NCBI RefSeq assembly: GCF_014191715.1
Contig: NZ_JACHWY010000001.1
Coordinates: 62,001 to 126,000 of the forward strand
DNA length: 64,000 nucleotides
Reading direction: 5' to 3'
Source: Litorivivens lipolytica
GTDB taxonomy: Bacteria; Pseudomonadota; Gammaproteobacteria; Pseudomonadales; Spongiibacteraceae
Below are positions 1 through 64,000 of the stretch, piece by piece; position 1 is the stretch's first letter, and each line of letters starts with the position of its first letter. A model generated the notes under the pieces. It worked only from the letters and a program-made list of their open reading frames with translations, did no database searches and was not told where the DNA came from. Both the position numbers and the translations under genes were made by a program.

Positions 1-69
1 CATATCTGGCTGCGCCGTGAGATTGTTGATCTGGGGCAGCGCATTATTCAGGACACACCGAATCGCTGA
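1..69 (+). CDS. C-terminal end of an unidentified protein (cut by window edge)
   Basis: An open frame runs from the first base to a TGA at 67-69 and encodes 22 residues ending in DTPNR. It is followed closely by a strong hairpin at 92-114, as expected for the true end of a gene. Too little is visible to name the family. The reading frame and the terminator are what support it as real coding sequence. Confidence 0.5.
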   Translation, partial: HIWLRREIVDLGQRIIQDTPNR

Positions 70-91
70 TTTTGATGGAAAAGGATTAGAA

Positions 92-114
92 AGCGGGCCG
101 AAAGGCCCGCTTTT
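92..114. terminator. Rho-independent terminator, probably bidirectional
   Basis: Perfect 8-bp stem AGCGGGCC/GGCCCGCT with a GAAA loop, followed by TTT on the + strand and by TTTCT on the - strand. It lies between the end of the partial gene and the convergent end of the thiolase gene, so it can serve both. Confidence 0.85.
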
Positions 115-128
115 GCAATGCGAGCCGC

Positions 129-1361
129 TTACATACGCTCGATGATAATCGCCGGTGCCATACCGCCCGCCGCACACATAGTCACCAGACCACGCTTCAG
201 ATCACGGCGTTCCAGCTCATCCAGCAGCGTCCCTATCAGCAGTGAACCGGTGGCGCCGATGGGGTGACCCAAGGCAATCGAGCCGCCGTTGACGTTGACC
301 TTGCTGCGATCCAATTTCAGGTCGCGAATATATTTCTCCGCAACCACCGCAAACGCCTCGTTGATCTCGAACAGATCGATATCGTCCAGCGTCAAACCGG
401 CCTTGGCCAGCACCTTTTTGGTGGCGGGCACCGGAGCGTTCAGCATCAGGGTGGGAGAGTCGCCCATATTGGCCATGGCAACCACTTTGGCGCGGGGCTT
501 GAGGCCGTGTTTTTTCGCATAGCTGGGGGAGGTCATCAGCAGAGCGGCAGCACCGTCGACAACACCGGAGGAATTGCCGCCGTGGTGCACGTGATTGATT
601 TTCAGGTCCGGGTAGACCTTGTGAATCAGGCTGGCGTAGGTGGTGCCCGCCTCATCCAGCGGGTGATTGGCCAAGCCTTCAAAGGCGGGCTTCAAGCCAG
701 CCAGAACCTCAGCGGTAGTGCCTGGGCGAGGAAATTCCTCGCGATCCAGCGCCAGTGTGCCATCGTCGTGATAAACCGGCACGAGGCTCTTGTTGAAATA
801 GCCTTTTTCAATGGCGTTGGCGGCATTGGCCTGACTGGTGGCGGCCAGTTCGTCCAGCGCTTCCCGGGGAATGCCTTCCAGTGTGGCGATGGCATCGGCG
901 CAAACGCCTTGCTGGGGCTGGGGGTGCATCTCACGCAGTACCAAGTTGCCGTTATCCATAAACATGGGGGCATCGTTACCGTTGCCGTAGGTGGACATCA
1001 TCTCGGCGCCACCGGCGATCAGGCAGTCTTCAAAACCGGCAGCGATATTCGCCGCTGCCAGATTGACGGCAGTTATGCCTGAGCCACAGAAGCGATCCAG
1101 AGTCACCGCGCTGGAGCGGATATCGTAGCCGGCAGCCAGCGCCGACATGCGTCCCAGATCATTGCCCTGGGTGCCACGCTGGGAGCTGCAGCCCCAGATC
1201 ACATCGTCCACATCCGCGGTGTTGAGATTGTTGCGCTCGGCAATGGCCTTCAACACGGTCGCACCCAGTTGCTGAGGGTGGATATTGGCCAGTGAGCCTT
1301 TGCCAACCTTGCCAATGCCGCGCGGGGTGCGGCAGGCATCTATAATCCATGCTTCTGTCAT
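129..1361 (-). CDS. acetyl-CoA C-acyltransferase (thiolase)
   Basis: A 410-residue thiolase, the usual length for the family. It makes or cleaves beta-ketoacyl-CoA in fatty acid or related beta-oxidation in the cytosol. The nucleophilic cysteine is Cys92 in the DRFCGSG segment. The second catalytic pair is His366 in the GHPIGATG motif and Cys396 in the CAAGG motif, and a NEAFA motif precedes them. All residues needed for activity are present. It stands alone and faces away from slyD, so the specific pathway is not shown by its neighbours. Degradative and biosynthetic thiolases cannot be told apart reliably from sequence alone. Confidence 0.93.
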   Translation of the reverse strand: MTEAWIIDACRTPRGIGKVGKGSLANIHPQQLGATVLKAIAERNNLNTADVDDVIWGCSSQRGTQGNDLGRMSALAAGYDIRSSAVTLDRFCGSGITAVNLAAANIAAGFEDCLIAGGAEMMSTYGNGNDAPMFMDNGNLVLREMHPQPQQGVCADAIATLEGIPREALDELAATSQANAANAIEKGYFNKSLVPVYHDDGTLALDREEFPRPGTTAEVLAGLKPAFEGLANHPLDEAGTTYASLIHKVYPDLKINHVHHGGNSSGVVDGAAALLMTSPSYAKKHGLKPRAKVVAMANMGDSPTLMLNAPVPATKKVLAKAGLTLDDIDLFEINEAFAVVAEKYIRDLKLDRSKVNVNGGSIALGHPIGATGSLLIGTLLDELERRDLKRGLVTMCAAGGMAPAIIIERM

Positions 1362-1574
1362 GTAATGACCCTACTGTGAGAATGGTGACAAACGATTGTG
1401 CCTAAGCGGCAAAACCCCTCAATGATAGTTGCGCTCATTCAGCTGGCAGTTTGTTACAAAAAGCGAGCTACACTCAGGTAATCAGAGGCGTGAATTGCGG
1501 CAATTCCGCCGTTTTCCGTGACCTCAAGGCCACAAAATGGCATCCTGTACGGCTAATCAACTCAAGAGGTTAAT

Positions 1575-2039
1575 ATGAAAATTGCAAACAACTGCGTCGT
1601 CTCCTTCCACTACACACTGACGGATGAAGACGGCCAGACGCTGGACAGCTCTGAAGGTCGCGATCCGCTGGCCTATCTGCACGGCCACAATGGCATCATC
1701 CCCGGCCTGGAAAACGAGCTGACTGGCAAAGAAGCCGGTGACGCGCTGCAGGTTGTGGTTCAGCCTGCTGACGGTTACGGCGAAATCAACCCTCAGCTGC
1801 TGCAACAGGTTCCTCGTGAAGCCTTTCAGGGTGTAGAAAGCATTGAGCCGGGCATGCAGTTCCAGGCTCAGGGCGAGGGCGGTCAGGTTCAGATGGTTGT
1901 CGTGCGCGAAGTGACTGACGAAGCGGTTCTGGTTGACGGCAATCACCCGCTGGCCGGTCAGGTGCTGAACTTTGACGTGAAGATTGATTCAGTGCGCGAA
2001 GCGTCTGAAGAAGAAATCTCCCACGGCCACGTTCACTGA
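1575..2039 (+). CDS. slyD: FKBP-type peptidyl-prolyl cis-trans isomerase SlyD
   Basis: A 154-residue SlyD-type prolyl isomerase and chaperone acting in the cytosol. The N-terminal FKBP half begins with the typical MKIANNCVV strand and is interrupted by the IF chaperone insert that includes the GYGEINP segment. The C-terminal tail is short and ends in HGHVH, unlike the long His/Cys-rich metal tail of E. coli SlyD, so nickel storage through the tail is probably weak. The ATG at 1575 is preceded by AAGAGG at a good distance. It is read in the same direction as the glucosylglycerate genes that follow 46 nt later, and may share transcripts with them. Confidence 0.93.
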   Translation: MKIANNCVVSFHYTLTDEDGQTLDSSEGRDPLAYLHGHNGIIPGLENELTGKEAGDALQVVVQPADGYGEINPQLLQQVPREAFQGVESIEPGMQFQAQGEGGQVQMVVVREVTDEAVLVDGNHPLAGQVLNFDVKIDSVREASEEEISHGHVH

Positions 2040-2085
2040 ACGAGCCTTAGGCCGCTGTGACTGATCGCAGCGGCTGCTCCTCTCT

Positions 2086-2841
2086 ATGCTGGTTGTATCC
2101 GACCTCGATGGCACTCTGCTCGACCACCATACCTACTCCTTCGAGCCCGCCAAACAAGCCCTGACCGAACTCGCTCATCGCAATATCCCCGTTGTGCTCA
2201 ATACGAGTAAGACGCGCACCGAATTGGTGCAAATACTCTCCGACTTACAACTGACAACGCCCTACATCGTCGAAAATGGCTCGGCAATCTACAGCGCCGA
2301 CGGCCAGCAGTGCGATGTGCTCGGCAAGCCGCGAGAAGTGCTGCTGAAGGCCCTCGATCAGGCTCGCGAGCAGGGCTTCAGTTTCCAAAGTTACCGCGAC
2401 TTCGGGCTGGCTGGCGTTATCGAACATACAGGTCTTGATCAGGCGGCGGCTGAAGCCTCACTTGCCCGGGAATTTACCGAACCGCTCATCTGGAAGGGCT
2501 CAGCAAAGCAGCGATCCAGTTTTGTGCATTGGATTCAGGCACAGGGATTGCAGTGTCTCGAAGGCGGGCGTTTTCTGCATGTGATGGGGCGCTGCGATAA
2601 GGGCGTGGCCATGCAGCGTTTGATAAAAACCTACTATCCTGAGAATGAGGGACCGGTTGTTGCGCTGGGCGACAGCGATAACGACACCGCCATGCTGGCG
2701 CGAGCCAATATAGCGGTCTGCATACGGCCGGCATCGGGTGAGCGGCTCGCACCTGCTACGCGGGGCACCATTATCCACACCGAGGCCTTTGGTCCGGAAG
2801 GCTGGGCAGAAGCGCTGAACGACATACTGAAAAACCGATAA
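2086..2841 (+). CDS. mpgP: HAD-IIB sugar-phosphoglycerate phosphatase (MpgP/GpgP type)
   Basis: A 251-residue haloacid dehalogenase phosphatase of the IIB subgroup, similar to mannosyl-3-phosphoglycerate phosphatase. Motif I is DLDGT with Asp6 as the nucleophile and Asp8 as the acid/base. Motif IV is GDSDND beginning at residue 195. The next gene makes glucosyl-3-phosphoglycerate, so the likely job here is to remove its 3-phosphate and release glucosylglycerate, an osmolyte. The family assignment is strong. The glucosyl rather than mannosyl substrate is inferred from the partner gene. The gap to the synthase gene is 18 nt, which indicates an operon. Confidence 0.85.
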   Translation: MLVVSDLDGTLLDHHTYSFEPAKQALTELAHRNIPVVLNTSKTRTELVQILSDLQLTTPYIVENGSAIYSADGQQCDVLGKPREVLLKALDQAREQGFSFQSYRDFGLAGVIEHTGLDQAAAEASLAREFTEPLIWKGSAKQRSSFVHWIQAQGLQCLEGGRFLHVMGRCDKGVAMQRLIKTYYPENEGPVVALGDSDNDTAMLARANIAVCIRPASGERLAPATRGTIIHTEAFGPEGWAEALNDILKNR

Positions 2842-2859
2842 CACAAGGAACTCGACGGC

Positions 2860-4089
2860 ATGGGCGATTTTTATCAGGGCGGAATGGTTGCAACCCTGCA
2901 CAATCTGGTTGACCGGCCGCTGGAAGATTTGGAAGCAGATCTAGTGGAGTTTTCTAAGTCACGTCCTATGACGCTGGTATTGCCCAGTCTCTTTTCCGAG
3001 CTGAGAGCTCAGGCGCTGGAAGACATCATTCAGCATCTTCGCAAGGTGCCTTACCTGAGTGAAATTGTGATTGGCCTTGATCGGGCCGACGCGGAAGAAT
3101 TTGCCGAGGCAGTCAAGTATTTTGGGCGACTGCCACAACACCATCGCATACTCTGGAACGACGGCCCGCGTCTGAAAGCGCTTGATCGGCGTCTGCAGGA
3201 TGAGGGGCTCGCACCACAGGAACCCGGAAAGGGGCGCAATGCCTGGTATTGTCTTGGCTATGTGTTGGCCTCCGGCCGGGGCAAAGCGATCGCGCTTCAC
3301 GATTGCGATATCGTCACCTACGAACGCCTGCTGCCAGCGCGACTGTTTTATCCGATTGCCAATCCCGGCTTCAGTTATGAATTCTGCAAGGGCTACTACG
3401 CGAGAGTCACGGATACCAGTATCAATGGCCGGGTCAGTCGACTGCTGGTTACCCCGCTGGTGCGCTCTCTGAAAAAGATCTATCCCAACACCGATTATCT
3501 CGATTACCTGGACAGTTTTCGCTATCCCTTGGCCGGTGAGTTTTCCATGCAGGCAGATGTCGTCGGTGACCTGCGCATCCCCAGCGATTGGGGGCTGGAG
3601 ATTGGTCTGCTGTCAGAGGTGTATCGCAACTATTCCAGCAACCGATTGTGTCAGGTGGATATTGCGGATCGTTACGATCACAAGCATCAGGACCTGTCGG
3701 AGCACGATGACGGCGGTGGTCTGTCAAAAATGTCGATTGATATTACCAAGGCCGTTTTCCGCAAACTGGCCATCAATGGCGCGGTGTTCTCAAATGAAAC
3801 CTTCCGCTCCATCAAGGCAACCTACTATCGCACCGCCCTGGATTTTGTAGAGATGTACTACAACGACGCGCGTATGAATGGTTTGAATCTGGATATTCAC
3901 CGGGAAGAGCAGGCGATCGAACTGTTTGCTGCGAACATTGTGAAAGCGGGCAATATCTTTCTTGAAAACCCTATGGAGACGCCCTTTATCCCTAGCTGGA
4001 ATCGGGTGGTTAGCGCGATCCCAACGATACTGGAGGATCTGAAAGCAGCCGTCGAGGCCGACCGCGAGGAGTTCGCCGGGCGTGAATAG
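2860..4089 (+). CDS. gpgS: glucosyl-3-phosphoglycerate synthase (GT81)
   Basis: A 409-residue GT-A glycosyltransferase of the GpgS type. It transfers glucose from a nucleotide sugar to 3-phosphoglycerate, the committed step to glucosylglycerate. The metal-binding DxD signature is HDCDIV with Asp148 and Asp150, after a [10 protein letters not shown] segment typical of the family. The start ATG at 2860 follows an AAGGA ribosome site. The 3' end overlaps the next gene by 8 nt. Mannosylglycerate synthases are the main alternative, but the overall sequence fits GpgS better. Confidence 0.88.
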
Positions 4090-5815
4090 TCGCAGTGACC
4101 TGTCCCTCCTGCAGGCGACCTTATTGAGTCAGCTCGGGTTTCTTTACGGAGAGGACCGAGCCGACAGCTTGTGTAAAGAGGTTGTCGAGCTATTCAGCTT
4201 CAATGAGTCAACCGAAGGGCCGCCTCCCTTCAGCAATCACTGGGATCAAAATGATGTCTGGGTGATCACCTACGGCGACAGCATTCAGCGGGAACCCGAC
4301 CCTCCACTTCAGGTGTTGAAGCAATTTCTCGACAGCCATTTGCAGGGCGTTGTATCTGGCGTTCACGTGTTGCCGTTTTTCCCCTACAGCTCAGATGATG
4401 GTTTTTCTGTTATCAACTATGCGGAAGTGAATTCTTCGCTAGGTGACTGGCAGGACATCGAAGCGCTGGCGCGCAATTACAGTCTCATGGCCGATTGCGT
4501 GATCAATCACTGCTCCAGTCGCAGTCTCTGGTTTGATAACTTCAAAAAAGGCGAGGGCATCGGTTCGGATTATTTTTTCGTGGCGTCGCCAGACGACGAC
4601 TTGAGTCAGGTGGTGCGGCCACGCACCAGCCCCTTGCTGCGCGAAACCGAAACCGCCGATGGCATAAAGCATGTCTGGTGCACCTTCAGTCACGATCAGG
4701 TCGATCTGGATTTTCGCAATCCGAAGGTACTGATGGAGTTTCTCTCCATCATCAAACTCTACATGGGTCGAGGCGTTCGCATCTTCCGTTTGGACGCCAT
4801 CGCCTTTCTCTGGAAAGTGGCGGGCACAAATTCATTGAATCTGCCGCAGACCCACGAAGTGGTGTGCTTGATTCGAACGGTTACCGAGCACTACCGCAAT
4901 GACACGGTGATTATTACCGAGACCAACATTCCAAACCGGGAGAATCTCAGTTACTTCGGCAACGCCAACGAAGCGCATGTGGTTTACAACTTTTCCCTGC
5001 CACCACTATTGCTGCATACGCTGTTAAGTGAAAACTGCAGCTACCTCAAAAACTGGCTGATGAGTATGCCGCCGGCGCAATACGGAACGACTTACCTGAA
5101 TTTCATTGCTTCGCACGATGGCATTGGTTTGCGCCCAGCAGAAGGTTTGCTGAGCGATGAGGAATTGTCGCAGGTGGTGAAAACGATAGAGGGCTTCGGC
5201 GGCAAGATTTCCTGGCGTGCTCTGGAGAACGGCGAGAATCGCCCCTACGAGTTAAATATCAGCCTGTTCGATGCGTTGAAGGGAACTCATGATGGCGAGG
5301 ACGACTTTGCTGTCGAGCGTTTTGTGTGCGCACACAGCATCATGTTGGCACTGGAAGGCATTCCGGCATTTTACATTCACAGTCTATTCGGCACCCGCAA
5401 CGACTATAGGCGTCTGGAAAACACCAGTCACAATCGTTCGATCAATCGGCATCAGTGGCAGTGGCACGAGCTGGAGTCAGCCTTAACAGAGGAGGGGATT
5501 CACAAAGCGGTGTTTGAACGATTGCAGTTCTTGATCAAACTGCGCCGCACCCAGCGGGCCTTTCATCCCAACGCGACTCAGTACACTCTGCATATCAATG
5601 ATCAGGTATTTGCATTCTGGCGTCAGAGTGCGGACCGACGCCAGAGTATTTTTGCCTTGCACAATATTTCACGGCAGCCGCAGCACATTAGTCTCACCCA
5701 GTTAAATCTGATTGCCACCAATGACTGGTTTGACCTGATCAGTGGCGAGGATATGTCTGATCTTAAGGGAAGTATTGAACTGGCGCCTTATCAGTGTTGC
5801 TGGATCAGTAATTAA
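4082..5815 (+). CDS. GH13_18 sucrose phosphorylase-like enzyme, probable glucosylglycerate phosphorylase
   Basis: A 577-residue alpha-amylase superfamily protein of the sucrose phosphorylase subfamily. The predicted nucleophile is Asp238 (FRLDA), the acid/base is Glu280 (ITETN) and the third carboxylate is Asp346 (SHDGIG). The GTG start at 4082 overlaps the end of gpgS by 8 nt, so the two are translationally coupled. GH13_18 enzymes phosphorolyse alpha-glucosides. Members acting on glucosylglycerate are known (for example E. coli YcjM), and here the gene sits with the synthesis genes. It therefore most likely recovers glucose-1-phosphate and glycerate from the osmolyte when salt stress ends. 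Sucrose or glucosylglycerol are the alternative substrates. Confidence 0.82.
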
Positions 5816-5822
5816 ATTCAGA

Positions 5823-6428
5823 CTACGGATCGTTAATCTCCTGCTCAATCCAATCCCTTAGCCCCCGATAAGCTAATCGTACACGGTCTTTGTCGCCCGT
5901 GACCATCATGTCCAGCGTCAGTCCGCTCATGGTGCCTCGAGCCAGTGTCGCTAGCTGACTGGCGCGCTTGGGCGCTACGCCTTGGCTTTTTATCGCTTCA
6001 GTCAGCGTTTTCAGGTATTGCCTTGTACCGTCTGCCATATTAGGTGCGCCGCCTGGGCTCGCGATTTTTCCTGATGCTTCCATACTCATGCGCAGAAAGC
6101 CGAGGTAGTTCGCACTGGATAGCTGTGCCCAGCTATCGTCGAGCATGCCCAGCGGGTCGTTGGCAAAATCCGCCGCGCGTTTTTCACCTCGCTCTACTTC
6201 CTGCTGCTGAATGCTGCCAAGGATAGTCTGGATCATTTCGTCTTTGCTGCCAAAGTGATGCAGCAGCGTTCTATGACTGATACCCAAGGCCTCAGCCATC
6301 GGTCTGATGGCGAGATTGGTCAGGCCGTGCTGCAGCAGGTAGGCAGTCGCCTTTTCCAGAATTTCCTGTCGGCGAGCCTCATGGCGCGTGGAGCGTCCAT
6401 CCATTTTTGCGGTGTCGGTCTCTTCCAT
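5823..6428 (-). CDS. TetR family transcriptional regulator
   Basis: A 201-residue one-component repressor. The N-terminal TetR helix-turn-helix lies near residues 38-62 (LAIRPMAEALGIS then RTLLHHFGSK), followed by an all-helical ligand domain with little conserved sequence. It is divergent from the GH20-TonB-hydrolase operon, the usual arrangement for a local repressor. A near-perfect 16-bp palindrome at 6602-6617 in the shared intergenic region, repeated at 14078-14093, is the likely operator. An alternative start nine codons in (MDGRST) cannot be excluded. The inducer is unknown. Confidence 0.9.
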   Translation of the reverse strand: MEETDTAKMDGRSTRHEARRQEILEKATAYLLQHGLTNLAIRPMAEALGISHRTLLHHFGSKDEMIQTILGSIQQQEVERGEKRAADFANDPLGMLDDSWAQLSSANYLGFLRMSMEASGKIASPGGAPNMADGTRQYLKTLTEAIKSQGVAPKRASQLATLARGTMSGLTLDMMVTGDKDRVRLAYRGLRDWIEQEINDP

Positions 6429-6601
6429 TCTGATCTTTCCAACCCTCGCGTTTTCGCTCTTTGGTACAGGTATCGCCGAAGCGAGCGCTATACCTTGATG
6501 ATTTAATTGAAATTACCGAAATAGTAACCGTAAAGCACTGGCCCTGTCGCGCTCTGCAGCCGCCCGTGATCCAGGGGGTATTGTCGCTATTCAATTATAT
6601 A

Positions 6602-6617
6602 TGTACCATATGGTTCA
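6602..6617. promoter_or_regulatory. candidate TetR operator in front of the GH20 operon
   Basis: TGTACCATATGGTTCA is a 16-bp inverted repeat with one mismatch pair, 25 bp before the GH20 start codon. A possible promoter, TTGTCG at 6581-6586 and TACCAT at 6604-6609 with 17 bp between, would be covered by it, which fits repression. The same half-sites occur in front of the hydrolase gene at 14049. Confidence 0.6.
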
Positions 6618-6641
6618 TTATAAGTAGAAGCGAGATTCTTC

Positions 6642-8915
6642 ATGTCTCAGTTTATTACCGTGGACAAAAATCGATGGCTGCTATTTTCGTCGCTGGCAAT
6701 TAGCGTCTTACTGGTCGCAGGGTGCTGCTCACCGAAATATTCGACCCCGCTTTATTCAGGTGTTGTGGGAGGAGGCACTGGACAAGGCCACACCCCGGAC
6801 GAGGTGGTAGTGATGCCGATGCCGCGGTCTATGCGCACGAGTGCTGGTACTATGATTTTGCCTGGCACTATACGCGTATCGACGCCGCAAACGCGATCGG
6901 GCCGATTACAACGCGCCGTTGATCGATGGGCTGCGCAGGTCGGCACTCAGAGTGGAACATCATTGTCAGTATCCTGGGCTGAGGAGGCGACAAAAGGATC
7001 GCATCTGTCCTTGGTGGTCGCTGAGGAAAGCAATCGTTATCCGGATTTAGATGCCGACGAAAGCTATCAGCTGACCGTTACCGATGACGGCATCCTGCTG
7101 AAGGCGAGTAATGACGTAGGGGCACTTCGAGGTCTGCAAACCCTGAGGCAATTAGTCACCGAGCGTGAGGGCACGCTGCAGCTGCCGACGGTAACTATCG
7201 ATGATTCACCCCAATGGGCATGGCGCGGCATGGTGCTGGATACCGCACGACATTTTATGCCGGTGTCTACCGTAAAGCGGCTGCTTGCGGGAATGGAGAT
7301 GGTAAAGCTGAACGTGCTGCATCTTCACCTCAGCGATGATCAGGGCTTTCGCGCGGAGAGCCGGGTGTTGCCCAAACTACATGAAGTAGGCAGCGGTGGA
7401 GATTATTACACTCAGTCGGAAATAACCGAACTGGTGGAGTATGCGGCTGATAGAGGTATTCGTATCGTGCCGGAATTTGGACTGCCGGGCCATAGTCTCA
7501 GTTGGCAGGTCGCCTACCCTGAATTGCGTGTCGACGGTTTGCCAGACCCGGTATTGGGGGAATGGAGCAGTAGCCTCTTTTCTCCACCGATTAATCCCGC
7601 CAAAGAAAAATCCTATGAGCTGATCAACCTGTTGGTCGCTGAGATGGCGTCGCTCTTTCCGGATCACTACTTTCACATTGGCAGTGACGAAGTGAATACA
7701 GCGCCCTGGAAATCAGACTCCTCCATTCGGGACTTCATGAAAGCCAAGGGTCTTCGCTCTGTTGATGCCTTGCACAGCTACTTCGCGCAACGATACGCAT
7801 CAATGGTTGCCGCGCACGGAAAATTGCCCATCGCATGGGAGGAGGCTGTTCATCCAGAAGATACAGCGGAACCCTTACCCTTTGCGGTTCAGTTATGGTT
7901 GGATGGTGACTATCCCCCAGCCTTTGCCTCGGCTGATATTCTGATGAGTCGCAACTACTATCTGGATCATCAGCAGCCGGCCTGGTGGCTCTATCAGCAG
8001 AAGCTTACCGATTTTGAAGTGGAAGGTATTTCTGATGTGGCGGAGCAGGGAGCCCCGCGCATTTTGGGGGCTGAAATTGCCGCATGGTCCGAGCATGTGG
8101 ATCACGATACGCTGGATATTGCCGTCTGGCCTCGCAGTGCGGCGTTGGCCGAACGGTTCTGGTCGCAGCCATCTCAGCTATCTAAAGGCGCGGTTACCTT
8201 TTATCGGCGCCTGGATGTGGTCAGTGAGCGGCTTGTACGACTGGGGATGCGCCACAAGGAAGCAACAGAAAATTATCTGGCTGAGATTTCTGAAAGAGAT
8301 TTGGAAGCATTGACTACCTTCGTAGATGCGCTAGAACCAGCAGGTTACTACTACCAGCGAAGCCGCAAACGTCTATTGCGCTTTGTGGCCTCGGCTATTT
8401 TCCCTTTTGTCGAGCCGCCGGCGTATGCACTGGGCGATGTGGATCGTCTGATCGACCATTTGCCTGCCGAAAGCCAGGCCGCTAGGCAGTTCGCGATAAA
8501 AACTGAGCGTCTGTTGAGCGGAGATAACCGTGTTTATCCTGAACTGCGCGAACAACTGCTTACCTGGGAAGCCAGCCATGATCGGTTGGCGCCCTTGATC
8601 GAACAATCCGATGCTTTACGGCGCGATGAGCTGCAGTTCGTTACTAAGACCGTTAGTGAGATTGCCGCGATCGGCTTGCGTGCGCTCGACTCGCTGGCAA
8701 AGGGTGAACCACTGGGGTTTATTGAGTATTACCGGCTATCCAATCGCTTGGACGACTTTGAATACGGCGTATTCAGTTTCGACAACTACGGTGAAATGGC
8801 CAATGGCGTGTTCCGACCGGATCCCCTGCAGCAACACAATATCGCAATTCAGCCGGCCGTCGCACGACTGGTTTACGCGGCGAGAAATCAAGCTGCTAAC
8901 GTGCAGGCAGAATAA
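6642..8915 (+). CDS. beta-N-acetylhexosaminidase, GH20 lipoprotein
   Basis: A 757-residue lipoprotein hexosaminidase. The lipobox LVAGC puts the lipidated cysteine at residue 28. A GH20b-like N-terminal domain covers roughly residues 55-190. The TIM barrel follows from about 194 (WRGMVLDTARHF), with the catalytic Asp349-Glu350 pair in HIGSDEV. About 230 residues after the barrel are helical and not typical of the minimal enzyme. It should release terminal GlcNAc or GalNAc from glycans at the outer membrane or in the periplasm. It starts an operon with a TonB receptor 14 nt downstream, which suggests that the released sugars or oligomers are then imported. Confidence 0.92.
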   Translation: MSQFITVDKNRWLLFSSLAISVLLVAGCCSPKYSTPLYSGVVGGGTGQGHTPDEVVVMPMPRSMRTSAGTMILPGTIRVSTPQTRSGRLQRAVDRWAAQVGTQSGTSLSVSWAEEATKGSHLSLVVAEESNRYPDLDADESYQLTVTDDGILLKASNDVGALRGLQTLRQLVTEREGTLQLPTVTIDDSPQWAWRGMVLDTARHFMPVSTVKRLLAGMEMVKLNVLHLHLSDDQGFRAESRVLPKLHEVGSGGDYYTQSEITELVEYAADRGIRIVPEFGLPGHSLSWQVAYPELRVDGLPDPVLGEWSSSLFSPPINPAKEKSYELINLLVAEMASLFPDHYFHIGSDEVNTAPWKSDSSIRDFMKAKGLRSVDALHSYFAQRYASMVAAHGKLPIAWEEAVHPEDTAEPLPFAVQLWLDGDYPPAFASADILMSRNYYLDHQQPAWWLYQQKLTDFEVEGISDVAEQGAPRILGAEIAAWSEHVDHDTLDIAVWPRSAALAERFWSQPSQLSKGAVTFYRRLDVVSERLVRLGMRHKEATENYLAEISERDLEALTTFVDALEPAGYYYQRSRKRLLRFVASAIFPFVEPPAYALGDVDRLIDHLPAESQAARQFAIKTERLLSGDNRVYPELREQLLTWEASHDRLAPLIEQSDALRRDELQFVTKTVSEIAAIGLRALDSLAKGEPLGFIEYYRLSNRLDDFEYGVFSFDNYGEMANGVFRPDPLQQHNIAIQPAVARLVYAARNQAANVQAE

Positions 8916-8929
8916 TAAGAGGCGCAGAT

Positions 8930-11356
8930 ATGACTAAAAATAATCTTCAGATGTTAGCCCGTTTACCAGCGTTTACGATGTCGATGCTGTTTTCAACGGT
9001 CATGCAGTTTGCGTGCTTTACCGCTAACGCGCAGGAAGCCCCCGTTGAGAAAGAGGCGTCGTCGGAGAACGGTGGTTTACCGGAGACCACTAAATCCGGG
9101 CTGGTTATCGAGGAAGTCTACGTCACGGTATCGAAACGCTCTGAGTCCTTGCAAAAAGTACTTGGCTCGGTTTCTGCGCTGTCGGGAGAAACGCTGCAGG
9201 ACAACAACGTTCAAGATTTTAATAGTCTGGTGGAGCTGATCCCCGGCGTGGTCGCTCAAGATGAACAGAAGATAGCGATTCGTGGGATCAGCCGAACCCG
9301 CAATGGACCGTCGCCGGTGTCGTTTCATGTGAACGATGTCTTTATCGGATCGCAGGGCGCCGATATTCGGGGTGAACCGTTTTACGATCTCGGCGCCATT
9401 GAAGTGGTGCGCGGACCGTCGGGAACCCTGTTTGGCCGCAACTCCACCGCAGGCGCCATAAATGCAAAGTGGCGTGCGCCCGAACTGGAATGGGCAATCG
9501 GTGGCGATATTCGCTATTCCTCACTTACAGAGAGTCATGCGCGGGCTTATATCAATATTCCTCTGCTTGGCGAAGATAACCCGCTTCTGCTGGGCCGCAT
9601 AGCGATGATCAAACGCGAGTCTGAAGGTACACTCGACAATCTGTTGACGCTGGATAGTGATGATCCGGGCAACATTCGCGACGAGTTTGTACGTCTTTAT
9701 CTCACCAGTGAGCCCACAGACAATGTTCAGATCGGATTGCGGGCGATTCGCTATGAGAGCACGCCCCGCGAGATTCCCTTTGTCGGTAGCCCCTCTTTAG
9801 CAACACGCCGCAGCGGTGTACTGGAAGAGCTGGGCGCGCAATCACTGCCAGAGGATCTGACAAAGGTTCGCTCGCGTGTCAGTGACAATTTTGGGTTGTC
9901 CTCGTCTGAGTTCACCCGCATCGATGGTGATATCAGTTGGTTGTTGGAAAGTCTGCCGGTACTGGGTGACGTTGAAATGGTGCTGGTCGGTGGCGAAATG
10001 CGCCGTAAACAAGCAGAAACTTATGATGTAGACGGTACCGAAGAACCTATTCTGGAAGGTGTTTCTCTGCGGCCCAATGATGTGCGTCGCACGGCGGAGC
10101 TGCGTTTTGCTTCGCAGAACGACAGTGGCTTTGACTGGTTGTTTGGACTGTTCTGGTTTGAACAGATTGTGGATCGGGATAATTTTGTGCTGGCCAGAGC
10201 CTTTGTGAAACCTTCTGATTTGGGCGCGCCGGCCTTGCCGGGAGAAACTTCCATCATCGTTGATGTTGAAGTCAATACGCCCGGAGAGGAATTGGAAGAT
10301 AAGAGCTCCGCCGTTTTCCTGAATCTGGATATGGATCTCGCCGAATTGTTTAACGGGCCTCCCGTTGAGCTGACAGTTGGGTTACGCCGCAATAGCGATG
10401 AGTTCACACTGCGCACTCCCCAGAACGATATCATCGCAAAAACCCCGCTGGGCGCAGTTTTTCCTGTGACAGAGCAGCGGGATGGATTGCAGTTCGCCGA
10501 GTTTGACGAAACCACTGGAGAGCTGGGCGCGCGCTGGTTTTACAGTGAGGCAGGGATGGCGTATCTGAAATATGCGCGTGGGTATAAACCGGGATTGGCC
10601 CAGACGATTGAGAAACTGGATGGCAGTATTATTCAGAATCCCGTTGACCCTGAGTTTATCGACGCCTGGGAAGCCGGCTTGAAGACGTCCTTTTTTGATC
10701 GCACGCTGCAATTTAATGCAGCGGCCTTTTACTACGACTATCAGGACCTACAGGTTTCGCAAATTACTCCGGGCGGCATCATTACTGAAAATGCCGCATC
10801 CGCCACCATTCAGGGATTTGAAATAGAAACCCAGTGGACACCGACTGCGTCCTTGTTTATTCAAGCCAGTGCAGCCTGGACTGATGCGACCTACAATGAC
10901 TACTGCGGTACCGATGAAGGACGGCTGGCACCTGACTCACCCGAGCCGGGCTGTACAGACAAAGCCCCGCTGGATTTCTCGGGCGAGCGCTTGACCGCAG
11001 CCCCCGAGTTTTCGGCGGTGCTACTGGCAAATTATCTGATCTACCTTGGTGACTGGGGTACCTTGACGCCGTCACTGAAAATCAGCTGGAGTGATGATCT
11101 GGACCGGCGTGGGGTGGGTAATCCGAATGATCATGTGGTGGCACACAGCACCAGCGATTTCCGCCTGACTTGGGAAAGTCCTTCCCAGCACTGGAAGGTG
11201 CAGGGCTTCGTTGAAAACCTCGAAGGCAGTGCCAACGACGATATCTTCTTTTCTGCATTTACCCCTGTGGCCATTGGCGCGGAGCAACCTACGTTCAGTT
11301 TGTTCAATAATATTCCGCCGCGACTGGTTGGCCTATCTGTAGAAGCCCGATTTTGA
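8930..11356 (+). CDS. TonB-dependent outer membrane receptor
   Basis: An 808-residue TonB-dependent receptor. A signal peptide ending in ANA-QEA is followed by a TonB-box-like EEVYVTVSKR near residue 65. The plug domain carries the ELIPGV and RGPSGTLFGRN hallmarks, and a long 22-strand barrel ends in a terminal phenylalanine (VEARF). It lies between the GH20 gene (14-nt gap) and an esterase gene (4-nt overlap), so it probably imports the substrate processed by these enzymes. Many receptors of this IroN/Fyu-like group take up large organic compounds rather than iron chelates. The ligand cannot be read from sequence. Confidence 0.93.
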   Translation: MTKNNLQMLARLPAFTMSMLFSTVMQFACFTANAQEAPVEKEASSENGGLPETTKSGLVIEEVYVTVSKRSESLQKVLGSVSALSGETLQDNNVQDFNSLVELIPGVVAQDEQKIAIRGISRTRNGPSPVSFHVNDVFIGSQGADIRGEPFYDLGAIEVVRGPSGTLFGRNSTAGAINAKWRAPELEWAIGGDIRYSSLTESHARAYINIPLLGEDNPLLLGRIAMIKRESEGTLDNLLTLDSDDPGNIRDEFVRLYLTSEPTDNVQIGLRAIRYESTPREIPFVGSPSLATRRSGVLEELGAQSLPEDLTKVRSRVSDNFGLSSSEFTRIDGDISWLLESLPVLGDVEMVLVGGEMRRKQAETYDVDGTEEPILEGVSLRPNDVRRTAELRFASQNDSGFDWLFGLFWFEQIVDRDNFVLARAFVKPSDLGAPALPGETSIIVDVEVNTPGEELEDKSSAVFLNLDMDLAELFNGPPVELTVGLRRNSDEFTLRTPQNDIIAKTPLGAVFPVTEQRDGLQFAEFDETTGELGARWFYSEAGMAYLKYARGYKPGLAQTIEKLDGSIIQNPVDPEFIDAWEAGLKTSFFDRTLQFNAAAFYYDYQDLQVSQITPGGIITENAASATIQGFEIETQWTPTASLFIQASAAWTDATYNDYCGTDEGRLAPDSPEPGCTDKAPLDFSGERLTAAPEFSAVLLANYLIYLGDWGTLTPSLKISWSDDLDRRGVGNPNDHVVAHSTSDFRLTWESPSQHWKVQGFVENLEGSANDDIFFSAFTPVAIGAEQPTFSLFNNIPPRLVGLSVEARF

Positions 11357-12255
11357 ATGTACGGAAATCGCCATCAGCACTCGCCTGCGGGTTAATCCTG
11401 CTGCTTACATTGGTTGCAGGTGCCCGAGCGTCTGAGCCTCAAGAAATCCCTTTGAGCTCAGTCGCAGAATTGCAGGCCACTAGCCCAGTGCCTGAATCGA
11501 GCTTGGCGTGGGGCGAGCAGCAGATCGTACGCAATGTGTCGTCTCCGGCCCTACTCGCCTTTCCTGCGGCACCCGAGGGCAACACCGGCATCTCGGTGGT
11601 TATCGCGCCGGGGGGTGGCTTTCGTTTTCTGGCCATTGATCAGGAAGGTACCGAGGTCGCACGGTGGCTCAATGCGCGGGGCATCAATGCCTTTGTCCTA
11701 AAATACCGGCTGCAACCCACGCCACGCAGTGATCTGTTGTTTAAAGCCGGGTTGATCTGGATGTTTGCGGGCGCTGCTATTAATGCCTGGCGTTCAGATG
11801 ACCAATTACCCGATCGCCCCTTCTCACCCATTCAAACGAAGGCGATTAGTGATGGCCTGAAGGCAATTGCCTGGGTGCGTGAGAACGCAGAGCAATGGAA
11901 TCTTCGCGTTGATTCCATAGGCATGCTGGGTTTTTCCGCCGGAGGTGCAGTTGCCTCCGGTGTCGCCAAGCAAGGCCGCGGTGCTGAACGTGCTGATTTT
12001 GTGGCGCTGCTATACGCAGTGCCGGCGGCAGGGGAGGTGCCCGACAATGCAGCGCCCCTATTTATAGTCACAGCGGATGATGACCCAGTGGTGCCTGCAA
12101 GCTGGTCACAGGCGTTGCATGAGCAGTGGTTGGCCGCAGGTCGGGAAAGTACCCTGATTCGATACCCCGAAGGTGGGCACGGTTTTGGTTTGAAACAACA
12201 GGGGATCGCCGCTGATCAATGGATAGCCCGGTTTCACGAATGGCTGATGCGCTGA
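11353..12255 (+). CDS. secreted alpha/beta hydrolase (acetyl esterase-like)
   Basis: A 300-residue hydrolase with an N-terminal signal peptide (cleavage near GARA-SEP). The nucleophile is Ser195 in GFSAGG. An oxyanion-hole GGGF segment lies near residue 87, and the likely acid and histidine are in ADDDPVVP and GGHGFG near the C-terminus. The family includes BD-FAE-type acetyl and feruloyl esterases that deacetylate carbohydrates. The start is a TTG whose bases overlap the TGA of the receptor gene (TTGA), so translation is coupled. Its gene ends directly against the convergent hydrolase gene with no spacer. Confidence 0.85.
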   Translation: MNVRKSPSALACGLILLLTLVAGARASEPQEIPLSSVAELQATSPVPESSLAWGEQQIVRNVSSPALLAFPAAPEGNTGISVVIAPGGGFRFLAIDQEGTEVARWLNARGINAFVLKYRLQPTPRSDLLFKAGLIWMFAGAAINAWRSDDQLPDRPFSPIQTKAISDGLKAIAWVRENAEQWNLRVDSIGMLGFSAGGAVASGVAKQGRGAERADFVALLYAVPAAGEVPDNAAPLFIVTADDDPVVPASWSQALHEQWLAAGRESTLIRYPEGGHGFGLKQQGIAADQWIARFHEWLMR

Positions 12256-14049
12256 TCAAGGCGCGCTGGTTTTGGTGTCTCTTACGACGGGCAACCAGAG
12301 CCTGCCCACCACGGTTACCGGCATAACGGTCGGTTCATGGCCATTTACCGAACCAGTGTAGGGGTATTGGTCGTGGCTGCCGTAAAGGAGAAGTGCTACC
12401 CGGTCGCCGGCCTGCAGGCGCTCGCCAATCCCATTCATCGAAATGCGATGCTCACCTGTCCCTCGTAGGGGGGTGATTTGATTGTCCGCCAGCTGCCAGA
12501 TACCGGGGTTATTTGCCCGCATAATGCCGATGCCCGCAAAGATAATCGGCACGCCGGTATCCGCTGGCAGAGCAGCCTGCAGAGTAACATCCAGTTCAGG
12601 TATTCCTGCCAAAACCTGATCGGCAGAATCGATCACCAGCGAAGGCTCAGCTACCACTGGAGCACCGCCAACACCGGCCAACACCGGGGTGGAGATGATT
12701 TCGATAGGCTGCCCCGCTTCTCCATGGACCACTGTGTCGAGCCAGATCGCGTCACCCTGATCCAGTGATACGCAAACCGGTTTTGGTAAAAAAGGCTGCT
12801 CTTTGCCAACACCTTTAAAATGTCTGTCGAAAAACGCCAGAGAGGTATCGTGCAAATCCCTCTCACCGCAATCACTGTTGTAGGAATTTAATGGCGGGCC
12901 TGGCTGCTCTGGATTAAACGGCACCGGACGCAAACCGGCATCGAGCACCACTGGCGTCGCGTTGTGACCGGACTGATGCGACATCAGATAAACCTCGCCG
13001 CCGGCATCGCGCATGCACTGATAGTTGTTGAAAGCCTCATTAAAGGTAAACAGCGTGTCACGCATGCCCTGAAAAAACAGCGCGTGCACCGGTGGTGGTG
13101 ACTCTCGAGCAAAAAGCGGTGGGAGCCCTGCGTTACTCGCGATAACCCGATCACCGCAGAAATAACTGTTACCGTGGTAGTAGAGAAAATCGTCCTGATC
13201 CTCTGTTAATGGACGACCACTCATCATGTCGACGAACAAGTCGGTGACATAGGGATCGGCGTGGTTACGGTCAAACTCCGACCCCGCCCTTGTCAGCGAC
13301 AACAGCAGAAAACTCCCCCACGTACTTTTGGCAACGCCGTTGGGCATGATGCTGTTGCGCATGTCGTACCAGGTGGATTCCGGCACGATAGCATCCAGTC
13401 GACGTTGCGGATCAATATTATTCAACAACAGCTGGAAACCACCGCCATAGGAGGCACCGATGGCGCCCAGCAGCAGGTTGTTGGGATCGCTGCCATCGAC
13501 TGAAGGGCCATAGGCCAACCAGTCCAGATTGGCTTCCACCCAGTTCAAAATAGCAATGAGGTTAAGTCCCTCATAATCCGGGTCCATCACCCGGATGGTG
13601 CCGCCAGACTCGCCATGGCCGCGTTGATCCATGCTGACTACACCGTAGCCGTTATCCAGAAACAGTTTGATATTGTCATTAAAAGGGCTGTAAACCAGTG
13701 CCGGGTTGTTTCTGTCAGTTGCGCGGCTATCGCCGCCGCCGTGGCCATACAGCAGGAGAGGGTATTTCTCTCCGCCTGTGAAAACCGAGGGTTCAAAGAC
13801 GGTAAACGCAATCACATCACCGGTTTGCGGCCCCTCTACGTAGATCGAGTAGGTTTTACCCTCGCGTGTTTCCGCTGCCGCAGGGCTTGCCGGAATCGTG
13901 TTGCTGTAGCCAGAGGCATCACGCGGAACCTCTGTATAGCGCGATGTCGCGCTACCGGACTCGATCTGCCCTTGTGATGAGCTACTGTCACGGCAGCCCG
14001 CGAGGCACAACGCAAAGATCAGCGTTAGTAGAATGTGGAAGGTCTTCAT
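12256..14049 (-). CDS. lipoprotein alpha/beta hydrolase (S15/CocE-like)
   Basis: A 597-residue lipoprotein (lipobox LAGC, Cys19). The N-terminal hydrolase core shows the oxyanion GHGGGD segment near 102, DQRGHGESGG near 141, and the nucleophile Ser200 in GASYGG. A C-terminal beta-rich domain from about residue 450 resembles the jelly-roll of X-Pro dipeptidyl peptidase/CocE enzymes. It is therefore probably an acyl-peptide or ester hydrolase at the cell envelope. It is transcribed toward the GH20 operon and carries upstream a copy of the same palindrome as that operon, so co-control by the TetR protein is likely. The substrate is unknown. Confidence 0.78.
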   Translation of the reverse strand: MKTFHILLTLIFALCLAGCRDSSSSQGQIESGSATSRYTEVPRDASGYSNTIPASPAAAETREGKTYSIYVEGPQTGDVIAFTVFEPSVFTGGEKYPLLLYGHGGGDSRATDRNNPALVYSPFNDNIKLFLDNGYGVVSMDQRGHGESGGTIRVMDPDYEGLNLIAILNWVEANLDWLAYGPSVDGSDPNNLLLGAIGASYGGGFQLLLNNIDPQRRLDAIVPESTWYDMRNSIMPNGVAKSTWGSFLLLSLTRAGSEFDRNHADPYVTDLFVDMMSGRPLTEDQDDFLYYHGNSYFCGDRVIASNAGLPPLFARESPPPVHALFFQGMRDTLFTFNEAFNNYQCMRDAGGEVYLMSHQSGHNATPVVLDAGLRPVPFNPEQPGPPLNSYNSDCGERDLHDTSLAFFDRHFKGVGKEQPFLPKPVCVSLDQGDAIWLDTVVHGEAGQPIEIISTPVLAGVGGAPVVAEPSLVIDSADQVLAGIPELDVTLQAALPADTGVPIIFAGIGIMRANNPGIWQLADNQITPLRGTGEHRISMNGIGERLQAGDRVALLLYGSHDQYPYTGSVNGHEPTVMPVTVVGRLWLPVVRDTKTSAP

Positions 14050-14077
14050 ATGAGCCTACCGATAACAAGATGCTATA

Positions 14078-14093
14078 TGAACCATAAGGTACA
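14078..14093. promoter_or_regulatory. second copy of the candidate TetR operator
   Basis: TGAACCATAAGGTACA lies 29 bp before the hydrolase start codon. Read on the other strand it aligns with the 6602-6617 palindrome, sharing both TGWACC half-sites, and the flanking TATAT stretch is also alike. Two matching copies in front of divergent units around one TetR gene support a common repressor. Confidence 0.6.
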
Positions 14094-14257
14094 CATATAT
14101 TGCCCGTCAATACCGTACTTAAACATCACCGACCAGAATGCCTGTTTGGTGGCAATATCGCTTCTGATTGATCATTCTTCCGCGTGAAATGAAGACTCGC
14201 ATCCGAATCATTGCCATAGACTTCTCGTGACTCACTACAGACGAACAGAGGCACGCG

Positions 14258-15748
14258 ATGGATGACGTACTGATTGTTGGCGCAGGAATTTCAGGCATTG
14301 GTATGGCCTGCCATCTGCGTATGAACTGCCCCGGAAAATCCTTCACCATTCTGGAGCGTCGTCAGCGAATCGGTGGAACCTGGGATCTGTTCAAATACCC
14401 CGGTATCCGTTCGGATGCGGATATGTTCACCTTCGGATACGGCTTTAAACGCTGGAAAAACCGCAAGATTCTGGGCAGTGCCGAGGCCATTCGTTCCTAT
14501 CTGGAAGAAGCCGCAGAAGAACACAGGGTTTCCGAGACAATCCGCTTCGGGCAACAGGTCACCCATGCCAGCTGGTCGAGTGAAACCTGCTGCTGGACGG
14601 TTACCACCAGAGATGAAGACAGCGGTGAGTCACTGGAATATAAAGCCCGTTTTCTGGTGATGGGCTCCGGCTACTACAATCATGACGCTGGCTATAATCC
14701 AGCGTTGCCCGAAGAAGAAGCTTTTGGCGGCCAAATCATTCATCCTCAACACTGGCCCGAAAATACGGATTACAGCAACAAAAAGGTCATTGTTGTCGGT
14801 AGTGGGGCTACGGCTGTGACTCTGGTGCCGGCTATGGCGAAAGATGCTGCCAATGTGACTATGCTGCAGCGATCCCCCACCTATATTATCTCGATTCCGG
14901 AACACGACCGGGTTTCTCCGCTGCTCAATATCTTTCTGTCCGAAGAGCGCAGCAATGAGCTTATCCGGGGCTTTTACATTCGCCTATTTGAAACCCTGTG
15001 GGGTGCTTCCCGCCGTTACCCCAAAGCCGTTCGCAAGTTGCTGATGAAGTTGGTTGAGCGCCAGGTCGGAAAGGAAAATATGATGCATTTCAATCCCAAG
15101 TACGACCCTTGGGATCAGCGGCTGTGTCTGGTTCCGCGCAACGATTTTTTCAAGGCTGTTCGTGCGGGTGATGCATCCGTAGAAACCGGCCATATCGAGC
15201 GCTTTACGGAGAAAGGGATTTTGCTGAAGTCCGGCAGTCATATTGATGCCGATATCGTGGTCAAGGCGACCGGGCTTGAGCTGCAAATGCTGGGCGGGGC
15301 GACGTTAAGCGTCGATGGTGTAGCAAAAGACGTCAGTGAACTGATGCAGTTCAATGGCGCCCTGATTCAGGATCTGCCGAATTTTAGCTGGATTTTTGGT
15401 TATGTCAGCTACCCCTGGACGCTGAAGGCCGACCTGGTGGCAAAGTATGTCTGCCGCCTGTTAAATCATATGGATGAAAAAGGCTACAGTGCGGCTATCC
15501 CTGTGGATGAACACGACTGCACCGTTCGAGACGCGCCCTTTATCGATGTGATCAATGCCGGCTATGTAAAACGTGGCCAGCATTGTCTGCCGCGTAAGGG
15601 TAGCCGTAAACCCTGGCTGGTCTTGAATGACTACCGTAAGGACTGCATTGATCTGTTGGAGAAAGCAATTGAGGTACCTGAGCTCAAGTTTATGCGTTTA
15701 TCCGTTGTAGGTACTACAAATGAGGAACAAACCCGTCAGGTTGCATGA
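14258..15748 (+). CDS. flavin-containing Baeyer-Villiger-type monooxygenase
   Basis: A 496-residue class B flavoprotein monooxygenase. The FAD-binding Rossmann motif is GAGISG at residues 8-13. The Baeyer-Villiger fingerprint FxGxxxHxxxW is present with Phe156, Gly158, His162 and Trp166. The NADPH-binding motif GSGATA is at 181-186. Such enzymes insert one oxygen next to a carbonyl to give esters or lactones, or N/S-oxidise. A second member with identical motif spacing is at 29784. It is upstream of, and convergent with, an AraC regulator gene. Confidence 0.88.
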   Translation: MDDVLIVGAGISGIGMACHLRMNCPGKSFTILERRQRIGGTWDLFKYPGIRSDADMFTFGYGFKRWKNRKILGSAEAIRSYLEEAAEEHRVSETIRFGQQVTHASWSSETCCWTVTTRDEDSGESLEYKARFLVMGSGYYNHDAGYNPALPEEEAFGGQIIHPQHWPENTDYSNKKVIVVGSGATAVTLVPAMAKDAANVTMLQRSPTYIISIPEHDRVSPLLNIFLSEERSNELIRGFYIRLFETLWGASRRYPKAVRKLLMKLVERQVGKENMMHFNPKYDPWDQRLCLVPRNDFFKAVRAGDASVETGHIERFTEKGILLKSGSHIDADIVVKATGLELQMLGGATLSVDGVAKDVSELMQFNGALIQDLPNFSWIFGYVSYPWTLKADLVAKYVCRLLNHMDEKGYSAAIPVDEHDCTVRDAPFIDVINAGYVKRGQHCLPRKGSRKPWLVLNDYRKDCIDLLEKAIEVPELKFMRLSVVGTTNEEQTRQVA

Positions 15749-15759
15749 GGATGCTTTAA

Positions 15760-15779
15760 AGCGCCTGTAAGCAGGCGCT
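15760..15779 (-). terminator. hairpin between convergent monooxygenase and AraC genes
   Basis: A perfect 8-bp stem AGCGCCTG/CAGGCGCT with a TAAG loop. It overlaps the AraC stop codon by two bases and is followed on the - strand by TTTAAAG, a weak U-tract. It may also stop transcripts arriving from the monooxygenase gene. Confidence 0.5.
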
Positions 15780-16860
15780 ACTTCTGGTTCTTGAATTCTC
15801 TGGGAGAGAAGCCTGTCCAGCTTCGAAAGGCGCGGCTGAAATTGCTGGCGCTGTCAAAGCCGAGCATATAAGCAATCTGGCTTATATTTTTCTTGTCTTC
15901 CTGAAGGTACTGTATCGCCAGCGTCTTCTTGATTCGGTTGACCAGCGAGCTGAAGCTCAGGCCGTCGTCATGCAAATGTTGTTGTAAGACGCGCTCACTC
16001 ATTCCCATTTGGCTCGCTACCTGCTTCAAGCTGGATTCACCTGTTGCCAAACCCTCCATAATCAGGCGTTCGCAGCGGTGAACAATGTTGGTTTGGCTGA
16101 TGGTCGCCATCAGTTCGATAACGAGTTCGTCGCTTTCTCGCGCAAGCTGCGGGTTGGCGCCCGGTAGCAAGGCTTTCATTACTGACTTATCGACTTCGAC
16201 CCCGAGAAAATCATTTCCTGCAACGACCGGCGCATCACCACCAATAGTCTCAAATTCTGCCAACACGTCGGGGTGTGGCTTACCGTAGAGATACATTTTC
16301 AATAACGGCACTGGGTCGCCGTAGACTTCCTGAGTTATACCGAAGGCTGAGTATCCAAAGGATTCGACAAGCAGATGAATGCCCTCTATACCTTTGAGTT
16401 GTTCCTGAAAAATCGACTCGTCCATTTTTATTCGGAGCAGGAAGCTGTTCTCAAGTTCTTCAATTTCAAGGCTGAATGCCGAGCCGACATAGCCGAAAAA
16501 ACGCTGCGCCCGCAGCACGAAGTCCAGCAGTGTACTGCTGCAGGAGAGTGCAAAGCCAAGCACGTTTAGATGGGTCAGGCGCATGTAACGGTAGAGCTTC
16601 AAGCCGATACAGGGGTCGCCCGTCTTTTCCCGGATGTGTTCCAACACTCGAATAACCGATACCAGCGGTACCCGATCAGTGGGGCTGTTAGTAGCCGGTG
16701 CATGAACATTCGCCTCAGCGAAAATGGTATCCGCATCCATACCGTGGCGCTGCAAAACCCACGATAGCAGCGTGAGGTGGTTGCTGGAGATATCTGTCAG
16801 CTGCAGGTTGCCAACGGCATTATTCTTTTTATGACCAGAGCCTGACGACTTGGTATTCAT
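15778..16860 (-). CDS. AraC family regulator with arabinose-binding-like domain
   Basis: A 360-residue regulator. Residues from about 45 to 225 match the long N-terminal ligand domain seen in OruR/ArgR-type AraC proteins. The last 95 residues are the double helix-turn-helix (first helix pair SLKQVASQMGMSERVLQQHL, second around ISQIAYMLGFDSASNFSRAF). Regulators of this subgroup often control lipid, steroid or amino acid catabolism. It is divergent from the membrane protein/START pair and convergent with a monooxygenase gene. Target and effector are inferred only from position. Confidence 0.9.
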   Translation of the reverse strand: MNTKSSGSGHKKNNAVGNLQLTDISSNHLTLLSWVLQRHGMDADTIFAEANVHAPATNSPTDRVPLVSVIRVLEHIREKTGDPCIGLKLYRYMRLTHLNVLGFALSCSSTLLDFVLRAQRFFGYVGSAFSLEIEELENSFLLRIKMDESIFQEQLKGIEGIHLLVESFGYSAFGITQEVYGDPVPLLKMYLYGKPHPDVLAEFETIGGDAPVVAGNDFLGVEVDKSVMKALLPGANPQLARESDELVIELMATISQTNIVHRCERLIMEGLATGESSLKQVASQMGMSERVLQQHLHDDGLSFSSLVNRIKKTLAIQYLQEDKKNISQIAYMLGFDSASNFSRAFRSWTGFSPREFKNQK

Positions 16861-16973
16861 CGCATTCTTTACCTCTGTAGTGCCATCAGTCTAGAACCAG
16901 AGCTGATTTGGATCAATGCGTGACGGTCATTCAACACCAGCTTGCCGCCATGCTCAATATAGTTAGGTGCTAA

Positions 16974-17002
16974 GCGAATGGTTTTCCTCCTGAAATGACA
17001 AC
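16974..17002 (+). promoter_or_regulatory. conserved upstream motif, copy 1
   Basis: GCGAATGGTTTT, six bases, then GAAATGACAAC, starting 137 bp before the membrane protein gene at 17111. The same two blocks with the same 6-bp spacing recur at 25134-25162, where 22 of the 23 block positions are identical. This is probably a binding site for a regulator shared by the two operons. Confidence 0.5.
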
Positions 17003-17110
17003 ATTGCTTGTAGCCGGCGGCATAAGATCATTTCACAGAGCCTGCCCGGGCTGTGATATAGGTCACGGTAGCGGTGGGGCAAGTACTTCGAGGGGAGAGG
17101 CAAGCAAACT

Positions 17111-17806
17111 ATGAATAATGCACATCTGAAGCTGTCTGCTTGGTCAGGCATTGTTGCCAGTGTTGGCATTGCAGTTGGTTGGATATTCCTGGCTAACTGG
17201 ATTCCGCCGAGTGATCCAGCTGCGACTGCAACGGAAATTGCAGCTTTTTATGGTGAAGATACCAACATGAAACGCTTTGGCTTGTTGCTTGCCATGACCT
17301 GTACCATTTTCCTGATTCCGTGGATGATCGCCACCTCCTGGGTTATTCGTCACCGTATGGGGTTCCCGATTTTGGCGGACATCCAGCTGGCTACTGGTAT
17401 TCTGGGTGTGGTTGCGACCATGATGATGTGGATGAGCTGGGGGTTAGCTGCTTTTAGACCTGAGCGTCTGCCGGAAATAACTCTGGCATTTCACGATTTC
17501 GGCTGGTTTAACGCCACCTGGTTCTATCCGGAGGCAACGCTGGAAGTGATTGTTATCGCCATCGCCGTACTGTCTTCCAATGCTAAGGAATCCTTTTACC
17601 CTCGTTGGTATGGCTACTTCCTGATTTTCATCGCTATGGTCAGCCTATCAGCCGGTTTGATGATCTTCTTCAAAAGCGGCCCCTTCGCCTACAACGGTCT
17701 GATTACTTTCTGGGTAACCTACGCCTGCCTGGTACTTTTCTTTATTATGGGAAGTGCGCTGCTTATTCGCGGGATCAGTAAATCCGAATCACGGGACATA
17801 CCATGA
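17111..17806 (+). CDS. six-helix membrane protein of unknown function
   Basis: A 231-residue integral membrane protein with about six hydrophobic helices (near residues 11-31, 56-78, 92-115, 143-160, 170-193 and 199-222). I do not recognise the family. A conserved-looking aromatic segment (FHDFGWFNATWFYPE) precedes the fourth helix and might line a site in the membrane. It is preceded by GGGGAGAGG and overlaps the START-domain gene by 4 nt (ATGA), so the two products are probably made together and work together, perhaps on a lipid-like molecule. Confidence 0.75.
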   Translation: MNNAHLKLSAWSGIVASVGIAVGWIFLANWIPPSDPAATATEIAAFYGEDTNMKRFGLLLAMTCTIFLIPWMIATSWVIRHRMGFPILADIQLATGILGVVATMMMWMSWGLAAFRPERLPEITLAFHDFGWFNATWFYPEATLEVIVIAIAVLSSNAKESFYPRWYGYFLIFIAMVSLSAGLMIFFKSGPFAYNGLITFWVTYACLVLFFIMGSALLIRGISKSESRDIP

Positions 17807-18456
17807 AGTTCACCGCTCTTATTTACATTCTCTTATTGTCACTACAGGTGCCCGGAGTGAACGCAGACGAAACAGCCTGGCGGCTGGAAAAAGACAGTGA
17901 TGGTATCCGGATAGAAACCCGACCTGTAGAAGGCTCGGCATATCGCGAAATTCGGGCTACCACTTCTATAGCAGGGCGCGTAAGTAGCATCGTTGAGTTG
18001 CTACAGGACATGAGCTACTGGCCGAAATTAAACAAGATAATCTCCTCAGCCGAACTGCATCAGCAGTTGAGTGAATCTGAGTCACAGTTGTATTTCCAAA
18101 TGGATATGCCGTGGCCTGTGACGGATCGCGACGTGCTGTATCACCGCACTATACGTCAGGATGAAAGTGATCATTCGGTTACCCTGACTGACCGCGCATT
18201 GACCGGCATTCTGCCAGAGAAAAATGGCAAGGTCAGAGTGGTTGAATCAGTGCAACAGTGGACGTTATCACCAAATAATCGAGGTGGTGTAGACGTGACC
18301 TGGATTACCCATACCGACCCAAACGGCCCCTTGCCGGCCAAAATGGTAAATTGGCTTTCTGTGGGGCCGCCTCATGAATCAATCAGTGTGCTTCGAACGG
18401 CTATTGAAGCGGGCGAATTCTCAGACGCGGAACCATCCTACGTAGTCGAACCTTAA
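17803..18456 (+). CDS. exported START-domain lipid-binding protein
   Basis: A 217-residue protein with a signal peptide (cleavage near VNA-DET) followed by a single START/SRPBCC domain. Recognisable features are the DMSYWPKLNK segment, the MPWPVTDRDVLYHR strand and the late ITHTDPNGPLPAKMVNW helix region. START domains hold sterols, fatty acids or other hydrophobic ligands in a cavity. Export to the periplasm and coupling to a membrane protein suggest a role in moving or presenting a hydrophobic substrate. The ligand is not known. Confidence 0.82.
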   Translation: MKFTALIYILLLSLQVPGVNADETAWRLEKDSDGIRIETRPVEGSAYREIRATTSIAGRVSSIVELLQDMSYWPKLNKIISSAELHQQLSESESQLYFQMDMPWPVTDRDVLYHRTIRQDESDHSVTLTDRALTGILPEKNGKVRVVESVQQWTLSPNNRGGVDVTWITHTDPNGPLPAKMVNWLSVGPPHESISVLRTAIEAGEFSDAEPSYVVEP

Positions 18457-18519
18457 ACGGCTTTATTTGCTGGGCCAATTACAATTAATCGCAACACTTG
18501 ATGATCTGGGTGACTTAAG

Positions 18520-19749
18520 GTGGAAGCATACAGCCACTATATCCCTTACATACTGATTCCCGTAATTACGGCGTTTATCGGCTGGTTTACGAATCTGATC
18601 GGGATTAAGATGATTCTGTACCCGGTTCGCTGGACAGGGATTGGGAGTTTTATCGGCTGGCAGGGCATCGTGCCCAGGATGCGCGTTCGTCTCACCAAAC
18701 AATTGGTGAAAAATTCTATTTCAGTCATCTGTACCGAACGGGAGATGCTCGCTGCATTGGATGAGGCCGATGCCATCGGCTATATCAGTCATATGGTTTC
18801 CCCGCAAATTGAAGAATGGGTTGACGACATCATGGAAGAGCACACGACGCTCTACTGGGAATTGTCGCCAAAACCTATGCGGGCCATGGTCTATCGGAAA
18901 GTCAGGGAGCAGCTGCCTGAGCTCTCCCGCGAAATCCTCGAGGAGGTAGCGCAGAACGCCGATCGATTTATTAACATTGAGGAAATCGCGGCCAAAGAGG
19001 CTGAGAAGAACCCTGAAATTGTCACAAACCTAGTAACCGAAATGGCCGGTTACGAGCTCAAGCTGATTATCTTGAGTGGCCTATTCCTCGGTTTCCCTTT
19101 GGGGATAGCTCAAGCCTTGACTTGGTACTATTTTCCTAATGCCTGGGTATTACCTCTTTTCGGGGTTCTGGTTGGCGCAGGCACGAACTGGATTGCCCTG
19201 CAAATTATCTTTAAACCTGGTGAGCCGGTGAATATTCTTGGCTACAAATTGCAGGGCATTTTCATCAAGCGGCAACAGGTCGTATCGGCGCAGTTTGCGG
19301 AATCCTTTACCAGCCAGTTTCTCGACGTAAGAGGTTTGTTCGACTATATCTGGCAAGGGGAAAACAGCGATGAAGTACATCGTCTGGTCCGTCGAAAAAT
19401 CCGCAAGGTCATGGATAAAAACCGCTTCAGCAGCACCTTCGACAAACTTATGCGCATCTCGGGGCAGAAAACTGAATTTGATGCAATGACCATCAGTCTG
19501 GTTCAAGACCGACTGATGCGTACCCTCGACCAACCCAAAGTCACTCGAAAGCTATTGGAACCTATCAACAATCTAATTGCACGGCGACTATCCGCGCTGT
19601 CCCCGCAACAGTTTCAGGGCTTGCTTATGCCCATTTTCGAATCTGAGCAGTGGATAGTGATACTGGTTGGTGGTTTTCTGGGCGGCGCTGCGGGGACGGC
19701 TCAGCTAGTCTATCTATTCGGTGGGAGCTTTCTCGGCTTTGGTCAGTGA
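18520..19749 (+). CDS. DUF445 family membrane protein
   Basis: A 409-residue protein of the DUF445 group. An N-terminal hydrophobic helix with a PVITAFIGWFTN motif is followed by a charged helical region, then two hydrophobic segments around 180-230 with a near-repeat of the first motif (GVLVGAGTNWIALQIIFKP). A second charged region follows, and a final glycine-rich hydrophobic helix is at the C-terminus. The two GWFTN/GTNWIA-type repeats are diagnostic. The function is not established. The GTG start at 18520 lacks a strong ribosome site. It is 63 nt after the START gene, on the same strand. Confidence 0.82.
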   Translation: MEAYSHYIPYILIPVITAFIGWFTNLIGIKMILYPVRWTGIGSFIGWQGIVPRMRVRLTKQLVKNSISVICTEREMLAALDEADAIGYISHMVSPQIEEWVDDIMEEHTTLYWELSPKPMRAMVYRKVREQLPELSREILEEVAQNADRFINIEEIAAKEAEKNPEIVTNLVTEMAGYELKLIILSGLFLGFPLGIAQALTWYYFPNAWVLPLFGVLVGAGTNWIALQIIFKPGEPVNILGYKLQGIFIKRQQVVSAQFAESFTSQFLDVRGLFDYIWQGENSDEVHRLVRRKIRKVMDKNRFSSTFDKLMRISGQKTEFDAMTISLVQDRLMRTLDQPKVTRKLLEPINNLIARRLSALSPQQFQGLLMPIFESEQWIVILVGGFLGGAAGTAQLVYLFGGSFLGFGQ

Positions 19750-19809
19750 GAACCTTCGCGTGGAGTCAAAGCTGGTGTTTCGGCGTTGTGTCGTAATCTG
19801 AATGATATT

Positions 19810-19837
19810 GCACCTGATATGACTGCATGGCAGGTGC
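19810..19837. promoter_or_regulatory. inverted repeat upstream of the MpaB-like gene
   Basis: GCACCTG and CAGGTGC form a perfect 7-bp inverted repeat separated by 14 bp, centred about 58 bp before the start codon at 19882. It could be an operator for a dimeric regulator or an RNA hairpin in the leader. There is no T-tract, so it is not a terminator. Confidence 0.35.
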
Positions 19838-19881
19838 GTGGCGGGATATTGTGTATCCGGTAATAATCCGAGGAGCGCACA

Positions 19882-21252
19882 ATGAATGCCGTACCCCCTT
19901 ATAATACCGTTCCGTCAACGTCTGATATGACACAAGCATTGCTAGCTGACCATCCCTTTAACTACGTCAGGGAAGAGGGCGCAAAGCCAGAAAGGCCGGC
20001 TCCGTCCCGATATCAGTACACGCCTTCCACTCTACAGTTGCGAAAATTTTTGCTCGACGATTTTCGTACCGTTAATGATGATCTTCCCTCGATAGACGAA
20101 AATTATTCAGCGCACTTGGTTGACGCCGCCTGGGAAGGTGATCCGCTGATGGATGCGGTGGTTGAGATGTTCAACCGACTGCCCAGTGGGCAAGGGCGAA
20201 AAATGTTTTTGCAGGCCATCGATCACGGTATCGACAGTCTGGACAATCCACCACAAGAATTGCGGGATCTGTTCGCGCAGCTGGATCACATCCCGGAGTG
20301 GTTGGATTGGGATAAGGTCAATGATGGCGTAATGATGCTCGATAAGGCGAGCTATCTCGGCATTATGCTTGGCGTCACCCTGGGGTCGCTGGCGACCGCT
20401 GGCAGCCACAGTATCAGTAATGCGGTAGGCATGACCGGCCGCTTTCAGAAGAATATTGTAAATCGCAGTCTGGAAAGTGTCGCATTCTACGCACAGACCG
20501 GCTGCAAAGACGGCCTGCGCCGCTACGGGCCGGGCTTTAAAGCGGCGGTAAACGTGCGCCTGATGCACGCCATGGTACGCGCCAAAATGATCAAATCGAC
20601 CGAGGGCGATCTGTTCGACTACGCCACTTACGGCAATCCGATGAATCAAGTGGATACCGCGTTTGGCATTCCCTTTTTCGGTTTGCAGATTGGTTTATGT
20701 GAGCGTGTATTCGGTCACCCGGTATCCGAGCGGGATCTGGAAGGCTTACGTATGCAGTGGACCTATATCGGCTACCTGATGGGTGTGCGGAACGACATTG
20801 TGCCGCGCAGTGCGGATCAGAACTTCTATCTGCTGGATATGTGCTGGGCTACGCTCGGAGAACCCTCCAGATTCACCTATGATTTGTATGAAGCGCTGTT
20901 TCTCGGCTTCGAAGAGGCCTTTACGCGTTACCACCGCGACCGCGTATGGAAGCGATTGGCAGGCCGCTTTGCGTTTGATCTGCTACACGCCTATTCACGC
21001 TATATGTTGGGCAATACACTTTGCGACGACATGCGCGCGGTGCGCAAGGTCTACTATCTGCGTTGGTTGCCGACCGTCCATGCCTCACTGAACAAGCTTG
21101 TTCACGCACTACGATTCAAAGGACAGAAGCCCTATAAGGGAAAGTTCACTCCCGACGGTGGCGCTTTGATGACACTAGTAAAAGCCTTGTTGCGGCCGTC
21201 TAGCGAAGAGGGCGCAATCACCTATGCTCACCACGACAACCTGACTCGTTAA
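19882..21252 (+). CDS. MpaB/Lcp-like oxygenase (DUF2236)
   Basis: A 456-residue protein of the DUF2236 group, which includes rubber oxygenase Lcp and the fungal oxygenase MpaB, both heme b enzymes that cleave C=C bonds in isoprenoid chains. Visible family features are the WLDWDKV segment near 140, the long helix LGIMLGVTLGSLATAG near 159, and the candidate heme-ligand region NVRLMHAMVR with His229, followed by a GxPMNQVD segment. The start follows GAGGAG. No signal peptide is seen. It is placed among monooxygenase and receptor genes, so a role in opening a hydrophobic substrate is plausible. The reaction is not proven for most members. Confidence 0.82.
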   Translation: MNAVPPYNTVPSTSDMTQALLADHPFNYVREEGAKPERPAPSRYQYTPSTLQLRKFLLDDFRTVNDDLPSIDENYSAHLVDAAWEGDPLMDAVVEMFNRLPSGQGRKMFLQAIDHGIDSLDNPPQELRDLFAQLDHIPEWLDWDKVNDGVMMLDKASYLGIMLGVTLGSLATAGSHSISNAVGMTGRFQKNIVNRSLESVAFYAQTGCKDGLRRYGPGFKAAVNVRLMHAMVRAKMIKSTEGDLFDYATYGNPMNQVDTAFGIPFFGLQIGLCERVFGHPVSERDLEGLRMQWTYIGYLMGVRNDIVPRSADQNFYLLDMCWATLGEPSRFTYDLYEALFLGFEEAFTRYHRDRVWKRLAGRFAFDLLHAYSRYMLGNTLCDDMRAVRKVYYLRWLPTVHASLNKLVHALRFKGQKPYKGKFTPDGGALMTLVKALLRPSSEEGAITYAHHDNLTR

Positions 21253-21278
21253 CACGGGAACGCCTTAGATTTCCCCTT

Positions 21279-21302
21279 AAGCCGGCTCACGCCGGCTTTT
21301 TT
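21279..21302 (+). terminator. Rho-independent terminator of the MpaB-like gene
   Basis: An 8-bp stem AAGCCGGC/GCCGGCTT with a TCAC loop and a T-rich tail to 21302, 27 nt after the stop codon. Confidence 0.9.
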
Positions 21303-21340
21303 GCGCCTGAAGAATACCGTTTCCCGGTAATCATCAGGCA

Positions 21341-21368
21341 AAAAAAAGCCCGGTCATATTGACCGGGC
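21341..21368 (-). terminator. Rho-independent terminator of the TonB receptor gene
   Basis: An 8-bp stem GCCCGGTC/GACCGGGC with a 5-base loop. On the - strand it is followed by seven T residues (A-run 21341-21347). It lies 33 nt beyond the receptor stop codon. Confidence 0.9.
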
Positions 21369-21400
21369 ATGCCTGAAACCTGGCTGGAGATGGGAGTGTT

Positions 21401-23761
21401 TTAGTACTCCCAGGACATCCGCAGCCCGTAGGTGCGCGGTGCGGCAATAGTGCTCTGGTCACCAAAGTCTGAGGGCTGAATGCCACGAGTGTAGAACTCA
21501 TCGGTAAGATTGGCCCCGAATGCGCTCACGCGCAGATTCCAGGGCTCATAGAAGTAGCCGACGCGAGCGCCCCACACTTTGTACGAAGGCTGTTCGGTCA
21601 GCTCACGGTTGGATGGTTCGTTGAAAAATTCATCAGTGAAGTACAGTGTGCCGACGACTTCGAGTTGATGATCACCAAGCCACCACGATTTGGCGAGCGC
21701 CAGGTTGCCTGAAATTTCCGGGGTTTTCACGATGCGGTTGCCAGTGAAGTCCTGATTACTCGCCGTTTCACCAGAGTTATCGACGTAGCCTTTTGCATTG
21801 GGGTAGGACGTATACTCGGCGGTTTCCAGCCAGCCCATGCCGCCAGCCAGTACCAGCCCCTCGACCAGGTGCGGTGCAATCAGCCAGGTAAAGTCAAAAT
21901 CCAGACCGCGAATATGGGCCGCTTCTGCGTTTTCGAAGGAAACCGCACCGCCAGTCGATAGGGAGACAAACTGCACTTGGAGGTTTTCCATATCGTAGTC
22001 AAAGATCGCACCGTTAATCATAAACGTGCCTTGAAAGAAGCTGGTCTTGGCACCAAATTCCCAGGCAGTTACGGACTCGGGTTCGGCAAAGGTCGCGGGG
22101 CCGTTTACCGCCAAGGGGTTATAAGTGGCGCTTTTGGTAGCTTCCTGATAGCTGAGGTAGATCAGCGTTTCATCATCAAAGGGGTGCAGTTCCAATGACA
22201 CTTTCGGGCTCAGAGTCTGCTCTGAATGGTAGGGGCCAACGACGGTGCCATCCTGCTTTTGCGCTGTATCGCGATCTTCCAGCGTGAACTCTTGGCCGTT
22301 AACTAGTACCCCAAAACGGGAATCTTTCATTTCCCGACTCTCGTCCTGATATCGCAGGCCGAGGGTCAGATCCAGCCAGTAATTAAAGGTAAAAGTCGTT
22401 TGCAGAAAGGCCGCATCGGATTTAGTTTCTACCAGCGTAGTGGCAAACAACCGTTCAATTGGCAGCCCATCGCCCAAGTTGGCAACCAGATCGAAGGTAT
22501 CAAGTCTGTCAGCCAGACTCAGAGTCGGCTGCAAAGGATCGTAGATGGAGTCTAAGGTGTCGCTGAAAAACAGTGCTTCGGCGCGCGCTCCTGGATCAAT
22601 CGTGCCGGTCAGTCCTTCAAAATGATACAAGCCGAATATCCACTTCATCCAGTCACTGCCCCAGGATTCCTGGTTGGATATAAACTGCAATTCCGCCGTC
22701 TGAATGTCTGCGTCAAAGCCCTTGTTGAACAGTACCATGATGGTTTCTTCAGTGCCGTCAAAATCCGCTGTTGTCGTGGTATCGACGCGCTGATCACTCC
22801 CCAGCAGCTTAATGTCAAACCAGGGGGTAAAGAATTGCGCTGAGCCGTAGTAAACCCGGTTTTCTGCGATCTGTTCGCAACAGCCATCCAGTCGAGCTTC
22901 GTCACTGCCCTCCTGGTATTGCTCGCGATCCGCGCCAAGGCTAACGGCCAGATCTGTTGCCGTACGCGCCGGGAAAATCGTGGTGCCAGGCGCATCGGAC
23001 TCGATATCCAGTGCCGATAGCGTGATATCAGCCCAATCCGTTGGAGCCCAACGCATCTTTACGCGTACACCCTTGCTTACGTCATCGTCCTGTTCCACTT
23101 GCGGGTCAGGATGAACATTCTGAATATAGTGCTCGGTTCGTGAGTAGATCGGCGATACCGAAACCGCAAAGTCTTCACCCAGCGGGATATTCACATACGC
23201 TTTGGTGTGCAGGTCTGGGTAAGTGGCACGCGTTACATTCAGTTGGGCCTGAAATTCTCCCAGCGTGGGATCACGGGTGATGATGTGCATTGCGCCACCC
23301 GTGGTATTGCGACCAAACAGCGTGCCCTGCGGGCCCTTCAAAACCTCTACCCGCTCAAGAACCCCGAAATCTTGAGAAAGGCCCAGAGCGAAGGGGAAGT
23401 AAATGCCATCGATATAGTTGGCCACGCTTGGGTCGGCCGTTAGGAACGCATCGGTGCCGATGCCGCGTAGGTATACGGTGGTGAAGGCAAGCAGGGTGCT
23501 GATATTGAGGCTGGGTACAAGTTGCTGAAGGTCAGCTTGTGTGGTGATACCCATCGCATCCAGCTTTTCTTCGCCAAAGGCCTGAATAGAGATGGGAACA
23601 TCGGCCGGATCTTCGGACCGTTTCTGGGCCGTGACCATCACTTCCTCCAGCAGTCGACTGCTGGGGCGGGCCTGGCTCGCGTTTTCGTTGGCTTGTGCGC
23701 CACCAACCGTCGTCAAGCTGCTGGCGATAAGTATTGAATGAATTATTGTAAGTTTTCTCAC
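21401..23761 (-). CDS. TonB-dependent outer membrane receptor
   Basis: A TonB-dependent receptor of 786 residues from the chosen start. The frame is open upstream to 23824, but a GGAGG at 23768-23772 sits 6 nt before a GTG at 23761, and the resulting protein begins with a clean signal peptide (MRKLTIIHSILIAS, ending near AQA-NEN). The TonB-box-like EEVMVTAQKR, plug motifs LVPSLN and LKGPQGTLFGRNTTGG, and a C-terminal WEY end are present. The VTAQKR group is common in bacteria that take up complex organic compounds. It is divergent from an AraC gene, which probably controls it. Confidence 0.92.
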   Translation of the reverse strand: MRKLTIIHSILIASSLTTVGGAQANENASQARPSSRLLEEVMVTAQKRSEDPADVPISIQAFGEEKLDAMGITTQADLQQLVPSLNISTLLAFTTVYLRGIGTDAFLTADPSVANYIDGIYFPFALGLSQDFGVLERVEVLKGPQGTLFGRNTTGGAMHIITRDPTLGEFQAQLNVTRATYPDLHTKAYVNIPLGEDFAVSVSPIYSRTEHYIQNVHPDPQVEQDDDVSKGVRVKMRWAPTDWADITLSALDIESDAPGTTIFPARTATDLAVSLGADREQYQEGSDEARLDGCCEQIAENRVYYGSAQFFTPWFDIKLLGSDQRVDTTTTADFDGTEETIMVLFNKGFDADIQTAELQFISNQESWGSDWMKWIFGLYHFEGLTGTIDPGARAEALFFSDTLDSIYDPLQPTLSLADRLDTFDLVANLGDGLPIERLFATTLVETKSDAAFLQTTFTFNYWLDLTLGLRYQDESREMKDSRFGVLVNGQEFTLEDRDTAQKQDGTVVGPYHSEQTLSPKVSLELHPFDDETLIYLSYQEATKSATYNPLAVNGPATFAEPESVTAWEFGAKTSFFQGTFMINGAIFDYDMENLQVQFVSLSTGGAVSFENAEAAHIRGLDFDFTWLIAPHLVEGLVLAGGMGWLETAEYTSYPNAKGYVDNSGETASNQDFTGNRIVKTPEISGNLALAKSWWLGDHQLEVVGTLYFTDEFFNEPSNRELTEQPSYKVWGARVGYFYEPWNLRVSAFGANLTDEFYTRGIQPSDFGDQSTIAAPRTYGLRMSWEY

Positions 23762-24109
23762 GACCATCCTCCGCGGATTTTCTCTCGCTGCCAGCGGCCA
23801 GATACTGTCTTGGTCTACCAGCATTGTATGCGTTAAAGCTGCAATGTGGAAAGTTGACTTTCCTATCTCGTTGGCAGCCGGGGGTTACCTCTCGTCCTGT
23901 GTGACCTTATTTGTCTGAGCCTGATGGTAGTTGACTTGATATACCCATTTGTTGACTTCAGGCGCCATGGGGGGCTTAGGAATCCTGACTCGCGCAAAGG
24001 GAATGGTTTTGGCCGGAAAGGTGCCCCCGGCATGGGGTTGGGCGTGATAATTTAAGAGTCGTAAGTGCGCTGAGGCTACTGACTACAACGCGGGAGGAGG
24101 CCATAGCTT
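23762..24109. promoter_or_regulatory. divergent regulatory region with GTTGACTT repeats
   Basis: This 348-bp stretch between the receptor and AraC genes holds no gene. It contains three direct copies of GTTGACTT at 23853-23860, 23930-23937 and 23951-23958. The last two are 21 bp apart, two helical turns, the spacing typical of the paired half-sites bound by AraC-type proteins. At 23999-24010 there is also GGGAATGGTTTT, which matches 11 of 12 bases of the first block of the motif at 16974 and 25134. Confidence 0.5.
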
Positions 24110-25129
24110 ATGATGACGACAACAACCCGTCCAACTAGGCATATTTCAGGTGCCGTATTATCCGGTGCTAGTGAATTGATCCGCGAACTTGGTGGTGCTC
24201 CCGAGGCGATGGCGGAGTGGGCTGGCCTGCCGAGCGAAAGCCTCGCTGATAGCGATATCCCGGTCGACGTCGCAAGTGTTCTACGCTTTTTTAATACTGC
24301 CGCAACAGATCTGGATTGCAGGAACATCGGCATCATGCTGGCCGCCAGGAATGGGCTGGATGTATTCGGCCCGCTCTGGATCTTGCTGCGTAGCGCGCGT
24401 TCTGTGCAGCAAATGCTGGAGGACCTGACCAGCAATTACGACATGTACACCCGTGGCGCCGCATTGTCGTTGCAATTTGATGAAGAAGGCGCTGCGCTAT
24501 GCTGGGATACGGTATCTCAGTTAGATGAAGACCCAGCTCAGGCCGCGGAGTATGGATTCGCTCTCTGTGTTAACGAGCTGCGCAGGCTAATGCCCCATTT
24601 CAGGCCGCGCGCTGTACAGTTTCGGCATTGCGCGCCAGACTCCCTTCAATTGCACGTCGAGCTATTTGGTCGAGAAATATCATTCAATCAGGACCGCAAC
24701 GCAATTTATTTCACCCGCGAAACGCTGAATATGCCGATGAATACGGCAAACAGTCGCAGTTATTCACTAATGCAATCCAGGTTGCGCTGTGATGCATCAA
24801 TTGCTCGGGCAGGGCTCAATGAACGGATAGAAAATATCGTGCGCTTTCTGTTGCCTTACAGCCCCTGTACGGTGAATGAGATTTCTGATGCCACCGGTAT
24901 CAGCGTGCGAACCCTTCAAAATCGTCTGACTCAGCAAGGCACCAGCTTTAAGCAGATTAAGGACAAGGTGCGTTACGACCTCGCTCTGAAATATCTGCAG
25001 AGTTCTGACCTCAGCCTAGCTGAGATATCGGAAATACTGGGCTATTCCGAGCTTAGCGCCTTCAGCCGTTCCTTCCGTCGCTGGCACGGCCAGCCAGCCA
25101 GCGCTGTTCGTCGATGTGCAGTTGTCTAA
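24110..25129 (+). CDS. AraC family regulator with arabinose-binding-like domain
   Basis: A 339-residue regulator of the same architecture as the one at 15778: a long N-terminal ligand domain, then a C-terminal double helix-turn-helix (first HTH around VNEISDATGISVRTLQNRL, second around LAEISEILGYSELSAFSRSF). A GGGAGGAGG ribosome site precedes the ATG. It is divergent from the TonB receptor and is followed by the cytochrome oxidase subunit pair, its likely targets. The direct repeats at 23930-23958 are a reasonable binding site. The effector is unknown. Confidence 0.9.
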   Translation: MMTTTTRPTRHISGAVLSGASELIRELGGAPEAMAEWAGLPSESLADSDIPVDVASVLRFFNTAATDLDCRNIGIMLAARNGLDVFGPLWILLRSARSVQQMLEDLTSNYDMYTRGAALSLQFDEEGAALCWDTVSQLDEDPAQAAEYGFALCVNELRRLMPHFRPRAVQFRHCAPDSLQLHVELFGREISFNQDRNAIYFTRETLNMPMNTANSRSYSLMQSRLRCDASIARAGLNERIENIVRFLLPYSPCTVNEISDATGISVRTLQNRLTQQGTSFKQIKDKVRYDLALKYLQSSDLSLAEISEILGYSELSAFSRSFRRWHGQPASAVRRCAVV

Positions 25130-25133
25130 TTCG

Positions 25134-25162
25134 GCGAATGGTTTTACGCAGGAAATGAAAAC
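25134..25162 (+). promoter_or_regulatory. conserved upstream motif, copy 2
   Basis: GCGAATGGTTTT, six bases, then GAAATGAAAAC, starting 123 bp before the cox subunit III-like gene. It matches the copy at 16974-17002 in block sequence and spacing. A related half (GAAATGAAGAC) is at 14186-14196 before the first monooxygenase gene. Confidence 0.5.
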
Positions 25163-25256
25163 AAGGCGAATGCGGCACTTGCTAATCTAAGCGCATATCG
25201 TCATGTCGAAACGGATTACGACGGTTTGCAGATTTTCTGCGCTCTATAGGTGATTT

Positions 25257-25868
25257 ATGGAACTGGCACAAGAAATCGATAACACCGCCGTCAGCGTTGA
25301 TGCCAAGGCGACCGACAAGCATATTCCTGGCGAGGCTGGAGTTTGGGTATTAGTTCTGGGAGACGCCTTTGTCTTCGTTTTGCTGTTTGTCAGTTTTCTG
25401 GCTTATCGAAGTCAGGCTCTCGCGCTGTATAGCGATTCTCAAAACCAGTTGAATATGCATCTAGGCGCAGTAAATACGCTTCTACTCCTTGCGAGCTCCT
25501 GGTTTGTTGTTACCGCGCTTCATGCGCTGCGCCGTGAACTGCAGCGTTTGGCCATGCGCCTCTTCCAGTTAGCTTGGCTGAGCGGTTTTGGGTTTGGTGT
25601 GGTCAAGGTCATCGAGTACAGCGAGAAATTTGAGCAGGGTATTACTCCGCTGACGAATAGCTTTTTCATGTTTTATTTTGTACTCACAGGCATTCATTTT
25701 ATTCACCTGCTGATTGGCCTTGGTGTATTGGCTTTTATGATGTCTGTGTTAAAGCGTTCCAAACCTGGTGAGCGTCGACTGGCCACCTTGGAGAGCGGAG
25801 CTACCTATTGGCATCTGGTGGATCTTCTCTGGATTGTTCTCTTTCCTTTACTTTATCTGGTGAGATGA
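25257..25868 (+). CDS. cytochrome c oxidase subunit III-like protein (NorE/CoxC type)
   Basis: A 203-residue membrane protein with about five hydrophobic helices. It matches the short subunit III family that includes NorE and the five-helix subunit III of bacterial oxidases (GEAGVWVLVLGDAFVF at the first helix, TGIHFIHLLIG near 140, and YWHLVDLLWIVLFPLLYL at the C-terminus). Subunit III supports the catalytic subunit of heme-copper oxidases. No subunit I or II gene is nearby, so its partner is unknown. It overlaps the subunit IV-like gene by 4 nt (ATGA). Confidence 0.85.
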   Translation: MELAQEIDNTAVSVDAKATDKHIPGEAGVWVLVLGDAFVFVLLFVSFLAYRSQALALYSDSQNQLNMHLGAVNTLLLLASSWFVVTALHALRRELQRLAMRLFQLAWLSGFGFGVVKVIEYSEKFEQGITPLTNSFFMFYFVLTGIHFIHLLIGLGVLAFMMSVLKRSKPGERRLATLESGATYWHLVDLLWIVLFPLLYLVR

Positions 25869-26170
25869 TGCGGGACTTGTTACTTACTCGTACCAGCCTT
25901 GTCTGGTTGTTGCTGATGTCTGCTACCGCCGTGTCCTGGTACATGAGCACGCTGCCGACGGTTGATGTGGTTATCGGTGGATCGTCCATGATCCTGCTGA
26001 TTGCATTTTTTAAAGTGCGCTTGGTTGTCGTGCATTTTATGGAGGCTGGGCACGCACCTGCAATCTTGAGATTTACCAGTGAAATAGCCATCGCTGTTGC
26101 CTGTCTTCTAGTGCTGGCTTTTTATCATTACGGCAGCCAATTGGTTGCTGCAGGCTTCCCCGTTAGCTGA
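25865..26170 (+). CDS. cytochrome c oxidase subunit IV-like protein (NorF type)
   Basis: A 101-residue protein with three hydrophobic helices, matching the prokaryotic cytochrome c oxidase subunit IV/NorF group (LVWLLLMSATAVSWYMS first helix, FKVRLVVVHFMEAGHAP between helices two and three). The open frame extends upstream, but the ATG at 25865 overlaps the previous stop as ATGA, so coupled translation decides the start. It pairs with the subunit III-like gene. The terminator at 26210 ends this two-gene unit. Confidence 0.8.
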   Translation: MMRDLLLTRTSLVWLLLMSATAVSWYMSTLPTVDVVIGGSSMILLIAFFKVRLVVVHFMEAGHAPAILRFTSEIAIAVACLLVLAFYHYGSQLVAAGFPVS

Positions 26171-26209
26171 GGAGGGTTCCTGTGAACTCATCCAGACAGT
26201 CTCTTTTTT

Positions 26210-26231
26210 GCCGGCAAATGCCGGCTTTTTT
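26210..26231 (+). terminator. Rho-independent terminator of the cox-like pair
   Basis: A 6-bp stem GCCGGC/GCCGGC with an AAAT loop, a six-T tail on the + strand, and a preceding T-run. It is 40 nt after the stop codon. Confidence 0.85.
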
Positions 26232-26380
26232 CTTTGTGTTGAAGAGATTTTGGATCTTTGCGTGTGCTGTCAAATATTAGGTGTCTCGCGTCAATCACGA
26301 TTGTTTGTACTGACTTAGTATCAATGTCAATGCAACGAAGCTCTCGGTGCGCAGCGCATCGTCATAAGGGAGAGAAGCAC

Positions 26381-27925
26381 ATGTCCAGTCACGCAGCCAT
26401 TGATCTCACCTCCATTCTCAATAGCGTGTGCATTCGCAATGCGCAGAGTCCAGCCATCAGTTTTGAAGGCAGCACCTGGTCTTACGCTGAGTTTGACGAG
26501 CGTTGTCGGCGATTGGCGAGATTGCTGAAACAGCAAGGCGTCCGTAAGGGCGATCGCGTTGGTTATGTTGGCCAAAATCACCCGGCGTTTCTGGAGACTC
26601 TGTTTGGGGCAGCGCGTCTGGGGGCTATTTTTGTACCGATGAACTATCGGCTTTCAGGACCGGAACTTACCTACATTGTTAATGATGCCGGCTTGCAGAC
26701 ACTGATCTTCGATCAATTTATGCAGAGCACGATAGAAGACATTCAGTCGGAGATCTGCGCCGAACACTTGCTGGGTGTTGACCTGTCGGAGTCAAGTATT
26801 CCGGATTACGAAGTCTCTCTGAATGATTGCCATCCCTTGCTCGAGCATACATCCGTGTCTGCCCAAGATGTCGCGTTCATTATGTATACATCTGGGACAA
26901 CGGGAACGCCCAAGGGTGTAATGCTCACCCATGGCAATATCTTCTGGAATGATCTGAATCTTCGCTTGGTCGAAGACATTTACGGCGCGGTGATACTGAC
27001 GGTCTGCCCGATGTACCACATTGCCGGTCTGAACTGTGCGGCGCTCGCAGCGATTTTCCGGGGTGCGCACCAGCATATTCTTCGCATGTTCGATCCGGGT
27101 GAAACTCTGCGGACGATCGAGCGAGAAAAGGTTAATGCGTTGTTGTGTGTGCCCGCGATGCTGCTCTTTATGAGCCAGCATGAGGACTTTGATACTACCA
27201 ATCTGTCATCGGTTCGCGCCTTGCTCAGTGGTGGCGCTCCGGTGCCGCCACCACTGATCAAACGCTACCAGCAGCGGGGGCTGCCGTTCTATCAGGTCTA
27301 CGGCCTCACCGAGACCGCGCCCTATGCACTGATGAATCTCGCGGGAGATACCAAAACTCACCCGGCCGCAGCGGGCAAGCCGGTGTTCTTTACCGAAGTG
27401 AAAATAACTGACGGCTCAGGTAACCAGGTACAGCCCGGTGAGCAGGGCGAGATCTGCATTCGCGGCCCCAATGTCATGAGCGGCTATTGGAACAAGCCCG
27501 AAGCGACCGCTGAAGTGCTGACCGACGACGGCTGGTTTTCCAGTGGCGATATCGGCTATCAGGACAAGAATGGCTTTTACTATGTGAGCGACCGGAAGAA
27601 AGACATGGTGATCACGGGTGGGGAGAACGTTTATCCCGCCGAAGTAGAAGCCGTGATCTATCAGCACGATGCGGTTCAGGAAGTTGCTGTAATTGGGCTG
27701 CCAGATGACAAGTGGGGCGAAGCCGTAACCGCCGTTGTGGTGGTAAAAGGCGGATATGAAATGAATCTAGAGCAGTTGCGGGCTTTCTGCGACGGCAAGC
27801 TGGCACGCTACAAGATTCCGCTGAAACTATTTATTGCTGAAGATTTGCCGCGAAACCCCTCCGGCAAAGTTCTGAAGTATCAACTGCGCGAGCGATTCAC
27901 CACCCCCTCATCCCAAGTTGCCTGA
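26381..27925 (+). CDS. acyl-CoA synthetase (long-chain fatty acid-CoA ligase family)
   Basis: A 514-residue adenylate-forming enzyme that activates a carboxylic acid to its CoA thioester. The ATP-binding P-loop (YTSGTTGTPKG) is near residue 169. The GLTETAP motif, the GDIGY hinge region and the C-terminal GGENVYPAEVE and PRNPSGKVLK motifs with the catalytic lysine are all present. The frame is open further upstream, but the ATG at 26381 follows AAGGGAGAG and gives the normal N-terminus. It begins a four-gene operon (ligase, SDR, esterase, monooxygenase). The acid it activates is probably the product of that pathway. Confidence 0.92.
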   Translation: MSSHAAIDLTSILNSVCIRNAQSPAISFEGSTWSYAEFDERCRRLARLLKQQGVRKGDRVGYVGQNHPAFLETLFGAARLGAIFVPMNYRLSGPELTYIVNDAGLQTLIFDQFMQSTIEDIQSEICAEHLLGVDLSESSIPDYEVSLNDCHPLLEHTSVSAQDVAFIMYTSGTTGTPKGVMLTHGNIFWNDLNLRLVEDIYGAVILTVCPMYHIAGLNCAALAAIFRGAHQHILRMFDPGETLRTIEREKVNALLCVPAMLLFMSQHEDFDTTNLSSVRALLSGGAPVPPPLIKRYQQRGLPFYQVYGLTETAPYALMNLAGDTKTHPAAAGKPVFFTEVKITDGSGNQVQPGEQGEICIRGPNVMSGYWNKPEATAEVLTDDGWFSSGDIGYQDKNGFYYVSDRKKDMVITGGENVYPAEVEAVIYQHDAVQEVAVIGLPDDKWGEAVTAVVVVKGGYEMNLEQLRAFCDGKLARYKIPLKLFIAEDLPRNPSGKVLKYQLRERFTTPSSQVA

Positions 27926-27938
27926 CAACGAGAACAGC

Positions 27939-28754
27939 ATGAAATCACTTAAGGAAAAAGTTGCCGTAATCACCGGGGCCGGTTCTGGCATAGGCCGGGC
28001 ATTGGCGCTGGAGTTGGCCGGACGCGGAGCCAAACTGGCGCTGTCTGATGTCGACGAGGTTGGGCTGGCGACGACTCAGGCGGAAATACACCAGGAAAGT
28101 GTGGATTGCGAGGTTCGTTGCTACGCGTTGGACGTGTCTTGTCGGGCATCCGTGTTTGCCCACGCAGCCGACATTAGGCGTGACTTCGGCGGGGTGCATC
28201 TCTTGATCAATAACGCTGGCGTAGCCTTATATGCCAGCGTGAACAATATGACGATGGATGAATTTGACTGGGTTATGGGCATCAACCTTTATGGTGTAGT
28301 GCACGGCACCAAAGCCTTTCTGCCGATCATGCTGGAACAGGGTGAAGGGCACATCGTTAACATCTCCAGCATTCTGGGCTTGTTTGCGACGCCTGCGAGC
28401 AGCGCCTATTCCACCGCTAAGTTTGCAGTGCGAGGATTTACCGAAACCTTGGCTCGTGAGTTGGAAGGCAGTGGTGTGTATGCAAGCTGCGTGCATCCCG
28501 GTGGTATCAAAACCAATATCGGTGCCGCTGGGCGATTGGGTGTGAATGCGGGAGCCTACGAAAAGGCGTGCATCGACAATGCCAGCCGCTACCTGAAAAC
28601 CGAGCCGCGGGATCTTGCGGCCGCCATCATCAAAGGCGTAGAACGTCGCAAGCGTCGTATCCTTGCCGGTGATTCCGCCAAACTGGCAGATGTGATCGCG
28701 CGGCTTTTGCCGGCAAATTACGGCAAGGTGTTTCATGCCGTGCGGGGTTTGTAA
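27939..28754 (+). CDS. SDR family NAD(P)-dependent oxidoreductase
   Basis: A 271-residue classical short-chain dehydrogenase. The cofactor motif TGAGSGIG is at residues 12-19. NNAG follows near residue 92, and the catalytic Ser and the YSTAK motif are present. The ATG at 27939 gives the usual start; the frame also allows a TTG at 27918 overlapping the ligase gene. In this operon it most likely oxidises a secondary alcohol to the ketone used by the monooxygenase, or the reverse. The C-terminal 30 residues are basic (VERRKRRIL), as often seen in membrane-associated SDRs. Confidence 0.9.
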   Translation: MKSLKEKVAVITGAGSGIGRALALELAGRGAKLALSDVDEVGLATTQAEIHQESVDCEVRCYALDVSCRASVFAHAADIRRDFGGVHLLINNAGVALYASVNNMTMDEFDWVMGINLYGVVHGTKAFLPIMLEQGEGHIVNISSILGLFATPASSAYSTAKFAVRGFTETLARELEGSGVYASCVHPGGIKTNIGAAGRLGVNAGAYEKACIDNASRYLKTEPRDLAAAIIKGVERRKRRILAGDSAKLADVIARLLPANYGKVFHAVRGL

Positions 28755-28758
28755 CGTC

Positions 28759-29784
28759 ATGACGCCTGGAATAGTTCATGCCGGCCCGTCAAGTCGCTGG
28801 GGTCGATTGCTTAAACCGATTGCCCGCAGCGTGTTTGCTTTGCTCCTGGGCGGTAAGCGGATTGATATTGGAAAATCCCGCAGGCATCTGAACTTTATGG
28901 GCTTGCTCAGTGGGATGCCCGCCGGGCTCTCGCGCTTTTCTGTGCTAGTTCCTGGTAAGAGCAATGCAATAAAAGCTGAATGGTTGGTGCCAGCACGGGT
29001 TGGCGCTGAAGCCCCTGTGATTCTTTACCTCCATGGCGGCGGCTATATCAGCGGTTCGCCTTTAAGCCATCGCGACCTTGCCGGACGGCTTGGAAAAGCC
29101 GCTGGCGCTCGCTGCCTGGTATTGGACTATCGTCTGGCCCCGGAAGCGCCTTTTCCCGCAGCATTGGAAGACAGCATTGCATGCTGGCGTTGGCTGCTGA
29201 AACAGGGCGTTCGCCCGGAGCAAATCATCCTGGCCGGAGATTCCGCTGGTGGTGGTTTGGCGCTGGCCACGGGCCTGCGCTTGAAGCAATTGGGGCTTCG
29301 ACAACCGGCTGCGTATTGCTGCCTCTCTCCCTGGACTGATCTGAGCCTAAGCGGCGAGTCTATCGTGGCGCGGCAATCTCGCGAGGTGGTATTGGCAAAT
29401 CCCGCGCTGCTGCAAACCGCAGCAGCGGCCTACTGTGCCGGTCAAACGCCTGATCAAGCCCTGGTATCACCCCTGTTCGGTGAACTTGAAGGGCTCGCGC
29501 CGATTTTGATTCAGGTGGGGACCGAAGAGGTTTTACTGGATGATTCCCTGCGTTTTCATCAGCGCGCGAGGGCGGCAGGCGTCAACTGCGAACTGACCCT
29601 TTGGGAAGGCATGTGGCATGTCTGGCCTCTGCTGTACCGCACTGGTCTGCCAGAAGCGCGGGTGGCATTGGAAAAGGCCGCGGTCTTCATTCAAGAAAAC
29701 GCTGGCCTTCAGGCTCGCGTGGGTGGCCGTGAAAAACTCTCCCATTCAGCAGCGCGACAGCAACCGACGGAAGGGGCACTATAA
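28759..29784 (+). CDS. alpha/beta hydrolase, hormone-sensitive lipase family esterase
   Basis: A 341-residue esterase of the HSL group. The oxyanion motif HGGGY begins at residue 92 and the nucleophile is Ser162 in GDSAGGG. The acid and histidine are seen in LLDDS and WEGMWHVWP near the C-terminus. The gene starts 5 nt after the SDR gene, and its TAA overlaps the ATG of the monooxygenase (TAATG). Beside a Baeyer-Villiger monooxygenase, an esterase of this kind would hydrolyse the ester or lactone formed, giving an alcohol and an acid for CoA activation. Confidence 0.9.
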   Translation: MTPGIVHAGPSSRWGRLLKPIARSVFALLLGGKRIDIGKSRRHLNFMGLLSGMPAGLSRFSVLVPGKSNAIKAEWLVPARVGAEAPVILYLHGGGYISGSPLSHRDLAGRLGKAAGARCLVLDYRLAPEAPFPAALEDSIACWRWLLKQGVRPEQIILAGDSAGGGLALATGLRLKQLGLRQPAAYCCLSPWTDLSLSGESIVARQSREVVLANPALLQTAAAAYCAGQTPDQALVSPLFGELEGLAPILIQVGTEEVLLDDSLRFHQRARAAGVNCELTLWEGMWHVWPLLYRTGLPEARVALEKAAVFIQENAGLQARVGGREKLSHSAARQQPTEGAL

Positions 29785-31361
29785 TGGATTCGAGCCAACT
29801 CACCGACGTAGAGATTCTGATTGTTGGCAGCGGTTTGTCGGGCATCAGCAGTGCATTGGCGTTGTGCCGCAACGGTTTTACCGATCTGATGATTCTGGAA
29901 GCGGCGGACTGCCCCGGTGGCGTATGGCGTGATAATCGCTATCCGGGTGTTGCCTGCGATATCCCTTCAATCTTGTATCAGTACCGTGACGAGAAAAACC
30001 CGGACTGGAGCAAGCTCTATGTGGAAGGTGATGAGATTCTGGAGTATCTACGCGAGGTTCAGGATAAATACGGTCTGCCACAGAAAACACGCTACGGCGT
30101 CGCCGTTCAATCAGCGGTCTATGATGAATCGAACGCCTTGTGGCAGGTAACAACATCTGAAGGTGAATCCCTTCGGTGCCGATACCTGATTAAAGCCACT
30201 GGTGCTTTTAACTCACCCAAAATACCGTCATTTCCCGGCTTGGAAGACTTCAAGGGCGAAATCTTCCATACCGCCCAATGGCCGGAAGGTTTGGATCTAA
30301 GCGGCAAACGAGTTGCTGTTATTGGTACCGGCGCCAGCGCCATTCAATTGGTGCCCTTGGTAGCAGAGTGCGCGCAGCAGCTTACCGTGTATCAGCGTAC
30401 GCCAATCTGGTTGCTACCCAAACCGGATTTTAGTGTGCCCTCTGTAATGCGTAGGGCCTTTAAAAAACTGCCTTGGTTGCACGAGCGCTATCATCGTCTG
30501 GCGCACAAGAGCATTGGCCACTTTCTCGCAGTTGCTCTGGTGTCCTCGGGCAATCACCCGCGTTTTCACCGCGCGCTGGAATGGGCTGGCCGCTGGAATA
30601 TCCGCCGGCAATTAAAAAGGCCGGAGTTGATTCGTCAGTTTACGCCGGACTATAGCCTCGGCTGCAAACGTCCGAGTTTTTCAAATAACTACTACCGTAC
30701 CTTTGAAAAGTCGAATGTGACCTTAAACACCAGCGGGATCGAAAAGCTGACGCCAAGCGGTGTTGTTACAAAGGGGGGCACCACCGCTGAGCCCTTTGAC
30801 GTGATCGTCCTCGCCACCGGATTCAATATTCTGGGGGAGGCATCAACCAGCTTGCCGGCTTTCTCAATTACCGGGCGGGGTGGGCGAGATTTGCGCCATT
30901 ATTGGCACGAGCAGGTAGGATTCAAAGCGTTTCGCGGGGCAGCCGTTAGCGGCTTTCCCAATCTGTTTCTGAATCTTGGAATTCCCTATGCGGGTGGGAC
31001 CAGCTGGTACGAAACCGCCGATATGATCAGCGCCCAGATTGTCGCTTGCCTGAAAGCCGCACAGTCTAAGAAACGGCCCATTATCGAAGTGTCTGACGCA
31101 GCCGTAGACCGTTATATGAGTGCGATGGATACGATGCTGTCGGAATCGGTGCAGCGAGTAGGTAATTGCTCGGGTTCCAATAGCTACTACTATGACAGCA
31201 AGGGCAACAACCCGATTTATTCCGCCGAACGCCCCGACGTGACCTGGGCGCAGGCCATTCAGAGCGTCGAAGCCAGCTACGTGTTTAGCGCGGTAGAAAG
31301 CGAAGTTGTCGCGCCTGAGAGTTCGACAAAGGAAGAGAATCCTGCGGTCGGCGCTGTTTAG
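29784..31361 (+). CDS. flavin-containing Baeyer-Villiger-type monooxygenase
   Basis: A 525-residue flavoprotein monooxygenase. The FAD motif GSGLSG is at residues 15-20. The Baeyer-Villiger fingerprint is intact (Phe156, Gly158, His162, Trp166) and the NADPH motif GTGASA is at 181-186. It is the last gene of the ligase-SDR-esterase operon and overlaps the esterase stop. It should convert a ketone to an ester. Spacing of the signature residues equals that of the 14258 protein although the sequences differ widely, so they are paralogues of one family rather than a recent duplication. Its stop codon overlaps that of the convergent receptor remnant. Confidence 0.92.
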   Translation: MDSSQLTDVEILIVGSGLSGISSALALCRNGFTDLMILEAADCPGGVWRDNRYPGVACDIPSILYQYRDEKNPDWSKLYVEGDEILEYLREVQDKYGLPQKTRYGVAVQSAVYDESNALWQVTTSEGESLRCRYLIKATGAFNSPKIPSFPGLEDFKGEIFHTAQWPEGLDLSGKRVAVIGTGASAIQLVPLVAECAQQLTVYQRTPIWLLPKPDFSVPSVMRRAFKKLPWLHERYHRLAHKSIGHFLAVALVSSGNHPRFHRALEWAGRWNIRRQLKRPELIRQFTPDYSLGCKRPSFSNNYYRTFEKSNVTLNTSGIEKLTPSGVVTKGGTTAEPFDVIVLATGFNILGEASTSLPAFSITGRGGRDLRHYWHEQVGFKAFRGAAVSGFPNLFLNLGIPYAGGTSWYETADMISAQIVACLKAAQSKKRPIIEVSDAAVDRYMSAMDTMLSESVQRVGNCSGSNSYYYDSKGNNPIYSAERPDVTWAQAIQSVEASYVFSAVESEVVAPESSTKEENPAVGAV

Positions 31362-31784
31362 AAATTCAGCGCCGCTTCCAAATTGAGGGCCGCGCAGCAC
31401 TTCCACGCGCTCTACGTCCATAAAGGCCGCGCGGGTCTGGTGGGCGCGCCCGAGATGAATACCGTCGGCAAAGATGCCCACCGAGAGTTCAAAGCCCTGA
31501 TTGGAACCCGAGCCGATGCGGCGCATATACACATTCGGTACCAGACCGCTGTCCACCAGTTTGAAGTTGGGTGTGTATTCCGACAAGTCGGAGAGGTTCT
31601 CGATGCCGGCTTCATTTAACTTATCGGCGCCTACGGCGGTTACGGAAACGGGCACATCGCCGAGAGATTCCGTACGTTTCTGGGCGGTAACCAGAACTTC
31701 TACCAGTTGGCGCCCGGTATCCGACAGGACGGGAGAGGCCAGGCCGATGGCCAAGCAGCTTGCTATTGCAGCCGGTTTTTTCAT
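31358..31784 (-). pseudogene. TonB-dependent receptor remnant with internal deletion
   Basis: The first 134 codons encode a signal peptide, a TonB-box-like VLVTAQKR and the start of the plug domain up to VEVLRGPQ (31383). At this point receptors normally continue with GTLFG and some 600 more residues. Instead similarity stops. Read in the next frame, the following bases give LEAALNF and a TAA at 31358-31360, which looks like a receptor C-terminus ending in phenylalanine. The simplest reading is a roughly 2-kb out-of-frame internal deletion joining the two ends. In its original frame the reading continues antisense through the monooxygenase gene, which has no meaning. Confidence 0.75.
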
Positions 31785-32115
31785 GCTCTATCACCTGTTC
31801 TTGTTATCGTTAAAGCCCTGCCAGCAGCGTGGCATGACCGGGTGGCAGAGGATAGGCGGCAGATACCGCGAATTGTTCTCTGCTGCGAGCCTTTCTTCTC
31901 GACCCCATTGGTTTGGTTTTAGCGTAGAAGCTACCCGGACAGCTCGCCATGTCGGAAGGGGTGTTAAAAAGTGCCTGTTGTCTATTCGGCCGATGTGATA
32001 CATCTGTGTGTATCAAGCGTGTGGCTCGCGAGCCATGCGACATCTTATAAATAGCAAGTCATCACAAGCGGCAGCTGGCCGGCGCTGGCTGATCCGAATC
32101 CGAGGTGTCTATACC
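31785..32115. promoter_or_regulatory. intergenic region with a 20-bp palindrome
   Basis: This 331-bp gap between the receptor remnant and slt holds no convincing gene. It contains TGATACA-TCTGTG-TGTATCA at 31996-32015, a perfect inverted repeat with 7-bp arms and a 6-bp centre, typical of a dimeric repressor site. It is 101 bp before the slt start and 211 bp before the remnant start. Nothing else stands out. Confidence 0.45.
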
Positions 32116-34161
32116 ATGCCTTGTTCGAGGCTTATGTCAGTTTTTTCAGCGTGCCCCCCCGTCATTGGTCCCGGCAGCAGGTTGCTTTGTATTCTAATTG
32201 TGGCAATGGGTAGCCTGTTCGCCTGTGCGGGTAGTCAGAGTCAACCCAAAACCGGTTTAGAGCTGCAGCGCGAGATGTTTGTGGTGGCGATTGAGGATGC
32301 GCGCAATGACCGCCTGCCGGAAGCCCGGCACTTGCGCGAGAGCCTTCAGGACTATGTCTTGCTGCCGTATCTGGATCTGGAACTGTTCAAGGCAACCATG
32401 TACGACATGACGCCAGAACAGGCGAATAACGAAATCAATCGCTACAAGGGCACGGCTGTCGGATCTCTGATGAAGCAGGCCTGGCGTGCCAAGCTGGCGC
32501 GTAATAAAGAGTGGGATGCCTTTTTGGCAACAATCCGCGGCAATGCACCGCGCGGATTGCGCTGCGATTTCATCCGTGCCCTTCGTGCGACCGGTGAAGA
32601 TGTCCGTGCCGACACCGAAACCCAGTCCCTCTGGCTCACAGGGTATTCCCTGCCAGACAGTTGCGACAGGGTTCTGTCAGTGTGGCTGTCACGGTTGAGT
32701 GTCGAGCAGATTGAACAGATGCACCAACGCCGCGCGGAATTGGCGATACAGAATGGGCAAAGCGGCTTGGCCCTGTATCTCCTGCGGCGCGTCAAGGGGA
32801 CCGAAACCGCCCGTGAACTGCTGCGGCAGCCCGAGCGCCTTCACCAGCTTGGAGACAGTCTGGAGGTTACACCCTTTAATCGTGAGCTGGTCATGCTGAG
32901 TCTCAAGCGTCTGGCCTCGCGTGATTACGAAGCGACAAACCCCTTGTGGCATCAGTTGGCTCGGCGTTTTCAGTTTACGCAGAAGGAAAATCACCGCCTG
33001 CGGGACACCTTCGCCCGGCAGATTATTGCTGGCGGCGCGCCCTTTGCGCGGGATTGGTTGAACGCCAATGACCCGAACTTCGAGGATCATTATTTGACCG
33101 AGTGGCGGGTCCGACTGGCACTGAAAGATCGGGACTGGAAAGCCGCACAGCACTTTATCAAGGCTTTGCCCAGTGATATTCGCAACGAAGCCGAATGGCA
33201 GTACTGGTGGGCGCGCGCGGATATCGAAATCCAGCAAACTATGACGGATGAAACCAAAGCCAGCCTTAAACAGTTGGCCCAGGAGCGTGGCTACTACAGC
33301 TTTATGGCGGCCGATATGCTGGGGCTGGATTATCAGCTGGGCGCCAAGCGCACGGTTAATCGCGACTTGATGCCAGCCATTCAAGCCATGCCGGCGGCAC
33401 AGCGAGCGCGAGAACTCTACTGGCATGGTTTAGTGCGCAATGCAGATGCTGAATGGCGTCGTGCCGTACGCAAGCTGAATCGCGAAGAGCAGGTGGCAGC
33501 CTCACAAGTTGCGCTGGAATGGGGCTGGCCCCATGCGGCGGTGATGACGGCTATTCGGGCGAAGGAGTGGGATGATCTGGAATTGCGCTTTCCGATGGCC
33601 TTTGCCAAAACCTTTGAAACCAATGCCCGCGACCGCAATATCGATCTGAACTGGGCCTATTCCATCGCCCGGCAGGAGAGTGCTTTTGCCGAGCACGCCC
33701 AGTCTCGCGTCGGTGCGCGCGGCGTCATGCAGTTGATGCCGGGCACGGCCCAGACCATTGCCCGCGAGCTCGGTAAGCCCTCGCCGAAAGTGCAGGATCT
33801 GCACAACCCGACGGTGAATATTGAGATGGGCAGCTATTATCTGGGGCGGCTGCTCAAGGATTTCGGTGGCAATCATATACTCGCCACGGCCGCCTACAAC
33901 GCCGGTCCGGAGCGTATTCGCCGGGTGCTGGCGCGCCAGAAAGAACCGATGCCCGCCGATATCTGGATAGAAAACCTGCCCTACGGTGAAACCCGGGAGT
34001 ACATTAAAAATGTGTTGGCCTTCAGCGTTGTCTACGGTCTCAAACTTAAAGACTGTAAATCGCCGAGTGTTCAGGCCGGCTGTAATGCCAAGGGTAAGGA
34101 GCGTTATGCCTACATAAACCCCTTGCCTACCTCGAAGCCCGATAGGGGCGGCGACAGCTGA
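32116..34161 (+). CDS. slt: soluble lytic murein transglycosylase
   Basis: A 681-residue lytic transglycosylase. A long helical superhelix (residues about 60-500) resembling Slt70 is followed by the C-terminal lysozyme-like domain. The catalytic Glu521 is in the RQESAF motif, with GVMQLMPGTAQ and AAYNAGP after it. It cleaves peptidoglycan in the periplasm to form 1,6-anhydromuropeptides. The N-terminus ends its hydrophobic segment with LFACAG, so it may be lipid-anchored, unlike E. coli Slt. The ATG at 32116 follows GAGGT. The frame extends to 32008, and another ATG at 32134 is possible. Confidence 0.9.
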   Translation: MPCSRLMSVFSACPPVIGPGSRLLCILIVAMGSLFACAGSQSQPKTGLELQREMFVVAIEDARNDRLPEARHLRESLQDYVLLPYLDLELFKATMYDMTPEQANNEINRYKGTAVGSLMKQAWRAKLARNKEWDAFLATIRGNAPRGLRCDFIRALRATGEDVRADTETQSLWLTGYSLPDSCDRVLSVWLSRLSVEQIEQMHQRRAELAIQNGQSGLALYLLRRVKGTETARELLRQPERLHQLGDSLEVTPFNRELVMLSLKRLASRDYEATNPLWHQLARRFQFTQKENHRLRDTFARQIIAGGAPFARDWLNANDPNFEDHYLTEWRVRLALKDRDWKAAQHFIKALPSDIRNEAEWQYWWARADIEIQQTMTDETKASLKQLAQERGYYSFMAADMLGLDYQLGAKRTVNRDLMPAIQAMPAAQRARELYWHGLVRNADAEWRRAVRKLNREEQVAASQVALEWGWPHAAVMTAIRAKEWDDLELRFPMAFAKTFETNARDRNIDLNWAYSIARQESAFAEHAQSRVGARGVMQLMPGTAQTIARELGKPSPKVQDLHNPTVNIEMGSYYLGRLLKDFGGNHILATAAYNAGPERIRRVLARQKEPMPADIWIENLPYGETREYIKNVLAFSVVYGLKLKDCKSPSVQAGCNAKGKERYAYINPLPTSKPDRGGDS

Positions 34162-34207
34162 CGTAAAATAGGCTAGGGTGGCGCCTTTATAAGACGTCAC
34201 CTCAGCT

Positions 34208-35320
34208 ATGCGAATTCTCGTTTTATCTGCCTATCACGCCGCCAGCCATGACTATTGGCTGCAGGGCATGATGACCGCGCTGCCGGAATATCAATGGGAC
34301 GCGCTTACCCTGCCGCCGCGCTATTTCAATTGGCGAATTCGCGGCAATCCCCTGAGCTGGCTGAGTAGCGATCAAACTCAGTTGCATGCACGCTTTGATC
34401 TGATTATTGCCACCTCCACAGTTGATATTGCGACGCTGCGGGGCTTGGTGCCGGCGTGGCGCAACGTGCCATGGGTGGCGTACTTTCACGAGAACCAATT
34501 TGCATATCCGCCTTCGCCGGAGGGCGCCGCGCAACAGCGGGTGGAGCCGCAGATGGTCAACCTTTACGCAGCGCTGGCGGCTGATGCGCTCTGGTTCAAC
34601 TCGCAATTTAATCTGGATACCTTGCTGGCGGGTTGCGAAGCGCTTTGCCGAAAACTGCCGGATCAGGTACCTGCGGCGGGGTGGTTTAAGAATGTGCGTG
34701 CTCGCGCTCAGGTATTGCCGGTACCGCTGGTGCGCATGGATTCACCGGCAAGGGTGAGAGGGTTGGGCGAGCCCTTGCGTGTGGTCTGGAATCATCGCTG
34801 GGAGTATGACAAGGGCGTCGATCGCCTGTTAGCACTGGTCTCTGTGCTGAATAAACGCAAGGTGTCTCTGCAATTGACCGTGCTCGGACAGCGATTCCGC
34901 AAAATACCGCCCGCCATGGAGGCGCTGCTGGCCTTGCCCCAAGGCAGTGTGACAGTGACTTGCCCGGAATTTATCGCGGATCGGGAGGAGTACCTTGCTT
35001 TGCTGCAAAAGCAGGATGTGGTGCTTTCAACCTCTCTGCACGACTTTCAGGGGCTGTCGATCATGGAGGCGGTTCAGGCGGGGTGTGTGCCCTTGCTGCC
35101 GGACAGACTGTGTTATCCGGAGTTTTTTAACGAAGCCTATCGCTACCCCGGATTTAAGGATGACTCTGCTGCTGAGAGTGAAGCGCTGGCGGATCAGCTA
35201 TCGCGCTGGGCAGAGTGGGGGCTGCCGCCAGCGCCTGATATTTTCCGGCTGAGTTGGGAGGCTCTGGAGAAGCCATACCGGCAGGCTATCGGGCAGGCAC
35301 TTGGTAACAATTTCGGCTGA
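34208..35320 (+). CDS. putative tRNA-queuosine alpha-mannosyltransferase (DUF3524 GT-B)
   Basis: A 370-residue GT-B glycosyltransferase with the N-terminal DUF3524 signature: AYHAASHDYW near residue 8 and YFHENQFAYP at 92-101. The C-terminal half has the GT4-like donor site (STSLHDFQGLSIMEAVQAGC). The human member GTDC1/QTMAN adds mannose to queuosine in tRNA-Asp. Bacterial members are named by similarity only. The queuosine genes queA and tgt lie about 3.6 kb downstream, which supports a tRNA role here. The start is an ATG at 34208 following the CACCTCAGCT leader, with no strong ribosome site. Confidence 0.78.
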   Translation: MRILVLSAYHAASHDYWLQGMMTALPEYQWDALTLPPRYFNWRIRGNPLSWLSSDQTQLHARFDLIIATSTVDIATLRGLVPAWRNVPWVAYFHENQFAYPPSPEGAAQQRVEPQMVNLYAALAADALWFNSQFNLDTLLAGCEALCRKLPDQVPAAGWFKNVRARAQVLPVPLVRMDSPARVRGLGEPLRVVWNHRWEYDKGVDRLLALVSVLNKRKVSLQLTVLGQRFRKIPPAMEALLALPQGSVTVTCPEFIADREEYLALLQKQDVVLSTSLHDFQGLSIMEAVQAGCVPLLPDRLCYPEFFNEAYRYPGFKDDSAAESEALADQLSRWAEWGLPPAPDIFRLSWEALEKPYRQAIGQALGNNFG

Positions 35321-35374
35321 GAGCCAGTATCATAGGCGCCTTCGTTTACCCTGTGATTATTCTGGAGCCCCTCA

Positions 35375-36388
35375 GTGTCATCCGACAAGCTTCGCGTTCT
35401 GACCGGCATCACTACCACCGGTACTCCCCACCTCGGAAACTATGTGGGCGCGATTCGCCCGGCCATTGCCGCGAGCAAATCCTCTGATTTTGACTCTTAC
35501 TTTTTCCTGGCGGACTACCACGCCCTGATCAAATGCCACGATCCGGCGCAAGTTCAACAGTCGGCCCGCGAGATTGCCGCCACTTGGCTGGCGCTGGGTT
35601 TGGATACTGACAACACCACCTTTTACCGCCAGTCTGACGTGCCGGAAATTCCGGAACTGACCTGGGTGCTGACCTGCGTCGCCGCCAAAGGCCTGATGAA
35701 CCGCGCCCACGCCTATAAGGCGGCGGTACAAGCCAATGAAGACGAGCAGCAAGACCCGGACTACGGTGTCACCATGGGCCTGTTCAGTTACCCGATTTTG
35801 ATGGCCGCCGATATTCTCGCCTTTAATGCCCATAAGGTGCCGGTCGGTCGCGATCAGATTCAGCATATCGAAATGGCCCGCGATATCGGCCAGCGCTTTA
35901 ATCACCTTTACGGCGAAACCTTTACCCTGCCGGAAGCGCAGATTGACGACAACGTTGCGGTATTGAACGGCCTGGATGGTCGCAAGATGAGCAAAAGCTA
36001 CGGCAACACCATCCCGCTGTTTCTCACCGAAAAGAAAATGCAGAAGTCGATCAACAAGATCAAAACCAATCTGCTGGAACCCGGTGAACCGAAAGACCCG
36101 GATACCTCAACGGTATTTCAGATCTGGCAGGCCTTTGCCAGCAAGGATCAAACCGCATGGATGCGCAAGCAGTTCGAAGAGGGCATTGCCTGGGGACAGG
36201 CCAAGAAAGAGCTGGGCGGTTTGATTAACGAAGAGCTGTCTTCAGCGCGTGACGAATATGAAAAGCTGATGGCTGATCCAGCCTTTGTGGATGCGGAACT
36301 GCGCAAGGGTGCGGAAAAGGCTAGAGCGCGAGCAGGGAAGCTGTTGGCGAAGGTTAAGAAGGCGGTGGGGATTCCGCCTTTGAGCTAA
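35375..36388 (+). CDS. trpS: tryptophan--tRNA ligase
   Basis: A 337-residue class I aminoacyl-tRNA synthetase charging tRNA-Trp. The HIGH-equivalent motif is TPHLGN at residues 17-22 and the KMSKS loop is at 204-208. The length matches bacterial TrpS. It starts with GTG at 35375 after TCTGGAG, 54 nt after the glycosyltransferase gene. A palindromic repeat follows the gene. Confidence 0.95.
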
Positions 36389-36403
36389 TCCTGCTCAGTG
36401 TGC

Positions 36404-36437
36404 ACCCTCTCCCTGTGGGAGAGGGTCGGGGTGAGGG
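36404..36437. repeat. CCCTCTCCC palindromic intergenic repeat
   Basis: A 10-bp stem ACCCTCTCCC/GGGAGAGGGT with a 3-base loop, followed by CGGGGTGAGGG. The same unit, with its GGGGTGAGGG tail, occurs at 54857-54992. It has no T-tract and lies between convergent genes, as REP-like elements commonly do. Confidence 0.8.
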
Positions 36438-36446
36438 AGGTGTTGA

Positions 36447-38486
36447 TTAAAACTCCGCCGTAAACCCCACATAAGCACTACGCGGCTCGCCGATAAAGTA
36501 GCGATAGTTACCAAACGCAAAATCCGCTCGCTCTGCATAATCTTCATCGGTCACGTTGGTGACTCGCAGCGAAACTTCCAGACCCTTGGTAAGGCCCTGT
36601 GCCAAACGCAGGTTCACCAGATTGTGGCCGTCATACATCGCCGTATTGGCTTCATTCAGGTAGTGCTCGCCGACGTGAACCCATTCCACTTCTGCACTGG
36701 TAGTAGAGAAGGGCTTCCACAGCAGTTGGGCGCTAGCCATCTGACGAGGTGCTGTGTCGATCTCGTTATCCTCTACACCCAACACGTCGTTGTCGTACTG
36801 GCTCTTGGCGTAGCTGCCCTGAAAGTCAAAACGCAGGTTGTCGAGAATCTTCCAGCCGAGTTCCAGTTCAATACCGCGGCGTAGGGTTTTGCCACCGCTC
36901 ACGTTTTGGCGATTGCTGTCCTGAAGAATGATGTTGTCTTTTTCCAGACGGTAAGCGGTGATGGACGCACTGACCCGTGACCAGTTGCCGCGCAGACCAA
37001 TCTCGGCGTTGGTGACTTCTTCAGAATCCAGATCGGCTTTTATCTGGCCGGATTGCAGGCGGTAGAGTTCCGTTGCCTGCGGCGCGCGGAAGCCACGAGA
37101 AAAGTGAACGACCGCATCGACGGTGTCGCTGAGGGCTTCGCGGTAGCCGAGGTTTCCAGACCAGTTGTAGAAATTGTCTTTGTCGTCCGCCGGACGGGTA
37201 TAGCGACAGGGGCTTGCGCAGGGCACACCGTTTTCATCGGTGTTTCCGTCGAGCATGAGGTTATCGTAGTCGTAGCGTTGAATTTCATAGCGAACGCCAG
37301 CGCTCAGTTCGCGCTCGACTTTGGGATGCCAAGTGCCGCCGACGAACCATGCAGCGGTTGTTGCATCCACTTCATAGTCATAGTGCTTGCCGCCGGGAAA
37401 GCCTGTGCCGAAGCGGGTAAAGGTTGGCGTTTCTTGCGTTTCCCTTAAATAGCTTTCGGTAAGATCAAGATCGAAGCCATAGTGCAGTCGGGTGTGTGAA
37501 CCCTGGTTGCTGTAAAAAGCAGTTTGCACCCCGGCGCTTTTCTGGCCGTTTTCTTCAAGCGGTGTGCCGGGAAGAAAGTGCTGCAGAAACGCCATTTCAG
37601 TGTAACGCAGGTAGGGTGTTACAACAAAGTGCGTGTCCTGACTGCCTTCACGCTCCCAGCGACTATAAAAACGGCCGCTGCTGGTATCGCGGTAGGCTTC
37701 GGGGTTGGGGTTGGATTTTTTCAGGGCATCAACCTTGTAAGCATCCTGACCCAGTACAAAACCTGCGGTTTCCTGATTCAGGTTGGTCGCGGTCAGCACA
37801 TTCTGGTTGCTCCAGGTAGAGCCGGAGTAGTCATAGCGCAGGGTCATCTTCTGCTGGTCGAACCCAGAGTCATCTTTATAACCGCCGTCATGGGCGCCAT
37901 TGCCGTAAAAACCAAAGCGATGAGTTTCATTGCCCTGGCTGTGCTCCAGCTTTACCCGGCCGTAATCGTGAGGGCCGCCTTCAGCAGAAATTCGCGTGGA
38001 GGGTTCTTCGCTTGGGGCTTTGGTGATCACATTGATCACCCCATTCAGCGCGTTCGAGCCGTGCACGGCGGTACCCGGCCCGCGAATCACTTCTACCCGT
38101 GCAGCCTGCTCGCTATTGGCGTCAAACAGCTGATTAACGTTACAAAAGCCGGGAGCGCGCAGGGGAATGCCATCCTGTGCCATATAAAAGGCACCGCAGG
38201 ACCCGCCGCCGGTCAGTACCGCAGAACGAATTGCGGTCAGATGCTCCTGACCATTACCGCGTGAAATCCAGACACCCGGCGCGCGGTTCAACAGTTCATT
38301 AATGTGCGTATGGGAAACCCGGTCGATGGCTTGTTCGCCGATCACGGAAAGGCTGTTCAGTGGCTGTTGGGTCTGTTCGATACGGTTGGCGGAAACGATG
38401 ACTTGTTCCAGCTCGGCACTGAGAACCACAGTACTGGTGCCAGCCAAGAAGGCGGCCAGCAGTGCCTGTTGAGATTTCTGTCGCAT
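36447..38486 (-). CDS. TonB-dependent outer membrane receptor
   Basis: A 679-residue receptor with a signal peptide (cleavage near LSA-ELE), a TonB-box-like EQVIVSANR, and a plug domain with LLNRAPGVWISRGNG and IRGPGTAVHGSNALNGVINV. The barrel ends in VGFTAEF. The plug has two cysteines (SCGAFYM and FCNVNQ) and the barrel has a CASPC motif near residue 400, so extracellular disulfides are likely. It belongs to the siderophore/BtuB-like receptor group rather than the VTAQKR group seen elsewhere here. The ligand is unknown. A good AGGAAG ribosome site precedes the ATG. Confidence 0.9.
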   Translation of the reverse strand: MRQKSQQALLAAFLAGTSTVVLSAELEQVIVSANRIEQTQQPLNSLSVIGEQAIDRVSHTHINELLNRAPGVWISRGNGQEHLTAIRSAVLTGGGSCGAFYMAQDGIPLRAPGFCNVNQLFDANSEQAARVEVIRGPGTAVHGSNALNGVINVITKAPSEEPSTRISAEGGPHDYGRVKLEHSQGNETHRFGFYGNGAHDGGYKDDSGFDQQKMTLRYDYSGSTWSNQNVLTATNLNQETAGFVLGQDAYKVDALKKSNPNPEAYRDTSSGRFYSRWEREGSQDTHFVVTPYLRYTEMAFLQHFLPGTPLEENGQKSAGVQTAFYSNQGSHTRLHYGFDLDLTESYLRETQETPTFTRFGTGFPGGKHYDYEVDATTAAWFVGGTWHPKVERELSAGVRYEIQRYDYDNLMLDGNTDENGVPCASPCRYTRPADDKDNFYNWSGNLGYREALSDTVDAVVHFSRGFRAPQATELYRLQSGQIKADLDSEEVTNAEIGLRGNWSRVSASITAYRLEKDNIILQDSNRQNVSGGKTLRRGIELELGWKILDNLRFDFQGSYAKSQYDNDVLGVEDNEIDTAPRQMASAQLLWKPFSTTSAEVEWVHVGEHYLNEANTAMYDGHNLVNLRLAQGLTKGLEVSLRVTNVTDEDYAERADFAFGNYRYFIGEPRSAYVGFTAEF

Positions 38487-38708
38487 GTTACTTCCTGTCA
38501 GTCTTTTTTGTTTTTGGGCTGCCGGGAATAAGGGCCTGTCGCAGCGGGATGGAAGTGTAACATTACTGGGGCTTTGTGCCTCAGGCTTGAAGGTAGGTGA
38601 CTAGATTGTCATGTGGTGCTAGCGCGACGAACCTCTCCGGTTCTCGTCCGGCCGGGGTACACTTGTTCTGAAGCGCAATGGGCTGAATTATCGGAGGGTT
38701 TTTTTAAA

Positions 38709-38795
38709 TGGTACCAGAGGCCGGACTCGAACCGGCACGGGTTTTACCCCGGGGGATTTTGAATCCCCTGTGTCTACCAATTTCACCACTCTGGC
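38709..38795 (-). tRNA. tRNA-Leu (anticodon CAA)
   Basis: An 87-base tRNA gene with encoded CCA. The acceptor stem is GCCAGAG/CTCTGGT with discriminator A. The D-arm carries TGGTGAAATTGGTAGACAC, the anticodon stem-loop is GGGGA-TTCAAAA-TCCCC, a long variable arm marks a class II tRNA, and the T-arm is GCCGG-TTCGAGT-CCGGC. CAA reads the leucine codon UUG. It is antisense to the leader of queA. Confidence 0.95.
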
Positions 38796-38917
38796 ACAGG
38801 ATGAAAGAGCGCGCGATTATAGCAACCCGATTGATGGGGTCAAAGGGTTTCACACTCAACTGGAGGGAAATTGCGTTTTCCGGTAACCTTCGCGCCTGTT
38901 TTATGATCATTACCCCC

Positions 38918-41412
<2,495 letters not shown>

Positions 41413-41420
<8 letters not shown>

Positions 41421-42012
41421 TTCCCCGCTACTGCAGACCCTGCGTGATCGCATTGGCGATTACGAGGCCCGCACCATTGATGGAGATTACCCGGATGCGG
41501 CGGTGGTGGTGGCGGTGAATAACAGCGATCGCCCCGGTGTACTGTTAACTCAACGCTCGCCTAATCTGAGTTTGCATGCGGGTGAGATTGCCTTTCCCGG
41601 CGGCAAGGAAGATGACGACGATCACGACCTGCTGCATACCGCCGTGCGGGAGATGGAAGAAGAGGTGGGCGTCGCTGCCGATCAGTTTGAATGCCTGGGC
41701 CCGCTGGATCAGCGCATTACCCGCACCAATATCCGCATGACGCCCTATCTGGGTATTCTGTCGGCGGGGCTGGATTTCGAGATCAACTACGGCGAACTGG
41801 ATGCGGCCTTCTACGTGCCCCTCGACGAGCTGATTGATGGTAGGCTGTTCTCGGTGGTGGAAGTGCTGGACAAGGGTATCACTAAGCGCGTGGCCCGCTT
41901 CCAGTTTCAGGAATACGATATCTGGGGCGTGACGGCGATGGTTTTGGCCGACATGCTCAATGAACTGCTCGATGCAAACTTGCCCATCGAGACGCGTACA
42001 GGAGAGAAATAA
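41413..42012 (+). CDS. Nudix hydrolase, CoA pyrophosphatase type
   Basis: A 199-residue Nudix protein close to NudL/YeaB, which cleaves CoA and acyl-CoAs to 3',5'-ADP and phosphopantetheine. The Nudix box runs from the FPGGKED segment to REMEEEVGV near residue 83. As in other CoA pyrophosphatases the first box glutamate is replaced by aspartate, and the preceding LTQRSPNLSLHAGEIAFPGG matches the extra NudL signature. The ATG at 41413 overlaps the previous stop by 8 nt. The TAA overlaps the next ATG. Confidence 0.87.
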
Positions 42013-42545
42013 TGCTGTTTCAACTGGGTGACCTGAAGGTTCAACGCGAGGGTGACGATCAGTTCATTGCGTATAACGCCACCGTGATCGGCAATGTATC
42101 GCTGGCAGAAAAAGTCAGCATCTGGTTTAACGTAGTGGTTCGCGGCGACGCCGAAAAAATCTCCATTGGCGCGCGTACCAATATTCAGGATGGCTCGGTT
42201 CTGCACGCAGATCCCGGTCTGCCGCTGGAAATCGGTGAAGACGTTACGGTTGGCCACAAGGCCATGCTGCACGGCTGCAAGATCGGCGATGGTAGTTTGA
42301 TTGGTATTAATGCGGTGGTTTTGAACGGCGCAAAAATTGGCAAGGGCTGTCTGATAGGGGCCAATGCCTTGGTAACCGAAGGCACCGAGATTCCCGATGG
42401 TTCCATGGTGCTGGGTGCGCCCGCTAAGGTGAAGCGCATGTTATCGGACGATGAGCAGGCGGCGCTGAGACTTTCAGCAAGCCACTACGTGGAAAATGGC
42501 CAGCGTTTTCGCCGTGACCTCAAAGTAGATGATCAGGCAGATTGA
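42012..42545 (+). CDS. gamma-carbonic anhydrase family protein
   Basis: A 177-residue left-handed beta-helix protein of the YrdA/CaiE group, with hexapeptide repeats from about residue 20 to 140. The three zinc-ligand histidines are His65, His82 and His87 in the normal spacing. Some members are carbonic anhydrases, while many bacterial ones have no proven activity. It overlaps both neighbours by one base at stop/start junctions (TAATG and TGATG), showing tight coupling within this small-gene chain. Confidence 0.9.
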   Translation: MLFQLGDLKVQREGDDQFIAYNATVIGNVSLAEKVSIWFNVVVRGDAEKISIGARTNIQDGSVLHADPGLPLEIGEDVTVGHKAMLHGCKIGDGSLIGINAVVLNGAKIGKGCLIGANALVTEGTEIPDGSMVLGAPAKVKRMLSDDEQAALRLSASHYVENGQRFRRDLKVDDQAD

Positions 42546-42751
42546 TGACGGATAACGCCAACCTTGTAAAAGCTATGCCAGTTAAATCCCCCTGCATCAG
42601 TGTGTGTTCGTTGGATGACGACGATCTGTGCGTGGGCTGTTTCCGCACACTGAAAGAAATCACTGACTGGTCTGATTACTCCGAAGACAAAAAGCGCGCC
42701 GTGGTCATTGAATCGCGGCAGCGGATGAAAGAGCACTATAATCTCGCCTGA
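42545..42751 (+). CDS. DUF1289 domain protein
   Basis: A 68-residue cysteine-rich protein. The four cysteines Cys17, Cys21, Cys29 and Cys32 follow the DUF1289 pattern SPCxxxC...CxGCFR and probably bind zinc or an iron-sulfur cluster. The rest is a short helix with the typical EITDWSDYS segment. The start ATG at 42545 overlaps the previous TGA. The function is not established. It ends the chain of overlapping genes that begins at queA. Confidence 0.88.
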   Translation: MTDNANLVKAMPVKSPCISVCSLDDDDLCVGCFRTLKEITDWSDYSEDKKRAVVIESRQRMKEHYNLA

Positions 42752-42804
42752 TCTATTGATCAGTTATTCAACAATAATAAAACCTTAAAAGAGATGTATA
42801 CGCT

Positions 42805-43527
42805 GTGGCGAAACCGCTTTCCATTCGTTTGACCGACGGGCCGGCCCTGTCGCCAGAATTGATACACGAACTCTGGGCCTTGCGCCTCCGCTATATCACC
42901 CTGAGCAAGTCAGAAGAGGCCGACAAAGCTTACTTTTCGGAATTTATCTCAGCGGACAATTCGCTGGTGGCGTCTTTTCATGCTCCGGATGGAACCCTTG
43001 GCGGTTTTTTCACCATCGCCCAGATTCCAGTAGAACATGAAAGCCGTAAGGGCTTGCTGTTTTATTCCAAGTACTTTTATTTTGATAAGGACTATCGCGG
43101 CCACTACAAAACCATGCTTGCGCCGTGGTTGATTCTGCCCAAAGCTTTCCGGCGCTATGGTTTGCGACATCTGTATTTTGTTACCACGGCCTTCCCGCAA
43201 AGTTACGTATCGCTGGCGCGCTCCACAGGCAATGTGCGGGCCCTGCACGATGACAAAACCACGGCGTGGGAACGTCACGCGCTGGATTATTTCTCCCGTC
43301 ATTATTTCGGTGAGGATTGGAAACCTGAGCCCGGCGTGGTGGTGAATCAGAATATCGCGGATTCAGAGTCGGTGGCGCGGGGCGAGGAAGCTCAGCTACT
43401 TACTGAGAATTTCGAGCGCTTGAATCCGGCCTGGCGCGAGGGGCAATCGCTGCCCATTATCTTTCCAGTAGATTGGACAACGATTTCCCATTCGTTCAAA
43501 CGAACCTTTCGACGCCTGCTGCGTTAA
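42805..43527 (+). CDS. hypothetical protein, possibly a GNAT-fold acyltransferase
   Basis: A 240-residue cytosolic protein with no signal peptide or membrane helix. The order of segments (an N-terminal helix pair, a VASFHAPDGTLGGFFTIA strand, then LLFYSKYFYFDKDYRGHYKTML and RRYGLRHLYFVTTAFP) resembles a GNAT fold with a D-YRGH-K stretch where the acyl-CoA pyrophosphate loop would be. This is a weak fold-level guess. It starts with GTG at 42805 after AAAAGAGA. Its stop overlaps that of the convergent gene (shared TTAA). Confidence 0.6.
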   Translation: MAKPLSIRLTDGPALSPELIHELWALRLRYITLSKSEEADKAYFSEFISADNSLVASFHAPDGTLGGFFTIAQIPVEHESRKGLLFYSKYFYFDKDYRGHYKTMLAPWLILPKAFRRYGLRHLYFVTTAFPQSYVSLARSTGNVRALHDDKTTAWERHALDYFSRHYFGEDWKPEPGVVVNQNIADSESVARGEEAQLLTENFERLNPAWREGQSLPIIFPVDWTTISHSFKRTFRRLLR

Positions 43528-43982
43528 CCCTCAGTCGGCTCCAGCACGACTACTGGAATCACCCGGTCGCCTGCGGCTTTCTGGTAATCATTGTAGGGCG
43601 CGTAGATCGCAGACATCTTGGCCCACAAACGTTCTCTTTCTTCACCGCTGGCGGTGCGGGCTAGTGCCGTCATCTGCTTGCTACCCACGCGAATTTCACA
43701 CTCAGGGTTGGCCTGCAGATTGGTATACCAGGCGGGATGTTCAGGCGCGCCGCCTTTCGAAGCGATCACAATGTAGTTGCCGTTGTCCTCGCCATAAATA
43801 AGCGGCAGGGGGCGCAACTCGCCGCTTTTTTTGCCGCGGGTAATCAGCAGCAGAGTGTGTAGCAGGCCTTTGCCGCCGCCGAGGCTACTGTCCCAGAGGT
43901 GAGCTTTTTCCGGGTCGCGCAGGTAGAGTTCAATATGCTCGCGAATCCAGTTGGGGAGGGCGTCGGGAATATCGATTTTCAT
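43524..43982 (-). CDS. nitroreductase/deazaflavin-dependent oxidoreductase family protein
   Basis: A 152-residue split-barrel flavoprotein of the DUF385/Ddn group. Typical features are LLLITRGKKSGELRPLPLIYGEDNGNYIVIASKGGAPEHPxW in order (split here by the family's two core strands), and the C-terminal DRVIPVVVLEP strand. Many actinobacterial members use coenzyme F420. Members in Proteobacteria are common but their cofactor is usually unknown. No F420 biosynthesis gene is seen in this window. Confidence 0.8.
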   Translation of the reverse strand: MKIDIPDALPNWIREHIELYLRDPEKAHLWDSSLGGGKGLLHTLLLITRGKKSGELRPLPLIYGEDNGNYIVIASKGGAPEHPAWYTNLQANPECEIRVGSKQMTALARTASGEERERLWAKMSAIYAPYNDYQKAAGDRVIPVVVLEPTEG

Positions 43983-44063
43983 GGGGTCTTCCTCAAAGCC
44001 AAGTGAAGCCGTGAGTTAACCGGATTAGCGGGGTTGGAGTCAAAGTGCGAAAGCGCAACAATG

Positions 44064-45350
44064 TCAGTCGCTTTTTTTCTTCTTGGTCTTCTTCGGTTTT
44101 TTCCAGGCCAGTACGCTTTCAATGCGGTTGTCTTTTAGCGCTTCTATTTCAAAACGGCAGCCGTTGAGGTTGACGCAGCAAGGGCCATCCGGAAAGGATT
44201 CCAGATGCTCCAGCAACAGGCCATTCAGTGTTTTCGGGCCGTCTGTCGGTAGTTCCCACTTCAGTGATTTGTTGACGTCGCGAATCGTGGCCGTGCCGTC
44301 AATGCGGTGAGTGCCGTCCTTCAGGTTGACGATATCTTTGTTGATCTCTTCCAGCAGGTTGGAGGTGAACTCGCCAACGATTTCTTCCAGCAGATCTTCC
44401 AGCGTGATAATGCCCTGCACCACGCCATATTCGTCGACCACTACACCCTGACGGTGTTTGTGTTTCTGGAAGTTAAACAGCTGGGTATGCAGAGGTGTGC
44501 TTTCCGGTACGAAGTAGGGCTCTTTGATAATGCCCATCAGCTTGTCCAGATCGACTTCGCCGCGGGTATTGATGCTGCTAATCACATCGCGCTGATGAAG
44601 AATGCCAACAATATTGTTGATGTCTTCGCGGAACACCGGCATGCGGGTGAATTCTGATTCCTGCAGGCGCTTCAGAATCACATCGTGGCTGTCTTCGAGA
44701 TCAATACCGTACACCTCGTTGCGCGGAATCATGATGTCGTCGACCGTGACCTGTTCCAGATCGAGGATATTCATCAGCATATGCTGGTGGCGCTGGGGGA
44801 TCATCTGGCCGGCTTCGCCGACAATCGTGCGCAGTTCGTCGATGCTCAGGTGTTCGGCGTCGTTTTTGGCTTCAAAGCCGGTGAGGCGCAGAAAGCCGCG
44901 GATAAAGTGATTGATGATCCAGATCAGTGGGTGGAGCAGGGCTTTCAGTGGCAGCAGAATATAGCTGACCTTGAAGGCGACGGCCTCGGATTTGTAGGCC
45001 GCGATCGTCTTGGGGATGATTTCGGCAAAGACCAGAAACACCAGCGTCAGCAAAATGGAGGCGATCACCACAGCGCTGTCGCCGTAGAGGCGAATGGCGA
45101 GAATGGTGGCCGTTGCTGCGGCGAGGTTATTGACCAGATTGTTACCGATCAGAATGGTGCTGATCAGGCTCTCGGGTTCTTCGAGGAGTTTGCTGGCTTT
45201 TTGGGCGCCCTTGTGCCCGCTCTTGCTCAAATGACGCAGGCGATAGCGGTTGAGCGCCATCATGCCAGTTTCAGAGCCAGAGAAAAAACCAGAGAGGAGA
45301 ATCAGAAAGCCAATCAGGCCAAAAAGGAAACCCAGCGGTGCCTCGTTCAA
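44064..45350 (-). CDS. CNNM/CorC family transporter with CBS domains
   Basis: A 428-residue membrane protein. An N-terminal CNNM/DUF21 domain with about four helices (residues 1-190) contains the SGSETGMMALNRYRLRHL motif. A CBS pair follows (about 200-325, with MIPRNEVYGID and VVVDEYGVVQGIITLEDLLEEIVGE elements), then a CorC_HlyC domain (about 340-415). The C-terminus is lysine-rich. The family is linked to magnesium or cobalt efflux and resistance. It is 66 nt downstream of the ypjD-like gene on the same strand and probably cotranscribed. Confidence 0.92.
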   Translation of the reverse strand: MNEAPLGFLFGLIGFLILLSGFFSGSETGMMALNRYRLRHLSKSGHKGAQKASKLLEEPESLISTILIGNNLVNNLAAATATILAIRLYGDSAVVIASILLTLVFLVFAEIIPKTIAAYKSEAVAFKVSYILLPLKALLHPLIWIINHFIRGFLRLTGFEAKNDAEHLSIDELRTIVGEAGQMIPQRHQHMLMNILDLEQVTVDDIMIPRNEVYGIDLEDSHDVILKRLQESEFTRMPVFREDINNIVGILHQRDVISSINTRGEVDLDKLMGIIKEPYFVPESTPLHTQLFNFQKHKHRQGVVVDEYGVVQGIITLEDLLEEIVGEFTSNLLEEINKDIVNLKDGTHRIDGTATIRDVNKSLKWELPTDGPKTLNGLLLEHLESFPDGPCCVNLNGCRFEIEALKDNRIESVLAWKKPKKTKKKKSD

Positions 45351-45416
45351 GAAGCCGTAAACCCCGTAATCGAATTCAGGCGGCTATCTTGAAGAATTTC
45401 CCCCCTTCTCGCAACC

Positions 45417-46211
45417 TCAGATGCGATTCAGCAGTATTTCCAGCACGAATTTGGAACCCACGTAGCCGAGCAGCAGCAGAGCGAAGGCAGCCAGCGTCCA
45501 GCGGATCGCGGTGCGGCTGCGCCAGCCCAGCTGGTGGCGGCCGATCAGCAGAATACCGAAACAGCCCCAGGCCATAATGGAAAAGGCGGTTTTATGCACC
45601 AGATGCTGGGTAAACAGGTCGTCGACATAAAAGAAGCCGCTACCAATGGAAAGTGTCAGCAGAATAAAACCGATCAACACCAGCTCAAACAGCATGGCTT
45701 CCATCGTCACCAGCGGTGGCAGCGCCTTGAGGATGCCGCGCAGTTGATGGTGTTTGAGTCGATATTCCTGAATGGCCAGCACGATTGCCTGCAGCGCAGC
45801 CATGGTCAGCACGCTGTAGCTCAGTACAGAGAGGGCAATGTGGAACATCATGCCGCCGGGCTGGGCGATCAGTCGAGGTTCAGCCTCGGTGAACAGGGTG
45901 ATGACCAGAATGACCGCGGTGAAGGGGAAGATCATCACCAGAATGTTGAGCAGGGGGCGTAGCATGCCGCTGATCAGGGTGATGACGACCACAAACCAGC
46001 TGATTAGCAGGCTCATTTCGGTCAGGCTGATATTCATGCCTCGCGGGGTAAACATGCCCAGAAAGCTGGCCGTGCCGTGGCAGAATGTGGCGACGATACC
46101 CAGCACCAGCGCCAGCTTGTAGCGTGCGTGGCCCTGGCGGATTTCCTGCCACAACAGCACGGTAGCAATCGTATAGAAAGCGATAGCCAGCAAACTGAGA
46201 GCCGTATTCAT
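45417..46211 (-). CDS. ypjD: cytochrome c assembly-like inner membrane protein YpjD
   Basis: A 264-residue protein with about eight membrane helices, of the CcsA/ResC heme-handling superfamily. The PGGMMFHIALSVLSYSVLTMAALQA region and a late LVHKTAFSIMAWGCFGILL helix carry the conserved histidines. It lies divergent from ffh, as YpjD genes usually do. The exact role in heme or cytochrome assembly is not proven for this subgroup. Confidence 0.9.
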   Translation of the reverse strand: MNTALSLLAIAFYTIATVLLWQEIRQGHARYKLALVLGIVATFCHGTASFLGMFTPRGMNISLTEMSLLISWFVVVITLISGMLRPLLNILVMIFPFTAVILVITLFTEAEPRLIAQPGGMMFHIALSVLSYSVLTMAALQAIVLAIQEYRLKHHQLRGILKALPPLVTMEAMLFELVLIGFILLTLSIGSGFFYVDDLFTQHLVHKTAFSIMAWGCFGILLIGRHQLGWRSRTAIRWTLAAFALLLLGYVGSKFVLEILLNRI

Positions 46212-46289
46212 GGTGTGGGTACGCTGTCCTTTAAACGCTGCGCCGTGTCAAAACGGCTGTTTCCGGTGGGGCTCGGGGCATTAGTTCGT

Positions 46290-46295
46290 TATAAT
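46290..46295 (+). promoter_or_regulatory. possible -10 element for ffh
   Basis: TATAAT lies 89 bp before the ffh start codon in the divergent region. No convincing -35 sequence is seen at the right distance, so the promoter would have to be activator-dependent or the match is chance. Confidence 0.3.
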
Positions 46296-46383
46296 GCCGC
46301 CCTTCGATTTTTAGAGCACGATTGTAAGCGTGTTAACAAGGCCCTGTCGACTGAGCGGGGCACGGGCAAGAGAGCTGATTGGC

Positions 46384-47769
46384 ATGTTTGAGAATTTGAC
46401 CGAACGTTTATCCTCCACCCTGCGCGCGGTGACCGGACAGGCGCGCCTGACTGAGGACAACATCAAGGACACCATGCGCGAAGTGCGTAAGGCCCTGCTG
46501 GAAGCTGATGTCGCGTTGCCGGTGGTCAAGGACTTTGTCGATATCGTGCGCGAGCGCGCAGTGGGGCAGGAAGTCAGCAAGAGCCTCAGCCCCGGCCAGC
46601 AGTTTGTCAAAATCGTTCAGGAAGAACTCGAAAAGGTCATGGGTTCGCAGGCCGAGCCCCTGAACTTTGCGACCCAGCCACCGGCGATCATTCTGATGGC
46701 GGGTCTGCAGGGTGCCGGTAAGACGACTTCGGTAGCCAAGCTGGCGCGCTACCTGCAAGAGAAAGAAAAGAAGAAGGTTATGGTGGTCAGTGCCGACGTA
46801 TACCGTCCGGCGGCCATCAAACAGCTGGAAACGCTGGCGGCTGATGTCGGTGCGACTTTCTTCCCCAGTACCGCCGAGCAGAAGCCAGTAGATATCGCCA
46901 ACGCCGCGCTGGCAGAAGCCAAGCTGAAATTCCACGACGTACTGATCGTCGATACCGCCGGTCGTCTGGCGGTGGATGAGGCCATGATGGCCGAGATCAA
47001 GGAGCTGCACGGCGCTATCAAGCCGATTGAGACCTTGTTCGTGGTTGATGCCATGACCGGTCAGGATGCGGCGAATACCGCCAAGGCTTTCAGTGAAGCC
47101 CTGCCGCTGACCGGTGTGGTGCTGACCAAATCCGACGCCGATTCACGCGGCGGTGCGGCCCTCTCGGTCAAGCACATCACCGGCAAGCCCATCAAATTCC
47201 TGGGTGTGGGTGAAAAGACCGACGCACTGGAAACCTTCTACCCGGATCGTATTGCCTCGCGCATCCTCGGCATGGGTGACGTGCTGTCGCTGATTGAAGA
47301 AGCCGAGCAGAAGCTCGACAAGAAAAAAGCCGAGAAGCTCGCCAAGAAGATCAAAAAGGGCAAGAAATTTGACCTGGAAGACCTGAAGGACCAGCTTCAG
47401 CAAATGCAGAACATGGGCGGCATTACCGGCATGCTCGACAAGCTGCCGGGCATGGGGCAGATGGCCCAGCAGGCCCAGAGCCAGATCGACACCAAGATGT
47501 TCAAGCGTATGGAGGCCATCATCGACTCCATGACCCCCGCTGAGCGCCGTAATCCCGACCTGTTGAATGGTTCGCGCAAGAAGCGCATCACACTGGGCTC
47601 TGGCACCGAGCTGCAGGATCTGAACCGTCTGCTCAAGCAGCACAAGCAGATGCAGAAGATGATGAAGAAGATGACCAAGAAGGGCGGTATGGCCAATATG
47701 ATGCGCGGCATGGGCGGTATGATGCCCCCCGGCGGCATGGGTGGCGGCGGCCGCTTTCCGGGTATGTGA
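46384..47769 (+). CDS. ffh: signal recognition particle protein Ffh
   Basis: A 461-residue SRP54 GTPase that targets nascent membrane proteins with 4.5S RNA and FtsY. An N domain comes first, then the G domain with P-loop GLQGAGKT at residues 107-114 and DTAGR and TKSD motifs. The methionine-rich M domain occupies about residues 295-461 and ends in repeated MGG/MPPGG segments. The ATG at 46384 gives the standard MFENLTERL start, although the frame is open slightly upstream. Confidence 0.97.
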   Translation: MFENLTERLSSTLRAVTGQARLTEDNIKDTMREVRKALLEADVALPVVKDFVDIVRERAVGQEVSKSLSPGQQFVKIVQEELEKVMGSQAEPLNFATQPPAIILMAGLQGAGKTTSVAKLARYLQEKEKKKVMVVSADVYRPAAIKQLETLAADVGATFFPSTAEQKPVDIANAALAEAKLKFHDVLIVDTAGRLAVDEAMMAEIKELHGAIKPIETLFVVDAMTGQDAANTAKAFSEALPLTGVVLTKSDADSRGGAALSVKHITGKPIKFLGVGEKTDALETFYPDRIASRILGMGDVLSLIEEAEQKLDKKKAEKLAKKIKKGKKFDLEDLKDQLQQMQNMGGITGMLDKLPGMGQMAQQAQSQIDTKMFKRMEAIIDSMTPAERRNPDLLNGSRKKRITLGSGTELQDLNRLLKQHKQMQKMMKKMTKKGGMANMMRGMGGMMPPGGMGGGGRFPGM

Positions 47770-47798
47770 TCAGCCTGCCCTAAGGCACTGAAAAAACG

Positions 47799-47827
47799 TT
47801 CCATTTCGGCGCGCTTTCCCGTAGAAT
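47799..47827 (+). promoter_or_regulatory. candidate promoter of the rpsP operon
   Basis: TTCCAT (47799-47804) and TAGAAT (47822-47827) are separated by 17 bp, 106 bp before the rpsP start. The match is moderate but the position, between ffh and a ribosomal protein operon, is sensible. Confidence 0.45.
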
Positions 47828-47932
47828 GTCGCGCCTTTACAGGGTCCGGTTTGTCTTCCGGCGCCTGATACTGATTTGAAGATGGGCTGGCTCTTTCGGG
47901 AGTTGGCCAAAAAACGTAGGAAATTCAAAAGC

Positions 47933-48187
47933 ATGGTAACTATTCGTTTGTCACGTGGCGGCTCCAAAAAGCGTCCGTTCTACCACCTGACTGTCACCGA
48001 CAGCCGCAACTCTCGCGACGGTCGTTTCATTGAGCGCGTGGGTTTCTTCAACCCGATCGCCCGTGGTCAGGAAGAGCGTCTGCGTGTTGATACCGCCCGC
48101 ATCGAAGAGTGGGTAGCTAAAGGCGCCCAGCTGTCCGAGCGTGTCGCCAAGCTGGTTGAAGAAGCTTCAGCTCAGCAAGCTGCTTAA
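47933..48187 (+). CDS. rpsP: 30S ribosomal protein S16
   Basis: An 84-residue S16 with the standard [17 protein letters not shown] start and the IERVGFFNP motif. The open frame extends upstream but the ATG at 47933 gives the family N-terminus. It is the first gene of the rpsP-rimM-trmD-rplS operon, conserved across gammaproteobacteria. Confidence 0.97.
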
Positions 48188-48205
48188 TTCAGCGTCAGGC
48201 ATCTG

Positions 48206-48742
48206 GTGAACGCGTCGGATGACCTGGTAACTGTCGGCAAAGTGTCGACAGTTTATGGTGTCAAAGGGTGGGTGAAGCTGTATTCCTACACCGACCCTAT
48301 GACCAACCTGCTTGAATACCGCGAGGTGTTCATGAAAAAAGCAGGGCAGTGGCAACCCGTCACCATTATGGAAGGACGGCGCCACGGCAAAACCCTGATC
48401 GCCGCGCTGGAAGGGGTGGATGATCGGGAAGTGGCCAGAGAACTGGCCGGGTGTGAACTGGCGATTCGCCGCGATGCGATGCCGGCACTGCCCGAAGACG
48501 AATACTACTGGCACCAGCTGCAAGATTTGTTGGTGAAAGTGACAGCAGGGGGAGACGACCTGTTGTTGGGCAGGGTAGATCACCTGCTCGAAACCGGCGC
48601 CAACGATGTGCTGGTGGTAAAACCCTGTGAGGGCAGTCTGGATGAGCGGGAACGATTGATTCCCTATCTGCCGGGTCAGTTCATCACAGAGATTGATCTC
48701 GCCGCCGGTGTCATGCAGGTGGAGTGGGATCCGGAGTTTTAG
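48206..48742 (+). CDS. rimM: ribosome maturation factor RimM
   Basis: A 178-residue RimM, which binds S19 in the maturing 30S head. An N-terminal RimM barrel ([21 protein letters not shown]) is followed by a PRC-like barrel ([11 protein letters not shown], then [12 protein letters not shown]). It starts with GTG at 48206, 18 nt after rpsP, and ends 2 nt before trmD. Confidence 0.96.
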
Positions 48743-48744
48743 GG

Positions 48745-49485
48745 GTGAAAATCGGATTCATCACCCTGTTCCCGGAAATGCTGGCTGCGGTAACGGATTA
48801 TGGCGTTACTGGGCGGGCCATTAAGAATGGCCTGTTATCGCTTCAGAGCTGGAATCCGCGGGACTTTACTCACGATCGTCATCAAACGGTTGATGACAGG
48901 CCCTACGGAGGCGGGCCGGGCATGGTCATGAAGACCGAGCCCCTGAGTGATGCCCTTGCTGCGGCAAGACAGGCATTGCCCAAAGCCAGAGTGGCTTATT
49001 TGTCACCACAGGGGCGGCCGCTGGATCAGGCGGCGCTCAGTGAACTGGCAACGCGAGAAGAATGGATTTTGCTCGCCGGTCGCTATGAAGGCGTCGACGA
49101 ACGTCTGCTACAGGCAGAAGTCGACGAGGAATGGTCGATCGGTGACTACGTGCTGAGCGGCGGTGAGCTGGCTGGCATGGTGATGATAGACGGAGTCGCA
49201 CGTCTGCTGCCCGGTGTCTTGGGGCATGCGCAATCGGCGGTTGAAGACTCTTTTGTGGATGGCTTGCTGGATTGCCCCCACTACACCCGCCCTGAAGATT
49301 ACCGGGGCGAGCAAGTGCCGGAGGTACTGCTCAGTGGTGATCATGAACGAATTCGACGTTGGCGGCTGAAGCAGTCGCTGGCAAGAACCTGGGAGCGTCG
49401 CCCGGATCTATTGGATCGGGTCACGTTAAACAAAGAGCAACAGGAGCTGCTCGCCGAATATATCAGCGAGCAGACTAGCCAATAG
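48745..49485 (+). CDS. trmD: tRNA (guanosine(37)-N1)-methyltransferase
   Basis: A 246-residue SPOUT methyltransferase that methylates G37 next to the anticodon. The deep-trefoil-knot motifs are present: [23 protein letters not shown] and [10 protein letters not shown]. The GTG at 48745 begins the normal [11 protein letters not shown] start, although the frame is open seven codons further up inside rimM. Confidence 0.97.
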
Positions 49486-49518
49486 CTGTGAAGCTATGAC
49501 TTTATTGAGGAGTGTGCC

Positions 49519-49878
49519 ATGAGCAACAAAATTATCGCGGAACTGAATGCAGAACAGATCAAGCAGGATCTGCCCGAGTTCAGCCCTGGCGACACCGTTG
49601 TGGTTCAGGTGAAAGTTAAGGAAGGTAACCGCGAGCGTCTGCAGGCCTTTGAAGGTGTGGTACTGGGCAAGCGCAATCGTGGCATCAACTCTGCATTCAC
49701 AGTCCGCAAAATTTCTCACGGTGTAGGCGTTGAGCGTACTTTCCAGACGCACAGCCCGCTGGTTGACAGCATCACCGTTAAGCGTCGCGGCGACGTACGT
49801 CAAGCCAAACTGTACTACCTGCGTGAGCGTAGCGGTAAGGCAGCACGTATCAAAGAAAAGTTGGATACCAAGTCGTAA
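49519..49878 (+). CDS. rplS: 50S ribosomal protein L19
   Basis: A 119-residue L19, located at the 30S-50S interface. The [20 protein letters not shown] and [17 protein letters not shown] segments are typical. A GAGGAG site precedes the ATG. A strong terminator follows and ends the operon. Confidence 0.97.
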
Positions 49879-49917
49879 GGGTATTTCCGCTGCATTTTGG
49901 CAGCGTGCTTTTTCGAG

Positions 49918-49948
49918 AAAGGCATCTCCGAGAGGAGGTGCCTTTTTT
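49918..49948 (+). terminator. Rho-independent terminator of the rpsP-rplS operon
   Basis: A 12-bp stem AAAGGCATCTCC/GGAGGTGCCTTT with one G-T pair, a GAGA loop, and a T-tract to 49948, 40 nt after rplS. Confidence 0.92.
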
Positions 49949-50008
49949 CGTTGTGGGGCGTAATTTTTGGGTGCGGAAATCTGGTAGTGGTTTGGTGGGT
50001 TGCTCGGT

Positions 50009-51787
50009 ATGAGTTTTGATATCGCCTTTACATTGCTGGTCTTGCTCGGGGTAGTGACGACCCTGATTCACAACCGTTTGCCCGCCGATGCCATCATGCT
50101 GGGGGCCTTGTTGGTCCTGTTGCTGACGGGAGTTGTCAGTGTGCCCGAAGCGCTGGCAGGTTTTGCCAACCCGGGATTGATTACAGTGGCGCTGTTGTAT
50201 GTGGTCGCCGCTGCCCTGCGCGATACCGGTGCTATTTACTGGTTATCTCACCGTCTGCTCGGTCAGCCCTCGTCGAGAGGTAGTGCACAGAGCCGGCTGA
50301 TATTTCCCACCGCTGCACTGAGTGCCTTTCTCAACAACACCACGGTTGTGGCGATGATGATTCCCGCGGTGCAGGATTGGGCCCAGCGCTTTCGCCTGTC
50401 GGTTTCTCACCTGCTGATGCCGCTGAGTTTCGCGGCCATTCTCGGAGGCACCTGCACCCTGATCGGTACCAGTACCAATCTGGTGGTGGATGGCCTCTGG
50501 CAACAGCGTGGCTTTGAGGGTTTTCCGATTTTCGAACTGGCCTGGGTCGGCGTGCCGTTGATGCTCGTGGGCGCCTTGTTTATGGCGATCTTTGCACCAC
50601 GCTTGCTGCGCGAGCGTGAGAGCCCAGTTGCGCAGGCTGAAAACGCCCGCGAATACCGGGTGGAAATGACGGTTCGCGATAACAGCCCGCTGGCCGGCAA
50701 GTCGATTCAGCAGGCCGGGCTGCGCAATCTGAGTCACGGCTACCTTACAGACATAGAGCGCGACGGCGAGTTGTTTACCGCCGTAGGGCCAGAGCGCATA
50801 TTGCAAACGGGTGATGTGCTGACCTTTGTCGGCGCGCCCGAGTGTGCCCGTGAGCTGCAGCGAATTAACGGGCTTGTGTCGACACACGGCAAGGCCCATA
50901 AGTTATCGCTCTATCACCATCAGCGGCGTTTAGTGGAAGTGGTGATCGGCCCGGAATTTCCTGCGCTGAATAAATCCGTGAAAGAGGGCGCATTCCGCAC
51001 CCGCTATCAGGCAGCCATTCTCAGTATCAGTCGCGAAGGCCGGCGTTTGGAAGGCAAAGTCGGTGAAACGGTTTTGGCGGTAGGCGATACCCTGCTGCTC
51101 GAAACCAGTGAGCATTTTGTCGAGCAATATCGCTTTCAACGCGATTTTCTGCTGGTCAGCCCTCTGCGTGATTCCACGCCGCCGGATTTTGCTCGCGCGC
51201 CGTTGGCGGCTGGCATCCTGCTGGCGATGGTATTGATCAATCTGATTGGTTGGCTGTCGGTGATGGAGGCCGCCGCGCTGGCGGTGGCAGCCCTTCTGTT
51301 AAGCGGTTGTGTCTCCGTCGAAAGTGCGCGCCAGAACGTGAGTGTTAACCTGCAGGTGTTAATGGTTATCGCCGCGGCCTTCGGTCTGGGTACTGCGATG
51401 GAGGTCAGTGGCAGTGCCGATTGGTTAGTGCAGGGCTTGTTTGCTTTGGGTATCAACAGTCCATGGGTTGCGCTGGTCGCCGTGTACCTGGTGACGACGG
51501 TGTTCACCGAAGTGATTACCAACAACGCCGCAGCGGTGTTGATGTTTCCCGTGGCGATGGGCATTGCCGAAAATTTGGGCGTGAGCCCGGTGCCTTTTGT
51601 GTTTGCGATTATGTTTGCCGCCAGTGCCAGCTTCATGACGCCGCTGGGCTATCAAACCAACCTGATGGTCATGGGGCCCGGAGGTTATCGTTTTTCCGAT
51701 TACCTGCGACTCGGCGTGCCGCTGAGTATTTTGGCGGCGGTGGTGACCTTGATTTTGATCCCATTGGTATGGCCGTTTGTAGGTTGA
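50009..51787 (+). CDS. SLC13/DASS family permease with two RCK_C domains
   Basis: A 592-residue membrane transporter of the divalent anion:sodium symporter group. Two membrane halves, each with several helices, flank a cytosolic insert of two TrkA-C (RCK_C) domains at about residues 210-295 and 305-385. The signatures FLNNTTVVAMMIP in the first half and TNNAAAVLMFPVAMG in the second are the substrate/sodium-site repeats. Related proteins move sulfate, other oxyanions or dicarboxylates. The substrate is not readable here. The ATG at 50009 was chosen over one three codons upstream. Confidence 0.9.
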   Translation: MSFDIAFTLLVLLGVVTTLIHNRLPADAIMLGALLVLLLTGVVSVPEALAGFANPGLITVALLYVVAAALRDTGAIYWLSHRLLGQPSSRGSAQSRLIFPTAALSAFLNNTTVVAMMIPAVQDWAQRFRLSVSHLLMPLSFAAILGGTCTLIGTSTNLVVDGLWQQRGFEGFPIFELAWVGVPLMLVGALFMAIFAPRLLRERESPVAQAENAREYRVEMTVRDNSPLAGKSIQQAGLRNLSHGYLTDIERDGELFTAVGPERILQTGDVLTFVGAPECARELQRINGLVSTHGKAHKLSLYHHQRRLVEVVIGPEFPALNKSVKEGAFRTRYQAAILSISREGRRLEGKVGETVLAVGDTLLLETSEHFVEQYRFQRDFLLVSPLRDSTPPDFARAPLAAGILLAMVLINLIGWLSVMEAAALAVAALLLSGCVSVESARQNVSVNLQVLMVIAAAFGLGTAMEVSGSADWLVQGLFALGINSPWVALVAVYLVTTVFTEVITNNAAAVLMFPVAMGIAENLGVSPVPFVFAIMFAASASFMTPLGYQTNLMVMGPGGYRFSDYLRLGVPLSILAAVVTLILIPLVWPFVG

Positions 51788-51796
51788 TGTCTGCAT

Positions 51797-51880
51797 GTCA
51801 TTGCGAGCTTTGTGAAGCAATCTTTGGGTTTTGGTGCCAGCCTGTAGAGATTGCTTCGTCGCTGCGCTCCTCGCAATGAC
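51797..51880. repeat. GTCATTGCGAG palindromic intergenic repeat
   Basis: The left arm begins GTCATTGCGAG and includes GAAGCAATCT at 51814-51823. The right arm has AGATTGCTTC at 51848 and ends CTCGCAATGAC at 51880. The arms can fold into a long imperfect hairpin. The right arm is the widespread GTCATTGCGAGGAGCG...GAAGCAATCT element seen in many bacterial genomes. It lies between the SLC13 gene and xerD. Confidence 0.8.
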
Positions 51881-51951
51881 GAGTTCGTCGTTGGAGTGCT
51901 TGTTTAGCGTAGGCACTTTGCGTCGCCTTGTCGGACCGCTAAACTCCTGCT

Positions 51952-52830
51952 ATGACTGCACTTATCGATCAGTACCTCGACGCCATCTGGCTGGAAAAAG
52001 GCCTCAGTGATAATACCTTGGCCTCCTATCGTCGCGACCTGACTCTGTTCGCCCAATGGCTGGAATCCCGCCACCTTGAACCCGCGAGTGCCGCGCGGGC
52101 TGATCTGCTCGAATGGTTGGGAGAGCTGGCAAAAAGAGGGCAATCGACGCGCAGCTCGGCGCGCATGTTGTCCTGCCTGCGTGGGTTTTACCGCTATCTC
52201 TTGAGGGAAAACCGGATTCCGGTCGATCCCTCCCTGAATATTGAATCGCCGAAACTTGGTCGTCCGCTCCCAAAGTCTCTGTCCGAAGAAGAAGTGGATG
52301 CCTTGCTCGCACAGCCAGACGAGAGTATCGCGATCGAACTACGCGACAAAGCCATGCTGGAGTTGCTTTATGCCACCGGGCTGCGCGTGTCTGAGCTGGT
52401 TGGGTTGAAACTGCATCAGCTGAATTTGCATCAGGGCGTCGTTAAGGTCATGGGTAAGGGCAGCAAGGAGCGCTTGGTGCCGATGGGTGAAGAGGCGTTG
52501 TACTGGTTGCAGCGCTTTTTGCAGTTGGGGCGCGCCGAGCTAATTAAAAGCGGTGATGTCTTGTTTCCCAGTCAGCGCGGTCAGGAAATGACCCGCCAGA
52601 CCTTCTGGCACCGGATCAAGATTTATGCCCAGCGGGCAGGGATTCGCAGTAATCTCTCGCCGCATACCCTGCGCCATGCCTTCGCTACCCACTTGATAAA
52701 CCACGGCGCCGATCTACGGGTGGTGCAATTGTTACTGGGTCATAGTGACCTGAGTACCACACAGATATACACTCACGTGGCGAGAGAGCGAATGAAGCAA
52801 TTGCATCAGCAGCACCATCCGCGCGGTTGA
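51952..52830 (+). CDS. xerD: tyrosine recombinase XerD
   Basis: A 292-residue site-specific recombinase that with XerC resolves chromosome dimers at dif. An N-terminal core-binding domain (1-100) is followed by the catalytic domain with Arg145 (TGLRVSE), Lys169 (GKG), His238 and Arg241 (HTLRH), His264 (LGHSDLSTT) and nucleophile Tyr273. It is followed by dsbC, the usual order, rather than by phage or integron genes, which supports XerD over a mobile integrase. Confidence 0.95.
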   Translation: MTALIDQYLDAIWLEKGLSDNTLASYRRDLTLFAQWLESRHLEPASAARADLLEWLGELAKRGQSTRSSARMLSCLRGFYRYLLRENRIPVDPSLNIESPKLGRPLPKSLSEEEVDALLAQPDESIAIELRDKAMLELLYATGLRVSELVGLKLHQLNLHQGVVKVMGKGSKERLVPMGEEALYWLQRFLQLGRAELIKSGDVLFPSQRGQEMTRQTFWHRIKIYAQRAGIRSNLSPHTLRHAFATHLINHGADLRVVQLLLGHSDLSTTQIYTHVARERMKQLHQQHHPRG

Positions 52831-52900
52831 TCCCCTTCCGGAACTGTTTCAGACTTCCGCTTTCATAACTCTTACATCCAGCCGTTAAAGGTTTTACTGC

Positions 52901-53641
52901 ATGTTTCATTTTATTAGCCGAATTTCCCTGGTCTGCGCTTTGCTAATGACCTCTGTGGCGTGGGCGGCGAGCCCTGCTGAAACCATTCGTCAGGCTTTCC
53001 ACAAAAGCCGCCCGGATATTCAGGTGGAAAACGTCAAGCCCAGTGAGGTGCCGGGATTGTACGAGGTGAGCCTGAAAGAGGGCCCCACAGTCTACGCGAC
53101 AGAAAACGGTAAGCACTTCTTGACCGGTGACCTGTTTGAGCTCGCACCCGGCGGCTTTGTGAATATCGCCGAGCGCGGCCGCGAGCAAATGCGGAAAGAT
53201 CGCATGGCGAAGGTTAAGCTGAAGGATATGATCGTCTTCCCGGCTGAAGGTGATTTTAAGGGTGCGCTCTATGTGTTTACCGACGTGGATTGCGGTTATT
53301 GCCGCAAGTTGCACAACGAGGTGCCGAAGTTGAACAAAATGGGGATTGAGGTTCGCTATCTGGCATACCCACGTGATTTCCCTCGTGGTGCCCAGTCTCG
53401 CACCGCGCCGAAAATGGTTTCTGCCTGGTGTGCCAAAGATTCTCAAGAGGCACTCACCAAACTGAAAAATGGCCAGAATATTGCCACGGCGACCTGTGAC
53501 AACCCGATCGCCGAGCAATATCTGTTGGGCGGCGAAATGGGCGTTACCGGCACGCCGGCCATTATTACTACCCGTGGTGAGTTGGTGCCGGGGTATATGC
53601 CGGCCGAGAGTCTGGTTCGAGTCGCTACTCAAGGGAAATAA
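52901..53641 (+). CDS. dsbC: thiol:disulfide interchange protein DsbC
   Basis: A 246-residue periplasmic disulfide isomerase. A signal peptide (cleavage near WAA-SPA) precedes an N-terminal dimerisation domain. The thioredoxin domain has the active site Cys131-Gly-Tyr-Cys134 and a cis-proline in GVTGTPAI. The xerD-dsbC-hom-thrC order is typical of gammaproteobacteria; here an aminotransferase gene is inserted before hom. Confidence 0.95.
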   Translation: MFHFISRISLVCALLMTSVAWAASPAETIRQAFHKSRPDIQVENVKPSEVPGLYEVSLKEGPTVYATENGKHFLTGDLFELAPGGFVNIAERGREQMRKDRMAKVKLKDMIVFPAEGDFKGALYVFTDVDCGYCRKLHNEVPKLNKMGIEVRYLAYPRDFPRGAQSRTAPKMVSAWCAKDSQEALTKLKNGQNIATATCDNPIAEQYLLGGEMGVTGTPAIITTRGELVPGYMPAESLVRVATQGK

Positions 53642-53662
53642 GCCCTAACCTCAGGAGAGCCC

Positions 53663-54853
53663 GTGAAGGATCAATTCCATCGCATCAGTCGTCTGCCGCC
53701 CTATGTGTTCAATATCATTGGTGAATTGAAACAGGCAGCGCGGGCGCGCGGTGAGGATGTGATTGATTTCGGCATGGGCAACCCGGATCAGCCTACTCCC
53801 AAGCATATTGTCGACAAACTGACTGAAACCGCACAGCGCGGTGATACCCATCGCTACTCCCAGTCACGTGGCATTCCGCGTCTGCGCAAGGCCATTTGTG
53901 ACTGGTACAAGCGGCGCTATGACGTCGATCTGAACCCGGAAACCGAAGCCATCGTCACCTTGGGCTCCAAGGAGGGGCTGGCCCATCTGGCGCTGGCCAC
54001 TACCGGGCCCGGCGATGCGATTCTGGTACCGAACCCTTCCTATCCGATTCACCCCTACGGCTTTGTAATTGCCGGCGCCGATATTCGCCACGTGCCGATG
54101 AGCGACGAGCACAGCTTTTTCGATGAGCTGGAAAGTGCCATTCGCAACAGCTGGCCCAAGCCCAAGATGCTGGTGCTGAATTTTCCGGCGAACCCGACGA
54201 CCCACTGTGTTGAGCTCGAATTCTTCGAAAAGATCGTGAAAGTGGCTCGTGAGCACGAGATATGGGTGGTGCAGGATCTGGCCTACGCTGATCTTGTTTA
54301 CGACGGCTATCAGGCACCGTCCATATTGCAGGTCGAGGGCGCCAAGGATATCGCTGTCGAGTTCTATTCCCTCTCCAAGAGCTACAACATGCCCGGTTGG
54401 CGAGTGGGCTTTTGCTGTGGCAACCCGACGCTGATTGCCGCACTGGCGCGGATGAAGTCCTACCTCGACTACGGCATGTTCACGCCGGTGCAGGTGGCAG
54501 CGATTCACGCGCTGGAGGCTGATCAGAGCTGTGTGGAGGAAATTCGCCAGCTCTACCAAAAACGCCGCGATGTGCTGTGCAGTGGCCTCAATGAAATGGG
54601 TTGGAAGGTAGAGCCGCCCAAGGCGACCATGTTTGTCTGGGCGCCCATTCCCGATGCTTATCGCGAGCTCGGTTCGCTGGAATTTGCCAAAAAGCTCCTG
54701 GTTGAGGCCAAGGTGGCGGTGTCGCCGGGCATTGGCTTTGGTGAGTACGGCGAGGGTTATGTGCGCTTTGGGTTGATCGAGAACGAGCAACGCACCCGGC
54801 AGGCCCTGCGCAATATCAAGCGAATGATGCGGACTGACGCTAATTCCGGCTGA
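53663..54853 (+). CDS. alaC: alanine-forming PLP-dependent aminotransferase (AlaC type)
   Basis: A 396-residue fold-type I aminotransferase close to AlaC/YfdZ. The PLP lysine is Lys239 in [14 protein letters not shown], with the NFPANPTTH and [15 protein letters not shown] motifs around the active site. It makes alanine from pyruvate with glutamate as donor. It starts with GTG at 53663 after AGGAGAGC, 21 nt after dsbC. Confidence 0.9.
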
Positions 54854-54856
54854 TTT

Positions 54857-54992
54857 CCCCTCACCCCGTCCCTCTCCCAGAGGGAGAGGGTACCCACGAT
54901 CACGGGTGCTACCTACCTCTCCCCATGGGAGAGGATGTCCGCTATCGAGGCTGTTCCCCCCCTCTCCCTTTGGGAGAGGGTTGGGGTGAGGG
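54857..54992. repeat. cluster of three CCCTCTCCC palindromic repeats
   Basis: Three hairpin units occur in 136 bp: 54870-54890, 54916-54934 and around 54960-54980, each built from CCTCTCCC and GGGAGAGG. The outer units carry CCCCTCACCCC and GGGGTGAGGG and so face each other, making the whole cluster a larger inverted repeat. The single unit at 36404 is of the same family. It lies between alaC and hom. Confidence 0.85.
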
Positions 54993-55089
54993 ATTGCGGG
55001 TGTATTAGCCTCCAATTCAAGCTAGAATACGCGCCTTCAATTTTCCGCCAGCCGGCGTCAGCCGGGCAGGGCACGTGAGGAGAGGCAGC

Positions 55090-56397
55090 TTGAATCCCGT
55101 TAAGGTAGGCATTTGTGGTCTGGGTACCGTTGGTAGCGGTACCTTTAATGTTCTGGCGCGTAACCGTGAGTCGATTCAGGCCCGCGTTGGGGCGGATATT
55201 GTGGTCGCCCAGATTGGCGCCCGCCGTGACAATCCTGCCTGCGATACTGGCGATGTGCCGGTAGCCCGCGATATTTTCGAGGTAGTCCGCAACCCCGAGA
55301 TCGACATTGTGGTCGAGCTTATCGGTGGCACCACCGTGGCCCGCGATCTGGTGCTGGAAGCCATCGCTAACGGCAAGCACGTGGTCACCGCCAACAAGGC
55401 CTTGATCGCCGAGTACGGCAACGAGATTTTTGCGGCGGCCCAAGAACAGGGCGTCAGCGTTAATTTTGAAGCGGCGGTAGCCGGTGGTATTCCCATCATC
55501 AAGGCTCTGCGCGAAGGTCTGGCCGCCAACCAGGTGGAATGGCTGGCCGGCATTATCAACGGCACTGGCAATTTCATTCTGACCGAAATGCGCGAGAAAG
55601 GCCGCGATTTTGCCGATGTGCTGGCCGAGGCTCAGGCGCTGGGTTACGCCGAAGCCGATCCGACCTTTGACGTGGAAGGTATCGACGCCGCCCACAAACT
55701 GGTAATTCTGGCCTCTATCGCCTTTGGTATTCCGCTGCAGTTCGACAAGGTCTACACTGAAGGCATCACTCGCATCTCCACCGAAGACGTAAATTACGCG
55801 GAAGAGCTGGGCTATCGCATCAAGCACTTGGGTATTGCCCGTTGTGATGACGAGGGTATTGAACTGCGAGTTCACCCGACCCTGATTCCCGAGAAACGCC
55901 TGATCGCCAATGTAAACGGCGTGATGAACGCTATTCTGGTCAAGGCCGATGCCGTTGGCCCGACCCTGTACTACGGCCCCGGTGCGGGCAGTGAACCCAC
56001 GGCTTCTTCCGTTGTGGCTGACGTTGTGGATGTGGCGCGTACCCTGACCGCCGAGCCCAAGCACCGCGTACCGTATCTGGCCTTCCATCAGGACACCCTG
56101 AGCGATCATCCGGTCAAAGCCATCGACGAAATTCAGACCGCCTACTACCTGCGCATGTCAGCGCTGGACAAGCCCGGTGTTCTGTCGCAAATCGCCCAGA
56201 TCCTGAGCGATGCCGGTATCAGTATTGAAGCCTTGATTCAGAAGCAGCCGCCGGAAGATGCCGATCATGTGCCGGTGATTCTGTTGACCAATGTCACGCG
56301 CGAGAAAGCGCTGATGAGTGCGGTTGAACAGATTCAGTCGCTGGACAGCATCGACGATGAAGTGGTGCGCATTCGCGTGGAATCTCTCGCGGGGTAG
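55090..56397 (+). CDS. hom: homoserine dehydrogenase
   Basis: A 435-residue enzyme reducing aspartate semialdehyde to homoserine for threonine and methionine synthesis. The NAD(P) motif GLGTVGSG is near residue 9, the NGTGNFILTEM active-site region is near 155, and a C-terminal ACT domain starts near residue 350 and probably senses threonine. I chose the TTG at 55090 because AGGAG lies seven bases before it and the protein then begins NPVKVGICG as in relatives. A GTG at 55075 is the alternative. Confidence 0.95.
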   Translation: MNPVKVGICGLGTVGSGTFNVLARNRESIQARVGADIVVAQIGARRDNPACDTGDVPVARDIFEVVRNPEIDIVVELIGGTTVARDLVLEAIANGKHVVTANKALIAEYGNEIFAAAQEQGVSVNFEAAVAGGIPIIKALREGLAANQVEWLAGIINGTGNFILTEMREKGRDFADVLAEAQALGYAEADPTFDVEGIDAAHKLVILASIAFGIPLQFDKVYTEGITRISTEDVNYAEELGYRIKHLGIARCDDEGIELRVHPTLIPEKRLIANVNGVMNAILVKADAVGPTLYYGPGAGSEPTASSVVADVVDVARTLTAEPKHRVPYLAFHQDTLSDHPVKAIDEIQTAYYLRMSALDKPGVLSQIAQILSDAGISIEALIQKQPPEDADHVPVILLTNVTREKALMSAVEQIQSLDSIDDEVVRIRVESLAG

Positions 56398-56447
56398 ACC
56401 GCGGGTTAACACTCTTCGTCTAACAACAGACAGACAACAGGCAAGCC

Positions 56448-57845
56448 ATGAAATACATCAGTACCCGCGGCAAAGCGCCCGCCCTGAATTTTGAAGACGT
56501 TCTGCTGACCGGCCTCGCGCCCGATGGCGGTCTGTACGTGCCGCAAACGCTACCGACCTACAGCCCCGAGCAGATTGCCGCCTGGTCCAAGCTGTCCTAC
56601 GCCGAGCTGGCTTTTGAGATCGTCAAGCCCTTTGTAGATGGCGCCATTCCCGACGACGATCTGCGCGATATCGTTAACGACAGCTACAGCGATTTCCGCA
56701 ACAGCGCGATTGCGCCGCTGGTGCAGATCGATCACAACGAATGGATTCTGGAGCTGTTTCAGGGCCCGACGCTGGCCTTTAAAGATTTTGCTCTGCAGAT
56801 GCTGGGCCGCCTGCTGGATTACGTATTGGAGCGCCGCAACCAGAAAGTGGTGGTAATGGGCGCGACGTCTGGTGATACCGGTTCCGCCGCGATTCAGGGC
56901 TGCAAACGCTGTAAGAACCTCGATATTTTTATCCTGCACCCGTACCAGCGCGTATCCGAAGTGCAGCGTCGCCAGATGACCACTGTCGAAGGCGATAACA
57001 TTCACAACATCGCCCTGAAAGGTCACTTCGACCACTGTCAGGCGATGGTGAAAGCCAGCTTTGCCGATCAGAGCTTCCTGCCGGGAGGGCGTCAGCTGGT
57101 GGCGGTAAACTCGATCAACTGGGCGCGCATCATGGCCCAAATCGTGTACTACTTTTATTCGGCGATCGCGCTGGGTGCACCGAACCGCAAGGTCAGCTTC
57201 TCCGTGCCCACCGGTAACTTCGGTGACATCTATGCCGGTTATCTGGCCAAGCAGATGGGCCTGCCCATCGACCAGCTGGTGATTGCCACCAACTGCAACG
57301 ATATCCTGCACCGCTTTGTCAGCAGCAACCGCTTTGAAAAGCAGGAGCTGCAACACACCCTGTCGCCGAGCATGGATATCGTGATTTCCAGCAACTTCGA
57401 GCGCATGCTGTTTGACGGATACGATCGTGACGGCGCGGCAGTGGCAGATCTAATGGACCGCTTTAGCCGCGAAGATGTGTCCGTGCCCGACAGCGTGTTC
57501 GCCAAGGTTCGCGATCTGTTCGACAGTGGTCGCGTCAGCGATGACGAAACCGTTGCCACGATTAAAGAGGTATTCGAAACCAGCGAATACCTGCTTGATC
57601 CGCACTCGGCCATTGGTGTTCACGCGGCCCGTGCCTGCTGGCGCGATCGCAGCGTACCGATGGTAACGCTGGCAACTGCCCATCCGGCCAAGTTCCCGGA
57701 AGCGGTAATGAAGGCGGGCTACCCGGAATCCCCGGCCTTGCCACACCATATGAAAGACCTGCTGAGCCTGCCCGAGCGCTACGAAGTGCTCGACAATGAT
57801 CAGGCCGCGGTGCAGGCCTTTATGGCGTCGCATATCAACGCCTGA
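56448..57845 (+). CDS. thrC: threonine synthase
   Basis: A 465-residue PLP enzyme converting O-phosphohomoserine to threonine. The cofactor lysine is Lys112 in the TLAFKDFALQ motif. The MGATSGDTGSAAI phosphate-binding loop follows, with SVPTGNFGDIYAGY in the second half. The length fits the proteobacterial class. It is 50 nt after hom and overlaps recJ by one base (TGATG). Confidence 0.96.
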   Translation: MKYISTRGKAPALNFEDVLLTGLAPDGGLYVPQTLPTYSPEQIAAWSKLSYAELAFEIVKPFVDGAIPDDDLRDIVNDSYSDFRNSAIAPLVQIDHNEWILELFQGPTLAFKDFALQMLGRLLDYVLERRNQKVVVMGATSGDTGSAAIQGCKRCKNLDIFILHPYQRVSEVQRRQMTTVEGDNIHNIALKGHFDHCQAMVKASFADQSFLPGGRQLVAVNSINWARIMAQIVYYFYSAIALGAPNRKVSFSVPTGNFGDIYAGYLAKQMGLPIDQLVIATNCNDILHRFVSSNRFEKQELQHTLSPSMDIVISSNFERMLFDGYDRDGAAVADLMDRFSREDVSVPDSVFAKVRDLFDSGRVSDDETVATIKEVFETSEYLLDPHSAIGVHAARACWRDRSVPMVTLATAHPAKFPEAVMKAGYPESPALPHHMKDLLSLPERYEVLDNDQAAVQAFMASHINA

Positions 57846-59590
57846 TGAGTCTCAATATTCAGCGACGACAAGCGGCGCTGGACCAAGCGGCTTTCAGTGA
57901 TGCCATTCCGCCCCTGCTGCAGCGTATTTATGCCGCGCGGGGCGTATTCAACGACAGCGATTGCGATCTCTCCCTGACCCACCTGCTGCCTCCAACCTGC
58001 AAGGGTTTGGAGGCGGCAGTGGCGCGTCTGGTAAAAGCCCTCGAAAACGACGAGCGTATCCTGATCGTTGGTGATTTTGATGCCGATGGTGCCACCAGCT
58101 CAGCACTGGGTATGAAAGTCCTGCGCGCCTTTGACGCCCGGCAAGTGGATTTTCTGGTCCCGAATCGCTTTGAGTACGGCTACGGCCTGTCGCCGGAAAT
58201 TGTAGCCGTGGCCGCTGAATCCAAACCCGACCTGATAGTCACTGTCGATAACGGCATTTCCAGTCTGGCGGGGGTGGATGCCGCCAATGCATTGGGCATG
58301 GATGTGGTGATTACCGACCACCATCTGCCCGGCAGTGAATTGCCCAAGGCCCTTGCCATTGTTAACCCGAACCAGCCCGGATGCCCCTTTCCCAGCAAAG
58401 CGCTGGCTGGCGTCGGGGTGATGTTTTATCTGCTGGTGGCCCTGCGAGCGGCGCTCAATACTGCAGGCTGGTTTAAAAAGCAGGGCATAGCGCCGCCCAA
58501 GATGGCGGATTATCTGGATCTGGTGGCGCTGGGCACAGTGGCGGATGTGGTGCCGCTGGATCATAACAACCGGATTCTGGTGCATCAGGGCATTCGCCGG
58601 ATTCGTGCAGGTCTCGCCAGCCCCGGCATCTACGCTTTGCTGGAAGCGGGCAAACGCGACCCCAATCATCTGCAAGCCGCCGACCTCGGTTTTGTGGTCG
58701 GCCCGCGGCTGAATGCCGCCGGAAGGCTGGATGATATGTCGCTGGGGATTCGCTGCCTGCTGGCAGAAGATCCTGATAAAGCCCGGGAACTGGCGGGCGA
58801 TCTCGATCGCCTTAATCGCGAGCGTCGGGAAATAGAGCAGGGCATGCAGCAGGAAGCCCTGTCGCACTTGGAAAACCTTCAGCTCAATACCGATGTGCTT
58901 GCCTCGGGCGAGCTGCCGCTGGGGATTACCTTACATGACGATACCTGGCACCCCGGCGTGGTGGGGCTGGTGGCGTCTCGCATCAAAGAGCGCTTTCACC
59001 GCCCGGTGATTGCCTTCGCGCCAGAAGACGATGAGATCGTTAAAGGCTCCGGGCGTTCTATTCCCGGTGTGCATATTCGCGATGTGCTGGATAGTGTCGA
59101 CAAGCGCTGCCCCGGCGCCATCGTCAAGTTTGGTGGTCACGCCATGGCGGCAGGGCTCAGCCTCAAGCGCGACCGCTTGCAGGATTTCAGCGAAGCTTTC
59201 GCTCAGGTGATTGATGAGCAATCTGATCCGGAGCTGTTTGTGGCCAGTCTGGTCAGTGATGGTGAACTGGGCGCGGGTGATCTGAACGAACCGCTGGCGC
59301 GCCAGCTGTTGGATGCCGGCCCCTGGGGGCAGCATTTTCCCGAGCCGCGCTTTGATGGCGAGTTTCTGCTCTTGAACCAGCGCATCGTCGGCGAAAAACA
59401 TCTGAAGTTTGTGGTCGCACCACTATCCAATCCTCAGCAGGCGATTGATGCCATCGCCTTTAATATCGATGTCGAGCAGTGGCCGAACCCGGATGTGCGT
59501 CGGGTCCGGCTGTACTATGCGCTGGATATCAACCGCTTTCGCGGCAACGAACAGCTGCAGTTAATGGTGCAGTCACTGGAAGCCGTCTAG
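57845..59590 (+). CDS. recJ: single-stranded-DNA-specific exonuclease RecJ
   Basis: A 581-residue 5'-3' exonuclease of the DHH family, used in RecF-type recombination and mismatch repair. The metal motifs are DFDADG at residues 77-82, TVDNG near 133 and the DHH triplet at 158-160. The GGHAMAAGLSL motif of DHHA1 is near residue 430, before the OB-like C-terminal domain. It overlaps the thrC stop and the stop of the convergent gene. Confidence 0.95.
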   Translation: MSLNIQRRQAALDQAAFSDAIPPLLQRIYAARGVFNDSDCDLSLTHLLPPTCKGLEAAVARLVKALENDERILIVGDFDADGATSSALGMKVLRAFDARQVDFLVPNRFEYGYGLSPEIVAVAAESKPDLIVTVDNGISSLAGVDAANALGMDVVITDHHLPGSELPKALAIVNPNQPGCPFPSKALAGVGVMFYLLVALRAALNTAGWFKKQGIAPPKMADYLDLVALGTVADVVPLDHNNRILVHQGIRRIRAGLASPGIYALLEAGKRDPNHLQAADLGFVVGPRLNAAGRLDDMSLGIRCLLAEDPDKARELAGDLDRLNRERREIEQGMQQEALSHLENLQLNTDVLASGELPLGITLHDDTWHPGVVGLVASRIKERFHRPVIAFAPEDDEIVKGSGRSIPGVHIRDVLDSVDKRCPGAIVKFGGHAMAAGLSLKRDRLQDFSEAFAQVIDEQSDPELFVASLVSDGELGAGDLNEPLARQLLDAGPWGQHFPEPRFDGEFLLLNQRIVGEKHLKFVVAPLSNPQQAIDAIAFNIDVEQWPNPDVRRVRLYYALDINRFRGNEQLQLMVQSLEAV

Positions 59591-61074
59591 GCGGCGTTGC
59601 TCTTGCTTGCCTTGGTCGCTTTGCGTTTAGGTGCTGCCGTGGTTTTCTGTGACGGCGATTTGGTCTCCGTTTTCTTACGCAGCGGCGCAGGCCTAGTCTT
59701 CTCCACACACTGCTCCAGCGCTGCCAGTTCTTCCTCCAGATAGGTCAGCAGCTTTTGTACGCTGGGTACCGATTTGCGGCAGGCAATTAGACCAAAGTCC
59801 ACCTTGTCCTGACGGCTTACCAGCGTGATATTCAGCGCGCCGCTATCGATAATCAGCGAAACCGGATACAGCCCGTCCAGCCGTGCACCCTGCCAGTACA
59901 TGGTTTCGCGCGGGCCGGGTACGTGGGAGATGATGACATTGCCCAGCGCTTTGTCCGAGGCCAGGCCAGAGAGAGAGGTGGTCGCGCCCGGCGCCATGAC
60001 CGCGGCGGCGTATGCCATCAGTTGCCCCGGCGACAGTTTGCTCATGCGCTCCTTGTTGTAATCCATACAATTTTTGATGGCGCGCATGCGGGCGGCGGGA
60101 TTGTCCAGGTGGGTCGCGAGTTTGGTGAGGGTAAAGGCGATTTCGTTGTTGGCCTTGCTTTCGCGGTTCTTGCGCCGCACTGACACGGGTACACCCGCCG
60201 TCAGTGAGGTTTTCGGCAGTTCACCGCGATCCTTCAGATAGCGCCGCAGGGCGCCTCCGCACATGGCGAGAATCACATCGTTGCCGGTGGCGTCGAAGGC
60301 CTTGGCCACGGCGCGGATGCGCGGCATGGAGTAGGACTGGGCGGCAAAGCGACGGGAAGCGCTGACTTTCTGGTTGAAAATACAACGCGGCGCCTGACCG
60401 GCCAAGGCGAGATTCTCGTTGCCGGAACGATAGTCCTTGATGGTGGCGCCGACTTCCTTGATGACCGGCGCGATCGCGCCGATGCCCTCGCGGGTAATGG
60501 CGCGCAGGGCGCTCAGCCCGCCGGCCGGGGTTGGCACCGGTGGTTGTGCAGTGCGGGATTTCCGGGCGCCAATCGCCCAGGGCGGCAGCATGGTTTTAGA
60601 GGCTTTCTGATCGTTGGACATGCATTTGTTCAGCATGGTGATGCCGGCAATACCATCGGCCATGGCGTGGTGGATCTTCAGGTACATGGCAATGCGACCG
60701 TCTTCGAGGCCTTCAATCAGGTACATCCGCCACAAGGGGTAGGAGCGATCCAGATGGGCGCTGTGAACCCGTGACACCATGGCCAGCAGCTCCCGCACCC
60801 GGCCGGGCTTGGGCAGAGACAGGTGAACAAAGTGGTGGTTGAGGTCGAAATGGCGGTCTTCCTCCCAGTAGTGCAGGCCCCGTTTGGTCACCAGCCGGTG
60901 GTTAAAGGGCGGGGCGGTTACCGTGTGCTGGCGCAGGCGTTTGGCCAGCTGGTAGGCGAAGTCCGGGCCGGCGCCGGCCGGCGGCTCCAGTAACATCAGT
61001 GAACCGATGTGGAGTGGCTGGCGGCGATTTTCCAGGCGGAGAAAGGCGTCGTCGATTAAAGCGAGTTTTTCCAT
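59587..61074 (-). CDS. wax ester synthase/diacylglycerol acyltransferase (WS/DGAT)
   Basis: A 495-residue bifunctional acyltransferase that makes wax esters or triacylglycerols from acyl-CoA for storage. The active-site HHxxxDG motif is at residues 135-141. A later LSGLASDKALGNVIISHVPGP stretch (broken here by family variation) includes the conserved PLW, ND and NVPGP-type regions. The C-terminal 40 residues are rich in lysine, threonine and proline. The ATG at 61074 follows GGGAGAA; the frame extends to 61161. The gene ends overlap recJ by 4 nt. Confidence 0.9.
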   Translation of the reverse strand: MEKLALIDDAFLRLENRRQPLHIGSLMLLEPPAGAGPDFAYQLAKRLRQHTVTAPPFNHRLVTKRGLHYWEEDRHFDLNHHFVHLSLPKPGRVRELLAMVSRVHSAHLDRSYPLWRMYLIEGLEDGRIAMYLKIHHAMADGIAGITMLNKCMSNDQKASKTMLPPWAIGARKSRTAQPPVPTPAGGLSALRAITREGIGAIAPVIKEVGATIKDYRSGNENLALAGQAPRCIFNQKVSASRRFAAQSYSMPRIRAVAKAFDATGNDVILAMCGGALRRYLKDRGELPKTSLTAGVPVSVRRKNRESKANNEIAFTLTKLATHLDNPAARMRAIKNCMDYNKERMSKLSPGQLMAYAAAVMAPGATTSLSGLASDKALGNVIISHVPGPRETMYWQGARLDGLYPVSLIIDSGALNITLVSRQDKVDFGLIACRKSVPSVQKLLTYLEEELAALEQCVEKTRPAPLRKKTETKSPSQKTTAAPKRKATKASKSNAA

Positions 61075-61318
61075 CTTATGGTTCTCCCAGGCAGAAAAGC
61101 GCTGCCCTCGAAAAGTGTGTATGCCGTTAAAAGCAATGCAAAGGCCGTACCTGCACGGCAAACTGGGAGAATAGCGCCCAAATCAGTCAGTTTTATTAAG
61201 CGGCTGCGCTGGAATGGTGCGAAGGCAAATTGCCTGCACGATCGTAGCGCAGTCGCTTTAAGCCCCTGATTCCTTGCTGTAAAATTGCCGCTCTTTTTGC
61301 CAAGCTGGACACCCTCGA

Positions 61319-62417
61319 ATGCTGGAAGTAAACGCGATCCGCCAAGCCATCAAAGATATGACCGAGCGAACAGATGTGCTCCGGGGGTATCTTTGACTAC
61401 GCTCACAAGAAAGAGCGTCTGACTGAAGTCGAGCTGGAACTCGGCGAACCCTCGGTCTGGGATGACCCGGACAAGGCCCAGGCGCTGGGCCGCGAGCGCG
61501 CCTCACTGGAGGCCGTGGTTCACACTATTGAAGAGCTGGATGGCGGTCTGGTCGATCTGAGCGAGCTGTTGGATATGGCCCTCGAAGAGAGCGACGAAGA
61601 TACGCTGGCCGCGCTGGAGGGCGATGTCGAAAAGCTGGAAGGCGCGCTGGAGACCCTCGAATTCCGCCGCATGTTTTCCGGCGAGATGGATGCCAGCAAC
61701 TGCTTCCTCGATATTCAGGCCGGTTCCGGCGGCACCGAGGCTCAGGACTGGGCCAATATGTTGTTGCGCATGTACCTGCGCTGGGGTGAGCGCCGGGGCT
61801 TCAAACCGGAGCTGGTCGAGGTTTCAGCGGGTGAAGTGGCGGGCATCAAAAGTGCTACTATCCAATTCAGTGGCGAATATGCCTACGGCTGGCTGCGTAC
61901 CGAAAACGGCGTACACCGCCTGGTGCGCAAGTCACCGTTCGATTCCGGCAATCGCCGCCATACCTCCTTTGCCTCGGTCTGGGTGTCGCCGGAAATCGAC
62001 GACAATATCGAGATCGAAATCGACCCTTCTGATGTGCGTACCGACACCTACCGCGCCAGTGGTGCCGGTGGTCAGCACGTCAACAAAACCGACTCGGCGG
62101 TGCGCCTGACCCACGAGCCCACCGGTATTGTGGTGCAGTGTCAGAGCGAGCGCTCCCAGCACCAGAACCGGGATAAATCCTGGAAGATGCTGAAAGCCAA
62201 ACTGTACGAGCTGGAGCTGCAAAAACGCAGTCAGGCTGCGCAGGCGGTGGAAGACAGCAAATCCGATATCGGTTGGGGCAGTCAGATCCGTTCTTACGTG
62301 CTCGACGATCAGCGCATTAAGGATCTTCGCACCAACGTTCAGACCAGCAACTGTGACAAGGTGCTGGATGGCGACATCGATCAGTTTATTGAAGCCAGCC
62401 TGAAAAGCGGCCTTTGA
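61319..62417 (+). CDS. prfB: peptide chain release factor 2 (programmed +1 frameshift)
   Basis: RF2 of 365 residues, encoded in two frames. The first 25 codons from the ATG at 61319 end at an in-frame TGA (61394-61396) after CGGGGG TAT CTT. A +1 shift on CTT continues as Asp26 at 61395, the same junction (Leu25-Asp26) and length as in E. coli. The second part has the tripeptide anticodon-like SPF (VRKSPFDSG) and the GGQ motif (GAGGQHVNK) that triggers hydrolysis. RF2 reads UAA and UGA, so low RF2 favours the shift and raises its own synthesis. An annotation that starts after the shift would lose the N-terminus. Confidence 0.97.
61382..61397 (+). promoter_or_regulatory. RF2 programmed frameshift site
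   Basis: CGGGGGTATCTTTGAC: a Shine-Dalgarno-like GGGGG lies three bases before the CTT-T slip codon and the UGA stop followed by C, the weak termination context. It differs from the E. coli site only in the first base. Confidence 0.96.
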
Positions 62418-62460
62418 TTCCGACTCTCACATTTACAGCCTTATACAGACAGGTAGGCCC

Positions 62461-63990
62461 ATGACCGAACAGACCCCACACCAAGCCGACGAGAACCGCC
62501 TGATAACGGAGCGTCGCGCCAAACTGGCGAAGATCCGGGAGCAGCGCAATGCCTTCCCGAACACCTTCCGCCGTACCGACTATGCCGCCGATCTGCAGGC
62601 GGAGCTGGGCGACAAGGACAAGGAATCCCTGGAAGCGCTGGATCGCAAGGCGGCGGTGGCCGGTCGCATTATGGCCAAGCGCGGGCCCTTTCTGGTGCTG
62701 CAGGATTCCACCGGTCGCATTCAGGCCTATGTCGACAAGAAGCAGCTTCCTGCGGACTTGGTTGAAGAGATCAAGACTTGGGATATCGGCGACATTATTG
62801 CCGGCAAAGGCCCCGTGCATAAATCGGGCAAGGGCGATCTGTATGTGTATCTGGAAAGCGCCGAGCTGCAGACCAAATCCTTGCGCCCATTGCCGGACAA
62901 ATTCCACGGCCTGCAGGATCAGGAAATGCGCTATCGCCAGCGCTATGTGGATCTGATCGTCAATCCGGAAGTGCGCGACGTATTTCGCGCCCGCACCAAG
63001 GTGATCAGCACCATTCGTCGCTACCTGTCTGATCACAACTTCATGGAGGTCGAAACCCCCATGATGCAGGTGATTCCCGGTGGCGCAACGGCGCGCCCCT
63101 TTAAGACCCACCACAACGCCCTTGATGTGGATATGTATCTCAGAATCGCGCCTGAGCTGTACCTGAAACGTCTAGTAGTTGGCGGTTTTGAACGCGTCTT
63201 TGAAATCAATCGAAACTTTCGCAACGAAGGCTTGTCCACTCGGCACAATCCGGAATTCACGATGCTGGAGTTCTATCAGGCCTACGCGGACTACAACGAC
63301 CTGATGGACCTGACCGAAGACATGTTGCGCACGGTTGCACTGGAGGTGCTGGGCACCACCGAAGTGAAGCAAACCGAGCGCAATGCCGAAGGTGAGGTGG
63401 TGAGTGAGAAAGTCTATGACTTTGGTAAGCCCTTCCAGCGTCTGTCGGTGTTCGATTCGGTATTGAAGTACAACGCGGATATTACGGCTGAGGCCCTGTC
63501 GGACGAGGCCAAAGCGCGTGAAATCGCCAAAGGATTGGGCATCCAGCTAAAAGACAGCTGGGGTTTGGGCAAAGTGCAGATCGAAATCTTCGAATCTACC
63601 GTAGAACACCTTTTGGATCAGCCGACGTTCATAACGGAGTACCCCACCGAGGTGTCTCCTCTGGCGCGGCGCAGCGATGACAATCCTTTTGTCACCGACC
63701 GCTTTGAATTCTTTGTGGGCGGTCGGGAACTGGCAAACGGATTCTCGGAGCTGAATGATGCAGAAGACCAGGCCGCCCGCTTTATGGAGCAGGTGGCGGA
63801 AAAAGAAGGCGGCGACCTTGAGGCCATGCATTACGATGCAGATTACATTAAGGCGCTGGAATACGGGCTGCCCCCGACCGCAGGTGAGGGCATTGGTATC
63901 GACCGGCTTGTCATGCTGTTGACGGACTCGCCTTCGATACGCGATGTGCTCCTGTTTCCTCATATGAGGCCGGAGGGTAGTGCTAACTAG
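62461..63990 (+). CDS. lysS: lysine--tRNA ligase, class II
   Basis: A 509-residue class II synthetase. The N-terminal OB-fold anticodon domain (about 60-160) contains [15 protein letters not shown]. Motif 2 is [11 protein letters not shown] with the following [10 protein letters not shown], and motif 3 is [12 protein letters not shown] near the end. The length matches LysS. It follows prfB by 43 nt, the usual prfB-lysS pair, and its stop is 10 nt before the end of the window. Confidence 0.97.
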
Positions 63991-64000
63991 GGTTTAGAGA

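Follow-up and report, generated by a model that had tools for sequence, protein, structure and literature searches.

A TetR-family gene and two copies of one palindrome at a GH20–TonB receptor–hydrolase locus of Litorivivens lipolytica: a predicted two-operator regulon

Gene content of the locus

Within the window (the whole 64,000-nucleotide stretch of Litorivivens lipolytica DNA analyzed here), a gene for a TetR-family protein is divergent from a unit encoding a GH20 protein, a TonB-dependent receptor and an esterase-like protein, and a gene for an S15-type hydrolase converges on this unit from the other end. The TetR gene (5823–6428, minus strand) encodes a putative repressor of 201 amino acids with the predicted recognition helix ISHRTLLHHFGSK. 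Its helix-turn-helix domain matches the Pfam profile TetR_N (PF00440, E-value 2e-08, 34.3 bits at a cut-off of 24), and an AlphaFold2 model, predicted without an alignment, is all-helical, with a mean pLDDT of 70.8 and a pTM of 0.57. The gap between the TetR and GH20 genes, measured from the first start codon of each open reading frame, is 213 bp (6429–6641).

The GH20 gene (6642–8915, plus strand) codes for a beta-N-acetylhexosaminidase-like protein of 757 amino acids that appears to be a lipoprotein (lipobox LVAGC, identified by eye). It has the GH20 catalytic domain (PF00728, 5.3e-83) and can be aligned with 6yhh (2e-80) and human Hex A (8.5e-70); the adjacent Asp-Glu pair of the family is kept (HIGSDEV aligned to HIGGDE and HLGGDEV). 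The receptor gene (8930–11356, plus strand), with the Plug and beta-barrel domains of TonB-dependent outer-membrane receptors, is followed by a gene for an esterase-like alpha/beta-hydrolase (11353–12255, plus strand), probably exported to judge from a signal peptide recognized by eye. This protein scores above the cut-off with Abhydrolase_3, BD-FAE and DLH, and its best NCBIfam match, AxeA1 (2.2e-32, acetylxylan-esterase-like), is under the cut-off of the model. The last gene (12256–14049, minus strand) encodes a S15/CocE-like hydrolase, by eye a lipoprotein, with a Peptidase_S15 domain (6.6e-21, above cut-off); its score with TIGR00976 (CocE_NonD), 32.1 bits, falls short of the cut-off of 66.3 and does not place it in the CocE/NonD family. 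Thus, the inventory proposed in an earlier note on this DNA, namely one hexosaminidase, one receptor and two exported hydrolases, is recovered by the domain searches, with the export signals read by eye.

Genomic setting

To the left of the TetR gene, four genes (1575–2039, 2086–2841, 2860–4089 and 4082–5815) are collinear in the genomes G014 and G015, and the neighbors differ thereafter; the gene at 4082–5815 is found in 19 of the 21 genomes of the family, including all 18 of the good ones. To the right, the segment 14170–31228 is 78% identical to, and collinear with, G014:C5:5720–22812 on a 32-kb contig, G014 being another genus of the same family; judging from this comparison, the segment is a shared accessory block. 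The module that extends from the TetR gene to the S15-type gene therefore appears to lie between a conserved cluster and an accessory block, and 76 bases separate its second palindrome (see below) from the segment of that block that was matched.

The left-hand genes (1575–5815) encode FKBP-type, HAD-like, glycosyltransferase-like (by reading) and GH13-type (Pfam) proteins, and together resemble a glucosylglycerate cluster. The 17-kb right-hand block (14170–31228) appears to be catabolic and encodes two FMO-like monooxygenases, an SDR, an acyl-CoA ligase, an Abhydrolase_3 enzyme, proteins with START and MPAB domains, a TonB receptor and two AraC regulators. Recombinase-like, Fic-like and transposase-like open reading frames (by reading) are present on the 32-kb contig of G014.

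Two copies of one palindrome

The 16-mers TGTACCATATGGTTCA (6602–6617) and TGAACCATAAGGTACA (14078–14093) are present exactly where the earlier note had placed them. Together they form the core of a 23-nucleotide inverted repeat, the first in the list of repeats for the 5.5–17.2 kb section (5500–17200); read toward the gene that follows, the first copy is TATATATGTACCATATGGTTCAT and the second TATATGTGTACCTTATGGTTCAT, with 21 of the 23 positions identical. The putative operator 1 (6596–6618, plus strand) is separated by 24 bases, counted from its core, from the ATG of the GH20 gene at 6642, and the putative operator 2 (14077–14099, minus strand) by 28 bases from the ATG of the S15-type gene at 14049; the distances of 25 and 29 bp given previously are accurate to within one base. 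The view that both units border the TetR gene has to be revised: the GH20 unit alone does so, and the second unit begins at the opposite end of the locus, at a distance of 7.6 kb. Considered as 18-bp palindromes, site 1 matches at 16 and site 2 at 12 of the 18 positions. Both copies are asymmetric in the same manner, with TGTACC on the left and GGTTCA on the right, and have the same orientation relative to the gene.

The pair is well beyond chance and unique in the genome. When the two 100-bp upstream regions were dinucleotide-shuffled 5000 times, no 23-mer match exceeded 18 of 23 positions (21 observed). When 49 upstream regions of the window were compared with one another (2352 comparisons), a single pair scored higher, which belongs to divergent genes with a common intergenic region. 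The 21-mer TATRTGTACCWTATGGTTCAT, which covers both sites, finds these two sites alone in the whole genome when up to three mismatches are allowed. The looser pattern TGWACC-N4-GGTWCA, for which the earlier note had suggested a genome scan, has 5 exact matches in the genome of 3,489,636 bases (3.49 Mb), and the other three are inside mechanically listed open reading frames. Counts with mismatches speak against this short pattern: with up to two, the window shows no enrichment (6 matches, against an expectation of 4.95), and with up to one, the genome contains 26 matches, compared to 12 for the backwards pattern. The shared asymmetry and gene-ward orientation could also be explained by duplication of a promoter segment, the 23-mers being a copy or a coincidence and having no operator function, but the uniqueness of the pair, the shuffles and the operators found next to TetR homologs (see below) make this explanation most improbable.

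Promoter prediction is weak, with one candidate, TTGACG-N18-TATGGT, overlapping site 2; promoter-like matches in the region are fewer than in shuffled sequences (3 vs 6.2), so the scan is uninformative. An ECF-sigma promoter reading of the GAACC element was considered and dropped given that no -10 element was recognizable by eye.

Relatives of the locus and its genes

The sets searched yielded neither an orthologous locus nor a second copy of the TetR-to-S15 module. At an E-value of 1e-12 or better, the TetR protein has no match among 389 other order genomes and 368 class genomes (at most eight candidates scored per genome), and the 20 other genomes of the family yield only weak matches (the best one with an E-value of 2.9e-7 and 25% identity over 152 residues). 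Viral contigs contain neither the exact 21-mer nor a relative of this TetR; phage records contain one partial match, covering 33% of the query. The other genes of the locus have relatives in different surroundings. Matches to the GH20 protein at 1e-70 or better are found in 8 of the 389 other order genomes, those in G050 and G035 being nearly full length (36–38% identity) with different neighbors, and a scan of the genome_contigs set detects 20 loci with 31–40% identity, 15 of which are titled Acidobacteria. Relatives of the receptor with 53–56% identity are present in 3 of 382 other order genomes, all within the family and with different neighbors, and those of the S15-type hydrolase, with 34–47% identity, in 26 of 382 other genomes.

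In the fetched surroundings of relatives that lack this TetR (11 S15, 30 GH20 and 8 receptor loci), the loose pattern is absent at zero mismatches. With at most one mismatch, nothing is found in the 11 S15 loci, the 10 GH20 loci from the order or the 8 receptor loci, and the 20 genome_contigs GH20 loci (324 kb) yield two scattered one-mismatch matches. Of the other TetR genes of the family (29 loci), the helix is readable in 14 and in none of these contains the SHR triplet discussed in the next section; the 29 loci yield a single one-mismatch match, which in L027 precedes the matched TetR segment by 386 bases.

Recognition helix and operator in distant TetR homologs

Because no orthologous locus was found, the binding question was addressed with distant TetR homologs. 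Plasmid records matching the window TetR number 45 at an E-value of 1e-5 and 100 at 1e-3, with at most 32% identity. From these, 27 homolog loci were fetched with their surroundings; the set is selected, not exhaustive, most near-duplicates being omitted (e.g., one of 26 Rhizobium records was taken) and four Streptomyces loci being included because they are close kin of L070. The L070 locus, from Streptomyces sp. NBC_01136, is the discovery case; 20 more loci were then fetched, bringing the set to 23, and after them four further ones.

The L070 protein has the helix VSHRMLIHYFGSK, and two exact TGTACC-N4-GGTACA palindromes are located between its gene and a divergent SRPBCC gene. The recognition-helix triplet of the window TetR is SHR, and all eight homologs with this triplet (L070, L121–L126 and L140; 22–31% identity to the window protein) have the motif, with one mismatch at most, no more than 160 bp upstream of the TetR segment that was matched. 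None of the 19 homologs without SHR (15 of the first 23 loci and the four further ones) carries it within 300 bp. In mononucleotide shuffles of the 23 loci, the share of trials with at least one such match ranges from 0 to 0.35% for each 300-bp region. The eight cases represent four lineages, Streptomyces, Pseudonocardia, Cupriavidus and Sphingobium; the five Streptomyces cases form one clade, with proteins 75–99.5% identical to L070, and the loci from the other three lineages, retrieved later than L070 with their helices still unread, all agree. In L136 (helix THK), a one-mismatch loose match lies 664 bases downstream of the TetR start. The homologs nearest to the window TetR by tree path (L068, L069 and L134) have neither SHR nor the motif, in a tree that is largely unresolved.

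The two-unit layout of the window recurs in a betaproteobacterium, Cupriavidus metallidurans CH34 (L125). Two copies of the operator are present, at 1406–1421 and 2651–2666; one copy, with one mismatch, is between the TetR gene and a divergent gene, and the other, an exact one, is separated by 53 bases from the likely ATG of a second transporter-receptor-like gene (function by reading), so that one TetR appears to serve two units here as well.

Since helix triplet and operator agree in the homologs, the window TetR very probably binds both palindromes, even though GGTTCA on one side of both window sites is one base off the TGTACC-N4-GGTACA of the homologs. A regulator of another type (LacI, GntR or AraC) might occupy the palindromes instead, the TetR gene being an unrelated neighbor. 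According to PMC5343134, ROK (NagC), GntR (NagQ) and LacI (NagR) proteins govern GlcNAc genes in Proteobacteria, and an AraC-type gene is present at 15778–16860 of the window. This alternative is nonetheless very unlikely in view of the distribution of the operator among the homologs (8 of 8 with SHR against 0 of 19 others); moreover, the AraC gene is part of the right-hand block, and the 32-kb G014 contig on which this block recurs has no exact loose motif, its one one-mismatch match being distant from both the AraC and the monooxygenase genes. That the AraC gene plays a direct role was also considered and dropped because no direct-repeat site could be recognized by eye.

A possible helix-to-half-site correspondence

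A second correspondence was noticed post hoc. All three homologs with the triplet SDR carry TGTAGC-N4-GCTACA, namely L130 (at 1356 and 1384, one exact and one with a mismatch), L131 (at 1392, with a mismatch) and L143 (at 1420 and 1447, both exact); the pattern was spotted in L130 and L143 and later found in L131, with L130 and L131 being close kin and the lineages few. There are no cross-matches: the SHR homologs lack TGTAGC-N4-GCTACA, and the SDR homologs lack TGTACC-N4-GGTACA. Perfect palindromes of the same 6-4-6 design with other half-sites precede the TetR genes of single homologs with SPR (TGAAAC, L142 at 1433), STR (TGACAC, L129 at 1469) and SGR (CGTAAC, L133 at 1421). Other SPR and STR homologs (L127, L128 and L132) have no such palindrome, and there are also perfect 6-4-6 palindromes that no rule accounts for (L131 at 1362, L135 at 1454 and L129 at 1401), so these single-case half-sites are weak.

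Taken together, these patterns raise the possibility, to which we assign somewhat less than an even chance, of a widespread TetR subfamily with a readable code, in which the 16-bp operator would consist of two half-sites of 6 bases separated by 4 bases, the half-site being determined by residue x in the S-x-R triplet (H, TGTACC; D, TGTAGC; and, in single cases, P, TGAAAC; T, TGACAC; G, CGTAAC). If this code is true, operators and regulons would be predictable from protein sequence alone, and the targets of many uncharacterized TetR genes could be predicted beyond a guess from the gene neighborhood. Such a recognition code would be a by-product of more interest than the locus itself.

Predicted regulation of the two units

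The same palindrome precedes each target unit, as in a local two-operator regulon. A dimer of the TetR protein (5823–6428) is predicted to bind both palindromes, each with the half-site TGWACC and a four-base spacer, and to repress the GH20–TonB receptor–esterase unit and the S15-type hydrolase gene, which start 24–28 bases downstream. Given that the sites occupy the expected promoter positions, bound TetR would block RNA polymerase; a small molecule, probably derived from the compound attacked by the exported enzymes, would release the protein, and uptake and breakdown would be switched on together. We consider it likely that one TetR represses the two units through the two palindromes in this ligand-released, local fashion. 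The regulatory half of the earlier reading, in which one TetR and two copies of one palindrome define a small regulon, draws good support from the homologs, where helix and operator agree. Weighing against this scheme are the 213-bp gap, the off-base in GGTTCA, the poor symmetry of site 2, the weak promoters, the nearest homologs without SHR or motif, and the failure to find an orthologous locus.

The protein could, alternatively, bind both sites and activate the units, or respond to another signal, e.g., a toxic aglycone rather than a nutrient. The ligands of TetR proteins are often hydrophobic molecules, not sugars, and the other-signal version draws on this fact. The gap bears on activation. 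In a study of Streptomyces TetRs (Ahn et al. 2012, PMC3511530), the divergent gene was repressed by each of the five that were tested with gaps below 200 bp, and at longer gaps three of the four did not regulate it and the fourth, AtrA, the sole regulator of its neighbor in this range, activated it; the TetR–GH20 gap, at 213 bp, falls outside this "200 bp rule". The operators of SGR6912 in the same source sat nearer its own gene. In our case, site 1 is close to the GH20 start, with 173 bases between it and the TetR start, and this position favors GH20 as the target. Furthermore, sites ending 24 and 28 bases before the start codons would overlap any promoter or lie downstream of it, where repressors usually bind, and we regard activation or a different signal as unlikely. 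If the repression scheme holds, a hexosaminidase, a receptor and two hydrolases would answer to a single signal through the two-operator regulon, in a genome with no recognizable NagA.

Substrate of the predicted pathway

The metabolic half of the earlier reading, a self-contained uptake and degradation locus for an acylated amino sugar, is weakly supported: the GH20 protein, the receptor and the hydrolases are there, but "self-contained" is too strong for a locus from which an inner-membrane transporter, a kinase and a NagA-type deacetylase are all missing. The genome (G000), which is 99.99% complete and in which the GH20 gene is present, has no match to TIGR00221 (NagA), whereas the same search gives matches in all 14 control genomes (7 over the cut-off), and no NagB above the cut-off (best TIGR00502 score 23.6 bits, cut-off 236.9). 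The nagA plus nagB combination of a Nag-type GlcNAc regulon was accordingly not found in this genome, so that the known route does not readily explain use of the GlcNAc released by the GH20 enzyme as a carbon source. In G008 and G020, receptor relatives are encoded beside GMC oxidoreductase, ThuA-like and sugar-isomerase-like genes (by reading), a neighborhood that hints at a sugar-related ligand.

Comparison with known systems

The predicted arrangement is similar to the TetR/tetA paradigm and to the divergent TetRs of Ahn et al. 2012 (PMC3511530), in that the TetR gene is divergent from an enzyme gene with a palindrome in the gap; it differs in that the gap is 213 bp, not below 200, and that a second site lies 7.5 kb away before a second unit. 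With the NagC, NagQ and NagR regulons (PMC5343134), it has in common the regulated glycoside-use genes in Proteobacteria, and TonB-dependent receptors are part of the NagR regulons in two species of Xanthomonas. Those regulators are ROK, GntR and LacI proteins with a nagA–nagB core, whereas the window has a TetR and the genome no NagA match and no NagB above cut-off.

The plasmid TetR genes with SHR from Streptomyces, Pseudonocardia, Cupriavidus and Sphingobium resemble the window gene in the triplet and in the TGTACC-N4-GGTACA palindrome before the gene. They differ in the divergent gene, which encodes an SRPBCC protein in Streptomyces and Pseudonocardia and an oxidoreductase in Sphingobium (both annotated), and a transporter-receptor-like protein in Cupriavidus (by reading). 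A TetR-family regulator of a glycoside hydrolase operon is known in UidR/GusR of E. coli; its PDB entry 6ayi matches the window TetR with an E-value of 8e-05, over residues 7–79 alone. A local TetR regulon with two operators is an ordinary type of bacterial switch, backed here by good comparative evidence.
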